DNA from: Gracilaria domingensis
Taxonomy: Eukaryota; Rhodophyta; Florideophyceae; Gracilariales; Gracilariaceae
Reading direction: 5' to 3'
DNA: 55,075 nucleotides
NCBI GenBank assembly: GCA_022539475.1
Contig: VCMS01000353.1
Span: forward strand, 1-55,075
The position numbers were made by a program, and so were the translations under genes. Positions 1 to 55,075 of this stretch are shown here, in pieces; positions within the stretch are counted from its first letter, which is position 1; the number at the start of each line of letters is the position of its first letter. The notes under the pieces were generated by a model that made no database searches, was not told where the DNA came from, and saw nothing but the letters and a program-made list of their open reading frames with translations.

Positions 1-384
1 TCCCCTTCACTGGCAATTCCATGTTTCTACATTAACAGATTCTATCGTAAACCCTCGACGCACATTTCATCATACTCCTTACTAACGTAACATTCTTAAA
101 TAAACTGTTCATGTATTTAGATATTCTCCTCCTCGTCTTTCATCTTGTGCCTCACTCGGCCACGCCTCCCCCATCTCGTTCCCGTACTTTGCCCAGACAT
201 TCCGAATACAATCGATCACATTATTTACATCTCGGAGTTTCAAATCGATTGCCTCTATAAGAGGAGTTATTACAGCGATCGTCGTAGGTCACAATACCCA
301 ATATAGGCCATCCATTACGAGCTCCAAGATGTTCCGTAATATCTTCCATGATACATCTTCTCGAACAGATTATATAGCTTCTTC
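1..384. other. no recognisable gene
   Basis: No coding pattern, repeat or motif stands out. A minus-strand open stretch at 221-418 overlaps the end of the neighbouring gene remnant in another frame. It could be that gene's true end if there is one more indel, but nothing decides this. Confidence 0.3.
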
Positions 385-669
385 TTAGACGGTATCCAGT
401 TGGACAGTTTTCCCACACGGTCTCATTTCCATGGGGTGGTCTTGAGCCATTGAGTCGTTCCTGAACTCCGTTTCCAACTTCTGCTCCCTTTTCATTCGCT
501 GCCAGTCATCAGTACAACTTTCCAACGCCTGTGCCAACATATTCAAAAGGTTGGAGAACAACAACCTGCCTTTTACCCCCCCTCCTTCAAACTATGTAGC
601 TCGAACAACCTGACGCGATCCAAGCGCCTAGACGCGCCAACTGCCTATTGTGCCCATCCACTGGGTCCT
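385..669 (-). pseudogene. detached 3' end of the interrupted coiled-coil gene
   Basis: If element A is removed and one copy of its GTCCT target duplication is kept, the minus-strand frame that ends at 8074 continues here for more than 20 codons (GDKD then PVDGHNRQLARLG). It meets a stop near 595. A second frame, open from just after that point to a TAA at 385-387, has coding character, including the stretch LLFSNLLNMLAQALESC and a charged helix-like tail. One indel would join the two. What is seen is the open junction and the two frames. That they form one gene with 8074-10257 is inference. No family is recognised. Confidence 0.45.
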
Positions 670-1149
670 TGTTAGTGATTTTTCGTTAATTCTGGTCAGT
701 TTTTATTTGAATTGTTATATTGCTACGCTTTTAGTTATCTTAATGTTTTGATGCTTTTTTTGAATTCCCCGTGAGCTAGCAGCCGATTTGATACTAATAT
801 CCTCAGATCTTTGTGACATTATTGTCATTAATGTTACCAAGACATGTCACGTTTATGTCGGCCTCGTCAGTACGTCATGACTGACTTCATAGTTTCGTGC
901 CTTGCTGGAACTTCTACAAATGACACGTTTCAGAACTCTAAAGCTTCTAGACGACTCCACTGTCATTTCTACGCACAGTTTCTTACATATTCGACGCAAG
1001 GCATACTCTAGCACATAGTTTGAGGATATTCTAGAAATCGCGTTAGCGACCTTATTTTCGAAGTCGATTCTTCCAATATAACCCTGTCGAACGGCCGAGA
1101 CTCTCCCGCTCACCATTCGTTCACTCTCAACCTAGACCCAGTGTTCAAC
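670..1149 (+). repeat. element A 5' LTR
   Basis: It matches 7557-8073 along its whole length but is about 37 bases shorter. The difference is mainly scattered one- or two-base gaps, with some substitutions. The heat-shock-like motif, TATA and CRE-like site visible in the right LTR are disrupted here by these gaps. Confidence 0.9.
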
Positions 1150-1150
1150 T

Positions 1151-1168
1151 TGGTAGCCATCCAGTAAG
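1151..1168 (+). other. primer-binding site of element A
   Basis: TGGTAGCCATCCAG follows the left LTR directly. A start of TGGT fits pairing with the CCA end of a tRNA. The tRNA species was not determined. Confidence 0.5.
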
Positions 1169-1210
1169 TATTAGCGCTCATTGAAACTGAAGTGACCATC
1201 CAGCCTATGA

Positions 1211-3808
1211 TTGCTATACAAAATTCCCTATGTTTGGCATGAGCCACAGACGTCACTCTTACTGATGTTGATTCTGACCCATTTGGTGTTCCAGTACTCA
1301 ACCGCCGATCCCAAGTACCGCCTCATCGCCGTCGTTCTATCGAACACGGAAATATCCACGAACGCTCATCCCCCACCGCCGCCACCCCCCTGTCAACACC
1401 ACCAAACCCCTGTTTCCCTGCCTGTTCCACCTTGGAACCGAGTACACCACTTCTACACACCTCACCACCTCGTCACAGCTCGTCAACAACCCGATCCTTA
1501 CAGCCAATCCGATTTCAAGAACGATCGCTTACCGAAGGCTACCGAGGGTACTCCACGTCATCGGCTCCACATAGACGACCCTAATATCCATATTCCTTTC
1601 GTCGGCCACGATCGAACAGCACGGCTGTACGTAACCTTCACGTCGCTAGACCCCCAGTGTACGCACTCGTGAACTCCGTTTCAATAGCCGAGTGCAACTC
1701 CTCGCGAACATTTGTCTGGTAGCGACACCGCACAAGCTCCAGAACAAGCGCTCCCACCGCTGCTAGAATTGAGTTACTCATCTTCAATAATTGAGCATTA
1801 CGAGGATCACCGAGGTGACGCACACCAAGCAGCCATGTCAACAAGGAAAAACCGACGTCAACAGCTTATTTCAAGTAAATTATAAACGTAAAACACCTTG
1901 TGTTGACAAAATTCTAAAGAATCGGTTGTTCTACCTTTAAGCTACCTTTGTGGTTGTTCCAGTCCGCTACGTTGTATTATTTAGCATTTTTTCAAAGGGA
2001 AATCCGGGCCCCCGTACAGCTTACTATTTCCCAGTCGATTGCGCTTTGTAATTAACTGAAGAAACCTAATTAAACCACTCCGCTGCAATGCAATACAGCG
2101 AAGGAAAAATTGCCACCGGCGGCCGCCTAAAACCCACTAAGGGCCAGACGCGCGGCACTGCTTGTCTGCAACCCTGCCAAAATTGCAATTTTTTTTAAGT
2201 GGCAGCGTCGAGGCTTGATTTGCACTTTCGAAAATATTAGACATTTTATTTGGGCAACCCCGCCGATTGAGCAATTTCAAAGGTTCTCCGTTCGGCGGCA
2301 GCTCTTAACCATGACGACCCCCAACAACCCAGGCACATGAGTTACCACAGTGCCTGCAAGGGCAAATGATCCAGAGGAGCATGGCTCGCGGCGCTTGAAT
2401 GAACACGGGCTCAGAATGGAAAGCTTGTTTGAGCAAGAAGCGCACACGGAGAGAGTATCCGCTCTACGAGACCGTGCAGACTTCAGGTGTCCGTACGCCA
2501 GTAAGGCACACGCGATCCACGAATCCAAAGATAACAATGCCCCAACGTCACTGTGGAAGCAAAACTCATTGGTGACAGTTGGATCACCGTTATATGGTTG
2601 CATTATCTTCCGTGGAAGCCCCCGACACAAGCAGTAAATCGAGCGCTGCATAGTTACTGCAGGTGGCAGCTGCTCATGTGAGTGGTATCTTCGCGCCACA
2701 AGAGAATGGACTGGAGCTTGCAAACGCCTTAGGGAACTCTTTGAACATGCTTCAGAAAGCGGATTTACTATTGTCAACAAAGGAGAGAGATCTATGGCTC
2801 CGGGGAAACATAACATAAAAGGCAAGTGGAAAAGCAGTATACAAAGATGTTTAACGTCAATGTTCGGAAGGACTTTCTCAAGATGTGCTTGAAAATTCGC
2901 CAACATATCAGTATGGAAAGAGCATTGGATTAGCGGATCAGAGATATTAGCCGAGAAGGCTTTGAAAAGTCTGACAGTCTGGAAAGAATGCTTTGCACCA
3001 GTTGACTGTACAAAATCTTTGACTAATCTGCAATGAATAGACGCTGAGCGGTGGAATCTGCTTTCCTGAAGCGGGTTGACAGGCGCGGATTGGCAGGCAA
3101 GATCCTGGCGGCTACTGGGATCATCTCAGGACGCGGTACCCATGGATATGGAAACTATTGAAGCTGAAGAAGGTTTAACCAGGCGCAAGAGGCGAGAAGC
3201 GTGTCGATAAGGTTGGGGACTTCTGTTTCCGCTGTCGACACCTGGACACAGTGGCACTCGATAACAAGTGCCAAAAGAAAACTCCAGAGGAACTGCATCA
3301 GGGTCATCCTGAAGAACCCACGCAGTTCCACCGGACCGACCATTGCACCACTCGCGAAGATGTTCCATCGAAACGCAATCATTGACTAAGCCGCAGAACC
3401 CCGTACCATTGAAGTCTGGCAGATAAACATTCGTACTCAGAGAAAAACTATGAGCAATTGGAAGACATTAAGCTTCTTACTCTCAACGCTTTAGCGTCAC
3501 CATTTGGAAACCTCTCTGATTGGAGCTGACTCCTTGAATATGGTATTCATCAATGGCAGAAAGATGTATCGGCTCTGTTGTCGATAACGGTTCGCGAACA
3601 TCAGTTTTGTGTCCAAAGCCAGGTCTGCAAAACGCATGAAGATCCAACGATGACACTAGTTATGAAGGCGAAATTGGCCACGTTCCATTACTGTTATGGT
3701 GCTCCAGCGAAACGCCGGCAGATGGTAGTAGATATCCAGATTGAAGAACTTCGCGAGAAAAGAGACGCTCTTGCATATGTGAATGAACGGGATATCAACT
3801 CGATTTAG
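1211..3808 (+). pseudogene. element A gag and protease region, degenerate
   Basis: This is where gag and protease should lie, but only short open pieces remain. At 1211-1672 there is a proline-rich piece with a run of seven prolines. At 2350-2637 there is a charged piece. Near 3222-3285 there is a CCHC-like zinc knuckle beginning CFRCRHL, whose spacing would be normal if a single G in a GG run were missing. A last piece is at 3578-3808. No aspartic protease triad could be read with confidence. About 2030-2280 shows no coding character. Reading frames change repeatedly, so the region is either decayed or poorly assembled. Confidence 0.6.
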
Positions 3809-4216
3809 GAAAACGGACTGCTATACGATATAACTGCCCTAATCAACGGCACCAACGAACACAATGAAGATATCTTTTGTTCACAATTCCAGAAACCATG
3901 TTTCATGCACAAGCAAACATTCAGGAAGAACGAGAGAGGTTAATTCTGTCGAACACAATCAAGAAGTCAATAACAAGGAAGCTATTCTGTATTTGTTGGT
4001 AAGCGCTTCGGCCTTCCGAATGGAAGGAAACCTATAAGCAGGCGAGATGATCGATAAACTCAATAGGATACTACTTGAAGAGGTACATGAGCTCAAATAG
4101 TTGTCCAGATGAAATTACCAAAAAGAATTATCCCTCGGACCGAGAAACCAAGATTTTCATATCGAGTTATCCCTGAAGCAATCACCTCAGACAGAAGAGA
4201 GAAGGCGTATATCGAA

Positions 4217-6973
4217 TGTCAGATAAAGAGTTGAAAGAGCTAAAGAAGCAACTCCATGAACTTTTGGAACAAGGTTTTATTGACCTAGTTCAAGCCCTTG
4301 GGTGCCCCTGTTCTTTTCGCAGCAAAGAAGGATGGGAGCCTAAGACTTTGCATTGATTACCGAGCCCTCAATAAGTTGACCATCAAAAATAGTTACCCCT
4401 ATCCAAGGATTGATGATATTTTTGACCAACTCCGTGGCGCAAAAGTATTTTCGAAAATCGATTTAAGGTGGGGCTACCACCAAATTCGACTTTCTGATAC
4501 CTCCATTCCACTGACCGCTTTCAGAACTAGATATGGTCATTTGAGTTTCTTGTCCTACCTTTCGGCCTCACCAACGCACCCGCAAGCTTCATGAGCTTAA
4601 TGAACAATGTACTGAAGGATCATTTGGATAAATTTGTCCTGGTATATCTCGACGACATTCTTATTTACAGCAAAACTGTAGAGGAGCATGTAGAACACAT
4701 TAGAAAAGTATTCGACCAACTTCGTGCACACAAGCTGTATGGGAAGCTTTCAAAGTGTGAATTTCTAAAGAAGGAGGTTGAATACCTCGGGCATGTGGTT
4801 ACACCCGAAGGAATATCAGTAGAGAAACAAAAAGTGAAAGCCATCACAAATTGGGAAACACCGAAGAATAAGACCGATGTTCAAGCTTTTCTTGGACTTG
4901 TTAATTACTACCGACGATTTATTAAGAACTGCTCCGAAATATCAAAACCACTAACCGCTCTGTGTGGAAATAACCCATTCAAGTGGGGAGGGGATCAAGA
5001 AAACGCCTTCAAAAATCTGAAAGATGCAGTTTCAAGTACAACAGTGCTCCGTCATTTTGACCCAAAACTGCCTATCATCGTAACCACTGACGCATCTCAG
5101 TATGCTCTAGGAGCAGTATTGGAACAAGTAGAAAACGGTATTGCCCGACCTGTTGCATTTCATTCAAGAACCTTGAATCCAGCCGAGCAACGCTACGCCG
5201 CCCACGAGCGAGAACTTCTTGCAGTCGTAGACACGTTAAGAGTTTGGAGAGTCTACTTACATGGACAACGCTTCAAAGTGCGTACAGATCATTTTCCACT
5301 GAAGTATCTGCAAACACAGCCAAATCTTTCCCAACGTCAAGTAAGATGGCTCGAAAGGATCGTTCAGTTTGATTTCACTTTCGAACCAATCAAAGGAAAA
5401 TCCAACATAGTTGCAGATGCTCTCTCAAGATATCCTAAGCATGTTGAAGATCCGCTGGCTAGTAACCTCTCTCTATTAGATGAAGCAATCTCCAGAACCA
5501 ACCCGTTGAACTCTTTATCTCTTATTTGTGAAATATCCAAGAAGGATATGCGCGCATTCACTGATGGATATAAGAAGGACAACGAATTTTCAGCTGCTTA
5601 CCTGAATCCGGAACTTCCCTTTGAACGAAAAGGAAATCTTCTCTACTACAAGAATAAGTTATGTATACCGAGTGGGGAAATCAGAACTAAGTTTTTATTC
5701 GAGAATCATGATCTCCCTTCATCAGGACATATGGCATTTAAGAAGACATTAAGAAGAATTTGGAAATCTTACTTTTGGAAGAACCTGAGAAAGGACGTGT
5801 ACACCTACACAAAGACATGCCAGAAGTGTCAGGAGACGAAGCCAATTACCAAGAAGCCGCATGGATACCTCCAGCCATTAGAACCCCCATTGAAGAAGTG
5901 GTCTCAGATCACAATGGATTTCATTACTCCACTTCCACGAACTAAGTCTGGAAACAGTGCCATATATGTAGTAGTCGATCGCCTTTCGAAACTTATACGC
6001 ATCATTCCCACAACCAAGAATGTCACTGCTGTAGAAACAGCCAAGTTATATCTGGAGAATATCTATCGTCATCATGGACTTTCTGATTCCATAGTATCCG
6101 ATAGAGATTCAATATTTATGAGTACGTTCTGGAAGGAAGTATTTCGATCACTTGGCACAAAATTAAAGCCATCATCAGCATATCACCCACAGAAAGATGG
6201 ACAAACCGAAGTAATGAATAAGAAGATTGAAGAGATGATCAGATGTTTTGTCAACCACAGGCAGAATAATTGGGATGGATGAACACCTCATTCAATTCGA
6301 AGTTGCTTACAATTCTTCAGTCAATTCTACCACGTCATTTACCCCATTCTTTCTCACATACGGAGAGGAACCACGTGTTTTACCAATGGATGCAATCACT
6401 TCCCAGAATCAAGCCGCCTCTGAGTTTCTGACAAGTATTTCAGATGCTGTCAAGCTTGCTAGGAGCCAAATCAGCAAGATAAGCAAGTACTCAGAAAGCT
6501 ACTATAATCGGAAACGAACGCCTTGCGACTTAAAAGTTGGTGACTACGTCATGCTATCGACAAAGAATCTCAAGATGGACGAAACAGGCCAACGGAACAA
6601 ACTCGGAATCAAGTACTGTGGTCCATTCAGAATCACGAAACAAGTAAGCCCAGTAACCTTTCGACTTGATATAGGGACTGTCATGAAGCAAAGAAAAATA
6701 CATGACGTGTTTCATTGCCAACTACTCAGAAGATACCATGAAGACAATACCTTCAGAAGACCCCAGCCCAAGCCAACAGTCATCCAATTATCTGATGGAA
6801 CAGAAGAATATGATGTGGAAGCAATTCTTAATCATCGAAAACGGAAACGCAAGTCAGAATACCTTGTCAAATGGCTTGGTTATCGCGATCACGAAAATAT
6901 GTGGCTCCCTGAATCCGAACTCAAGAACTGTTTTGACCTCCTCGAGCGGTATAAAAGAAGCCACAACCTCTGA
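4217..6973 (+). pseudogene. pol: element A pol: RT, RNase H, integrase, chromodomain
   Basis: Domains in order: reverse transcriptase beginning near RMSDKELKELKKQL (4217), with CIDYRALNK and the catalytic YLDD near 4645; RNase H with TTDASQYALGAVL near 5090; integrase with an HHCC zinc-binding module (H..GH..CQKC near 5705-5830) and D, D, E residues in MDFITPLP, VSDRDS and DGQTE; then a chromodomain (about 6811-6960, EYLVKWLGYRDHENMWLPE). The chromodomain places it among chromoviruses, whose chromodomain guides integration to modified chromatin. Frame breaks lie near 4300 (a G missing from a GGG run), 4543 (a base missing after CATTT) and 6275. Length and order are normal for the family apart from these breaks. 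Confidence 0.92.
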
Positions 6974-7008
6974 ACATCTCCGGGCCCAGTAACCACCCAT
7001 CACCAACA

Positions 7009-7521
7009 ATGACGAACAACGGACAGCCGAACATCGCGAACAATCTGCAACTCGACAACGCCAGTCAGTTCTACAGTCGTATAGTTCTTGGGGGACGAAG
7101 GATGCTTACCTGGTTTGATGGTATTACCGATGAACTTTTCGATAGATTTCGTCTTGCATGGGTCTCATGTCATATTTGCTTTGCCTTTCTACAAGTTCGA
7201 GGACCATTTCTAACCCCAGAGAATGCGATCATGCTAAGAAAGCTATTCAAAGCTTATGAAGATGGCACACTTGAAGATATTCATGAAGAGTTCGTTCTAT
7301 TCCTATTCTCTTACCTGGTATCTCAGTTTGGTCACCTCTCGCCGGACCCCGGAGATACATTCTTGAATACAATTGAAAGTGCTATTCTACACATCGAGGA
7401 ATTTGGAGATAATACTGATCTTTCCATAACGTTTGAACCGCGTTCCGATATGGTTCTCTTCCCTAACCCTCCAGGACAGTTTGAAAATCATCCTATTCCG
7501 AATGGTACGCCCAACAACTAA
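7009..7521 (+). CDS. element A extra ORF, novel post-integrase domain
   Basis: An intact 170-codon ORF with an ATG start, 36 bases after the pol stop and in a different frame. It ends 35 bases before the 3' LTR. It has no transmembrane segment or signal peptide, so it does not look like an envelope protein. Its residues from LGGRRMLTW to SQFGHL align without gaps to the last part of element C pol (53553-53800). The shared residues include GG, two tryptophans, GPFL, LRxLF, EF, VS and GHL. The tail is proline- and asparagine-rich. The function is unknown. Conservation in two divergent elements suggests a real role in replication or targeting. Confidence 0.8.
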   Translation: MTNNGQPNIANNLQLDNASQFYSRIVLGGRRMLTWFDGITDELFDRFRLAWVSCHICFAFLQVRGPFLTPENAIMLRKLFKAYEDGTLEDIHEEFVLFLFSYLVSQFGHLSPDPGDTFLNTIESAILHIEEFGDNTDLSITFEPRSDMVLFPNPPGQFENHPIPNGTPNN

Positions 7522-7542
7522 CGAGTCGGGACGACTCTCCTT

Positions 7543-7556
7543 AATGGGGGAAGTGA
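7543..7556 (+). other. polypurine tract of element A
   Basis: AATGGGGGAAGTGA lies immediately before the right LTR, as expected for the plus-strand primer. Confidence 0.7.
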
Positions 7557-7768
7557 TGTTAGGATTTCGTTAATTCTGGTCATGTTTTTATTTTAATTTG
7601 TTATATTGCTACGCTTTTAGTTATTCATTTAATGTTTTGATGCTTTCTTTGAATTCCCCGTGATCTAGCGATCCGATTTGATACCCTAATGATCCTCAGA
7701 ATCTTTGTTTGACATTAGTTGTCATAATGTTACCAAGACATGTCACGTGTGATGTCTGCCTCGTCAGT

Positions 7769-7776
7769 TGACGTCA
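7769..7776 (+). promoter_or_regulatory. CRE/ATF-like palindrome in element A LTR
   Basis: TGACGTCA, the classical bZIP palindrome, lies 70 bases upstream of the heat-shock-like array. The left LTR has TACGTCA at the same place. Confidence 0.4.
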
Positions 7777-7838
7777 TGACTGACTTCATAGTTTCGGTGC
7801 CTTGCTGGAACTTCTACAAATGGACACGTTTCAGGAAC

Positions 7839-7855
7839 TTCTAGAAGCTTCTAGA
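7839..7855 (+). promoter_or_regulatory. heat-shock-element array in element A LTR
   Basis: TTCTAGAAGCTTCTAGA reads TTC-nn-GAA-nn-TTC-nn-GA, the inverted-pentamer pattern bound by trimeric HSF. A further TTCAGGAA lies at 7830-7837, one base out of phase. It sits about 150 bases upstream of the TATA box. Confidence 0.6.
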
Positions 7856-7991
7856 CGACTCCACTGTCGATTTCTACGCACAGTTTCTACACTAATTCCG
7901 ACGCAAGGGCCAGTACTCATAGACACATTAGTTTGAGGGATATTCTAGAAATCTGCGTTAGCGACCTTATTTTCGAAGGTCCGATTCTCCA

Positions 7992-7997
7992 TATAAA
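7992..7997 (+). promoter_or_regulatory. TATA box of element A LTR
   Basis: TATAAA in the context CCATATAAACCC, about 80 bases before the LTR end. This gives a plausible U3/R boundary just downstream. Confidence 0.55.
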
Positions 7998-8073
7998 CCC
8001 TGGTCGACTGCCCGAACTCTCCTCGGCAGTCACCATCGTTCACGTTCTCAACCTCAGACCCAGTGTTCTAACA

Positions 8074-10257
8074 GTCCTTGTCACCCGCATTTCTCGAATC
8101 CTTTTGGTCCACATCGTAACCCAGAAACTCCCGTAAGACCTGTAGGCTTAGAACGTTTCTAAACAGCAAGTCTTGCGTCTTGTTATCTTCGCCACGGATT
8201 TTGAACGCGGAAAATGATATGTCCTCTTTTGGATGTTCTCCATGTGGAGAGAATCTCATATCTTTTTGCATCTAGCGGCAGAAGCTTCTCCCGTAGTTCC
8301 TCCGCTGGTTTTAGGTATATGCTCCTCTCCCTCTCATGAGATGGTCTTTTCACCAACATCACCAACAACATGTCATACCCTAGCCCCATCAACAACTTCT
8401 CCTTCGCATGGCGTTTTCGAACCCCCACCGCATCGCTCAAGGCCTGCTTCATCCTCTTCTGTAAGCACATGTCGTTGTTCAGCTGTCTGATGCAGTCTTC
8501 TTCCATCTTCATCTCCCGGATGGATTCCCAACGAGGTTTCATTACCTCCATCTCCACGATTTGCATCAGCAAGTTATGACCCGTACCAAGAATCGATGGG
8601 GTATACGCTCTCATCTCCATCGCGACCTCCATTGGACAGCGTGGAACAATCTCTTTCCCATCAACGACCAGGACACGATACTCAGTCTCAGGTCCGAGTG
8701 TCTCACTTCGATTCCCCGAGTTTCTCGCCGGGAACTCATCTCGAAGCACAATTCCCTTGTCTCGTCTTTCGCGTATCGCAGTATGGACTCGTATACTGTC
8801 TTCGCTACACCTAAATACGCGTCGTTCACATCAATCTCGTATCTTTTTCTTCCCCTATGCGATTCACGATCCCTCCGTGTTGCTCCTCGCTTCAGTGCCT
8901 CTCGAAGTGATTGTAATAGAACATCTTGCTCCTTCACCTTTAGCTCTAGTTCCGTCACGCTTTTCTGTGCTATTCTTACGCTCATCTTCAGACTTTGATT
9001 ATCATCGGTTACTCGAAAGAGATCCGCTTTCAAGTCTCCAATCTTGTACAACACCTCGTAGCGTGGCATTAGGCTTTCATCTTCTTCACCTTCTTCGTCT
9101 ACACCAGCAAGAGCACGAGATGGAGTCGTACGGTTAATTTTCCGGCGACCTGCCACATTACGACCCCTTTCGTTCCATGTCTCTCTTGGTAATTCTGACC
9201 CCACCTCTGTCCGTTCCCTACGCACCTCGCCAAAGAAAATCGAGGTCGAACCCTTCCTTCTCATTTGGTTGAACCTATTCTGCGATGGTACGACCGTACG
9301 AAGAGCAGGCTGTATCTCGCCGATTTCTTCCTCGTTCTTACGACGTTCGGGATGAATGTAATCGTTTCCATTCCGGAAACTCTTCCTCGACGGTGCGGGC
9401 GCACGCAAAGAGCACTGTATATTATCGACTTCTACCTCGTCACTAGCACGATCGGCATGAAGGGGATCGTTCCGATTTTTGATCTCCCTTCGCGATGTTG
9501 CGAGCGCACGTACAGTGGGCTGTATATCATCGGCTTTCTCGTCATCCCCACTAGGTAGAGATTGAATGGAATCTTTTGTAATGCGCCTCGTCCTACCAGG
9601 CGAGATTGCTCTTTCATGTCTGTCCAACTCTTCTTCGATGACATTGTTTCTCAAATTTCTTGTCCGTCTTCCTTTCGCTCTCGTACATCTCTCGGTAACA
9701 TTCTCTTCCACATTCGCATCATCAATTATTCCTGGCACTTCCTCTGCAGCCATGTGTCGTGTAACCCGCCCCCCACTGAGCTGTGATGTGGTAACTACTT
9801 CGCTCTCTGTCACTTCCGTTGTGGTCGTAGTAACACCCATCTTCGGTTTCGGTTTTGCCTCCAAAGCCCGGATTCCTGACTTCAAATCTGACTTCTTTCC
9901 AGTAAGCCCGACACGGGTAGCTTGTCGTCGAGTACTTTTTCGGGTCGCGGCAGGCGGATGGTTCTTTCGCTTAGCGACGCCAATACCATATGGCGGGATT
10001 GTTTGGGATCCCTTCGTTTCCCGGTCGTTCACACGGTGCTGGACTTTTGTGGAGCCATGATTGAGCTTCAAATCGCGTGAGAAAATGGGAGGGCAAACGG
10101 AAGCTTCTGGAGTTCTGCTCGTAGTATGGGGTGAAAAGCGGAAGAGGGGAAGCTTGTGAACCCTTTGCAGCAGGTGATGGAGACCTTCAGTGGTTCTTGA
10201 GCCATATGAGTGAGCTGGTCTATTCCTGTGGCAGACATTCATACCAATTTTCCACAT
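8074..10257 (-). pseudogene. coiled-coil protein gene interrupted by element A
   Basis: From an ATG at 10257 the minus strand is open for 548 codons to 8611. Coding continues in another frame to about 8183 and then in a third to 8074, where element A is inserted. The N-terminal half is basic and low in complexity (RR, TTTTTE). Residues about 240-345 hold a roughly 34-residue unit repeated three times, each beginning D/E-I-Q-x-x-x-R. A heptad-like helix follows (VTELELKVKEQDVLLQSL). The second frame gives a charged helical region including a LREKLLPLDAKRYEIL-like stretch. No known domain is recognised. The two frame changes may be indel errors. The insertion is a genuine interruption. The SET-like gene ends about 330 bases upstream on the same strand. 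Confidence 0.55.
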
Positions 10258-10585
10258 TTCCCATGGCCGTATTTTTCATTGGCTATGTTCTATGTGCCAG
10301 GTCCGTCTGTCGGGTCCCTTCACGATGAAGGTCCTCTTTTCCTTGGTCCAACCTCCCGGATGTGAGGTGTTAGTTCTGAGGTGTTGCTTTTGAGGTGGTA
10401 GCTCTGACCGCTGTGGAGTATTCTTAGTAGCTCTCTGCTTAGCACTACAATGTGTCCTTGTGCCACGTTGTCGATTCCTGCAACAATATGTTTACTGGAA
10501 TGATGAATGCATTCATTAAAGACGCAGTAGTTATGAAATACACTACAACAGTTTCTACTACGTCAAACTATAAAGCATGGGAGAG
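10258..10585. other. intergenic
   Basis: No gene recognised. This is the spacer between the stop of the SET-like gene and the start of the coiled-coil gene, both on the minus strand, so it should hold the latter's promoter. No clear TATA box was identified. Confidence 0.3.
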
Positions 10586-11124
10586 TTACAAATACCTCTC
10601 ACATGGATAGCTGGGTCTATAGTCTACGTACAGTTCGTCGTGTTCATGAATATCCGTCACCAACAGTAGTCTATAGCTTGCGAGTGTACCCAATGTGGTA
10701 GCCTGATGCTCGTAGGGCTGTCGAATAATAAAGTTTGGTAAGCGGCCTTGGTAAGGCTCAATCTCGGCCAAATCCTTCTCTTCGTCCCCATCCCGGTACG
10801 AAGCATCATTGATGTAGCCCGCTATACAGAAAGGAGCGGGTACTACCCAGGCAATCGCAGTATTGATTTCGGAATCATAGTGAGGAAGCGTGCTCTACAT
10901 CTGCCCTTTAGCTTCACTTCCATGCAATACCTCCTGAAACGAGAAACGGTGGCACCGAGCACTCTGCTTCCGTATTTCATCTGTTTTGCATTCCGTCGGC
11001 TTATGTCATGATATACCAATGTCCCATAGAAGTACCCGACAACCTCTCCTTCCGAGAACGGTCTACTACTGAACACTCCATCTCCACTTATGGGGTGTTT
11101 GATGTTTGATTTCTTCCTGTACAA
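10586..11124 (-). pseudogene. SET-like domain protein (frameshifted)
   Basis: Two adjoining minus-strand frames give one SET-like domain. The first (11124-10843) has the opening motif GDGVFSSRPFSEGEVVGYF, matching the G-x-G-V-F-A...G-E-V-I-G start of SET domains. The second has AGYINDASY, where SET enzymes usually have the N-H-S/C motif, and DIHEHDELYVDYRPSYP, the G-E-E-L-T-x-D-Y equivalent with the conserved tyrosine. SET enzymes methylate lysine using S-adenosylmethionine. IND in place of NHS may mean altered or lost activity. One frameshift lies near 10850. No in-frame ATG is visible at the left edge, so the start is uncertain and an upstream exon is possible. Confidence 0.65.
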
Positions 11125-11202
11125 CCATAAATCTGCTGCTTCAGCAGCGAGCTAACTCTGTACATCCATCGTCTTCAATGTGCTTTGGAGATTCAGAGGC
11201 CA

Positions 11203-13506
11203 CTAGTGCACCGGTGTCTCCTTGTGCTGCGCGATGAGACTCGGTTCTCTGCAAAACGTTGCGATATAGGAATTGATATGAAACGGGAAACATTGGTATG
11301 GCGGGAATCCTTCCGGTGCGGTCCATATACGCGAGGTTCTTTGCTTCCCTTCCGGGAACTTTGTCTGTACTAAATACGAGGCTTGAACGACCTCATTACT
11401 GACAGTTATTCTTGCGTTGAACTCGTTACCCCAAACCTTCCTTGCATACATCACTACAGCATTGTGTTCAGCATGAGCGAAGCACCGCTCATCCCTCTCA
11501 CATCCAATGAAGCGTCGGGGCTCTTCCATGTCCATGCACGCCAAGGCACCGGAAAAGGTTCCACAATAGGGATCAACCACAACGTCCCCGGGACTTGAGA
11601 ACCTGGCAATGAGTTTCTTTAGCAGTGCTCTCGGTTTCTGTTCGGGGCGAACCTGAACCGAGTGTATTTTGGAACGCTTCTTTACCCTCCAACGGAGTCC
11701 TTCACCAGCCTCCAGATGCGGAACCTGATCGATAATAGAGTAATGCTCGGGGTGCGTGGGAACGTAGTTGAAATTTTTGTAGTTCACCATCACCTTCTGC
11801 TCCTCGTACGCGTTTCCATTCCGGACTCCGTGCACGGCATACTCGGTTACAGAGAACAACTGTGTTGTGTTCCTTCCGGGGTTCTTCAAAGTGTGCGTAC
11901 GAGAGCGAATTAATTGCATCGGTGTGGGGTCGACTTAGAACGAATCTTTTTGCCTCCCCACTGCATTCTCCGATTTTTTCTCACGTAGAATCTCCTCCCA
12001 GTCCGCGAACTGTTCGATAGTACAGAACATTATAAAATGACCGCCAGGGCGAAGCATTGAGGCCATCATTTCTGCAGTATTAACCATATCTTCGTCGAGA
12101 AGCTCGTCATGCTTAATGTCACGTATAACATAAGGTGCGTCCGTGAGTACGAGTAGAACATTGCCCTCTAGGCAATTGTCGGAAGGAAACAGTGTACCAT
12201 GAGCCTCCACTAACTCTTCATAACCAACGCAATGCATAGAGAACTGTTGCGCTATGTTCCTTTTGACCACACCCAGAGCCTTCGTCGTCCTTACATGGCC
12301 AAAGTCGTGAGGTGGAAGAATACCATCAGGAGCATTAGAAAGGGGGTGCGCTCCATCGTCTTCATCATCCGTGTTTTCTATGACAATGACATCCACCGGA
12401 GCCGGGTCTCCACCGGATGTTTTACCGTATGTTTTACCCACCGCCCTAGCCGTTGGCCTGGAGGAAATGGTTCTCTGTGCCGTAACCGTATCCTCAATAT
12501 TCACCGTGACCGTGTTGCTTCCTTCCTGACGTCCTGACAGAGTGGGCCGGGATAGCTGCTGGGAAGGTCTCAGGTTCAGCTGGACAATAGCGGTGCGAAG
12601 AGTAGCCATATACTCATCGGAGAAAGCATCAAAACGAGATGGAAACCGTGTCCGAAGTTTCCTTCGAAAGCCTTCCAGCAGTTCCCACTTGGTAGTAGCC
12701 GAGATTTTCTACAGAAATCCGTTTAAAACAACCTTGTTTAAATCGGACTGGGACTCTTTTGACAAATCCCTTAGTTTGGTATCGATATCATCCGAAAGGA
12801 TGTGAACCCAAGGCACAGTAGCGTTGACCTCTGTGGTTGGCTTCACTTCGATCCCCAATGTTTTGAACACCGATGCTGGGCTGTATCCGGAAGAAGGGGA
12901 CTCAACTGCGCCGAAAGAAAGCGCCGGTTTCCTCATGGCAAGAAAAGGTAACAGCATTTGTTCTGCGTCACGAAATCCAAGACTGGAAGCAAAGGAATCC
13001 CATCCTAGACATACCATTTGCACAGCATAACCAATCCGCCATATGTGCGCTTGGTTTGACATGACGAAACCATCAACAAACGGTACCTGTCTCCGAGAAC
13101 CAGTTGCAGTCCTCGCCTTCTTCGCAACTGGGAGTCGCCTCTCCATAGTGATATGCATCACTAGAGATAGATAGAGCAACTGCTGAAAACGAGTATCAGG
13201 CTCAATCCGGAAGGTAGTTTTCTTCGTCTGCTTGGACCGCGGTCTGGAGACTGTGTAACCAGGTATCAGGCCACGTGTACACGGGGTTGTAGCGCGCATG
13301 GAGCAGATGAGATATGGTCCTATACGACTCAGAATCGCCGTTCTCCGCCACCGACCGGCTCCCTCCACATTATTATCTGCATCATCATCATAGCCGCCAT
13401 CATAGGGCTGCATACAAATCTCCTGTACGCTCTCCGCCTCTACTCTCGCCGCTTGCGCTCCAACGCCGACGCGCACCCAAAGAGCAGTTGCATTGCGCAG
13501 GCGCAA
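11203..13506 (-). pseudogene. permuted N6-adenine/N4-cytosine-type DNA methyltransferase
   Basis: A single minus-strand frame of 768 codons is interrupted only by two in-frame stops, TAG at 12709-12711 and TAA at 11935-11937. The catalytic motif IV is LVLTDAPYVI (about 12130-12150), a variant of DPPY. It precedes motif I, VVDPYCGTFSGALAC (about 11550-11595), which binds S-adenosylmethionine. This permuted order is that of the beta-class amino-methyltransferases (N6_N4_Mtase family), rare in eukaryotic nuclear genomes. The linker before motif I has the family's usual KPRALLKKLIARFSSPGD. The N-terminal 300 codons are unrecognised. T-D-A-P-Y rather than D-P-P-Y leaves activity uncertain. The gene lies upstream of the SET-like gene on the same strand. 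Confidence 0.75.
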
Positions 13507-13835
13507 GGCTTCCGGACGCCATCGTCATCGCAACATTCGACCACCGCATCCGTCGCACTCAACAACAAAAGCGTCCGGAACAACATGCAGCTTAGGTCTT
13601 CCCACTCCCCGTACTCGTAATACCAATTTAGTAACGAGCATGACGTTTTACAGCGCTCATATTTTTTTTGCCAGGCGTCCGCGGCGCCTTTCACGTAATG
13701 AAGACGACCGTCCCAAGGCAAAAACACCCTTAATAGAGCTGCCTTGACGACTGCAGCCGCCGTGGCCGCAGCTGCTGATCTCGGTATGCCTAATGACTGC
13801 GCTACACACCCATCGCCGGGCTGAATGTCTGTCTC
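13440..13835 (-). pseudogene. probable N-terminal part of the methyltransferase gene
   Basis: A minus-strand frame, open from a TGA near 13835, has coding character: IQPGDGCVAQSLGIPR, then an alanine-rich stretch and LRVFLPWDGRLHYVKGA. It overlaps the start of the methyltransferase frame, so one frameshift near 13500 would join them. No domain is recognised. It may instead be a separate small gene. Confidence 0.4.
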
Positions 13836-14650
13836 AGGCGCTCAGTTTGATACGAGCTAGCGCATATTGCGTGGATTGCACTTTCTGGCTGACACCGTGT
13901 TGATGATGCAGCGCTAACACACTTCTTAGCACCCACACCAAGAGCAGAACACGTCAATGACACGATCTGTACAGTCGCCGCCCGCCACTTAACGTGATGA
14001 GGGTCCTTCGGAGACTGCTTTCACGACAAAAAGCCATGATTATAATACCCGTACAATTGCGATTGGTGCTGCCACCACTACCCTCATTCTCGAATGGCTC
14101 TCCTTTTCGGCATTCAAACTGAACATTTATTAAACCAAATTCGCGCGAAATTGTTTCTTGCCTCTGTGTAGATACGTTTAAAATGCGACGTAAAACAACA
14201 AATGTGCTCTGCATAGCTCTACTCAGCTCTACGTTGTACCCTACAACCTGCTTTCCCACCCCCCGTAGTGTGGCGGGGTAGTCGCATGCGACCTGTTCAG
14301 ACCGCGGTCTGCACACGTCGCATCCGGCCACCACAGGAAGGTACCAGGGGGGAACCGTCGGGGTTGATCATGCTGTCTGGTATGCATCTAAGCCTTCTAC
14401 ACCGTCTCTAACCGCCTATACCACTCTTTCAAAGTGATGCGAATGTTCACGCGAGCATTTCCGCGTGCTGCACTACAAATCTGCGATATGAACGGGTGCG
14501 ACACTTCAACCGACAGCGAAGCGTGTACCGTGTTCAAACCGAGCCGGTACGCTGTTTGCTGACGTGATCAGAGCATTATATGATTACCGCTTTGTTCTGC
14601 ATTCAAGCATTATAGGTGTTTGACGAAGCTAAATTCAAACACGCTATATA
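13836..14650. other. divergent intergenic region
   Basis: This separates the minus-strand methyltransferase/SET genes from the plus-strand ParB/dioxygenase genes and is the likely place for both promoters. GCTATATAATGG at 14643-14654 is TATA-like but overlaps the ATG at 14651, so it is too close to serve that start. No repeat or RNA gene was recognised. Confidence 0.35.
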
Positions 14651-15100
14651 ATGGAGCCAAGAGGATTGGGGAACCCGCAGATGGGGCGCTCCCAGAGGCC
14701 GCGGAAAGTTCGCAACCCCATGGCGCCGCATCTTCGAAGTGCGAAGAAGACAAAAGAAGGAGGAAAGAAGAGTAGTGAGGAAGCACAGAATCCGGACACG
14801 AGTATGAGCTCTAACTCGGGGAAAGCGAAACCCGCACCGGATGACAAAGTGGCGCTTCTTATCGTGGGGAATGGAAGGGACAAGGTCCCAATTGGCACGG
14901 CTGATGTGGTGGCCATCGAGTCTGCCGGCGACGGCAAAGACTATCGTAGAGAAATGCATTGTCACAGACTGGAAGGGAAGCCGGGAGAAGATATAGTCGG
15001 TATATGGCGAGCTGATGTATCGAAGGAGCTCCATACACCGTACCCGTATCCTTTTAAGTGTACGGATGAAGATTCCATTCCGAAGAGCGTTGCGGACTGA
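14651..15100 (+). CDS. hypothetical basic protein, 149 residues
   Basis: ATG start. The N-terminal third is rich in R, K, S and P (RSAKKTKEGGKKSSEEAQ). This is followed by a more ordered part with HRLEGKPGEDIVGIWRADVS. It ends in TGA six bases before the ATG of the next ORF and in the same frame. It is either the N-terminal part of the ParB-like protein cut off by a nonsense change, or a short upstream ORF on the same transcript. No family is recognised. Confidence 0.45.
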   Translation: MEPRGLGNPQMGRSQRPRKVRNPMAPHLRSAKKTKEGGKKSSEEAQNPDTSMSSNSGKAKPAPDDKVALLIVGNGRDKVPIGTADVVAIESAGDGKDYRREMHCHRLEGKPGEDIVGIWRADVSKELHTPYPYPFKCTDEDSIPKSVAD

Positions 15101-15106
15101 AACAAG

Positions 15107-17263
15107 ATGGGTTTCTATGCTTGGGACTTGAACTTCATGGCTTCGGTTGAGACCGTTCAGAACACCACGCCGCAGGTGCCCAGTAAGAAAACAGGGCATA
15201 CCAATGCGGCGTCCACGACAGGAGGGAAACGAGTGCGTATGGCGGAAACACCGAAACCCCCTCGTTTACCGAGTAGGAAGCCGTTGCCACCTCAGGTAGC
15301 CCAGGCCAAAACACCAGGCAAACAACAGAAGAACAAAGGGGGGAAGGAAGTACCGCCCCTATCGTCTGGGCCTGAGCGTAAAACTCCATCTAATCAAGAC
15401 CAGGGTGGTACAAAAGTAGGAACTGCACGATTGACCACAACTCCAGAGAGTGCGCTCTCTGCATTACGGAAGCAACCAGCGATGAATGTGCAGTCTGGGT
15501 CGTCCAGAAATAGCACTGCTGAAGCGATTGCAATGACTGGGAGTCGCAGTGGAGCTAGGATGGAAGTTGTGGATGTGGATGAAGTGGATGATGATGAAGT
15601 TACTTTGGTGAAGCAGAGCTTGGCTGGAAACGTGAATGAACTATTCGACGAAGGTGATGAATTAGCTTCGGATGATGTGGATATGAGTCTGGCGTCGCTC
15701 AAGTTCACCTTGGACCATTATGAGTACGAGTCCGTGAAGGCGGACATCGACCTAATCCAAATCCCGGGCGCAACTGTGAGAGGGACAGTTCGGGAGCATG
15801 TTGAAGCTTTGAAGGCGGAGATTCGAAGGAAAGGGTTTCTTCAGGCCCTTCGAACGATGAGTATTGCTATTTTGATCACGGGTAAGTCCGAGAAGGAGAT
15901 GGTAGAGGGCAATCGCGTGAAAGTTACGTGTATCCTCATAGATGGGGCTCATCGTCTTGTGGCAGTCAACGAACTATGTGAGGAGGATGCAAAGATAAGA
16001 AAACTGTGTAAAAGACTTACCGTTTCCTTATGTAGGAGAAGGAATGGACAAAAGATGAAAAAGAGGGAGCTTCTGAGCCTGAGTAATGCTTTGAATGATG
16101 GACTGAAGCAGGCCCGACTTGTGAACTTCGCCGACAAGGTTAATTCCATTGTATCCTTTATAACCGCGATGGTTGAAGAGGAGAAGAAAGTGTTGAACAA
16201 CATGACAAGGACCGCTGTAGCGAGTGCGTGAAGTGTATGCGGAATCATAGGTCTGTACCATATCAGGCATCTCTCAAGGTTTGCGGAGATGGGTTTGAAG
16301 GTGGCTAAGAGTCCTCGATTGGTGAAGCATTTGGAAAGTGTGTGTCGGGAGTATAATGAAATTGGTATTACATGTATCTCCAGTGATGAGTTTTTTTCTA
16401 TGGTTGAGGACACAACCGCTTTCACCCTGGACCCCCTCGCAGCATATTTTGCGAGGAGACGAGAGTCCAAGCTGAAGGGCCGCTTTGAACACATACGAAA
16501 GTATTTCTTTATATGCTGCCGGTCCCTAAATGGGCTGGCCGTTGAGGTATCGAAAAGAAAGAGACTCTCTCTGAAGGAAGTGTACGAGATGCAGATTGAA
16601 GTCACCAGGTTTGAGAAACTCAGCCTTCGTGAGTATCTTGTGCCACAGGCCGCACGCCTGGAAACTGCAGCGACAAAGAAGCTCTGGGGCGGAAAGATAT
16701 CGAGAAGGGTGTCTCATGCTCGTGAAAAGCTAAAGAAGTCCGTCGGAGTGGATTTCAATTCGACTGTGGGGCCGTCTGCGGCGGGAGGGGGAAAAACGAC
16801 CACGCCTACGACACAAGTCACTAAACCGGATACTCGGGCGTCGCGTTCTAAACTTGTTAAGGCGAAGAATGCCGTGGAAGACGTTCAGGAAGTGGTAAGC
16901 GACGTGGTTTTAGTGGAGCCAAGTGGTGTGGGGTTGAGCAGGAGCACCAGAAGATGTCGTCGACGAAGGAAGATGATGAGCGATAACAGCCCCAGGGCTC
17001 AGAAGAAGGCGAAAGTAAGCAAAGTGCCCCAAGACGAAACATTCGTCATTAATCATCTGCGTAAGCTTGGAGCAAAAGGGGTCAAGAGCTTCCTCAAAGC
17101 TCATCAAGTCTTCTTCAGCAGCGACCCGGACTCTGATTCAGCGCCGAATGTTGAGACGCGAGGAGACGACACGGATCCTTTCGACGACACAGTCCCGGAA
17201 ATTCTACCCCAGGGGCTGAAGAAAGCAGACGAAGGACCTCACGAGGGGGAGATTCGTGGTTGA
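15107..17263 (+). pseudogene. ParB-like domain protein with in-frame stop
   Basis: A continuous plus-strand frame with one internal TGA at 16229-16231. Reading resumes in frame through a protein-like bridge (GIIGLYHIRHLSRFAE) before the next ATG at 16289. Residues about 205-295 match the ParB/Srx fold: IDLIQIPGATVRGTVREHVE, the helix ALKAEIRRKGFL, and the ATP/phosphate-contacting motif ILIDGAHRLVAVNEL (15928-15972), where bacterial ParB has D-G-x-x-R-L-x-A. The N-terminus is disordered, basic and proline-rich, and the C-terminal half is highly charged. ParB-fold proteins bind DNA and CTP or ATP and often accompany DNA-modifying enzymes in phages. It leads by frameshift into the dioxygenase below, so both may be one polypeptide. 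Confidence 0.65.
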
Positions 17264-18534
17264 AATTGTTGAAAGCAGTTCTTACCAAGTGGCCTGCTGG
17301 AGTGGACGGGATTAAGTCAGTATATCTGTGGATGGATGCGATACATCTCCGGAAGGAGCACCGAGGCCATTTGCTCGAGACGAAGGACTTCAAAGGAGTA
17401 CATCATGCTGTGTTTTGGCATGCTGCGTATCAGGGTCAAAAGCTTCTCAACGAAGCGGTAGGAGAGGGAGAGGTTGATGATGGGACCCTATGGGCAGAGG
17501 CAGTGAAGAACGATTCCATCGCGTATATGTATTTTTTGAACAAGAAGGCTGAGCTTCGGGAGAGAGGTTTCTGTATTTTGGAAGGCTTTGCTTGTGACAA
17601 CGACCTTTTGAAGATGGCTGAAAGTCCCAGTAAGCTCATCGATGGGGATCTAAGCGTCAAGTTATTGGACTTCTTCAAAAACGTTTCGAAGAAGCCCCAG
17701 GCCTCAGGGTATCGGAGAATCGAACTACATGGATTTCTATAATCAACACGGACAATCGGAGGTATGTGACGACGAAAAGAGGTATAGTGGACGAGCTGGA
17801 TAGTAGACCGGAGACGCATTTGCATGTGAAGAAGAGGGCGTTGTTAGATGCTCGGCTTGGTCAGATATGTGCGGCGTTGGGGCTACAAGAGAACAAGCAA
17901 CCGAATGAGAGAATGTAGCACCGAAGACGGGAGGGAAGATCTTATGTACCGGAGTAGCTTGCCGGCGACAGCAACTACATACCGACTTCGAGACCTTGAC
18001 AAACGAAGACAAGCTGGAGGGGAAGAACCCGGGGTACTTTGTGATGTCTCCGGAACTGTGTCGTTCCCACTTTGGATATGTGGAGGATCCCACAGTCACT
18101 TTGCTGTAACATCAAAGACATTTGAAGGGTTGGCACGAGGAATGCTTGTGAGAAAGTTCTTTGTCCCACCTATGTCTGTGTTTATTGGGAGGGGGGATGT
18201 ATTTCATGCCGGTGCGGGCACTAAGAATGAAAGATTTCCGGAAAACCCACTGTTTCGCTACCATATGTATATGGTACCAGAGAAGTACAGTTTGCCGGAT
18301 GAAGTTCATCTGAATCACCATTTTCGACCGACTTTTGTGGAAGAAGACGACCTCATGGGAATGAAGGACAACACAGGTGGTCCTGCGGTGGACATAGATT
18401 TGGTGAAGGACGGGGAGGACGAGGAAGAAGAGGATGACGAGGAAGGAGACAGCGACGAAGAAAACGAGAACTATGAAGCGCAGGGGATGAAGGAAGGTAC
18501 AGAGGATGAGACAGAGGATGGGGAGGAGAAATAA
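17250..18534 (+). pseudogene. 2-oxoglutarate/Fe(II) dioxygenase, frameshifted
   Basis: Coding passes through several frames. ERGFCILEGFACDNDLLKMAE (17553-17615) resembles the start of double-stranded beta-helix dioxygenases. HTD at 17978-17986 is the H-x-D iron motif. GDVFHAGAG (18196-18222) supplies the distal histidine. NPLFRYHMYM (18247-18276) supplies the arginine that would bind 2-oxoglutarate. Frameshifts lie near 17720, 17910, 17965 and 18090. The tail is a long acidic run (EEDDEEGDSDEENE). It follows the ParB-like coding directly. The substrate is unknown: DNA or RNA base oxidation is suggested only by the neighbours, and a small-molecule or protein substrate is possible. Confidence 0.6.
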
Positions 18535-18768
18535 ACGAGCCATGAATTTATGGTTTTATGATATTGCAGTTGACGACTGGATATCCGGAGGTGTCGTCAC
18601 CATATATTGTTGTTGTTGAAGATATTGATTGCTGTTTTGCGTAAAAACGTATGTCACAAGTTCTATATATATGTTCATATGTTTCCACAAAGAGACTTCA
18701 TTAAGAAAGAGTTAAATGTTTGTTCTTCATCTATGTACTACTAGTAACTATCGTAGTTAGTGTCTAAA

Positions 18769-20055
18769 TTATTTCTCCAATAGATGGCGATTCTGGGGAC
18801 TGGGATGCTCTCCGAGTGCACACAAGTACCTCTTGAGGTTCACCCGTGGTTCGTGCTTGACGATACCCGCACACACAAGAAATGCAACGAATAAGGTGTT
18901 TCTAAGAAGAGGGGGGATGCCTCTGTACATACGAAAGGCTGATGGTTCTAGCGACTCATAAAGCGTGTGGGCGAAGAATAATGGTACCACTCTGTTCAAA
19001 AACATTCTGATGGAGAGCAATACATCGTGGAAAAAGAGAGCCTTTCTGAAGGAGTGTAGGACACAACGGATGTAGAGACAGAGCCTTTCCCATCGAATTC
19101 CTACGCGGTGCGAGAGCGGTACAATTTTGTTAAAGGTGTTGCCTGTAGAGTAGAAGATAAAGAGTGCGTTCACGACGATAGTGAATAGCCCGAATAGAAA
19201 TCCACCTGGAAAAAAGCTATAGAGGCTGTTCTGACAGAATCTATAAGATTGGACGGGGATGGACGGAGTTGATAAGTGACGAAGATAGAGAGATTGAGAG
19301 CGAAAATGCCACCGACCGCTATATCCAAGTATTTATTCCTCAATATGGAGGAGGTGCTCGTCATGTGCGAAGGAATCATCGGTCCGAGAGCTAGGGTACC
19401 GTATCTTGCAGCATGTATGGAAAAGGCCAGGTCGAAGAGAATAATGTGTAATATGGTTTCCAGAATGCTATAGAGAATGGTGAAACCTAGCTAAGCATGG
19501 CGAGAGGAGCGCTTGAATAGAAGCGCATAGGCCAAGACGGGCTTGATGATAACGTAAAGCGCGCCTATGGCTACCGTTAACAATGTAGAAAATAACACCA
19601 TTGAAGGTGGCGAAAGCATGCTGAGAGGATTCCGAGAGTAGACTCTTGACTGATATATGTAATTCGAAAGCTCTGGGAGAGTTCGAATAGCGTGGGTAAA
19701 GGGTGGGTGCTCCAGAATACTTTCGTGACAGTGTTTATCATGTAGTATTTCATAGAGCTCATTGAGCTCATTCTGCAGTGCGGGAGTGATGAGAGTTTGC
19801 ACCCCACGAATGTGAGCTTCTTCAGCATCGAGGTTGTACTGTAACTGGAGGCAGTTGTCGAAGTGATGTACGTTGCATGTGGGAAAGCATCCAGCTGGAT
19901 ACGTACAGAACGCAGTCGATTGTTTAGCGAGATTTCCCGTACTTGGTGTGTATTGCGAAAGATCATTGCGGAACAGTTTCGTTTTCGAATTCGTACCGAA
20001 GGAGAGTAAAGGGGGCTTTGGATGGTTGTAGAGATGCGGTAAATTTATTCGTTAG
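18769..20055 (-). CDS. putative multipass membrane protein, unknown
   Basis: Minus-strand coding in at least three blocks. Block one (20055-19491) contains a cysteine-bearing segment (TYPAGCFPTCNVHHFDNCLQ) and ends in a strongly hydrophobic stretch (FSTLLTVAIGALYVIIKPVLAY). Block two (about 19480-19173) has hydrophobic IILFDLAF and AVGGIFALNLSIFVTY. Block three (19200-18769) begins GGFLFGLFTIVVNALFIF and has two more hydrophobic segments. Between blocks two and three the coding strand reads CTATAGCTTTTTTCCAG, a plausible 3' splice site. The gene may therefore be spliced rather than broken, although donors are not obvious. It could be a pump, channel or viral-type membrane protein. No family is recognised. 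Confidence 0.4.
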
Positions 20056-20450
20056 AACGTGGACTGTTTGTGTGTTACAATACATAGGAAAACAGCTCTT
20101 CTATTACGCTTCTTTAAAAGTCGAGGCTACTAACATGTAGAGAACATGGTTTTCATAAACGATTGATTAGACAGGTTGCTTTTATACTATACTATGAGAC
20201 GAGACAGTGATATAAGTAGGGAATAAGATACATGGATGATGAAGAATTGGTAATATATAGAGGGGGAGACGGTTGACAACTGGGGAATTGGGCTAGAATT
20301 TGTGAAATTACTTTTGAGAAACAACTTGTTTCACAGGGTTAAGAACGGATGCTAGGCAGTGGTAGTGAAAGAGCGTACATACATGACAGGGTTCTCACGC
20401 CGTTATAAGTTCACGGAGCGCCTACGCACGAATAGAGTTTCGTCTTCTCC

Positions 20451-20545
20451 CGTTTCGGATCCCTTCCGTTTCGGATCCCTTCCGTTTCCGTTCCCCTCCG
20501 TTCCCGTTCCGGTTACCTTCCCTCCCTTTCCGTTTCCTATGCCTT
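20451..20545 (+). repeat. C/T-rich short tandem repeat
   Basis: Two perfect copies of GTTTCGGATCCCTTCC are followed by degenerate CCGTTTCC/CCGTTCC units. It ends about 40 bases before the ATG at 20584 and may belong to the 5' leader or promoter of that gene. Confidence 0.6.
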
Positions 20546-20583
20546 CTTGCTGCGGATACGTTCCCGCTCATTGAAATCTGATC

Positions 20584-21396
20584 ATGAGCCGCAAGTCTCA
20601 TTCGAACGTGAAGTGGCCGTGGGATCCCAGCGATGGGGAAAGGTCGCAAAAGAATATTAAGAGGAGTTTTGCGGAGGAAGATGAAGGGGAGGACAAGGAT
20701 GAGCTGGACTGGTGGTCGATGGCGATGATGGGGTGCGCAGGGGCGATCGGGACCCGCATTGGTGAGGACGTGCGTCGACTGACGAAGAAGGTCACAGGAT
20801 TTGTTGCTAGGGAGCTAAGGGGATTTAATGATGGGCAAAAACAGTTGATGGGTCGAGTGCAGGAGCTGGAGGGGAAGCTGAAGGAACACAGTGAGAAGCG
20901 GGAGGATGTACGTCAAGTACGAGGTACTCCGGTGACTCCTGCGCTGAGGATTGTGAACGGGGTCGGGGTCGATGGGGCTAGTGTGGATGCGGATGAGGAT
21001 GCGAAGGACTTTGTGCCGGCTACGGAGAGTTTGAGTGAGGATGAAATTGTTGCGGGTAATGAAGGAAAGAAGAGGAGCGGGAGGAGAAAGTACGGGGAGA
21101 AGAGGTCAATCGTGGCGAGGAAGCTAGAGATGGAGGAGGATGAAGTGAGGCCGAAGGTTGGAAAGGATAAGAAGGAGAAGATGGAGAAAAAGAAGAAGAC
21201 TAGGATTAGGTTCAGGTGTGTTCCGAAGCCGGTGTGGAAGGGAAGCAGTGTTGTGGGATATCAGGAGTGGAGCTGGGAGGATGTGGAGGAAGAGAAAAAG
21301 GAGGAGGAAGGGGACGATGATGTGGCGAAAGGGTTTAGGCCGTTGTCTTTTGCAGATGCGGAGATAGAGGAGGGTGGTGGCGGTGGACTGTTCTAA
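20584..21396 (+). CDS. charged coiled-coil protein, 270 residues
   Basis: Intact ORF from an ATG to a TAA, the only undamaged gene-length frame between 8 and 47 kb outside a retrotransposon. The N-terminus contains a tryptophan-rich WDPSDGE and DWWSMAMMG stretch. Residues about 62-110 form a likely coiled coil (VRRLTKKVTGFVARELRGF...LMGRVQELEGKLKEHSEK). The middle is strongly basic (KDKKEKMEKKKKTRIRFR) and the end acidic with a GGGGG run. There is no membrane segment and no known domain. The alternating basic and acidic character suggests a nuclear or nucleic-acid-associated protein, but this is inference. Confidence 0.6.
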   Translation: MSRKSHSNVKWPWDPSDGERSQKNIKRSFAEEDEGEDKDELDWWSMAMMGCAGAIGTRIGEDVRRLTKKVTGFVARELRGFNDGQKQLMGRVQELEGKLKEHSEKREDVRQVRGTPVTPALRIVNGVGVDGASVDADEDAKDFVPATESLSEDEIVAGNEGKKRSGRRKYGEKRSIVARKLEMEEDEVRPKVGKDKKEKMEKKKKTRIRFRCVPKPVWKGSSVVGYQEWSWEDVEEEKKEEEGDDDVAKGFRPLSFADAEIEEGGGGGLF

Positions 21397-21849
21397 GTAG
21401 GATGCAACTTGAAGTGGTATGGGGGTGGCGAGATGCATGAGTGCGGTTTCATAAGATGAATGTTATATTAGGTAGTCGTAGTAATGATGACTATTCTAGA
21501 GTATTTGCATAAAATTAGCGAACGTAAATATGGCGGCACAGGTGGACATCATATGATGTCCTCACACGACGACAAATAATACGTCTGATACTTTCATTTA
21601 GTGAACATATACTAGCAATCGTGGCGTACGTCAATTGTTCTGCATTGAATGGAGAAAACGCCCCAGTGCATGAAAGCGTAGTATACAAAAAATTGAAATT
21701 AATTGCTTGTACATACCCCTATACGCAATTTTTTCAGATTTTTTGATTAATTTCGTCCGATAATCGTGGTCTAGTGCATCTAACTAGCAAAAAGAGAACA
21801 CAGACGCGAAATCAAGCTTGCTCCGTCTGACAACCGAGGAATAAACATT
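21397..21849. other. no recognisable gene
   Basis: AT-rich spacer before the copia remnant. Gag, protease and the 5' LTR of the copia element should lie here and further left, but nothing resembling them is visible. Confidence 0.4.
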
Positions 21850-24660
21850 TTGATTGCGCAGGACGGAGAGAACTATCCGCTAACCTGGCATAGAAGTCTC
21901 GGCCACGCAAGCTTAGACTACATTCGGAAGACTCTGCGAATCATCAACGGCGTACAACAGGTACCGATACACGACTTTGGCCACTGCAGGCCGTGTGCGG
22001 AAGGCAAAGCCATTCGAGCACCGCGGAATCCAAGCGATGCATCGAAGAAGGACATGGAGGCTATTGACCTTGTCCACTCAGACGTCATGGGACCCATGAA
22101 CGTTGAGAGCTTGTCAAAAGCGAAGTACGCGGTGACCACTTATGACGACAAGACTTGCCTGTCAGCAGTGTGGTTCCCACGAACATGGGCGCAAGTAGGG
22201 GACCGAATCAAGGACATGATCACCTTGTTTGAGACTCAGTCTGGACGAGTGCTGAAGCGGTTCAGGTTTGACAACGCCGGCGAGTATTTGTCCGGTGCCA
22301 TGCAGAACTGGTTGAACAGCAAAGGAATGATCATGGAACCGAGTCCGGCATACAGCCCTGAGTCCAACGGAAAGGCAGAGAGACTCAATCGTACACTGAA
22401 TGACAAGGCTCGAACGATGTTATGGATGATTGAAGGGACACCACGCAGCCGCCAGCTGTCGGCAGAAGCCGTAAACACAGCGAACTACATTCGCAACCGC
22501 ACATTCGTTCGACGCGAAGGGAATCCTCACATGACTCTGATAGAGGCTTTTACTGGATCTAGCCTAACCTATCGCACTTACGATCCTTCGGGGCACAATG
22601 TTATGTACACATCCCAAAGAAGCGCCTTCAACGTAATGCAAAGTACGAGAAGCGTGCCATCAAGGGGATCCTTGTCAGGTATTGAGAAGGGCAAGTGCTA
22701 CAGAGTTTACATTCCGAACGAGAACAAAGTGGCTGTCTCTCAACATGTCACATTCAATGAGAAGGTGAAGCCTGTATCTGAAACTGAATCTCTCTCTGGA
22801 CCAGAGAAGGTCGACCTCAGTGGGGTAGACCACTGTGAAGAGGATTATGAAGTGCAGATGGATGTGAAGCATGACGATATGGCTGGAATGGAATCAAAGA
22901 AGCAAGAAGATCAGAAGCACGAAGATTTGGTGGATGATGAAGTGAAGGAAGAAGAAGAGTTTGTGGACGAACAAGTGGAGTATTCCTACGACCCAGAGCT
23001 TGTAACTCACTACCCAGATGGGCCAAGAAAGTCCAGTCGATCCCGCCAAACACCCAATCGATACACACCAGACGCCACCATGGCATTACTCACCACTAGT
23101 GCTTTGGGAAACCCTGTAGATGACAGTCCGCTGACTGTTCGTGAAGCTTTGCAGGTAAACGACGCCGAGGACTGGCAAGCAGCCATGCGTGAAGAGATCA
23201 TAGGGATCAGAGATCTGTATAGGAACTGGTTCCGCCTCCAGAGAACTGCCGAACTATCAGTAGCTGGTGGGTTTTTATCAAGAATGGAGACGAGACAGGA
23301 CAGATAGAGCGATACCGTGCACGATTGGTAGCTCGAGGCTTCTCATAGCGTCCTGGACTGGACTATGAGGAATCGTTTTCCCTGTTGTGAAGCATGTTAC
23401 AGTTAGAGCCGCAGTGTCGCACATGGTGGCCAATGATCTTGATGTTATTCAGTTTGATGTTAGAAGAGCGTTCTCGTATGGTGATATCACTGAAGACCTT
23501 TACATGAAACAACCGGAAGGCTTCATGTATGAAGAATGGATGGATCACCTGTACAAGCTGAAAAAGGCCATTTATGGCCTAAAGCGGGCAGCTCGCGCAT
23601 GGAGGACCACGTTTAAGGCTATCACGAAGAAGATTGGTTGCACTGTCTCTGAGAACGACCCTGGCCTCTTCCTTTATAACAGTGGTGAGGGACCGGTGAG
23701 CATTCTTGTGTACGTAGATGACGGTATCATTGTTGGCAGAGGCAGGGATATTTTGCCGGAGTTTGGGAAGAAATTACAAGCCCATTTCGATCTAAGGGTC
23801 TGCGATAAGCCACGGAAGTTCCTCAGGATGATCATCGAACGTATCGCTGACAGGAAGTCGCTCAGTCTCCACAATCAACTGATGGTAGAGCGCCTGGCTG
23901 TCAAGTTTGATGTACAGGATGGTGCTAAGGTTAACGTTCCTCTGCAGGGCACAATCTTGACAAAGGCGTTAGATGTTGATGAAGATGATGGCAATCTCCC
24001 TTACAGAGAACTGGTAGGCTCCTTGCTGCACCTGGCAAACACTGTCCGTCCTGAAATCTCCTTTTCTCTCTCTTATCTCTCGCGTTTCATGCAGCAGTAC
24101 TCGTGCGAACACTGGAGGGCGGCTATGAATGTACTCAAGTACCTTAAAACCACGAAAGATGCTAAGATTGTGTATCGTGCTGATGATACTGTTGGGCTTG
24201 AAAGAACTTCAGATGCCAACTTCGCTGGGGATAGGGAGGACAGTAATTCTACTAGTGGCTTCATCTTTTCCTATGCTGGAGGACCTATTTCCTGTAGAAG
24301 CAAGGAGCGGACTGTTGTAGCTCAGTCTGCTTTAGAAGCGGAATATGTTGCAATGTCCTTCGCCGTTCCAGAGGGAGTGTCTTTAAAATGATTATTTAAC
24401 GAACTGCTTGGAAACGAAGCTCTGAGCAGTATTGACATTATCGGATATAATCAGGGCATGATTTATTTGTGCCATGATGAAGTTCTAAACAAGAAAACAA
24501 AGCACATCGAAATGAAATATCATCTCGTGAAAGACTCCGTGGAACGTAGACTTGTGCGAGTTGGCTACAAGAGCAGCAGTGGGTTAGCTGGAGATTTGTT
24601 TACGAAGCGCCATAAGACGAATACACATAAACGTCTTTGCGAAATTGTTTGGTATGACAT
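21850..24660 (+). pseudogene. pol: copia integrase, reverse transcriptase and RNase H
   Basis: Integrase zinc module WHRSLGH...HCRPC (21888-22010). The catalytic triad lies in VHSDVMGPM, FRFDNAGEY and NGKAERLNRTL. An acidic linker (22840-22980) separates it from reverse transcriptase, whose start (EEIIGIRDLYRNWFRL) is broken by a frameshift near 23270, an in-frame TAG at 23346-23348 where the family has a glutamine (GFS*RPG), and a single-base loss near 23383. The catalytic motif YVDDG is intact near 23715. RNase H reads SDANFAGDREDSNSTSG. A TGA at 24389-24391 stands where a tryptophan is usual, and coding resumes as LFNELLG through TKHIEMKYHLV. Domain lengths are otherwise normal. Confidence 0.9.
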
Positions 24661-24763
24661 TGGTGCGTTTGGATCGAGAGGGAGTGTGGAGAAACGGAAG
24701 GGTCTTCGAAGCACATGTTGCTCAAGGACCTTGCAGTCTGGTTATACTGCAACGTCCGCATAG
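21850..24763 (+). mobile_element. 5'-truncated Ty1/copia remnant
   Basis: Integrase precedes reverse transcriptase, the copia order. Gag, protease and the left LTR are missing. After the RNase H end, a purine-rich GGATCGAGAGGGAG precedes TGTGGAGAAACGG at 24685, which looks like a polypurine tract followed by the start of a 3' LTR. The right end of that LTR could not be found. Confidence 0.85.
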
Positions 24764-25068
24764 AGCAACATGGTGCAAGACGTTGCAATGCACACTGGTG
24801 CAGTTGGCACTGACAAGACAGCAGAGCGTTTCAAATGAGCTGCTTTCTAATTAGAAGAAGAGCTAGCGCAGAAAATACAAACATTAGTTGTAGTCTGTGG
24901 CTTCATTGCTGGAAGGTAGTGATAGACAAATAGGTAGCTCCAACAAGTAAACAGCGGATCGAGGAGTTCATCCAATCCTTGTGAGACCAATCTGCTTACT
25001 CCCTAGAGCAAAAGAATCCTCCGAACGCTCCAGTCAAACGGTTTTTGGAACCGATTCTCTTTCAATTT
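24764..25068. other. no recognisable gene
   Basis: AT-rich sequence following the copia remnant. It may include the remainder of a decayed copia 3' LTR starting at 24685. Otherwise nothing was recognised. Confidence 0.3.
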
Positions 25069-25112
25069 TTTGGAAGAGCACCTCATCCAACTGGAAGAGG
25101 AGCTCTTCCAAA
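25069..25112. repeat. hairpin repeat, copy 1
   Basis: TTTGGAAGAGC and GCTCTTCCAAA form a perfect 11-bp inverted repeat around a 22-base middle. A related sequence lies at 26612-26647. Confidence 0.6.
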
Positions 25113-25162
25113 TACACATTATAAACGTTTTAGCGATGCTGTACGCTATTTTTAATTAAAAG

Positions 25163-25366
25163 ATGAATGACCTTCAAGAATTAATGACCATTACAGTTCA
25201 CGACCTCAATGTTCGATATGTGATCTTGGATAAGATAATAGAACGTCAGAACGCACAAACGAAGCTGCAACTGCTCATGACTTGTGTCTATAAAGAACGG
25301 GATCACTACAAAAATATAATACTTGGTTTGATGTTGTGCTTTCTGGTTATGTTGTACATTGCGTAG
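25163..25366 (+). CDS. possible small tail-anchored protein, 67 residues
   Basis: ATG start with an AT-rich leader. The first 47 residues are polar and helical, and the last 18 are hydrophobic (IILGLMLCFLVMLYIA), as in tail-anchored membrane proteins. There is no homologue in this window and no promoter evidence. A chance ORF is quite possible. Confidence 0.25.
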   Translation: MNDLQELMTITVHDLNVRYVILDKIIERQNAQTKLQLLMTCVYKERDHYKNIILGLMLCFLVMLYIA

Positions 25367-26945
25367 CGTAACTATCTGCCACACAGCTACGCGAACCAGT
25401 CGCTTAAGACGCAACTAATTTAATGATAGAGGGCATCGTTTTCCAGTAGAAAACTATTTGAGGCCCTTTAAAGGCGCTTCGTTTTCCCTGAAATGACTCA
25501 AAGAGGCAAATAAAAGCTTGGAAACGAACCTAATTTCCGCAGAATCCAGGAGCAGACGACTCTAAGCTAGAGAGCTTCTGACAGCATTGCCTGCTACTCT
25601 TGTATGTCAAATGCCTGCAGCGCCTCTCTCTCGGCTACTTCATCCCGTCTTCACCACGATACTTTCTATATTAAATGATACTGTCATAAAAACCCATTAC
25701 TTCTGCAATCGTCGCACGGTTTTATCTTCACATATGGTTTCCTCGTCACACTTAAGAAGTGAAGATAGTGTTCTTATTAAAAAACAAAACTGATACCATT
25801 GCGTCGCATAAAGACTTGCATCTTCGAAGCAATTTGATGCAAATATTGATTTTATAGAGTGTATAGATTTATGTTCATTTAATTTCATGTATTTGAAATC
25901 TACTTTGTTTATCTTTCTATGAGTAATAAAGATATATTCACGATACTAAATCATCTTTAATATATGAGCATAGCAGGCTATTTGATAGTTTGAGGGACTT
26001 CTTCGTTAGTTATGTTTACAAAAATAGTGCGTATCAATCAGAACATATACAATGCTTTTTGTTTCTGAAAATGGTGAGAACCAGCTCTATGCTTTCTATA
26101 GAACATCGGTTTGTCTGTGCGTTTGCATTGCGACCTTTACAGGCTCGCAAGAGCATATATTTTGGCAAAAAGGCTGCAGTAGATCTATTAAGGACATATT
26201 AAATACAAACGCGACGCGTTGTGGCGCGGTGTTTTCTTCTGCATCGGAAACGATCTTTAGCAAGACATTCCTGATGCAGAGATTGATTGTGGTGTTGCTG
26301 CGTAGCGTGTTTCGCGTCACTAGCGTGTTTCCTTATGCTTTTCCACCCATTCTACCCGAAAGCAGTGCATCTTCTGTGCAAAGTACTGTGCATTTTAAGT
26401 TGTTCTTAACTACATGGTGTCAAAGAGATGGCCGCCTACATTAACCCGATCTTACGCACTAAAGATCTGACGACGCTAAGATATAACTTGGCCATGATAA
26501 AAACGATACCTCGCACGTAGTCGTAGTCAGACTGGGAAAGTTTTGCAGTACAGCAATGCATTTCGTGCAACAGACCTTTACTTTTTGAAGTTTTTATGTA
26601 ACTGAATACATGGAAGAGCACCTATTCTAACTGGAGTAGCTCTTACCTTGTACACTCTCGTTCGCTCTTTGTTTATCTTTATGTTTCGGTGAGGTAGTGT
26701 TGGAGACGCAGAGGATGGAACTACCTCCATAGCTCTACTGCACCGTACTGCAAATGCCGTACGCGTTCAGCAAGTCCCATCAGGACGATGCTGCTGCTAG
26801 GGGGTGAATGGAGAGTAAAACAAGCCAAACCACGATAGAAGACGACGATACCGACTTGATCGCAAGCATGAGCGGAGAACCGCGATGGTTCAGAGCAGCA
26901 CAGCTTGAACTATAGGCTTTCGAGGCACGAAGAAGATGACTTATT
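25367..26945. other. no recognisable gene
   Basis: AT-rich, with many stops on both strands. The only structure noticed is the second hairpin repeat at 26612-26647. Confidence 0.4.
26612..26647. repeat. hairpin repeat, copy 2
   Basis: GGAAGAGCACCTATTCTAAC then CTGGAGTAGCTCTTACC closely follows the pattern of the hairpin at 25069-25112. The arms GGAAGAGC/GCTCTTACC are broken by one base. Confidence 0.5.
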
Positions 26946-28053
26946 TTGAACGGGAGTGAGAGGATTGGAGATCTAAAGAGCGCCGGCGGCGGTCTTGATA
27001 TTGAGCGATCGTTCCTGGCGATTGTCTTGGCCGGCGATGGCCATCGCCGTCGCTGTGCCCCAGCACCTGCGTCGTTCTCCTCTTGCGATGCAGGTTTCTG
27101 CGGCTCCCTTTATGGATTTAACGTCAGCGTATCGATGGCCGTCGCCGCCACCGCCTGCTCCTTTATGAAATCCGTCGCCACCAGATTGCCCACCTCCCGA
27201 CACGAGCCTTCTGGCCTTCCGCGGCGCAGCGCCGCCAACTCGTACACAGCTGATTCATTGCGCGGCCCCTGCCGCCCCGGGCCCAGTCTGCTGGGCATCG
27301 AGAGCAACAATACGCGGCTGTGCGCGCGCACCGAGATGCCCTTCTTCACCGGCGCCCTGGCCGCCAGCTCTTTGGAACACACGCACTTATATCCCTGCGC
27401 CCTGCATCAGCGCGCCATCAGCGGTGGCGGGCTGGCGACGTACTTCGCCCAGAGCACGGCCCGCGTGCTGCGCGCCGCCCGAGTTCCACACCGCTCCGCC
27501 ACCGCTACCCCGCCGCCGCAATCTCCATGTTCAGTATTTCCAATCTCGTCTCCGCCACCGCCTTCGCCCTGTTCTTTGCGGCCGTACACAATTCCAAGCT
27601 ATTGCTCCTACATCGCACCAGCATGTGAGACAAACTCGGGCTATACCTTCCGCCCCTGCCGTGCCAGTCCCGCTGGCCGCCACGGAAGCCGTCACCGACG
27701 GTGCCGCCGTCGCTGCCGCCACTGCATACGCACGACTACCACCTGATGGCGCGTACCATACCCGTTGTTGGTGCTGCGTGTGGCAGGTTTGGCGCTATGT
27801 TTGGCACGCGCGGTGCCATCTTGAGCCAGCTCACGAACCTTCCGCCGCTATCTCTCTCTTCATTTTGATGTCCGTTGCCGTGCAAATCGCGGCCTCTATG
27901 AACGCCACTGTGAACGATGGCGTAAACTGGCGCACATCGGCATGCTTTGCGGACCGTGCCTCACTGTTCATTCAGAATAGAAGCAGCGCTTCGGCTACGG
28001 TCAAAACTCCGCTGTTCCGCCCGGCTTTCGAGGACATCATTCTTATCGTGTAA
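26946..28053 (+). pseudogene. GC-rich coding-like island, unidentified
   Basis: About 1.1 kb of markedly GC-rich sequence inside AT-rich DNA. The plus strand shows codon-like GC bias that moves between frames. From about 27150 to 27480 one frame encodes a stretch including TEMPFFTGALAASSLEHTH. From 27485 to 27628 a second gives a hydrophobic FSISNLVSATAFALFFAAV. Around 27720-27850 a third gives TIPVVGAACGRFGAMFGTRG. This could be a frame-damaged membrane protein or transporter gene. GC-rich DNA also gives long chance ORFs, so the call is weak. A perfect 16-bp palindrome, GGCGATGGCCATCGCC, lies at 27033-27048. Confidence 0.3.
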
Positions 28054-28618
28054 CCGGTCGTGCCGCACTGCTTGCTATTTGGAGCGCCGATTAGCGTGTA
28101 CTGGACCTTGCGGGAAATAATGTTCAGGACTGAAAAATCCAAATCATCTTTGTCTACTTCAGGCTCAAATGATTCTATATTGTGACAAACCTTGATACTA
28201 ATAGACACAAAACAAGAATAGAAAAAAAATCCATTGAAAAATCTCGTTTAAAAGTATAGCAAGTTTGCAAGTTTCTGAAAACATTTTTGTCAAACAATTA
28301 CTATGTTCACAAAGAAAGTTTGAATCTCCACTAGCTTACTATAAGTAATTAAACGTATTAAGCGGTAGGCTGTTTCTCATGGAGCGCAGTTCAAACGTCG
28401 TCTAAAACAATCACCAATGTTGTTATGACATAAAATTGAGCTCTGCTTTGTTTTGGCTGAACAATCATTTGAATACGATTTTGATCGATAGCTAAATTTC
28501 ATTGTCAACATTATTATGTAGACCACACAGATATTAAAGTGAACCCAATCAAGCTCTGGGAATTTCCTCTTTTTGAAAATAATAACAGGATCTTCTCTTT
28601 AACTGATAAGAAATATTT
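28054..28618. other. flank of transposase gene
   Basis: AT-rich. This should include the left end of the DDE transposon, but no terminal inverted repeat was recognised. Confidence 0.3.
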
Positions 28619-29542
28619 TCAGGTAAATATTGTTTCTCCATTTTTGAATAAAACGTTAATCACATTACAAACAGCAAACATAAACTCGATATGTAAACTT
28701 TTGTGGTGGCGAAAGCGATGTTGCAAGCACGAGAATTGCTTCATCCGAGAGTGCAATTTTTGATGCCGTGCTCTGTATCGAAAGTGAATTTCTGTCACAG
28801 AATCAGGTACATTATCCGGTGTTAGGCATGCAGAGGATTGATACCCATTATCAGTCAAAACAAATTCATTTTCCAGCAACATATTGTTCAATTTAGACGT
28901 AAATATAGATTGGTCGGTATGTGTTCCACACGAAAATGGACCGTTTATCCATACGATCTCATCTGTAGCCAATGCAATTCCAATCTCGTAACGAAGTCCA
29001 GCTGCTTGAAACCTAAAAGAAAACCATTCCTTACTGAAAGGTTTTGGCTCTTTAATACGAACATCTACTCCATCAATACTCATAAAACAATTAAGAAACG
29101 GATGAGTATTGAAACGATTATAAAACAAAATTTTTAGATTGTCAGTTACGGAGAAAACGTTGAAAGTGCAAATCAAAATTCTTACCCTCTGTAGAGAAGC
29201 TATTCTCTGAACCACATAAAGTGACCACTTTCAAAAAGTTTTTTCATCAACTCCACACAAAATGGCGTTTGTATGTTCGGTATTGTACAGTTTCAAAAGT
29301 AGCAAAGCCCACAATAAGTGCTTTTCCTTACAAGAATGTATAATTATACGTAAAAGTTCTTTCCACAATGCGACGACATGATTAGGTTTCACTCCAAAGA
29401 TACTACGAAAACGTCGAATGTAGTACGCATTTTGATGACGACTTTGCATCCCAAGAATTTTGTCTGCCTCAGCGAACAATTCGTGTTGAACAGACCAGCG
29501 ATTAACAAGATCGATGACGAAACCGGTGATTGTTGAGCAGAC
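28619..29542 (-). pseudogene. PIF/Harbinger-like (DDE_Tnp_4) transposase
   Basis: The minus-strand frame runs from a probable 3' splice site (TTTGTTGTAG before 29542) through RFRSIFGVKPNHVVALWKEL, a helix-turn-helix-like N-terminus. The catalytic part has SIDGVDVRI for the first aspartate, WINGPFSCGTHTDQSIF, and LTDNGYQ for the second. RARHQKLHSRMKQF stands where the family has R-A-R-H-E-x-x-N-x-R, so the catalytic glutamate is glutamine here. A TGA at 29231-29233 replaces the arginine of the usual K-T-F/Y-R-K-W. Apart from these the frame is continuous to the C-terminus, so the copy is dead but little decayed. An upstream exon is likely. Confidence 0.8.
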
Positions 29543-30965
29543 CTACAACAAAGATTTTGTTTCACTGATATGAATTTATACTGGAAACGTCATGTAGAAC
29601 AGTGTACAATGTTTAGTTTTAGACAGTTGTAAACCTGGTGTATCTAAGATTTGAAGGCGTTCCAAATTCGTACGCTACAGAAAACACCATGCTGTATGTA
29701 AATATTTGAGATATAACGGGAGTATGTCCTTGAAGAGATGGCCACAAATTAAAGGAGGGTATATATACCCATGCTCGGAAATTACCTTATCCTTCATTGT
29801 CATTGTGTTTGGTCACGGATGCTTTTACTTCACGTTTAAACATGTGGCAAATTTTGTACCCCTCGGAAGTTCGCGAACATTCGCGAACATTCGCGAACAT
29901 TCGCGAACATCTAGTTCACATATCCTAATGTTCGCTTTCTGAAAGTAAAAATCTTCTCTGAACGCTCTACCGTCTACGTAGTGCATGGGAGCTCATTAAA
30001 GCACTAGTTTTACCACGTGTGCCGTTTCTGTGCTCATATATGTTATTTCGTGTACTGTTCAAAATCTGTTGCACTAGCCAGACAACAGAATATCATAGTT
30101 CTAGATACTTGATCGTATGTTTGCTCTTTTTACGTCTCGCAATGCCTTCCGCTAACCTTTTGCCTGACGAAGGAAGTATTTGTAGTAAGCTAAGTCATTA
30201 AGCTAAAGCAGAGCTCGCAATTCTTGTTATAATCTAACATTAATTGTCTTCAATTTCGTGATATTTGTCATATTCACGAATATTCGGGTTTTCGTTCCTG
30301 CGAATATTCATACTTGTAGTATATGTTATCCTACATCTTGAACGTCACATATAGCAAAATTACTGTTCTTTCGCAGTGTCAAAGAGAACTACTTTGCTCC
30401 AAGCGTAACACAAAAAATTCGGCGTTGTAAGAAGTGGAGGTTCGATGTAGAACATCATATTCGTTTATATGTTCGCGAAGTGTTCGGTAAAATTTATTGT
30501 CGTAATGCTAACTCGGCATGGTTTATTTCGCAAGATAAGGAACGCTCCGAGTGCGTGACGAAAACTAACATAATCTGACAAAAAAAGCCCAGTATCTGCC
30601 TCTCATGGTTTTCTCTCACACTGTACGAAACATGAACAGACAACATTCGCAGTTTGTAATTTGTTGTGATCACATTGAACTAACAGAGTATGAAAGGTGA
30701 GAGTCATATCTCCCGACGAGATTACATAGAAAAATATGGTTGTAAAGTTAGGTAGTGTCCCAGAATGAAGATATGTGCAAAATGTAAAAGCTATGAAGTA
30801 TCTCCACGACGGGTCTAGGGTTTAATAGTACTATCGAAGTAAAGTTTACGAGTCTGCAAAACTTGAGATGTTGTTAAATACCGTATTGTCGCACCAAGCA
30901 TCTTATTGTCGCATCAGTGCGTCATCTTTGTCATCACTTCAAATCTTGTTACTTCGTATCCTAGA
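29543..30965. other. region between transposase and partner gene
   Basis: The two probable transposon genes diverge from here, so it should hold their promoters. It contains the tandem decamers at 29871-29910 and another TTCGCGAA at 30472-30479. No further gene was seen. Confidence 0.45.
29871..29910. repeat. four tandem copies of a 10-bp palindromic motif
   Basis: TCGCGAACAT is repeated four times without change. Every join creates the palindrome TTCGCGAA, and the period equals about one helical turn. Confidence 0.9.
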
Positions 30966-31868
30966 ATGCCGAACTCTACAAAGAAAAATAAGCGAAAGAG
31001 GCTCACTGTGAACTCCAACGCAGTGAAGATGCTGCGAATGAAGCTTCAAACAGGCGAACTTCAAGGAAATGAAACGGCAGAGCAGGTTTGGCGTTCTGAA
31101 CCTTGTTTTCAAGAACATCGCCTGGATACGTTTCGCAGTTGTTATAATAGAGTGAAGAAAAGTTTAGGGTTGCCTTTGAAAGGTATGTTTTAATTTTGTG
31201 TTTTCTTTGAAGCCGGTTACTAACTTCATGTCGTTATGTCAGGATCAACGCCGAATGTCTTAGCTCGAAGCAATGTAGACGACCATCGAGAACACGATCG
31301 CCAATCTAATCCGACAGCTTCGGATGTTATAGAAGTTGAGGACTCTGGTAGTCAAATCTCTAATTCAGTCGATTCAAATAAGTGGTTGTTGTTTGATGCT
31401 CTCGATTGAAAACCGTTTTGTTTAATATCAGAGTGGAAGGAGCCTCGGACTATTACCAGACGAATATCTGTTGCAGTGTTAATGCCTTCAGGACTTCAAA
31501 GGGGAGACTTTTTTGTACGTGTTTTGGAAAATAAATTCTTGGAGATAAAGGTTCACGCACCGAGAGCTATGATATTTGTTGAGGTTCTACACGAAAAATA
31601 GTTGGGAAACACAGCAGTTAAATATACGGATCAGCATCCGGAAATGCTTGGATTTGAAGAGGCTTTGAAAAATTTGCGCGAACACAGCAAAGATATGGTG
31701 CTGACTACTACAAGAATTCCTCTTCCTTTTGCTGTAGAGCCGAGTTTCGAATCAGAGAATTTGAGATTTCATTGTGGTTCAATTGTATTCTATGCTCGTT
31801 TGAGAGCTATGGCTGAAAACTACGCGCATGGGGGGCAGAATACAGATGAGTTTGTCCTTTTCAATTGA
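30966..31868 (+). pseudogene. probable second gene of the Harbinger-like element
   Basis: ATG at 30966. Exon 1 starts with a basic patch (KKNKRKRL), followed by a helical region (VKMLRMKLQTGEL...VWRSEPCFQEHRLDTFRSCYNRVKK) reminiscent of a Myb/SANT-like DNA-binding partner. An intron at 31183-31242 is followed by an acidic segment. A second, less clear intron ends near 31431 (TTTAATATCAG). Then comes a conserved-looking domain WKEPRTITRRISVAVLMPSG, with an in-frame TAG near 31600 in EVLHEK*LGNT, ending at TGA 31866-31868. PIF/Harbinger elements usually carry a second DNA-binding protein gene. The assignment rests on position, splicing and character, not on a recognised domain. Confidence 0.5.
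31183..31242 (+). other. spliceosomal intron, 60 bases
   Basis: Donor AAAG|GTATGT, branch site TACTAAC at 31219-31225, acceptor TTATGTCAG. Removing it joins LPLKG to STPNVLARS in frame past an intronic TAA. Confidence 0.8.
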
Positions 31869-32726
31869 AAACGTAGAGCATGGGTTTGTTGTGTTCACGT
31901 TCAAAATTTATATATCTCGAAAACTGAATTTTATCATGTACATGCTTCGTAAAATACATCTGCATTGAGCTGGGTGATATGGCCTAAAACAGTCATCTGA
32001 TGAGTATAACTGTTATTGACATCTTTTTTTATAATAAGGAATTAGTCGTCTACGTAATAGTGTTGGAGATGCAATGCAGCTAGCTGTCTTGCTTAGACTT
32101 TGTTCTATGAATCCTTCTTGCGTTTTGTTCAGCATGTGACTCAATTATTTCTTGTTACTTTATATTGATCATTCGAAACTATTTGTAGACAAAAATATAT
32201 GACGCAGAATTTGTAATCGTTTACATCTGTACCCAGAACCTTTTGCCAGAAATATATATGTATATATATTATAAGCCCTATACGTATCTAAAATAAAATT
32301 TTAGTTTGTTTTGAAAATACGAGAAGCAAATAAGTGTTATTTATCATCTCAGTCAGTGAAGCTTTTGACCTAGATAATGAGTAGAATGTAATCCGTGGAT
32401 CTTCGTATTATGTTCATAACATGAAATATGTAATATATACAACGTTTCCCGCGAGGTCCTGCGGACACTATGTCATAACACATCCGTTCCTTTACGATTC
32501 AGTCAACCTGTAAAGCAATCGCGGTTTCGCGTTTGTGACGTGTTCCGTGTCATAGCACTTCGGCTTTTCGAGTTGCCTCTACAGCAAAGTTATGAATTTA
32601 GAAAGCATTCTGACACCATATGGCATGGTCGCACCGGATGGGTTTTGGTAGATTAATAACTAGTTGTGGCAGTGAATCGCATGTACGCGTGTATGGATTG
32701 GCTCTGTTACAGAGAAAATTGTATTA
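31869..32726. other. no recognisable gene
   Basis: AT-rich, with a TATATATGTATATATATTATAAG stretch near 32250. The right end of the DDE transposon may lie here, but no terminal repeat was identified. Confidence 0.35.
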
Positions 32727-33360
32727 ATTGTTAGAATTATTGGCCGCCAAGGCGGGTCTGCACAAGTGCAACACGTGTGTGGCCCTGCCGTATTCAGCAC
32801 TACTTAGTTTAATTATTTAGTTTAAGTTGTAAAACTTTACTAGGCTGATGGCGACCTCGACGTCGCGATCACAAAGTAAACTCAACCTTGCCTGTGGCTC
32901 AGAGTTGAGCGCCTGCGCGAAGTGCAAAACTACGCCAGAAGGGTTCCCGCGTACGGTTCCGGTCTTCTCATTCCGGAGGGATAAAAGAGATAACTGATTC
33001 GACATTGTTCTTGTTTTTGGACTGTCTTCGGACGTATTTTGCAGATGTGTGCTACCCGCCAGTGTTCGGGGATTGTATCGAATCTGTGAAAAGATACGCC
33101 TCTTGGGCTCGATATACACCTTTTCGCTCGGCCCGGATCTCTGTCTGCTTGTCGCACAATCGCGCCTTTGGTTTTCTCTTTTCGTTGCTTTTCTCTTTTC
33201 TTTTCTCTCTTTTCCTCGTTTTGATCTCTCATACGAGACTCACCTTGAATCGGGTTTCCATTCTTGCCAATTCGCTTTCGCGTCTCTCTATTTCTGGATT
33301 CGTCGACGGTCTGAACCCTTATCTACCCTTTTGACCTCTGCAGGTATAGCCAGAAACAAA
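32727..33360 (+). repeat. possible old LTR or retroelement promoter
   Basis: It starts TGTTAGAATTATTGGCCGCC, has a TATA-like GGGATAAAAGAG near 32975, then a transcribed-leader-like C/T-rich stretch (33175-33225). The composition is that of the LTRs of elements A and C. No matching right terminus or target duplication was found, so it is only a suspicion. Confidence 0.25.
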
Positions 33361-33700
33361 AGCGGTCTTAAACTCGCACATACGTACGCAGGGGGCTGCT
33401 CTACTGATTCTGCCACAAAAGAGAGCAGGGACTGAAACCCTATGAGAGCCATCTCTTCAAAGTGAGATATTCAATAGACAAACCATACCTTTTTACATGC
33501 AGTGGGCTCTTTGTATGCAAATAAGGTTTTGAGCACTACAGAGTTTTAATGGTGGGATGGTATCCTACACTGCCCACACTTCACGTGTTTCCTGCGAGAG
33601 AACAGCAAGAGAGGAGATCTGACTGAAGCTAGGAGTCCAAAAAACAGGCCTCTAAAGCTCTTATGAAACGGGGCAGAGTGCGAAGGGTGCGCACGAGAAC
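33361..33700. other. no recognisable gene
   Basis: Nothing recognised in this 340-base spacer. Confidence 0.3.
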
Positions 33701-34051
33701 TCAATAAGTGATTCCCAAAGGACGATGCCTGGCGATTGACTCCTCAACACACCTATAGGCATCTTGACACCCCGCTAAATAAGCCCGATTAAGGTGGAAC
33801 GTGGAAACGGCGGGGGTCCTCGGCGGCGGTGAGAGGGTAAAGCGCGGCACCAATGGAGGTGCTGCCTGGAATTCGGCAACGACCTCCAACGATTCGGTGC
33901 CTTCCGCGGCGTGCTTGGCTTTCATGACATGCACGGGGGCACTGCCCACGGCGTCCGTGACGGAGTCGATAGGTGCGGCAGCAGCAAGCGCACTCTCGAC
34001 AGGGACGGCAGCAGCAGGCGTACTCACGCTAGGGATGGTAGCAAGAGCCAT
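33701..34051 (-). CDS. small alanine/proline-rich ORF beside a solo LTR
   Basis: ATG at 34051, 116 codons. The codons have a C/G preference at third positions. It begins MALATIPSVSTPAAAVPVES, continues with an alanine-rich region, then RFTLSPPPRTPAVSTFHLNRAYLAGCQDAYRCVEESIARH. There is no known domain. The start lies 119 bases downstream (minus-strand direction) of a solo LTR that probably points the same way. The plus strand is also open here, so a chance ORF in GC-rich DNA cannot be excluded. Confidence 0.35.
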   Translation of the reverse strand: MALATIPSVSTPAAAVPVESALAAAAPIDSVTDAVGSAPVHVMKAKHAAEGTESLEVVAEFQAAPPLVPRFTLSPPPRTPAVSTFHLNRAYLAGCQDAYRCVEESIARHRPLGITY

Positions 34052-34169
34052 GGCGGGGACTGGACGGTGAAGGAAGAGACGATGACTACAGCGCAAATTG
34101 CACTGTGAATTGCACTTGATTACGATGATGCGAGTGATATCATCTGAACGAGACTGAGTGTAACAGTTT

Positions 34170-34948
34170 TGTAGTGCAACCCGTGAGCGGGAAAAGACAC
34201 CACGAAGACGTTCGGGATCTTCCTCTACGGAGGGTAGCGAAGCGAACAGAGCCTCTCTGGAATGGTACAACCAGCCGGGTGTAAGACCGGGGCCAAACCG
34301 TCACGACGGGGCGATGAGAGTTGAAATAGAAAGGTGGAGCGGAGAAGGGAGTACAACGACACGTGGGTGTGCAATACCTCGGAAGAGGGTTGAAGGAAAG
34401 AAAGGGAAAAGGAAAAGGAGAGCGAGAGCACCACGGAGTGGGGCCTCGCGACAAGGTGACGAAGGATAACGGCGTACTGCCGGGGCTTTCCCTATACAGG
34501 GGCGAACGCGACAAACAGCGGTAAACCACTCCCACAGTTGGGTTCCTTTAGAGGACGCAGGGTGGATAAACGAACCGTGTCAACGGGGAGTCTCTCCGAT
34601 TAGGAGTCGAGCACCGCCGAAGGCGTGAACGATTAGAGCCAAGACCTGTCAGTAGGGTCACCCTGGTTGGGGCACTTTACAGGTGCGACGGCGGCGACGC
34701 CGTCGCACTAAGTAGTGTCTTAACTAAAATTAATAAATAATATTAACTAAACTTCCCACTAATTGTGGCAACCGCCCACGTGTAGTGGCCAACCTCCGAT
34801 CAGCTCTACCGTGTCCCACGTGTCCGAACCTTCTCAATGGCAACCACTAGTAACTACTAGTCATATACTGGTGTGTACCAGGCAAACCCGTAAACGGGAA
34901 ATATGACAAAGTCCTGTCAGAATACTCATAGATGAGCGTTGCACTACA
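34170..34948 (-). repeat. solo LTR related to element B
   Basis: It begins TGTAGTGCAA and ends TTGCACTACA, the same 10-bp inverted termini as the element B LTRs, and is flanked by the direct duplication AGTTT at 34165-34169 and 34949-34953. The first bases (TGTAGTGCAACCCGTGA) follow B's TGTAGTGCAAAACCGTGA, so it probably has the same minus orientation. Inside it, the two sequences have diverged strongly. It is the product expected from LTR-LTR recombination. Confidence 0.85.
34683..34708. repeat. GC-rich hairpin in the solo LTR
   Basis: GTGCGACGGCG and CGCCGTCGCAC are perfect 11-base arms around a 4-base loop, GCGA. It could act in the RNA near the R region. Confidence 0.7.
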
Positions 34949-35568
34949 AGTTTGTCGTACTGAGCACCACTCTGTCACTAATCAAATGACAAGTTGTTCG
35001 GGCACTGGCGCACCGTTAAGAAACGGTAAGCTCAGGAAGATTCAGGGACTCAGCAACTTTCTGGAATATTCTAGAGTATACAAGAAAGTCCTGCAACACC
35101 CTCTGAAATAACTGGAAGGTTCTGGATGGACTCCAGAGAGTATCGAGATTTCCTGAAAAACGGCTTTAGTCACTACATTTAGGAAACGGGACGGTCTGGA
35201 ACTTTATGAATGACTTGTTTAAAAGTCTTTTGACTATTCTAAAAGTTCTAGAAGCTCTCGAATAACAGATTAGGAGGACACTTGTGGCTAGGAGCTTCGG
35301 TGGAGGAACTAGTAAGGCAATAGTGAGGCGATAAAATGTCTTGAATTAATCTTGCGATAGAATAGAGATTGAAAATGCGTAGCAATAGTTTCTACGATTT
35401 GGGACTTTCAAAAAAAGCTAAAATCGAAGGTAGCAGTCTTGGATATATGCAAAAGTGTGAATGAGTTAACTTATTTCCGGTGGTTTATAACTACACACCA
35501 TGTACTACCCCGCCACATAAACAGCGACACTTGCTGACCAACCTTCTCTTTGATCTTTCAATTATTTT
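34949..35568. other. spacer between solo LTR and element B
   Basis: No ORF. It contains the heat-shock-like element below and a second partial match, TTCTAGAAGC, at 35246-35255. Confidence 0.4.
35059..35076. promoter_or_regulatory. heat-shock-element-like array
   Basis: TTCTGGAATATTCTAGAG reads TTC-nn-GAA-nn-TTC-nn-GAG, three perfect units and one near-perfect unit in phase. There is no gene next to it in either direction within 500 bases. Confidence 0.45.
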
Positions 35569-36415
35569 TGTAGTGCAAAACCGTGACGCGAACGGACAAA
35601 AACCAGCCGCATACGCGGAAGCACTCAAGGAGTTCAGCCTTGCTCCCTGTGAGGGCTGGCGCAGCGGAAGAGCTCTCCGATGGGGTCGACACGTGCCGGG
35701 CGTAACTCCGGGCGACCCGTTCCTGACTTACAGACGGAGGTCGGGGGGAAATACCAGCCACAGATGTGGAAGATCCGAGACAGCGGTGCGGGCAAATGTA
35801 GGGGCAAACGAAGGAAAAGAGCCGTGTATACGGACACAGGCCTTGTAATAGAAGGGATAAGAAAAGAAGAAACAAAGCAAAAGAATTAATAACCTGATAA
35901 CCGGGCGGAGAACAGCCGTAAGAACGGGAAAAACAAGAACAAAACAAGACACCAAAATAAACGACAATGTCCGTATGTAAACGGTGGCTCCTCAGAGACG
36001 CGAGGCGGATAAGCACTGCCGTATTCGACACGGACGCTCTCCGAAGAGTCGCGGTCGCGTGCGGGCGATAGACTTAGAGCCGAACACTCGGTTGACTTTA
36101 CTTCCCAGAAGGATGGCCAGTCGGCCGGCCCTTAAGTAGGGATCACTACAGCATCTAATCAAACAAATATCCCGGCACACATCCGGCCACAGCCACACAC
36201 GTGTACCGTGCCCCGTCGGCTCAAAGGGGCAATCCGCAAAAGCGGCACTATCCACCACGTGGACACCTGATGTGCCCACAACCAGGCCAACAAATAAACA
36301 TTCTCCCACCAAGGGCTATCCTATCCTCACCATCTGAGACACCATTCTGGCATACCGGCACATCTGCGATTAGCAGCACGAGCGAGGCCGGAGTTCCCGG
36401 GGTCATTGCACTACA
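35569..36415 (-). repeat. element B 3' LTR
   Basis: TGTAGTGCAA...TTGCACTACA, with 10-bp inverted termini. Preceded on the minus strand by the purine tract GAGGAGGGGGAGA. Confidence 0.92.
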
Positions 36416-36428
36416 TCTCCCCCTCCTC
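36416..36428 (-). other. polypurine tract of element B
   Basis: On the minus strand GAGGAGGGGGAGA ends exactly at the 3' LTR. A second similar tract, GAGGAGGGGGAAGAGA, lies near 39735-39750, where a central tract could be. Confidence 0.7.
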
Positions 36429-38098
36429 AAGATTCGGGTACTAAGCCGAATCAAGCGGTCAATTCCTTGACAGAGGCCAAGAGCAAGGCTTCCGAGAACT
36501 CGGTCACAGCGAGGGACATCAGCTCCCAATGCGTTGCGCGAGTCCATCTTCTCGACATGCGAGCATTCCGTGATAACGGCATTCCCTGCGAAATATAACA
36601 GCCGAATTCTTCGGGGACTTCCACTGAGTGGCGTCAAAGGAGCGACGTAGAAGCGTCTCTCCTCTGTGCGAGACAGCCTTCTCCCAACGGGAGCAAAGCC
36701 AAACGCGATTGAAAGCGGCACGAGCATTCCAGCGAAGACCGATATCATCGGAGAACACGATTCCAATAGCGTGCGGTTCGGTTCTGTTTGCGTGCGACCT
36801 CCGCCAAGTGCAGTACTTCAGTGTGACAAGAGCTTGGCTAGAGTCCCAGCCATCTGGCGTTCCGTACTGAACGGCTTGTCAGTTTTCCAGAGTGACCTGG
36901 CGCGATCAATTCAATTCCTGAGTGACCAGGCAGAGCAATCTCCTTCTCAAAAGGTGCATCCCCAGTAGGGTTAAACATTTCACATCATTCCCGCCACTGG
37001 CATGGTGGCAGCGCACAATCGTTCACCAACGGAAATACAACTTCAACTTCCCGTTCCGGGCTACCTCGCACACCACGAGTCACCAGTCTATGGCATGTCG
37101 ACGCCAGATCCTTTATGATGAGGGCAGCCGCGGTGCGGAATTTTCAACAGACCGACAAAAATTCGGGAGGAGCTTCAGAGGTGCACCGTGCTTCCGTTAA
37201 TGGCGGAATACCATTTCCCTAGACGGGGCATTCATGTCTGCACATCCCGTAACGAACGGCTGACGCAACATCCCGTACGACATGGGTCAATCAGTACGCG
37301 TCCTGAATGACCAGGCTCCTAGGAAAAAATATGCCATCCGCCATGCGGCAACTCTTCATCTTCTATCAGTGCTTCTCAGCGGCAGAGCTGCATCCACAAT
37401 GTGGCGTACTTCCAACGAGGGGGATTTCCCTTCATTCGAGCTTCATCCGCTAGAGCGGCTAGTATCGTCGCCAAACTGGTGTTCATCACAACGCCGGAAT
37501 ATCCACGGAACAGTATACAGAATATCCCGAACGGACAGCTCCGTTACGTACGGCATGAAAGAAATAATACCGGCAAAGACGGCTCCCGAATATGTAGGGT
37601 TCACACTCGCTTCCGAGATATCCCAGACTTGGGCGCATCTTCATCGCTTCGTCCTCGAAGAGGTTCTTTTTTGACTGAAATTTCGGAAGCACTCCATGAA
37701 ACAATGGCTAAATACCATATTCCATTTTAGACGGCCATCAACAAATATAATCTGAAATTATTCAGTAGCCCGAGTACGGGAAGGTAGAATAAACCGTCAA
37801 CAGATGTCGGGTTGCTGAGTTATTGCCTCTGCAATATGAGGCCTAGCATCTTCCCGTGGAAGACGGGCCTTCAAAGTATACCATCCCAGCATTTTGAACA
37901 TTGCTGGCTTGGAAACCTCACTTGTAGTGCACTCCAATGTTATTGGCTATGCCACATTACACGTGGATGAGTGCAACCAATTTTCATTGGCTCCTTTCAC
38001 TGCCAAGTGGATTTGTGCACTATCCTCCGTTTGCACGGCCAGCCACGTGTGTGGTGCACAAATAAAATCTAACTTCCATCCATGAAGGGTTCTATTCT

Positions 38099-38201
38099 GG
38101 TTGCACCGGCCAATTTACACGTGTAGGCGTGCCACCTAAATCGATTCGGCTTCCACCCAAGATGGGCCAACTTCCGGTTGCACCGGCTAAAATACACGTG
38201 T
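38099..38201. repeat. two-copy direct repeat, 77-base period
   Basis: GGTTGCACCGGC then ACACGTGT occurs at 38099-38124 and 38176-38201, with three mismatches between. Each copy ends in the E-box/G-box core CACGTG. Confidence 0.6.
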
Positions 38202-39817
38202 GCATGTGCACGCAAAGTGCATCGTGCTGCTCCACGCGCCGTGGCAAGCACATTGCTGTGTCGACTTCAGCGCCGTGTTGCACGGATTGCGCAGTGCCTG
38301 CAACAGTGCAAGCTGCTGGGCCGCCACGAGCGGGTCTCAACGTGACACTCCGAATATTTCGGTGCTTTGCGACGCCGCACAGGGCGGACGGCCACCAAAA
38401 TTGATCGCCAAGCATGGCTACTGTGCGAACCTTTCCGTCTTTGGTACGGCTTTCGACCGCTCCAAACCACTGGCATGAGACATTACCGTTCTTCACTCGG
38501 CTTGTGCTGAATTCACGGTACGTGCTTCGATACGTCTTCCGCATATTATGCGGCATTCGGAGACCGCATTGCACCGTTCTTCATCGGCGATTCTACCGGC
38601 GCACCGGAGGAGCGCAAATGATAATTCCACAACACAGTGGCCACAACTGGGAACTAACGCGCCAACGTTTTCCCACTGTGGGCCTCCTGCGAACAGGTAC
38701 GATAGCGAACAGCGCCACGAGGAGCGGACCAGCCAGCAGTCTGCGGTATCCAACCAGGTTGGCAGATGCGCACGACCCAAAGGTTAGGGACCACACCGGG
38801 TAACCGGAATACATCAACAGCGCACCAATTCCTCTCGCGAAGAGGCGATATAATCCCCGCCTTAATAGGACGTTCCAACCAGAAAGCGGCGGTCAATGGC
38901 AACAATTACGCGACCAAGCGGCTATGAACCGAGAGATTCGGACGACTTTTTCTGTTTCCTACCGCACTGGGCGGTGTGCAACAAAAGTCCTGCGACATTA
39001 TAACTCAAATTGGAACGCCGTCAAGGCTGTCGGACAAAATGACTTCGAGCTCCCATACGAGGGCATTGTTACCGTTGCTTCAACGGATGTTCAGATAATC
39101 GCGGTAAGTATCATTCCATCTTCATTGTGTATTGCACGGTATACACCGGCGAGCCGGAAACCAATATCCGCGAACATGAAGCGGCAAATGAACCATACTC
39201 TAACATGAATATCTTCTCGGATTACGCGCTTCCTCTAAGGAGAGGCAACGTTTTTCACGACTCCGGAACTGAACCGGCTGCTCTGAGGAAGAGTCGAGTC
39301 GAGCTACAACCGTCCAACCCACGGCATTCACCGGCACTCCGGAAAACGACTACCACGAGTGCAATGCAGAATTACTGACCAACTGACATCTCCTCTTCTC
39401 ACCCTCTGGTGCCAATCCTGCGTACAGGCACGATACCGTATAACGGATACCTCACGAAGATGCGTGCTAGCCTCCGATATTCGGGGAAAGGATCGAACCG
39501 TGTCCCACTCAAGGGCTGTAAACCGTTCTCAACGGCAATTACACCACCATTATCAGACTCCAGCTTCTTCGAAGAAGACATTGCGGACCGTTCTGCGGAC
39601 ACATTTCCAAAATGAGGGGGACGACTAATAAGGCAAGCACATCTCCACTTCTCATTCGTGGCATGTTCCAACAAGCTTGGCACAACATATCCCTACAAGG
39701 GCGGATCGCTCACTACTGTGAGATCGAACTCTCTTCCCCCTCCTCAGTTGGAGCAACGGAGCTTGTAGAAACCACGCTAGAAGGTGGATGAAACCGTGTA
39801 TAAACGTACGGATTAGC

Positions 39818-41380
39818 CTAAGCAGTAGGAATAGAAATAGATGTAGACTTCACCGATAACTTTGGAACTTCCAATAAACCATCACACTTCTGGTGTCCCG
39901 TCGCTTCATGCGAATCCAAAACCATAACCATGTCAACCTTTTTAGGTTCTTCCGGTACAGAAACCGGACCATCCAAAACTTGGCATTGCGAGCGATAGTG
40001 TCTAGCCCAAGAAAAAGGGTAAACGCCGTCGGTAACGGGCGCAGCGCGGTACGTTCCAGAACATGGTCGGCGAAAATTGCGGTAGTCCACACAGAGCTGA
40101 AGCCCCATTTCCTTCTTGGGAACGACGACCACGGGCGTCAACGAAGAGCCACAATCTTTGGATTCGAGCAAAGACCGTACGAACGGAATGAAACTCAAGT
40201 GTTGAGCTCCACGTCCAATGTTGCCTATTAGGGATGACCACAAAGATTCCAGGAAGTGGATGAACGAGCCAGAACTCTGGGTGTCAGATACTGTGCCAGA
40301 CGGCGGCTCTATTGTAGGAGAACATGATTCCAAACTTGAATCAACCAAACCATGATGCATTGATCTCCCATTGAAAAGGGCATTCAATGCTTCGTCTGCA
40401 GAAGCATCGCAAAGACCGAGCACATCGGAAACTTCCACGTTAGTGGCAAAAATAGCCTTCGGGTGCGGAAAGGTCTGGCCAATAACTTGGTTCTTCTGTA
40501 GGCACAGTGGAGATCGCGAGAAGTTAGCGACAAGAACCTGAAGTGGTTTGTCTTCTTCACACCATGCGACTCCATTAGCCAATGCAGCATCCTGCTTTCC
40601 GTACAACGACGGCATGTGCTCTAAAACCAAAAGGCCGCGCTGTGCGGTAGACACAGTAACCCAAGACTGGGATTCCGGTGGAATCACGGTAAAAGCTTCG
40701 ACGCGTAATTTCGAAGACTTCCGACTCAGTCGGCTGTATTGTTGTGCCGGTGGCAATGGTGCCGGATTCTTTATCGCCCGTTCCCACGGCCTACCAGCAA
40801 ATGGAACAAAGATTCCGTCAGCCAAATCCACCCGAGAAAACCTCGGTCTAATCGCATGAACAAAGCGATCACAAAAGTCGCAGCCGAGAACCATCGGAAC
40901 AGCAAGCTTCTTGCACACAACAAAGTTGACCGTAACCACGGATAATCCAAGTCTAACAAGAATTGGCACAGTGCCCACAGTCTCAATTGGGGATTCATTC
41001 GCATCACAAATATCCTTCAGGGGACCATATCGGATGTACTGCAAACACTCCTGAGGGAGAAGTGAATCCAGAATACAGCTCGGAGCTGCTCCCGTATCAA
41101 GAACGGTCACATGACGAGCCATCAGATGATGGGAAAATCCGAGATCGGCGTAGACCTTGTAGCTCCGCTTCGACAGCATGAGTACACGTTCCGGATGTTT
41201 CGGATTAACTTTCCGTATCCACGGCCTCGTAAGTTGTCCCACATCTGGGTTTGAATCCGATAAGGATAAAGAAACCTTCCTCGAAAGGATGGTTATAGGG
41301 GAGCGCGACTGGGAAGTCCCAGGTGTCAATGACCCCTGTTCATAGGGCACCTCTCCCGAATGGGAGGCTCCCAAGCTCAG
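39818..41380 (-). pseudogene. pol: element B protease and reverse transcriptase stub
   Basis: Open in the -1 frame relative to gag. The frame extends up to 41740, but usable coding starts at the gag end. The aspartic protease active site reads VLDTGAAPS (about 41085-41110), with the flap-side motif VPMVLGCDFC further on. RT begins with LTPVVVVPKKEMGLQLCVDYRNF (to about 40078). After this the sequence no longer follows RT, although the frame stays open to 39818, ending SISIPTA. A fragment resembling DTIARNAKFW in a neighbouring frame near 39985 suggests an internal deletion or frameshift. No catalytic YxDD is present, so RT cannot work. Confidence 0.75.
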
Positions 41381-42663
41381 TTTTTCTGAGTCAATGCCGT
41401 TTGAAACGGACGAGTTTTCTCCCGCAGAACGGGTTGTTCCACAGCAGTGGTGATGTTGTTGATGACCTGACGGACAGGAAGCGACCGAGAAACGGCAGGA
41501 CTCGACGCCTCGAGAGGAGAGGATACTTCGAAATCGTCCTTCGCAAGAAGGTAAGAATTCAATGGCACACTCTCCTGTTCTTCCGGAGCCAACGATTCGA
41601 AACGCACGATGATCGTGTCCAAATCCCGAAGAGGGTGCATACAAAGAGATGTTGCGTGTCCTCTGCCATAACAATGGTGACAGATGACTGCATAACTCTG
41701 ACGCAGATAATCTGTATTGAGCGGCAGTGCGGAATCCCACTCAGCAGAATTCCTGGGCAGAGTCATATCCCGAATGGGCTCCACCGTATGATACGGTACA
41801 CAGTCAGCATCAACTGGCGATGTAGAAAAAGCCTTCGAAAAGGTGACCGATTTCTTCGGAACTAACGCTTCACAGAGCAACTCGTTAGATGAGAGATTTC
41901 CGCGCATGCGGCTGAGCTCACGACTCCAAGCTCCAATTGAGGAGTTAGACGAATATGTCCAATCCGATGAGGCGGTATCAAACTCTGAGGTCTCAGAGAC
42001 ATCTGAATCGAACTTCGTTCGCCGCGTGCAACCCTTCGAACCTGACGGGCGTCGATGTTTCCCACCGCTGGGCTCAGAATCCGAGTAGTCGGAAGAACGA
42101 TTGTCCATCAAGATGGCATTCTCCAACGTACGCAAACGATGGTCAATATCAATCAACCTCGAGTTGTACCTTCTCAGAGGATTATCGCCAGAACGAACAT
42201 ATTCCAGAATGGAGTCCACTTCACAACGCAAATTGCGAACATCACCGCGAACATCCCTCTTGAGGGTTTCATCAACCTTTTCAATAAGGGCGTTCAAAGC
42301 CTCACGAATTGAGCACTGCATGAGCTGCAAAGAGCAAATATGAGCCTCCAACTCGGAGTAAAGGGCAAGGAACCCTCCAGAAGGGCAAGCTTTCGCCACG
42401 AGTGCGGCCGAAACTAGCCCAGAATCTGGGGGTACCGAAGGGAAAGGTCGGGTCTTTCTAAAGTCAGGGTCAAGTCCAACGTGATTGGAAGCATCCTCCT
42501 CGGATTGCGGTCGCTGAGGCACAGTGACAGTGCCATCAGCAGACCTCGGCAGAGAAAGATTCCGAACTTCATTCGGCGCCAATATAGACATCAGACCGAC
42601 ACTTCGGAAACGACGAACTCGACTTCGAGACTTCCTGAAAACCAAACCAGGCAAAAGCGACAA
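41377..42663 (-). CDS. gag: element B Gag, 428 residues
   Basis: Intact minus-strand ORF starting 56 bases after the 5' LTR. The N-terminal part is basic (FRKSRSRVRRFRS). Residues about 125-190 are helical with coiled-coil character (LIEKVDETLKRDVRGDVRNL). A serine-rich, charged linker follows. The nucleocapsid has one perfect CCHC zinc knuckle, CHHCYGRGHATSLC (C-2-C-4-H-4-C, about 41641-41683). Gag forms the particle, and the knuckle binds RNA. It ends CAG AAA AAC TGA, and the protease frame continues in -1. Confidence 0.8.
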   Translation of the reverse strand: MSLLPGLVFRKSRSRVRRFRSVGLMSILAPNEVRNLSLPRSADGTVTVPQRPQSEEDASNHVGLDPDFRKTRPFPSVPPDSGLVSAALVAKACPSGGFLALYSELEAHICSLQLMQCSIREALNALIEKVDETLKRDVRGDVRNLRCEVDSILEYVRSGDNPLRRYNSRLIDIDHRLRTLENAILMDNRSSDYSDSEPSGGKHRRPSGSKGCTRRTKFDSDVSETSEFDTASSDWTYSSNSSIGAWSRELSRMRGNLSSNELLCEALVPKKSVTFSKAFSTSPVDADCVPYHTVEPIRDMTLPRNSAEWDSALPLNTDYLRQSYAVICHHCYGRGHATSLCMHPLRDLDTIIVRFESLAPEEQESVPLNSYLLAKDDFEVSSPLEASSPAVSRSLPVRQVINNITTAVEQPVLREKTRPFQTALTQKN

Positions 42664-42697
42664 AGAAAAAAAACCGCTGAAGCGGACCCGCCGATCT

Positions 42698-42715
42698 TTC
42701 TAAGTCGGGAGACCA
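42698..42715 (-). other. primer-binding site of element B
   Basis: On the minus strand TGGTCTCCCGACTTAGAA begins three bases after the 5' LTR. It would pair with a tRNA ending in GGGAGACCA. The tRNA was not identified. Confidence 0.45.
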
Positions 42716-42718
42716 CTT

Positions 42719-43565
42719 TGTAGTGCAAAACAGTGACGCGAACGGACAAAAACCAGCCGCATACGCGGAAGCACTCAAGGAGTTCAGCCTTGCTCCCTGT
42801 GAGGGCTGGCGCAGCGGAAGAGCCCTCCGATGGGGTCGACACGTGCCGGGCGTAACTCCGGGCGACCCGTTCCTGACTTACAGACGGAGGTCGGGGGGAA
42901 ATACCAGCCACAGATGTGGAAGATCCGAGACAGCGGTGCGGGCAAATGTAGGGGCAAACGAAGGAAAAGAGCCGTGTATACGGACACAGGCCTTGTAATA
43001 GAAGGGATAAGAAAAGAAGAAACAAAGCAAAAGAATTAATAACCTGATAACCGGGCGGAGAACAGCCGTAAGAACGGGAAAAACAAGAACAAAACAAGAC
43101 ACCAAAATAAACGACAATGTCCGTATGTAAACGGTGGCTCCTCAGAGACGCGAGGCGGATAAGCACTGCCGTATTCGACACGGACGCTCTCCGAAGAGTC
43201 GCGGTCGCGTGCGGGCGATAGACTTAGAGCCGAACACTCGGTTGACTTTACTTCCCAGAAGGATGGCCAGTCGGCCGGCCCTTAAGTAGGGATCACTACA
43301 GCATCTAATCAAACAAATATCCCGGCACACATCCGGCCACAGCCACACACGTGTACCGTGCCCCGTCGGCTCAAAGGGGCAATCCGCAAAAGCGGCACTA
43401 TCCACCACGTGGACACCTGATGTGCCCACAACCAGGCCAACAAATAAACATTCTCCCACCAAGGGCTATCCTATCCTCACCATCTGAGACACCATTCCGG
43501 CATACCAGCACATCTGCGATTAGCAGCACGAGCGAGGCCGGAATTCCCGGGGTCATTGCACTACA
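42719..43565 (-). repeat. element B 5' LTR
   Basis: 847 bases, same termini as the 3' LTR, about five substitutions between them, mostly transitions. Confidence 0.92.
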
Positions 43566-44254
43566 ATTTTCCCCTTTGCGTACTGAGCTTTTTTACTATT
43601 TTTCTATCGCTACGATCGAATTCTGGGTGAGTCAGGCATTTTTGTTTCTTTTGTTTTTTCTTTGCTTTTCTTCGCTCATCTCTGGAAAATGGGTTCTGTT
43701 ATATTGTTTAAATGTTTTGAATTTCTTACTGAAGTATGGCACGGATTTTTGAGGAGTGAAGTAGAACTGTTTTTCAAGCTTGGAATGGGTTGTAGCTTTG
43801 TGGTTTGGAATCTGGTCTAACGGTGTGGCGCAAATTTGAGCTCAATTATTTTGTTTCTTGGTTTGGAGTTGGCCTAGGGTTGAAATGTTTACGTTTAAAT
43901 TGTCGTCTGCGGTTTGAAACATATTTTAACCGAATTATTTTGAGTCGTGGTCTAGAGTTGAACAGAACTTTAAGCGCTTTTTGTTCTTTTTTTTTGCGCA
44001 CATCTACACATTTTGATTAAATTGACTGGTACCGAATTCTGCTTTCTGTTGGGTTTCTCACCACCTGCATCATTCCGTTCAAAAATGACGTCAGCAATAT
44101 GGTTGATAAAATACGACTGCATTTGAAACAAGTGGCGTTCAATACTCGTTCAAAACATTACAGTGAATTTACATGACTGTAATGGAGCGTTGTAAGCCAT
44201 GCTGTTTCGCATAAACATTCCGCGTTAATCAGCGCCACGCGCGCACGTGCGAGC

Positions 44255-44518
44255 GTGGACTTGTCTGCACCCGAACGTGTGCTCCGTGTGACACGCCGGC
44301 TGGAGGGTGCCGATGCGCGCCGCAGCAGCAAAAAATCTCTGCAAACGCGCACTCATCTTTCGTACCCACTCGCGTCGCCGCGCCCGCTCTACCCCCTGTA
44401 TCCCACCTGTGAGACGCGTTTGACTGCCGACGGGCCCCTCCGCCGCGCGCATGAGCCCGCTGCCATGCATGCGGCCGCCATCCAGCCCCTGCAGCCGTTC
44501 TCTTCCTCCACCGTTTAG
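44255..44518 (+). CDS. possible coding fragment in GC-rich patch
   Basis: 87 codons from an ATG to a TAG with strong C/G preference at third positions, beginning MDLSAPERVLRVTRRLEGAD and rich in arginine, alanine and proline. The patch is sharply GC-rich against AT-rich flanks, like the island at 26.9-28.1 kb. No domain. The minus strand is also open across it, so the call is weak. Confidence 0.25.
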   Translation: MDLSAPERVLRVTRRLEGADARRSSKKSLQTRTHLSYPLASPRPLYPLYPTCETRLTADGPLRRAHEPAAMHAAAIQPLQPFSSSTV

Positions 44519-44836
44519 TGCTGCAATCTGATCAAAGGAAGCCCAACGATAGAACTTTGGGGGCGACGTTTTGTCCAAGATTGGTGTCAATACCTTCTGG
44601 TCTTCATCGGTTAGAAGCTTATCGAGATGGTCTTAGTTCGAGGTTCTTTGAATTTTTAAATAGACCTTTTTCTTGGTTGATTTTTAAATTGTTTCGAACG
44701 TGTTTTTGAACGTTTTAAGCTAGTAAAAAACATTTAAAACGTTTTGAAAAAGTTTTGAACGTTTTAAACGTCTACCAGCAGTAAGGCTTGCGTGCAGTAT
44801 GAGCCAAACCCCCTTAAAATTTATGCGCAAAACAGC

Positions 44837-44859
44837 GGTCGCGCGATTTTCGCGCGACC
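44837..44859. repeat. perfect GC-rich hairpin
   Basis: GGTCGCGCGA and TCGCGCGACC, ten-base arms with a three-base loop (TTT). Confidence 0.85.
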
Positions 44860-44903
44860 ACGTGGCACATCAAAACCACCAAAAAGTTAGAACAAAAGCA
44901 AAG

Positions 44904-44958
44904 TTTGGACGTCCAAAAGGTTAGACCAATCAAAATCAAACGTTTTGGACGTCCAAAA
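44904..44958. repeat. two GGACGTCC palindromes 40 bases apart
   Basis: TTTGGACGTCCAAA at 44904-44917 and TTTTGGACGTCCAAAA at 44943-44958 are perfect palindromes whose centres are 40 bases apart. They look like paired binding sites for a dimeric protein. Confidence 0.7.
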
Positions 44959-46304
44959 AACCGCAATAACATCAGTTACTCTACGCTGGTCACTGCGACA
45001 CTTGACTAGGCGGCCGAAGGCCGCCTTCCCTTGTTTGTGTATAATAATATATATAACCAGGAGCGATCCAAACGCCATTTTTGGTCGCCCTCGCACGATT
45101 ACACGACTACAGCTGCAGGTGCAGGGGTACATGAAGGCAGAAATGGTGTTAAATATGAAATTAATTGTTCTCGTGAAAGTTAAGAGCCGTGGACGGCGGC
45201 TACTGCGCCTTCTTAAACCGTACAGGGCCAGGGTAGACAACATGAAGAGCGCCGCAATGGAAAACATCTGTCAGGCACCCATTCTCTCGAGCTCTTTTAC
45301 TTTTGAGCAGCTATATGTGTAGGACTGCTATGAGCTGTAACGATGCAAGCAAGTTAAGCATCATTGTTTTCATGCATTGCATCAGTCTCGTTCTTGGAGA
45401 TTGGGCAATCCCATATTTTGAACTTCTGTTGGAGAGAATGATGTTTCCTTGCCTCATGAAATTTGATTCCTTATCAATTCGTACATTAAGTGAAACCTGT
45501 ACCCACCTTATAACCCTAATATGAAACAAAATCTCTACCCCTGCAAAAGCCCCTAAAATCAGGGTTCTTTTTCAAATCTGTACCCACCCAAAACCCCCTA
45601 AAATCGCACCCCGCTAAAAAAACCTCTAAAATCTGGGTACCTTGATGCCTTCCAGAGGCAACATTTGCTGACACGTGTATTTGGATTTTTAGGCAAAAAT
45701 CTATGCGAAGGGTACAGATCACCGATTAATATACCATTACGTCCAGAGTGATAAAGCTTACCCCTTCGAAAACCCTTCGAAGCATATAGAGCGCAAATTC
45801 TTCGAGTTTCTATGAACGAATCCGTTCTTGGTCCATACCCGTGTATTATCGCTTTGCAGAGAAGTACATGTGGCCCGTCAAACGGTACACGGACAGGTGT
45901 GCGTGTCTACACTCCTGCGTTGTGCCCAACGCAGCGGTAATACAGAATATAGTTTAAAAATGCTTTATTATAGTTAATCCTATCTTAGGTTTAGTTAGTT
46001 TTCTACGCAGAATCTACCTTGCGTGTGGCCAGGAGGCGCCGCACTACAAGCAGGGCGACATGAGATTGTCTACTTAAGTGGCAGAGAGCGCTCCAACGCT
46101 GACCACCCGACCTCATCGGCTGTCAATTGCCAAATTCGTGGTCACCCACAGGAGGCGCCTGCGCTTGCGCAAATACACGTGCATTCCACGCTGTGTACTG
46201 CGTTGCGTAGGCGCCCCCTGTGGCGGCATATGCGCTTAAAGTATCTACCACCTACGCCTCTTATAGGCTAGTACGGTAGATACAACGCATCCATTGGCCA
46301 AGCC

Positions 46305-46345
46305 AACCGTACCGTCGATTCCCGCCTGGAATCGACGGTGCGGTT
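46305..46345 (+). promoter_or_regulatory. 18-bp inverted repeat next to the TATA box of element C
   Basis: AACCGTACCGTCGATTCC (46305-46322) and GGAATCGACGGTGCGGTT (46328-46345) are inverted arms matching at 17 of 18 positions around a 5-base loop. The right arm ends three bases before the TATA-like site. The same structure is at 54429-54469 in the 3' LTR. Confidence 0.7.
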
Positions 46346-46348
46346 GTG

Positions 46349-46357
46349 CATAAAAGG
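46349..46357 (+). promoter_or_regulatory. TATA-like box of element C
   Basis: CATAAAAGG, repeated at 54473-54481 in the right LTR. It lies directly after the inverted repeat and before the C/T-rich leader. Confidence 0.55.
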
Positions 46358-46984
46358 GCCGGAGCAGTCGCCTCCGACTCAACTCCGGCCAGACCACTTC
46401 CCTTCGACGACCTTCCCCCCTACCCCACCACAACCTTCCAACCTCTCTCCTTTTCCCTTTGTCGTCCTCAACCTTTCCTCATCCCCTACTTCTCTCTCTA
46501 CTTCTCCCCTTGGCGGCCTGGTCTCACCGCCCTCCCTCGCTCACTGCCACTCACACTGACCCTCTGTCTGGGCTCGTCCTGTGTGAGTAGGCAAAGCGTC
46601 TGCACCACCCTTCCATTGGGTTAGCCTTGTGCAGGCGTGACTCTGCCTTTCATTATCCGCTTTGTTTGGCCTTTCTTGTCTCTTTTGTTCCCTTCGTTGG
46701 TTTCTTTCGCTGTTGTTGGTCTATCTGCCATTCTGTCTTGCCTGAACTACCGTTGTTGTTGTCATCTTCGTTTTTTCCCCGTTTCTTGCTGTTTGGCGGC
46801 CTTCTGCTGCCTGCATCCGTTCTATTGCTTCCCGTTTCGGCCTTGGTCCCTGGTTTTGCTGGTTCTTTCGCGTTGCGATTCTGTTCCTCACATAGTGTTG
46901 CTTTGCACCTGTTGTTGCTAGACGCACTGTGTGATACAGCGTAAGGTTGTCCTTAACCTACGGCCCTGAGGCAATCGTTCAAGA

Positions 46985-47053
46985 GTAAGTTGTCTACAGC
47001 TACTCTTTTGGCATTTTGTGTGACTACTAACGTTTCGTTTGTTTCACATCAAG
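46985..47053 (+). other. probable intron in the element C leader
   Basis: Donor AAGA|GTAAGT at 46985, perfect branch site TACTAAC at 47025-47031, acceptor CACATCAAG (47053) or TGCCAAG (47060). It has the same architecture as the intron at 31183-31242. The zinc-finger frame downstream has no ATG of its own, which fits a spliced start in an upstream exon. Confidence 0.6.
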
Positions 47054-47060
47054 TGCCAAG

Positions 47061-47484
47061 GTCTATCGTTTCATCCAGCGAGTATTCGTCCGTGGTCGAT
47101 CCGGACGAGCGTATAGAAGAAGTCCCCGATCCCGTTCCTCAGATAAAGAAGTCGGCTGTTCAGCCTCTTGACGGGCCACGCGAGCGCCACATCTTTCGTG
47201 TAGCCCACCAGAAGGAGAAGCGCCGTCGTAACCCCCCGCCACGTAAGCAAATCCTAAAGCGCTGCCGCGTCTGCGACATTAAGGTTCAGAGTCAACGCCA
47301 GCTTGAAGTTCACCAAGCAGGCCGACGCCATCGTAGAGCCGTACGTCGCGCCAACTACACCGAGCAGGACATCCACTGCGAGGTTTGTGACATCAAGTTC
47401 TCCGAAGCTCACGATCTGCGTGTGCACTACAGAAGCCGTCGCCATCGTGCGACCCTTAGGAAGAAGAACAATACTATCTATTAG
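47061..47484 (+). CDS. element C leader ORF with two U1/matrin-type zinc fingers
   Basis: An open frame without an ATG, probably an exon behind the intron ending near 47053-47060. An acidic stretch (SSVVDPDERIEEVPDP) leads to a basic one (HQKEKRRRNPPPRKQILKR). Then come two C2H2 fingers, CRVCDIKVQSQRQLEVHQAGRRH and, after a spacer, CEVCDIKFSEAHDLRVHYRSRRH. The C-2-C pair, long helix and H-x5-H spacing are those of U1-like/matrin-type fingers, which bind RNA or double-stranded RNA. It ends at TAG 47482-47484, 285 bases before the gag ATG. It lies between LTR and gag, an unusual position. The function is unknown: RNA packaging, splicing control or interference with silencing are guesses. Confidence 0.6.
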
Positions 47485-47769
47485 AGCACAGGTCTCTCTT
47501 TTCATTGTCCAGTTGTGACACATTTCTATTCATATCTCATTACATATATTATCCTTGTTTGTTCTTCTTTATCTTCTCGCCTATCGTTTGGTATCCCTCT
47601 TCTGTTCTTGTGTTCGTGCTTTGTTGTTTGGCTTCTGCCGCACTCTATCTACGTAAGCTTATATTTGGCTAGTGCTTCTTCGTCCGATTGGACTGGTACT
47701 CTACGAGAGCAAACTTTATTTTCATTGTTTTTGCCCCCTTTGGCTGTAACCGCCGGCGCCATCACAAAA

Positions 47770-50748
47770 ATGGCGTTTTCATGGTACTCTCGCCGAGGTG
47801 CCCTTGGCCCCGATACTATGGACACCTCGACGCCTCTCTTCGACGGATACAATTCCGATGTTCGTCGATTTCTCTTTTTCTTCGAGAACGTTGCCACCCG
47901 TGGAAAGCCTGATGAGGAGCGTTCCTCCGAAATCTTGGGCTTCCTAAGTGGTGACGCCTTCGATCATTATTATAATAATTTCTCTGTAGATGGCGTGCTC
48001 ACCCCGAACGCGGCCAACTACATATCAGTTAAGAAGTCCCTGCTCGATCGCTTTGGCGCTGCTGAGGAACCCGAGGAGTACATCCGAGAAGCTGTGACTG
48101 CCCGTTTGGACTACGGTGATCTCCTTGGTTCCCTCCAGCGCATGGACGCTTGCTTCGACAAGGCCGAGTTCAACGCGAAGGCCAAGTTCGGCCTTCTCCG
48201 TAAAGCGGTTATGGAGTACGCAGACCTAGCTCAGTTTGTGATATTCCGCGGAGCAAGCGACTATAAGTCGTTGAAAGACCTCATCAAATCCTTTGTGGCC
48301 GGCAAAAAGGCCCTCGGAGCAGGTGGTTCACTGGCGTTTATGCCTCCTCCGAAGAAAGTGTTACAAAGGAGGCCCGTCGACCCTTCTGATAGGGATCCCA
48401 CTGCAGACAAGGTGGATCAGCTAGCTAGTCAGCTTGCAGAACTCACTCTCTTGATGAAGAAGAAGTCAGGACCACCTCCGAAGGCTGATGGAGAGCAAGT
48501 TTGTGGCTACTGTCAGAAGCCTGGTCACTTTTCTACTCGCTGTCCACAGAATCCGCATCGCGATACGCGTTGTGGGGGTTGTGGAAAGATGGGACATTCC
48601 ATCGCAACGTGTTGGAAGCGCCATTCGGAAAAGAAGGTCCGTTTCGATGCCGAAAATCAGAAAGAAATCCCGGAAGTTCCCAGACCCAACCAAGTTTCTG
48701 TAGTCACCGAGGATGACGTTCAGGATCGCGAGACTGTAGCGATGGCCAAACGAGCCGCTGATGGCGCCCCATTGCCAAAGCAGGCCCGCCTGGAACATCG
48801 GGTTGGTGTCAAGGAGCTTCTGAACCCAGCAAGCGACACCCCATTTCGCTTGATTCGCTCAGCTACGCGTAATCGATCCGGGAAGCCTAAGAAGGCCTCC
48901 ACAAAGAAGCTCTCTGGTAAGTCAATGCTCCAGGAGCACGCCGGAAAGTATAACGTAATGGAGGAGCTCGCGAATGCCCCGACCGGGCTCACATTCGGTC
49001 AACTCATTCGCGGGGACGCCGATGCGGCCAAGAAAGATCTGCGTCGAATCATCTCTGGCCGTTCAACGACCAGAAAGGTCAATGCGACCCAGGTCGAGCG
49101 TGAAAACTCTCGTCTTAAGGTTGTGCCTATTACAGTCTATGGGACCATGACCCAAGCCCTCTTGGACTCTGGCGCTGTCCCGAATCTAATTTCAGCAGAA
49201 CTAGCGGACCATCTGCTACTGACACCGAACCCCACTGAAAGGACGATTAAAGTAGCTGATGGCAATGTTGCCCGCATTCGTGGTACTCTAGAGGGCGTTC
49301 CTGTAAGGTTCGATGACCTCCGAGTATCCCTCGAGTTTCTTGTTATCGAGAAGCCCCCCTTCGATGTAATCATCGGGAACCCCACGCTAGAAAAGCTGCA
49401 TGCCTGTATCGATCTTGGTACACAAGAAGTCACCATGAGTTACAACAAGAAGCACGTCGTTATAGGACTCGACTCCGATCGTTCCGGATTAGAAGCATTT
49501 GTCCCGTTGTCTGAGACAGATAGCGAAGATTTCACGTCAGACTCTGATGCTATCCCGTCTGACTCTGAAGATGAGTCGGAGGACTTTGCTAACCTCCCCC
49601 TTCCAAAGCAGCGAACAACTGGTGGCGCCGAAGTGACCCTAGTGGCAGTAATGGAAAGGGATGGGGACGCAGGATCCCAGGATGGCGAAGAGGAGAACGA
49701 TGGTGAGGAAGAACCCGCCAATGTGACAGCGCAGCCCACCCAAGCCGGGCCGTTCGAAGGACCTCAAGTATCTGACCAAGCCCGTCGACCGACTCAGGCT
49801 GAAGATTCCAACGGCCCTAACTTCACCTGGCGTACCATCGGGACTCAGATCCATCTGGATAGTTTGACCGCGGAGCGTGGGGAGAACCCTCATGCAAATA
49901 ATATGCATATTGCCGGACCCGATGGCCCACAAATTCCTCCAGAGGGAGAAAGGGTGGCAGTCGGACCAGCACTGCGTCAGCAATCCCAGCTGATCTCCCA
50001 GTATGATGATGACGAGGATCGACGATTCGAAGACGCGGAGGAAGAAGTGCAGGCAGATCCCCCTGTCGAAGAAAGGTCCGGACCCAATCCCTCCTCCTTC
50101 CAGAGCGAGTCTACGGATACCAGCGTACAGCCAGAAGATGTGAATGTCGTGATTCCTACAAGTATTGCACCCAGAGCTAATAACGCCAGCGAGGACAGTG
50201 AAGTCCGGCCTCCTGACGATGGGCCCGTAGGTGAAAGCCCGGCGGAGTTCCCAGACGGTAGTGACGATGAGGACGACTCCTCACCGGAGGAAGTAGACCT
50301 CATTGGCTCACCACTCTACCGCGACTCTGACCTTACCATCCCGATCAGAGACGAAGTAGTTCTGCTTCCTTTAGCCGAAGGACAGTCAGTTACTGACTTC
50401 TTGGACGTGCGGGTTCAATTGCGACATCCAGTACCGTCACCCGCGCGTCCCCCTCATCTAGAAGCACAGAACTTACCGCTCAACCGCGTAGGAATGCTGG
50501 AGGACGACGACTCCGGCGGTTATGTCATATCATTTGAAGAAGAACTACCTCCGGACGAAATCGACGCCCGGACCCCGGGAGATGATGAACATTCACAAGA
50601 CCCAAGCCGCGACGAAGAAGTTGTGGCCGAGCCTACGTGCCCAGCGCAAGACATTGAGTATTCTCTGCAAGATCCAATTGCGCAAGATTCACTCGGTCGC
50701 ACGCTCGACCGACGTGATTACCCCCCCACACCAACAAGGAGGAGGTGA
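47770..50748 (+). CDS. gag-pro: element C Gag-protease, 992 residues
   Basis: ATG chosen at 47770 because of its good context (AAAAATGGCG) and because coding character begins there. The open frame extends upstream to 47515. Capsid-like region: residues about 20-200. Two perfect CCHC knuckles, CGYCQKPGHFSTRC (from residue 245) and CGGCGKMGHSIATC. The aspartic protease has ALLDSGAVPNLIS (D near residue 466) and FDVIIGNPTLEKL. After the protease come about 400 residues of acidic, probably disordered sequence (SEDFTSDSDAIPSDSEDESED and similar) before TGA at 50746-50748. Having protease in the gag frame and pol in -1 is allowed in Ty3/gypsy. The long acidic tail is unusual. Confidence 0.88.
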   Translation: MAFSWYSRRGALGPDTMDTSTPLFDGYNSDVRRFLFFFENVATRGKPDEERSSEILGFLSGDAFDHYYNNFSVDGVLTPNAANYISVKKSLLDRFGAAEEPEEYIREAVTARLDYGDLLGSLQRMDACFDKAEFNAKAKFGLLRKAVMEYADLAQFVIFRGASDYKSLKDLIKSFVAGKKALGAGGSLAFMPPPKKVLQRRPVDPSDRDPTADKVDQLASQLAELTLLMKKKSGPPPKADGEQVCGYCQKPGHFSTRCPQNPHRDTRCGGCGKMGHSIATCWKRHSEKKVRFDAENQKEIPEVPRPNQVSVVTEDDVQDRETVAMAKRAADGAPLPKQARLEHRVGVKELLNPASDTPFRLIRSATRNRSGKPKKASTKKLSGKSMLQEHAGKYNVMEELANAPTGLTFGQLIRGDADAAKKDLRRIISGRSTTRKVNATQVERENSRLKVVPITVYGTMTQALLDSGAVPNLISAELADHLLLTPNPTERTIKVADGNVARIRGTLEGVPVRFDDLRVSLEFLVIEKPPFDVIIGNPTLEKLHACIDLGTQEVTMSYNKKHVVIGLDSDRSGLEAFVPLSETDSEDFTSDSDAIPSDSEDESEDFANLPLPKQRTTGGAEVTLVAVMERDGDAGSQDGEEENDGEEEPANVTAQPTQAGPFEGPQVSDQARRPTQAEDSNGPNFTWRTIGTQIHLDSLTAERGENPHANNMHIAGPDGPQIPPEGERVAVGPALRQQSQLISQYDDDEDRRFEDAEEEVQADPPVEERSGPNPSSFQSESTDTSVQPEDVNVVIPTSIAPRANNASEDSEVRPPDDGPVGESPAEFPDGSDDEDDSSPEEVDLIGSPLYRDSDLTIPIRDEVVLLPLAEGQSVTDFLDVRVQLRHPVPSPARPPHLEAQNLPLNRVGMLEDDDSGGYVISFEEELPPDEIDARTPGDDEHSQDPSRDEEVVAEPTCPAQDIEYSLQDPIAQDSLGRTLDRRDYPPTPTRRR

Positions 50749-53700
50749 TTCTAGAACGGATCTCTCATCTCCCAAGGGATAGACGGGTGGACCTCCTCGC
50801 TGTTCTGGATAACTTGAATGTCATAGCATGGTCCTTGTATGATCTTAGGCCCTCTGACGTGCCGGTAACGCACAGGTTTGACCTCAGTGTCGAGACCCCA
50901 ATTCATTCGAAGGTCCGAAGGCTACCCCCAAAGCATGACGACGTTGTTCGGAAAGAGGTCGACAAAATGTTGTCCGCCGGGATCATCAAGCCGTCCACCT
51001 CTCCTTGGTCCTTCCCAGTTGTCATCGCACATAAGAAGGATGGAAAGCCCCGGTTCTGTGTCGACTATCGGGGTCTGAACCAGGTCATGACGCCCGACAG
51101 GTGGCCCCTGCCAAACATGGAACAGATTTTTGACGATTTGGGTGGTTGTTCGTTCTTCACGACCCTAGACCTTTTCTCCGGATACTGGCAGGTGCGCATG
51201 GCCCCTGACTGCAAAGAAATGACGACTTTCGTTTGTCGTCAGGGAACCTTCCAGTTTGAAGTCATGCCTTTTGGTCTCATGAATGCCCCAGCCACGTTTC
51301 AAAGAATGATGGACGCGGTCCTTCATGGGGTGGAGTTTGCTCGCGTCTATATAGACGACGTTGTCATCTTCTCGAGAAGCCTGGAAGAACATTTGTACCA
51401 CCTAACCAGGGTGCTCGAGATCCTTGCAAGTCATGGTCTGAAGATAAAAATATCCAAATGTGATTTTGCACAACCCCGTATCAAACTGCTTGGTCACGTC
51501 ATCAACAAGGAAGGCACTTCGGTTGATCAAGACAAGATCGACGTCATCCAAAAGGCCCCCGAACCATCGACGGTAACCGAGCTCCGAAGTTTTCTCGGTC
51601 TAGCCAGTTATTATCGAAGGTTCATAAAGGATTTCGCAGATACGTCAGCAGTATTGCATGCTGCCACTACAGGGAAGGGAAAGCTGAATTTCACCAATGA
51701 GATGAAGACAGCGTTTAATGATCTAAAGGGAAAGTTAGTATCCCCGCCGGTCTTAGCATTTCCCGACTTTGAGAAGCCTTTTAGAGTTGAAACCGATGCT
51801 TCTTCAGTCGCGCTTGGTGCCGTTCTGTCACAAAAGAAAGAGGACGGAATGTATCACCCAATTCAATTTGCCAGTCGCACGCTTAATGCCGCCGAGCGAA
51901 AGTATTCTACTTGCGAGAAAGAGGCCCTAGCCGTGGTCTTTGCCTTGAAGAAGTTTCGCATGTATCTACTCGGAGGTCTCCCCTTTGAGCTTGTTACGGA
52001 CCACCAAGCTCTGAAGTATGCATTCCAAAAGAAGGACATTCACGGGCGCCTAGCCCGATGGATGGACCTGCTAGCGGAATACGAGTTCGTTATAGTCTAT
52101 AGATCTGGCGATAAGAATCGGGCTGCCGACTATCTCTCTCGCTTTGCCGTTGGGGATCCACCGGAGCCGGATGATGACGTGTCTGTTGTACTGAATGCAA
52201 CGGACGAGGTCTATGACTTGGAGCCCTTCTGCGCGCACATCAAGTCGTACCTTGCCGCCTTTTCTTTTCCTGAAGAAGACCCTAAGATCCGCGCTTTGGT
52301 TAAGAGGAATGCGAAGAAGTTCTTCCTTTGGGAAGGTCTTCTCTATCGCCGTACCAAGAAAGGATTAAGAGTGGTACCCTCTGTAAGCAAGCGCCGTGGC
52401 ATCCTCTCATCCTTTCATGATGACATAGGACATTGGGACTTGGAGGCTACTAAGGATCTGGTCCAGTTCCGATTCTGGTGGCCTGGAATGTACCCCGACA
52501 TCGTTTCATATGTTCGCAGTTGTGATGGGTGTCAGTTCACAACACCCCTGCTTAAGTACCGGCCAGGACAAAGAGCCCCATTGACTGGTCTATTTCATAC
52601 ATTCTCTGTGGACTTCGCCGGTCCTCTTCCGGCTACCAGGAATGGCAACCGTTTTGCTCTGATTGGTGTAGAACACATAACAGGATGGCCTATTGCCGCG
52701 GCCTACGGTAATCAGACCTCTACCACCGTCATTCACTTTGTTCGATCTCAGATCGTTTCCCCGTTTGGTTCCCCGCTGACGATCGTGTCCGACAACTTCA
52801 GTTCCTTCAAAGCCAAGGCAGTCGAAGCATACATGGAAAGTAAGAAGATATCCCTCAAGCCCACCATGGCCTATGCCCCTATGTCTAATGGCCGGGCTGA
52901 AAGAATGGTTGGAACCATCAAGAAATCGATTGCCAAAACAATCTTCAATAAGGGACAAGAATGGGATGAAGCTCTCGAGCAGATAATTTACGGATACAGG
53001 AGGCGCCGGCTGGGTGGCGGGTTTTCTCCTTTTGAGCTCATGTATGGCACGGTCCCACGGATGAGCTCAGACGACCTACCCCCTCTCATCGTAGATCCAA
53101 CCCCCACTAATCGTCATCATGAACTACTTGCAAATTCCGCAGGCAGAGCTTCCAGAGTTCTATCTCAACCCAATCGACAAGACGACCCCAAGTCCGGGCA
53201 CCGGTTCAACGTCGGTGATGAGGTCTTGGTGATACATGGGAAGGCTCTGAATCCCAACGTGAAATGGCCTGCCTTTCAGTCAAAATTCTACGGACCCTGT
53301 AAGGTGGTTAAGGCCAGGCACCCCCGATATGTCCTAGTGTCCCCTCATAATCGTTACACTAGAGAAGGGGTCCACGCCCGCCGGCTCAAGCGGTATCATC
53401 GCCGACCAGTTCATCTGCAGGACGAGGTGGTAGCCACTATTACGGAAGGCGAAGACACCCCTGTCCCATATCCCACTCAGATCACTGTAATGCCACTCCG
53501 CGTTGACTACAATATCCTCACTGCACCCCACCTCTCGTGTCACTTTATCATTGGAGGGAAAAGCATACATTCATGGCTTAGCCCTTTGAACGTCTCTATC
53601 CCAGAGGTGGAAAGGGTTACCTGGACGCTGACGCATGCCTCACTCGCCCTGTTCTCAATCTCGGGCCCGTTCTTGAGTCGTAGAGGAGGATCTATCTTAA

Positions 53701-53945
53701 GAACATTATTTCGACGTGTGCACCAGAACTACGGCAGCAATATCGAGCCAGAATTCGCGGTATATCTTTACCACCATGCAGTCTCCTTGCATGGGCATCT
53801 CCCAGAATCGCAATTCTACATACAAGAGACTCAGGACCATATTTCGCACTATGCTCGCACAGGAATCGCTCGGATACTCAGCTACACCCCCGACCCAGAG
53901 AAGCTAGCAGTACCCTTTCTCTTCCACTATACCACCGAGAATTAG
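50718..53945 (+). CDS. pol: element C Pol: RT, RNase H, integrase, extra C-terminal domain
   Basis: Open in the -1 frame to TAG at 53943-53945. Residue numbers count from GTG 50745. RT: residues about 90-270, with FCVDYRGLNQV, LDLFSGYWQVRMA and the catalytic YIDD (202-205). RNase H: VETDASSVALGAVLSQ, then ERKYSTCEKEALAVV and VTDHQAL. Integrase: zinc module HDDIGH...CDGC (about 558-595) and D, D, E in SVDFAGPL, VSDNFSSF and NGRAERM (about 622, 681, 716). A GPY/F-like module follows (KFYGPCKVV...RRLKRY). There is no chromodomain. Instead the last 140 residues carry the domain shared with the element A ORF at 7009-7521. All catalytic residues are present, so it may be functional. Confidence 0.93.
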   Translation, partial: LPPHTNKEEVILERISHLPRDRRVDLLAVLDNLNVIAWSLYDLRPSDVPVTHRFDLSVETPIHSKVRRLPPKHDDVVRKEVDKMLSAGIIKPSTSPWSFPVVIAHKKDGKPRFCVDYRGLNQVMTPDRWPLPNMEQIFDDLGGCSFFTTLDLFSGYWQVRMAPDCKEMTTFVCRQGTFQFEVMPFGLMNAPATFQRMMDAVLHGVEFARVYIDDVVIFSRSLEEHLYHLTRVLEILASHGLKIKISKCDFAQPRIKLLGHVINKEGTSVDQDKIDVIQKAPEPSTVTELRSFLGLASYYRRFIKDFADTSAVLHAATTGKGKLNFTNEMKTAFNDLKGKLVSPPVLAFPDFEKPFRVETDASSVALGAVLSQKKEDGMYHPIQFASRTLNAAERKYSTCEKEALAVVFALKKFRMYLLGGLPFELVTDHQALKYAFQKKDIHGRLARWMDLLAEYEFVIVYRSGDKNRAADYLSRFAVGDPPEPDDDVSVVLNATDEVYDLEPFCAHIKSYLAAFSFPEEDPKIRALVKRNAKKFFLWEGLLYRRTKKGLRVVPSVSKRRGILSSFHDDIGHWDLEATKDLVQFRFWWPGMYPDIVSYVRSCDGCQFTTPLLKYRPGQRAPLTGLFHTFSVDFAGPLPATRNGNRFALIGVEHITGWPIAAAYGNQTSTTVIHFVRSQIVSPFGSPLTIVSDNFSSFKAKAVEAYMESKKISLKPTMAYAPMSNGRAERMVGTIKKSIAKTIFNKGQEWDEALEQIIYGYRRRRLGGGFSPFELMYGTVPRMSSDDLPPLIVDPTPTNRHHELLANSAGRASRVLSQPNRQDDPKSGHRFNVGDEVLVIHGKALNPNVKWPAFQSKFYGPCKVVKARHPRYVLVSPHNRYTREGVHARRLKRYHRRPVHLQDEVVATITEGEDTPVPYPTQITVMPLRVDYNILTAPHLSCHFIIGGKSIHSWLSPLNVSIPEVERVTWTLTHASLALFSISGPFLSRRGGSILRTLFRRVHQNYGSNIEPEFAVYLYHHAVSLHGHLPESQFYIQETQDHISHYARTGIARILSYTPDPEKLAVPFLFHYTTEN
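50721..50727 (+). promoter_or_regulatory. candidate -1 ribosomal slip site (C7)
   Basis: In the gag frame the codons read TAC CCC CCC ACA, so the seven Cs form an X-XXY-YYZ heptamer. It lies in the 31-base window (50718-50748) where both frames are open. Alternatively pol could restart at GTG 50745-50747, which overlaps the gag TGA. Confidence 0.5.
53500..53942 (+). other. shared post-integrase domain at the C-terminus of element C Pol
   Basis: It runs from about IIGGKSIHSWLSPL to the end. The core from GG to GHL has the same length (83 residues) as in the element A ORF. Hand alignment without gaps gives about 24 identities, including both W residues, GPFL, LRxLF, EF, VS and GHL. Confidence 0.75.
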
Positions 53946-53992
53946 CCCAGTACTTACGACGCCCGGCGTAGCGTCGTTTGGGTTTGGTGGTG

Positions 53993-55075
53993 TGTGGCCC
54001 GTCAAACGGTACACGGACAGGTGTGCGTGTCTACACTCCTGCGTTGTGCCCAACGCAGCGGTAATACAGAATATAGTTTAAAAATGCTTTATTATAGTTA
54101 ATCCTATCTTAGGTTTAGTTAGTTTTCTACGCAGAATCTACCTTGCGTGTGGCCAGGAGGCGCCGCACTACAAGCAGGGCGACATGAGATTGTCTACTTA
54201 AGTGGCAGAGAGCGCTCCAACGCTGACCACCCGACCTCATCGGCTGTCAATTGCCAAATTCGTGGTCACCCACAGGAGGCGCCTGCGCTTGCGCAAATAC
54301 ACGTGCATTCCACGCTGTGTACTGCGTTGCGTAGGCGCCCCCTGTGGCGGCATATGCGCTTAAAGTATCTACCACCTACGCCTCTTATAGGCTAGTACGG
54401 TAGATACAACGCATCCATTGGCCAAGCCAACCGTACCGTCGATTCCCGCCTGGAATCGACGGTGCGGTTGTGCATAAAAGGGCCGGAGCAGTCGCCTCCG
54501 ACTCAACTCCGGCCAGACCACTTCCCTTCGACGACCTTCCCCCCTACCCCACCACAACCTTCCAACCTCTCTCCTTTTCCCTTTGTCGTCCTCAACCTTT
54601 CCTCATCCCTACTTCTCTCTCTACTTCTCCCTTGGCGGCCTGGTCTCACCGCCCTCCCTCGCTCACTGCCACTCACACTGACCCTCTGTCTGGGCTCGTC
54701 CTGTGTGAGTAGGCAAAGCGTCTGCACCACCCTTCCATTGGGTTAGCCTTGTGCAGGCGTGACTCTGCCTTTCATTATCCGCTTTGTTTGGCCTTTCTTG
54801 TCTCTTTTGTTCCCTTCGTTGGTTTCTTTCGCTGTTGTTGGTCTATCTGCCATTCTGTCTTGCCTGAACTACCGTTGTTGTTGTCATCTTCGTTTTTTCC
54901 CCGTTTCTTGCTGTTTGGCGGCCTTCTGCTGCCTGCATCCGTTCTATTGCTTCCCGTTTCGGCCTTGGTCCTGGTTTTGCTGGTTCTTTCGCGTTGCGAT
55001 TCTGTTCCTCACATAGTGTTGCTTTGCACGCTGTTGTTGCTAAGACGCACTGTGTGATACAGCGTAAGGTTTTGT
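53993..55075 (+). repeat. element C 3' LTR (truncated by window end)
   Basis: Same sequence as the 5' LTR with small homopolymer-length differences (for example CCCC versus CCC near 54606). Preceded by GGGTTTGGTGGTG, a G-rich but not purine-pure tract. Confidence 0.92.

Follow-up and report, generated by a model that had tools for sequence, protein, structure and literature searches.

The window, that is, the whole stretch of 55,075 nucleotides that was analysed, contains two Ty3/gypsy retrotransposons, elements A and C, each of which carries downstream of its integrase a domain that we refer to as the tail. Their main features are as follows:

670..8073, + strand: element A, a Ty3/gypsy chromovirus with an LTR pair and a 5-bp target duplication
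4531..6282, + strand: open frame of element A Pol, with RT, RNase H and N-terminal integrase
6239..6973, + strand: C-terminal part of the element A integrase, carrying SH3_Tf2-1 (GPY/F) and a chromodomain (Pfam)
7009..7521, + strand: type-1 tail gene of element A, encoding 170 aa from its own ATG
7545..7556, + strand: polypurine-like tract of element A, TGGGGGAAGTGA, immediately 5' of the 3' LTR
45869..55075, + strand: element C, a Ty3/gypsy element without chromodomain, with an LTR pair of which the 3' LTR starts at 53993 and is cut by the contig end
47485..50748, + strand: open frame of element C Gag-protease, with CCHC and protease-like motifs recognised by eye
50718..53945, + strand: element C Pol, 1075 aa, a single open frame for RT, RNase H, integrase and the fused tail
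53490..53942, + strand: type-2 tail domain of element C, fused to its integrase end

Element A is flanked by the target duplication GTCCT (665-669 and 8074-8078), and its LTRs start with TGTTAG (at 670 for the 5' LTR and at 7557 for the 3' LTR), the 3' LTR ending with CTAACA at 8073; the parts aligned by self-BLAST (681-1146 and 7565-8068) are 87.2% identical. Its Pol frame is broken between the 4531-6282 and 6239-6973 pieces, the second of which matches SH3_Tf2-1 (PF24626) at 8.5e-14 and the chromodomain (PF00385) at 2.2e-16, the latter at 6809-6958. With its LTRs, pol order and chromodomain, element A is a Ty3/gypsy LTR retrotransposon and a chromovirus. The Pol stop (TGA, 6971-6973) lies 38 nt 5' of the tail ATG at 7009 and in a different frame, while the frame of the tail is open from 6955 up to its TAA at 7519-7521. 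The tail is the final gene of the element, ending 23 nt 5' of the polypurine-like tract, and the LTR match starts 37 nt past the last coding base in all eight A loci, including that of the window. The same A insertion (window 7009-9018) is also found on contig C153 with an identical tail and an identical 950-bp 3' flank, such that C153 and the contig of the window are probably alleles or the result of a duplication.

The matched parts of the element C LTRs (1.08 kb) are 99.5% identical, and copies elsewhere indicate that this LTR extends beyond the part matched in the window. Its integrase gives an rve match of 8e-7, under the curated Pfam cut-off, and its RT-RNase H-integrase region aligns colinearly with that of element A (34% identity over 590 aa), but no Chromo match was found in its integrase end (Pfam; window 52500-53498 and 53349-53942). 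Judged by its LTRs and pol order, element C is thus a Ty3/gypsy LTR retrotransposon, but not a chromovirus. The earlier note had placed the start of its tail at 53500; a tail is indeed there, but it starts slightly earlier, at about residue 925 of Pol (53490), and makes up the last 150 or so residues. "Internal" sequence found after the 3' repeat in 22 of 30 loci had suggested that C copies occur in tandem, an idea that was dropped once this sequence turned out to be the remainder of the LTR, which is missing at the contig end of the window. As a separate observation, tails recur at constant spacing on contigs C94 (4965/13090/21215; 8125 bp), C244 (66285/74316/82347; 8031 bp), C110 (862/8889; 8027 bp), C498 (13402/21507; 8105 bp) and C27 (111543/120510/129482; about 8970 bp), and the C tail spacing matches, within one base, the distance of 8124 between the two LTR starts in the window (45869-53993). 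These evenly spaced tails look like head-to-tail arrays with common LTRs, although they may instead reflect an assembly error.

Two other features of the window were recorded. A third LTR-like pair (35567-36424 and 42717-43575), made of 859-bp direct repeats that are 99.1% identical, encloses minus-strand ORFs at 39818-41740 and 41377-42699 that have no Pfam match at E 0.01. In addition, a minus-strand ORF at 11203-11931, next to another one at 11935-12708, matches the N6_N4_Mtase DNA methylase family (PF01555, 8.5e-13) in this repeat-rich contig.

The two tails had been aligned by hand in the earlier note, without a gap from GG to GHL over 83 residues and with about 24 identities, and our recount gave 24. 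BLASTP aligns them at 26% identity over 135 aa (E 2e-16 for this one comparison), and a phmmer search with the A tail against the six-frame translated genome (77.9 Mb, 680 contigs) finds C-type tails, including that of the window, at E 1.7e-10. Profile comparisons (hhalign) matched the type-1 profile with that of the C/D/E2 tails, which belong to lineages described below, at a probability of 99.2 (E 1.8e-19, 134 columns), the A-type with the E1 profile at 8e-16 and the C/D/E2 with the E1 profile at 3e-26. When searched against the window ORFs, a type-1 profile made without C picks out the C Pol at 5.6e-12, and an E1-tail profile built without A and C picks out C at 5.9e-14 and A at 2.4e-10, while none of the other 376 of the 378 window ORFs (of at least 60 aa) was found at E <= 1 with either profile. 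These comparisons show that the A and C tails are homologous and belong to one domain family of about 130-170 aa. A chance or compositional resemblance between unrelated tails might be suspected from an identity of just 26%, but separate profiles and intermediate sequences concur, leaving that explanation with a negligible probability. The tail might instead derive from a different protein of these elements, which is disfavoured in so far as no further match appeared among the 378 window ORFs. Across 19 tail sequences, only four residues never vary (W, W, H and G), and no catalytic or nucleic-acid-binding signature was recognised in the tails by eye.

Searches in Pfam, NCBIfam, PHROGs and PDB sequences gave no credible match, in agreement with the earlier note, which had recognised no known family. 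In Pfam, no family matched the A and C tails at E 10 or one F and one G tail (stand-alone copies described below) at E 0.1, and 16 tail members gave single weak matches only (E >= 0.26). The best PHROGs match had an E of 0.03, and searches of the PDB by sequence profile gave nothing credible (best E 0.13, 0.17 and 0.37). An NCBIfam membrane-anchor family, matched by 4 of the 16 members at a best E of 0.0034, was judged spurious. The lack of a membrane segment, on which the earlier note had based its view that the tail is not an envelope, holds for all 16 tails, whose maximal Kyte-Doolittle means over 19 residues range from 0.76 to 1.41. Among 5.8 billion predicted proteins, the only tail homologues were P0001 and P0002, both of type 1 and unnamed, and the C tail had no homologue there (105 candidates); one search of viral contigs, with the C/D/E2 alignment as the query, found no tail. 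The titles and abstracts of open-licence articles on post-integrase or accessory domains of fungal and red-algal LTR elements did not describe it either. Thus, the tail family appears to be new, while accessory ORFs common to several retroelement lineages are a known kind.

The genome holds 14 phycobilisome-linker matches, 4 of them on contig C680 and 10 spread over eight other contigs, as well as 11 chlorophyll-binding matches; the host is therefore most likely a red alga, and a fungal origin, suspected at first, was rejected on the strength of these genes. Four tails were then used as queries across the genome, with about 150 candidates scored of the 325-387 per search, so that the counts given here are lower bounds. 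This survey showed that more Ty3/gypsy lineages than A and C carry a tail and that tails fall into two subtypes, type 1 (as in A) and type 2 (as in C), split at 100/99 in the tail tree. A separate type-1 ORF is found behind the Pol of A-type chromoviruses, and at least 29 of 36 full-length A tail copies are stop-free (at least 85% identity; 150 matches scored of 344 candidates). A second chromovirus group carries type-1 tails in loci L055, L063 and L064 and type-2 tails in L078, L079 and L081, which overlap or closely follow the chromodomain frame where it is readable. Altogether, a separate tail ORF near or overlapping the chromodomain frame is seen in A, L055, L061-L066 and L078. Fused type-2 tails are found in C, D (L040) and E, the E loci carrying two consecutive tails, E1 then E2, in 12 of the 12 that were fetched (some with broken frames); E1 and E2 are 31% identical. 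Chromo matches were above the cut-off in L055, L078 and L081, and there was none in D. Across 10 loci, the tail ATG is found either downstream of the Pol stop, by 38 or 39 nt, or upstream of it, by 19 or 37 nt, and in more than one frame; since these distances and frames vary, separate initiation of the tail fits better than a fixed frameshift. The Ty3/gypsy loci L072, L073 and L077, which represent other lineages, carry an integrase and a chromodomain (that of L077 under the curated cut-off, at 20.2 versus 25.1 bits), but no tail was found in the DNA fetched for them (five profiles, E <= 10), indicating that Ty3/gypsy elements in general do not need one. At another locus (L075, C3:28600-30900), a chromodomain lies on a short ORF of its own, about 131 aa long, that has many copies in the genome; at this one locus that was read, there was neither a Pol-like ORF beside it nor a match to the tail profiles.

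Tail and integrase are discordant within the second chromovirus group. L055 and L078 have integrases with 80% identity over 195 aa, but their tails, of type 1 and type 2 respectively, are only 18.6% identical. In the integrase tree (16 rows, 324 columns), L055, L063 and L064 are joined with L078, L079 and L081 at 100/99, and a clade of A with L055 is rejected (p-AU 2.6e-5), as is one of all type-1 carriers when L063 and L064 are added (5.8e-4). In the tail tree (18 rows, 157 columns), L055 instead groups with the A-type tails at 100/99, and a group of L055, L078 and L079 is rejected (p-AU 5e-7). The groups submitted to these AU tests were picked after pairwise identities had been seen, and long branches (C, L081 and E1; L077) blur finer placements, but the L055/L078 conflict is independent of those branches. 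Pairwise identities also disagree in both directions (those of the C, D and E integrases being from frames cropped of tails): the tail diverges more than the integrase between C and D (30% versus 57%) and between L078 and L081 (37% versus 66%), whereas it is the more conserved of the two between D and E2 (76% versus 68%) and between D and L080 (88.5% versus 75%). Within families, dS values, which rest on two regions per element, differ between the integrase end and the tail for A-L061 (0.245 versus 0.97) and A-L066 (0.53 versus 0.17), and between the integrase and the tail for L042-L049 (0.04 versus 1.3 for E1) and L043-L045 (0.05 versus 2.1 for E2). These mismatches agree with the trees, although they may in part come from ordinary template switching or inter-element recombination. 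Plain vertical descent from an ancestor of the chromovirus and C lineages, with losses elsewhere and no exchange, would fit the similar divergence of A and C in Pol (34%) and in the tail (26%), but it is very hard to reconcile with the tree conflict (AU p from 5e-7 to 5.8e-4, even for groups chosen with the identities in view) and with the dS mismatches, recombination possibly contributing to the latter, and we regard it as highly improbable. On these phylogenies, the tail behaves as an exchangeable accessory cassette that moved between element lineages.

Such exchange modifies one argument of the earlier note, which had taken conservation of the domain across different contexts as a sign of a selected function. 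Since further lineages carry the tail and the trees show exchange between lineages, its presence in different contexts comes partly from transfer and is not simply a matter of retention in two lineages; selection itself is supported by omega values (Nei-Gojobori; rough figures, as many pairs are saturated, with dS undefined or above 2). In most between-subfamily comparisons with a defined dS, tail omega was 0.02-0.26. The A tail gave 0.23, 0.25, 0.17 and 0.18 against L065, L066, L061 and L062, respectively, the L078-L079 pair gave 0.13, and E1 and E2 tails gave 0.05-0.15 and 0.02-0.07 at a dS often above 2, leaving out L041, a decayed E1 copy whose pairs range from 0.23 to 0.85. Other close pairs were higher (L061-L062, 0.61; L063-L064, 0.73; L065-L066, 0.42). 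The integrase end, in the same kind of comparison, gave 0.18-0.35, with one very close pair at 0.63. By this measure, the tail is a protein under purifying selection.

Tails also occur as uninterrupted stand-alone ORFs of both subtypes, which we call F (type 1; L052, L053, L054 and L067) and G (type 2; L082, L083 and L084). No Pol was found near stand-alone tails in 10 of 10 loci examined (tblastn with A and C Pol pieces, E <= 0.01), the DNA fetched upstream of the ORF reaching up to 4.0 kb (L059) and less in the others. Since these copies lack a nearby Pol, a tail gene need not adjoin an integrase. The F tails show omega values of 0.12-0.24 at dS 0.73-0.94, and 0.31 for L052-L053. Both kinds are found in repeated DNA: L053 and L059 have 2.4 kb in common at 92%, the 2.4-kb G unit is found at three more places at 98% and at one at 81%, and three of the seven F-like loci fetched are broken (L056, L057 and L058). 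F units carry imperfect tandem repeats of about 1 kb upstream (L059:2480-3360, L053:68-952 and L058:184-877) and a 1.06-kb downstream piece that also occurs elsewhere without the ORF; this piece was considered as a possible LTR, but neither a polypurine tract nor a paired copy was seen. At L085 (C179:156700-160400), a tandem array of units of about 1298 bp (about 99% identical in the part read) contains a decayed type-2 tail relic, which rules out an intact gene cluster; the array is apparently a satellite born from the tail module.

Concerning the function of the tail, we rank first a role as an adaptor acting with the integrase complex, a reading that we favour tentatively, at somewhat less than even odds. 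The tail would be a soluble protein-protein interaction module working with the integrase complex or with its carrier particle; in C, D and E it would travel within Pol, whereas the chromoviruses would translate it separately, from a start codon downstream of Pol. It could then link the pre-integration complex with a host factor, for nuclear entry or chromatin docking, and would complement the chromodomain without replacing it. Integrase is named as the partner mainly because the tail is fused to it in some lineages and is a neighbouring separate gene in others. Several points weaken this choice: stand-alone copies exist without a nearby Pol, L072, L073 and L077 have no tail, separate ORFs could have Gag, RNA or host silencing as their partner, and removal of a fused tail by the protease would reduce the fusion to co-delivery. 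The 3' flanks of eight A loci (seven distinct sites) showed no common target sequence, which is a weak test of site choice. Ranked second, and less likely though still a serious candidate, is an accessory protein that would counter host silencing or restriction in trans. Other elements carry anti-silencing or accessory genes, and such a role would account for fast divergence, subtype swapping and the usefulness of stand-alone copies; it is in line with the excess divergence of the tail in the C-D and L078-L081 pairs, with tails of opposite subtypes on closely related integrases and with the low omega of stand-alone F tails. That explanation does not, however, account for why the tail is fused to the integrase end in C, D and E, and the D-E2 and D-L080 tails, closer than their integrases, are unlike a steady arms race.

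The stand-alone genes raise another explanation, in which F and G are original or domesticated host genes that were captured by retrotransposons (or the reverse), their host function being primary. Uninterrupted ORFs of both subtypes, the absence of Pol from all 10 loci examined by tblastn and the purifying selection on F speak for it, but F and G sit in repeated DNA with broken F-like copies and nest inside the two element subtypes (in an unrooted tail tree), so that non-autonomous mobile units fit equally well; we consider it unlikely and rank it third, behind the integrase adaptor and the anti-host protein. A role in assembly, or an envelope-like role in particle formation or spread, may also be thought of for a third gene at this position, since env is normally located between pol and the 3' LTR. 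The A tail lies exactly there. In bdelloid elements, moreover, the third ORF can be an env-like gene or one of another kind (PMC5408684). Yet none of the 16 tails has a membrane-like segment, and those of C, D and E are fused to the integrase end, which makes such a role more doubtful still than a host-gene origin. Returning to the integrase adaptor, a bolder version of it would see in the tail a modular domain of a new class, associated with integrase and serving targeting or entry, that red-algal retrotransposons trade as a cassette, with interchangeable subtypes that may redirect or license the same integrase and stand-alone copies that may be trans helpers or domesticated restriction factors directed against their elements of origin; we offer this as a speculative and rather unlikely proposal.

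Retroelement accessory genes are where elements meet their host, and the two deep tail subtypes found on closely related integrases (the L055 and L078 groups) amount to a natural swap experiment. The tail domain would also be useful as an annotation marker for red-algal transposons, and for separating their stand-alone tail copies from host genes.

Among known systems, the chromodomain of chromoviruses (PF00385) resembles the tail in being located at the integrase C-terminus of Ty3/gypsy elements, but the tail has no Chromo sequence match; since A, L055 and L078 contain the two next to each other, the tail comes in addition to the chromodomain and is no variant of it. Yeast Ty integrases have C-terminal targeting domains, which the tail would resemble in concept, as an extension at the end of integrase able to dock on a host factor; no common target site was seen in the 3' flanks of the eight A loci. 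The C. elegans LTR retrotransposon Cer1 also has an accessory protein, CERV, which is likened to the tail here by its description. A close parallel is with the ORF3 genes of bdelloid rotifer LTR retrotransposons, which encode GDSL esterase, DEDDy exonuclease, coiled-coil, and membrane or env proteins, and of which one type can be found across different retroelement groups, a pattern attributed to exchange from a pool of specialised ORFs (Rodriguez et al. 2017, PMC5408684). Compared with the ORF3 genes as described there (PMC5408684), the tail differs in matching no known family, in being also fused to Pol and duplicated, and in its host, most likely a red alga. As in those elements (PMC5408684), it is an extra ORF besides gag and pol that is common to different lineages. 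In element A it is placed between pol and the 3' LTR, and its distribution among lineages conflicts with the integrase tree.
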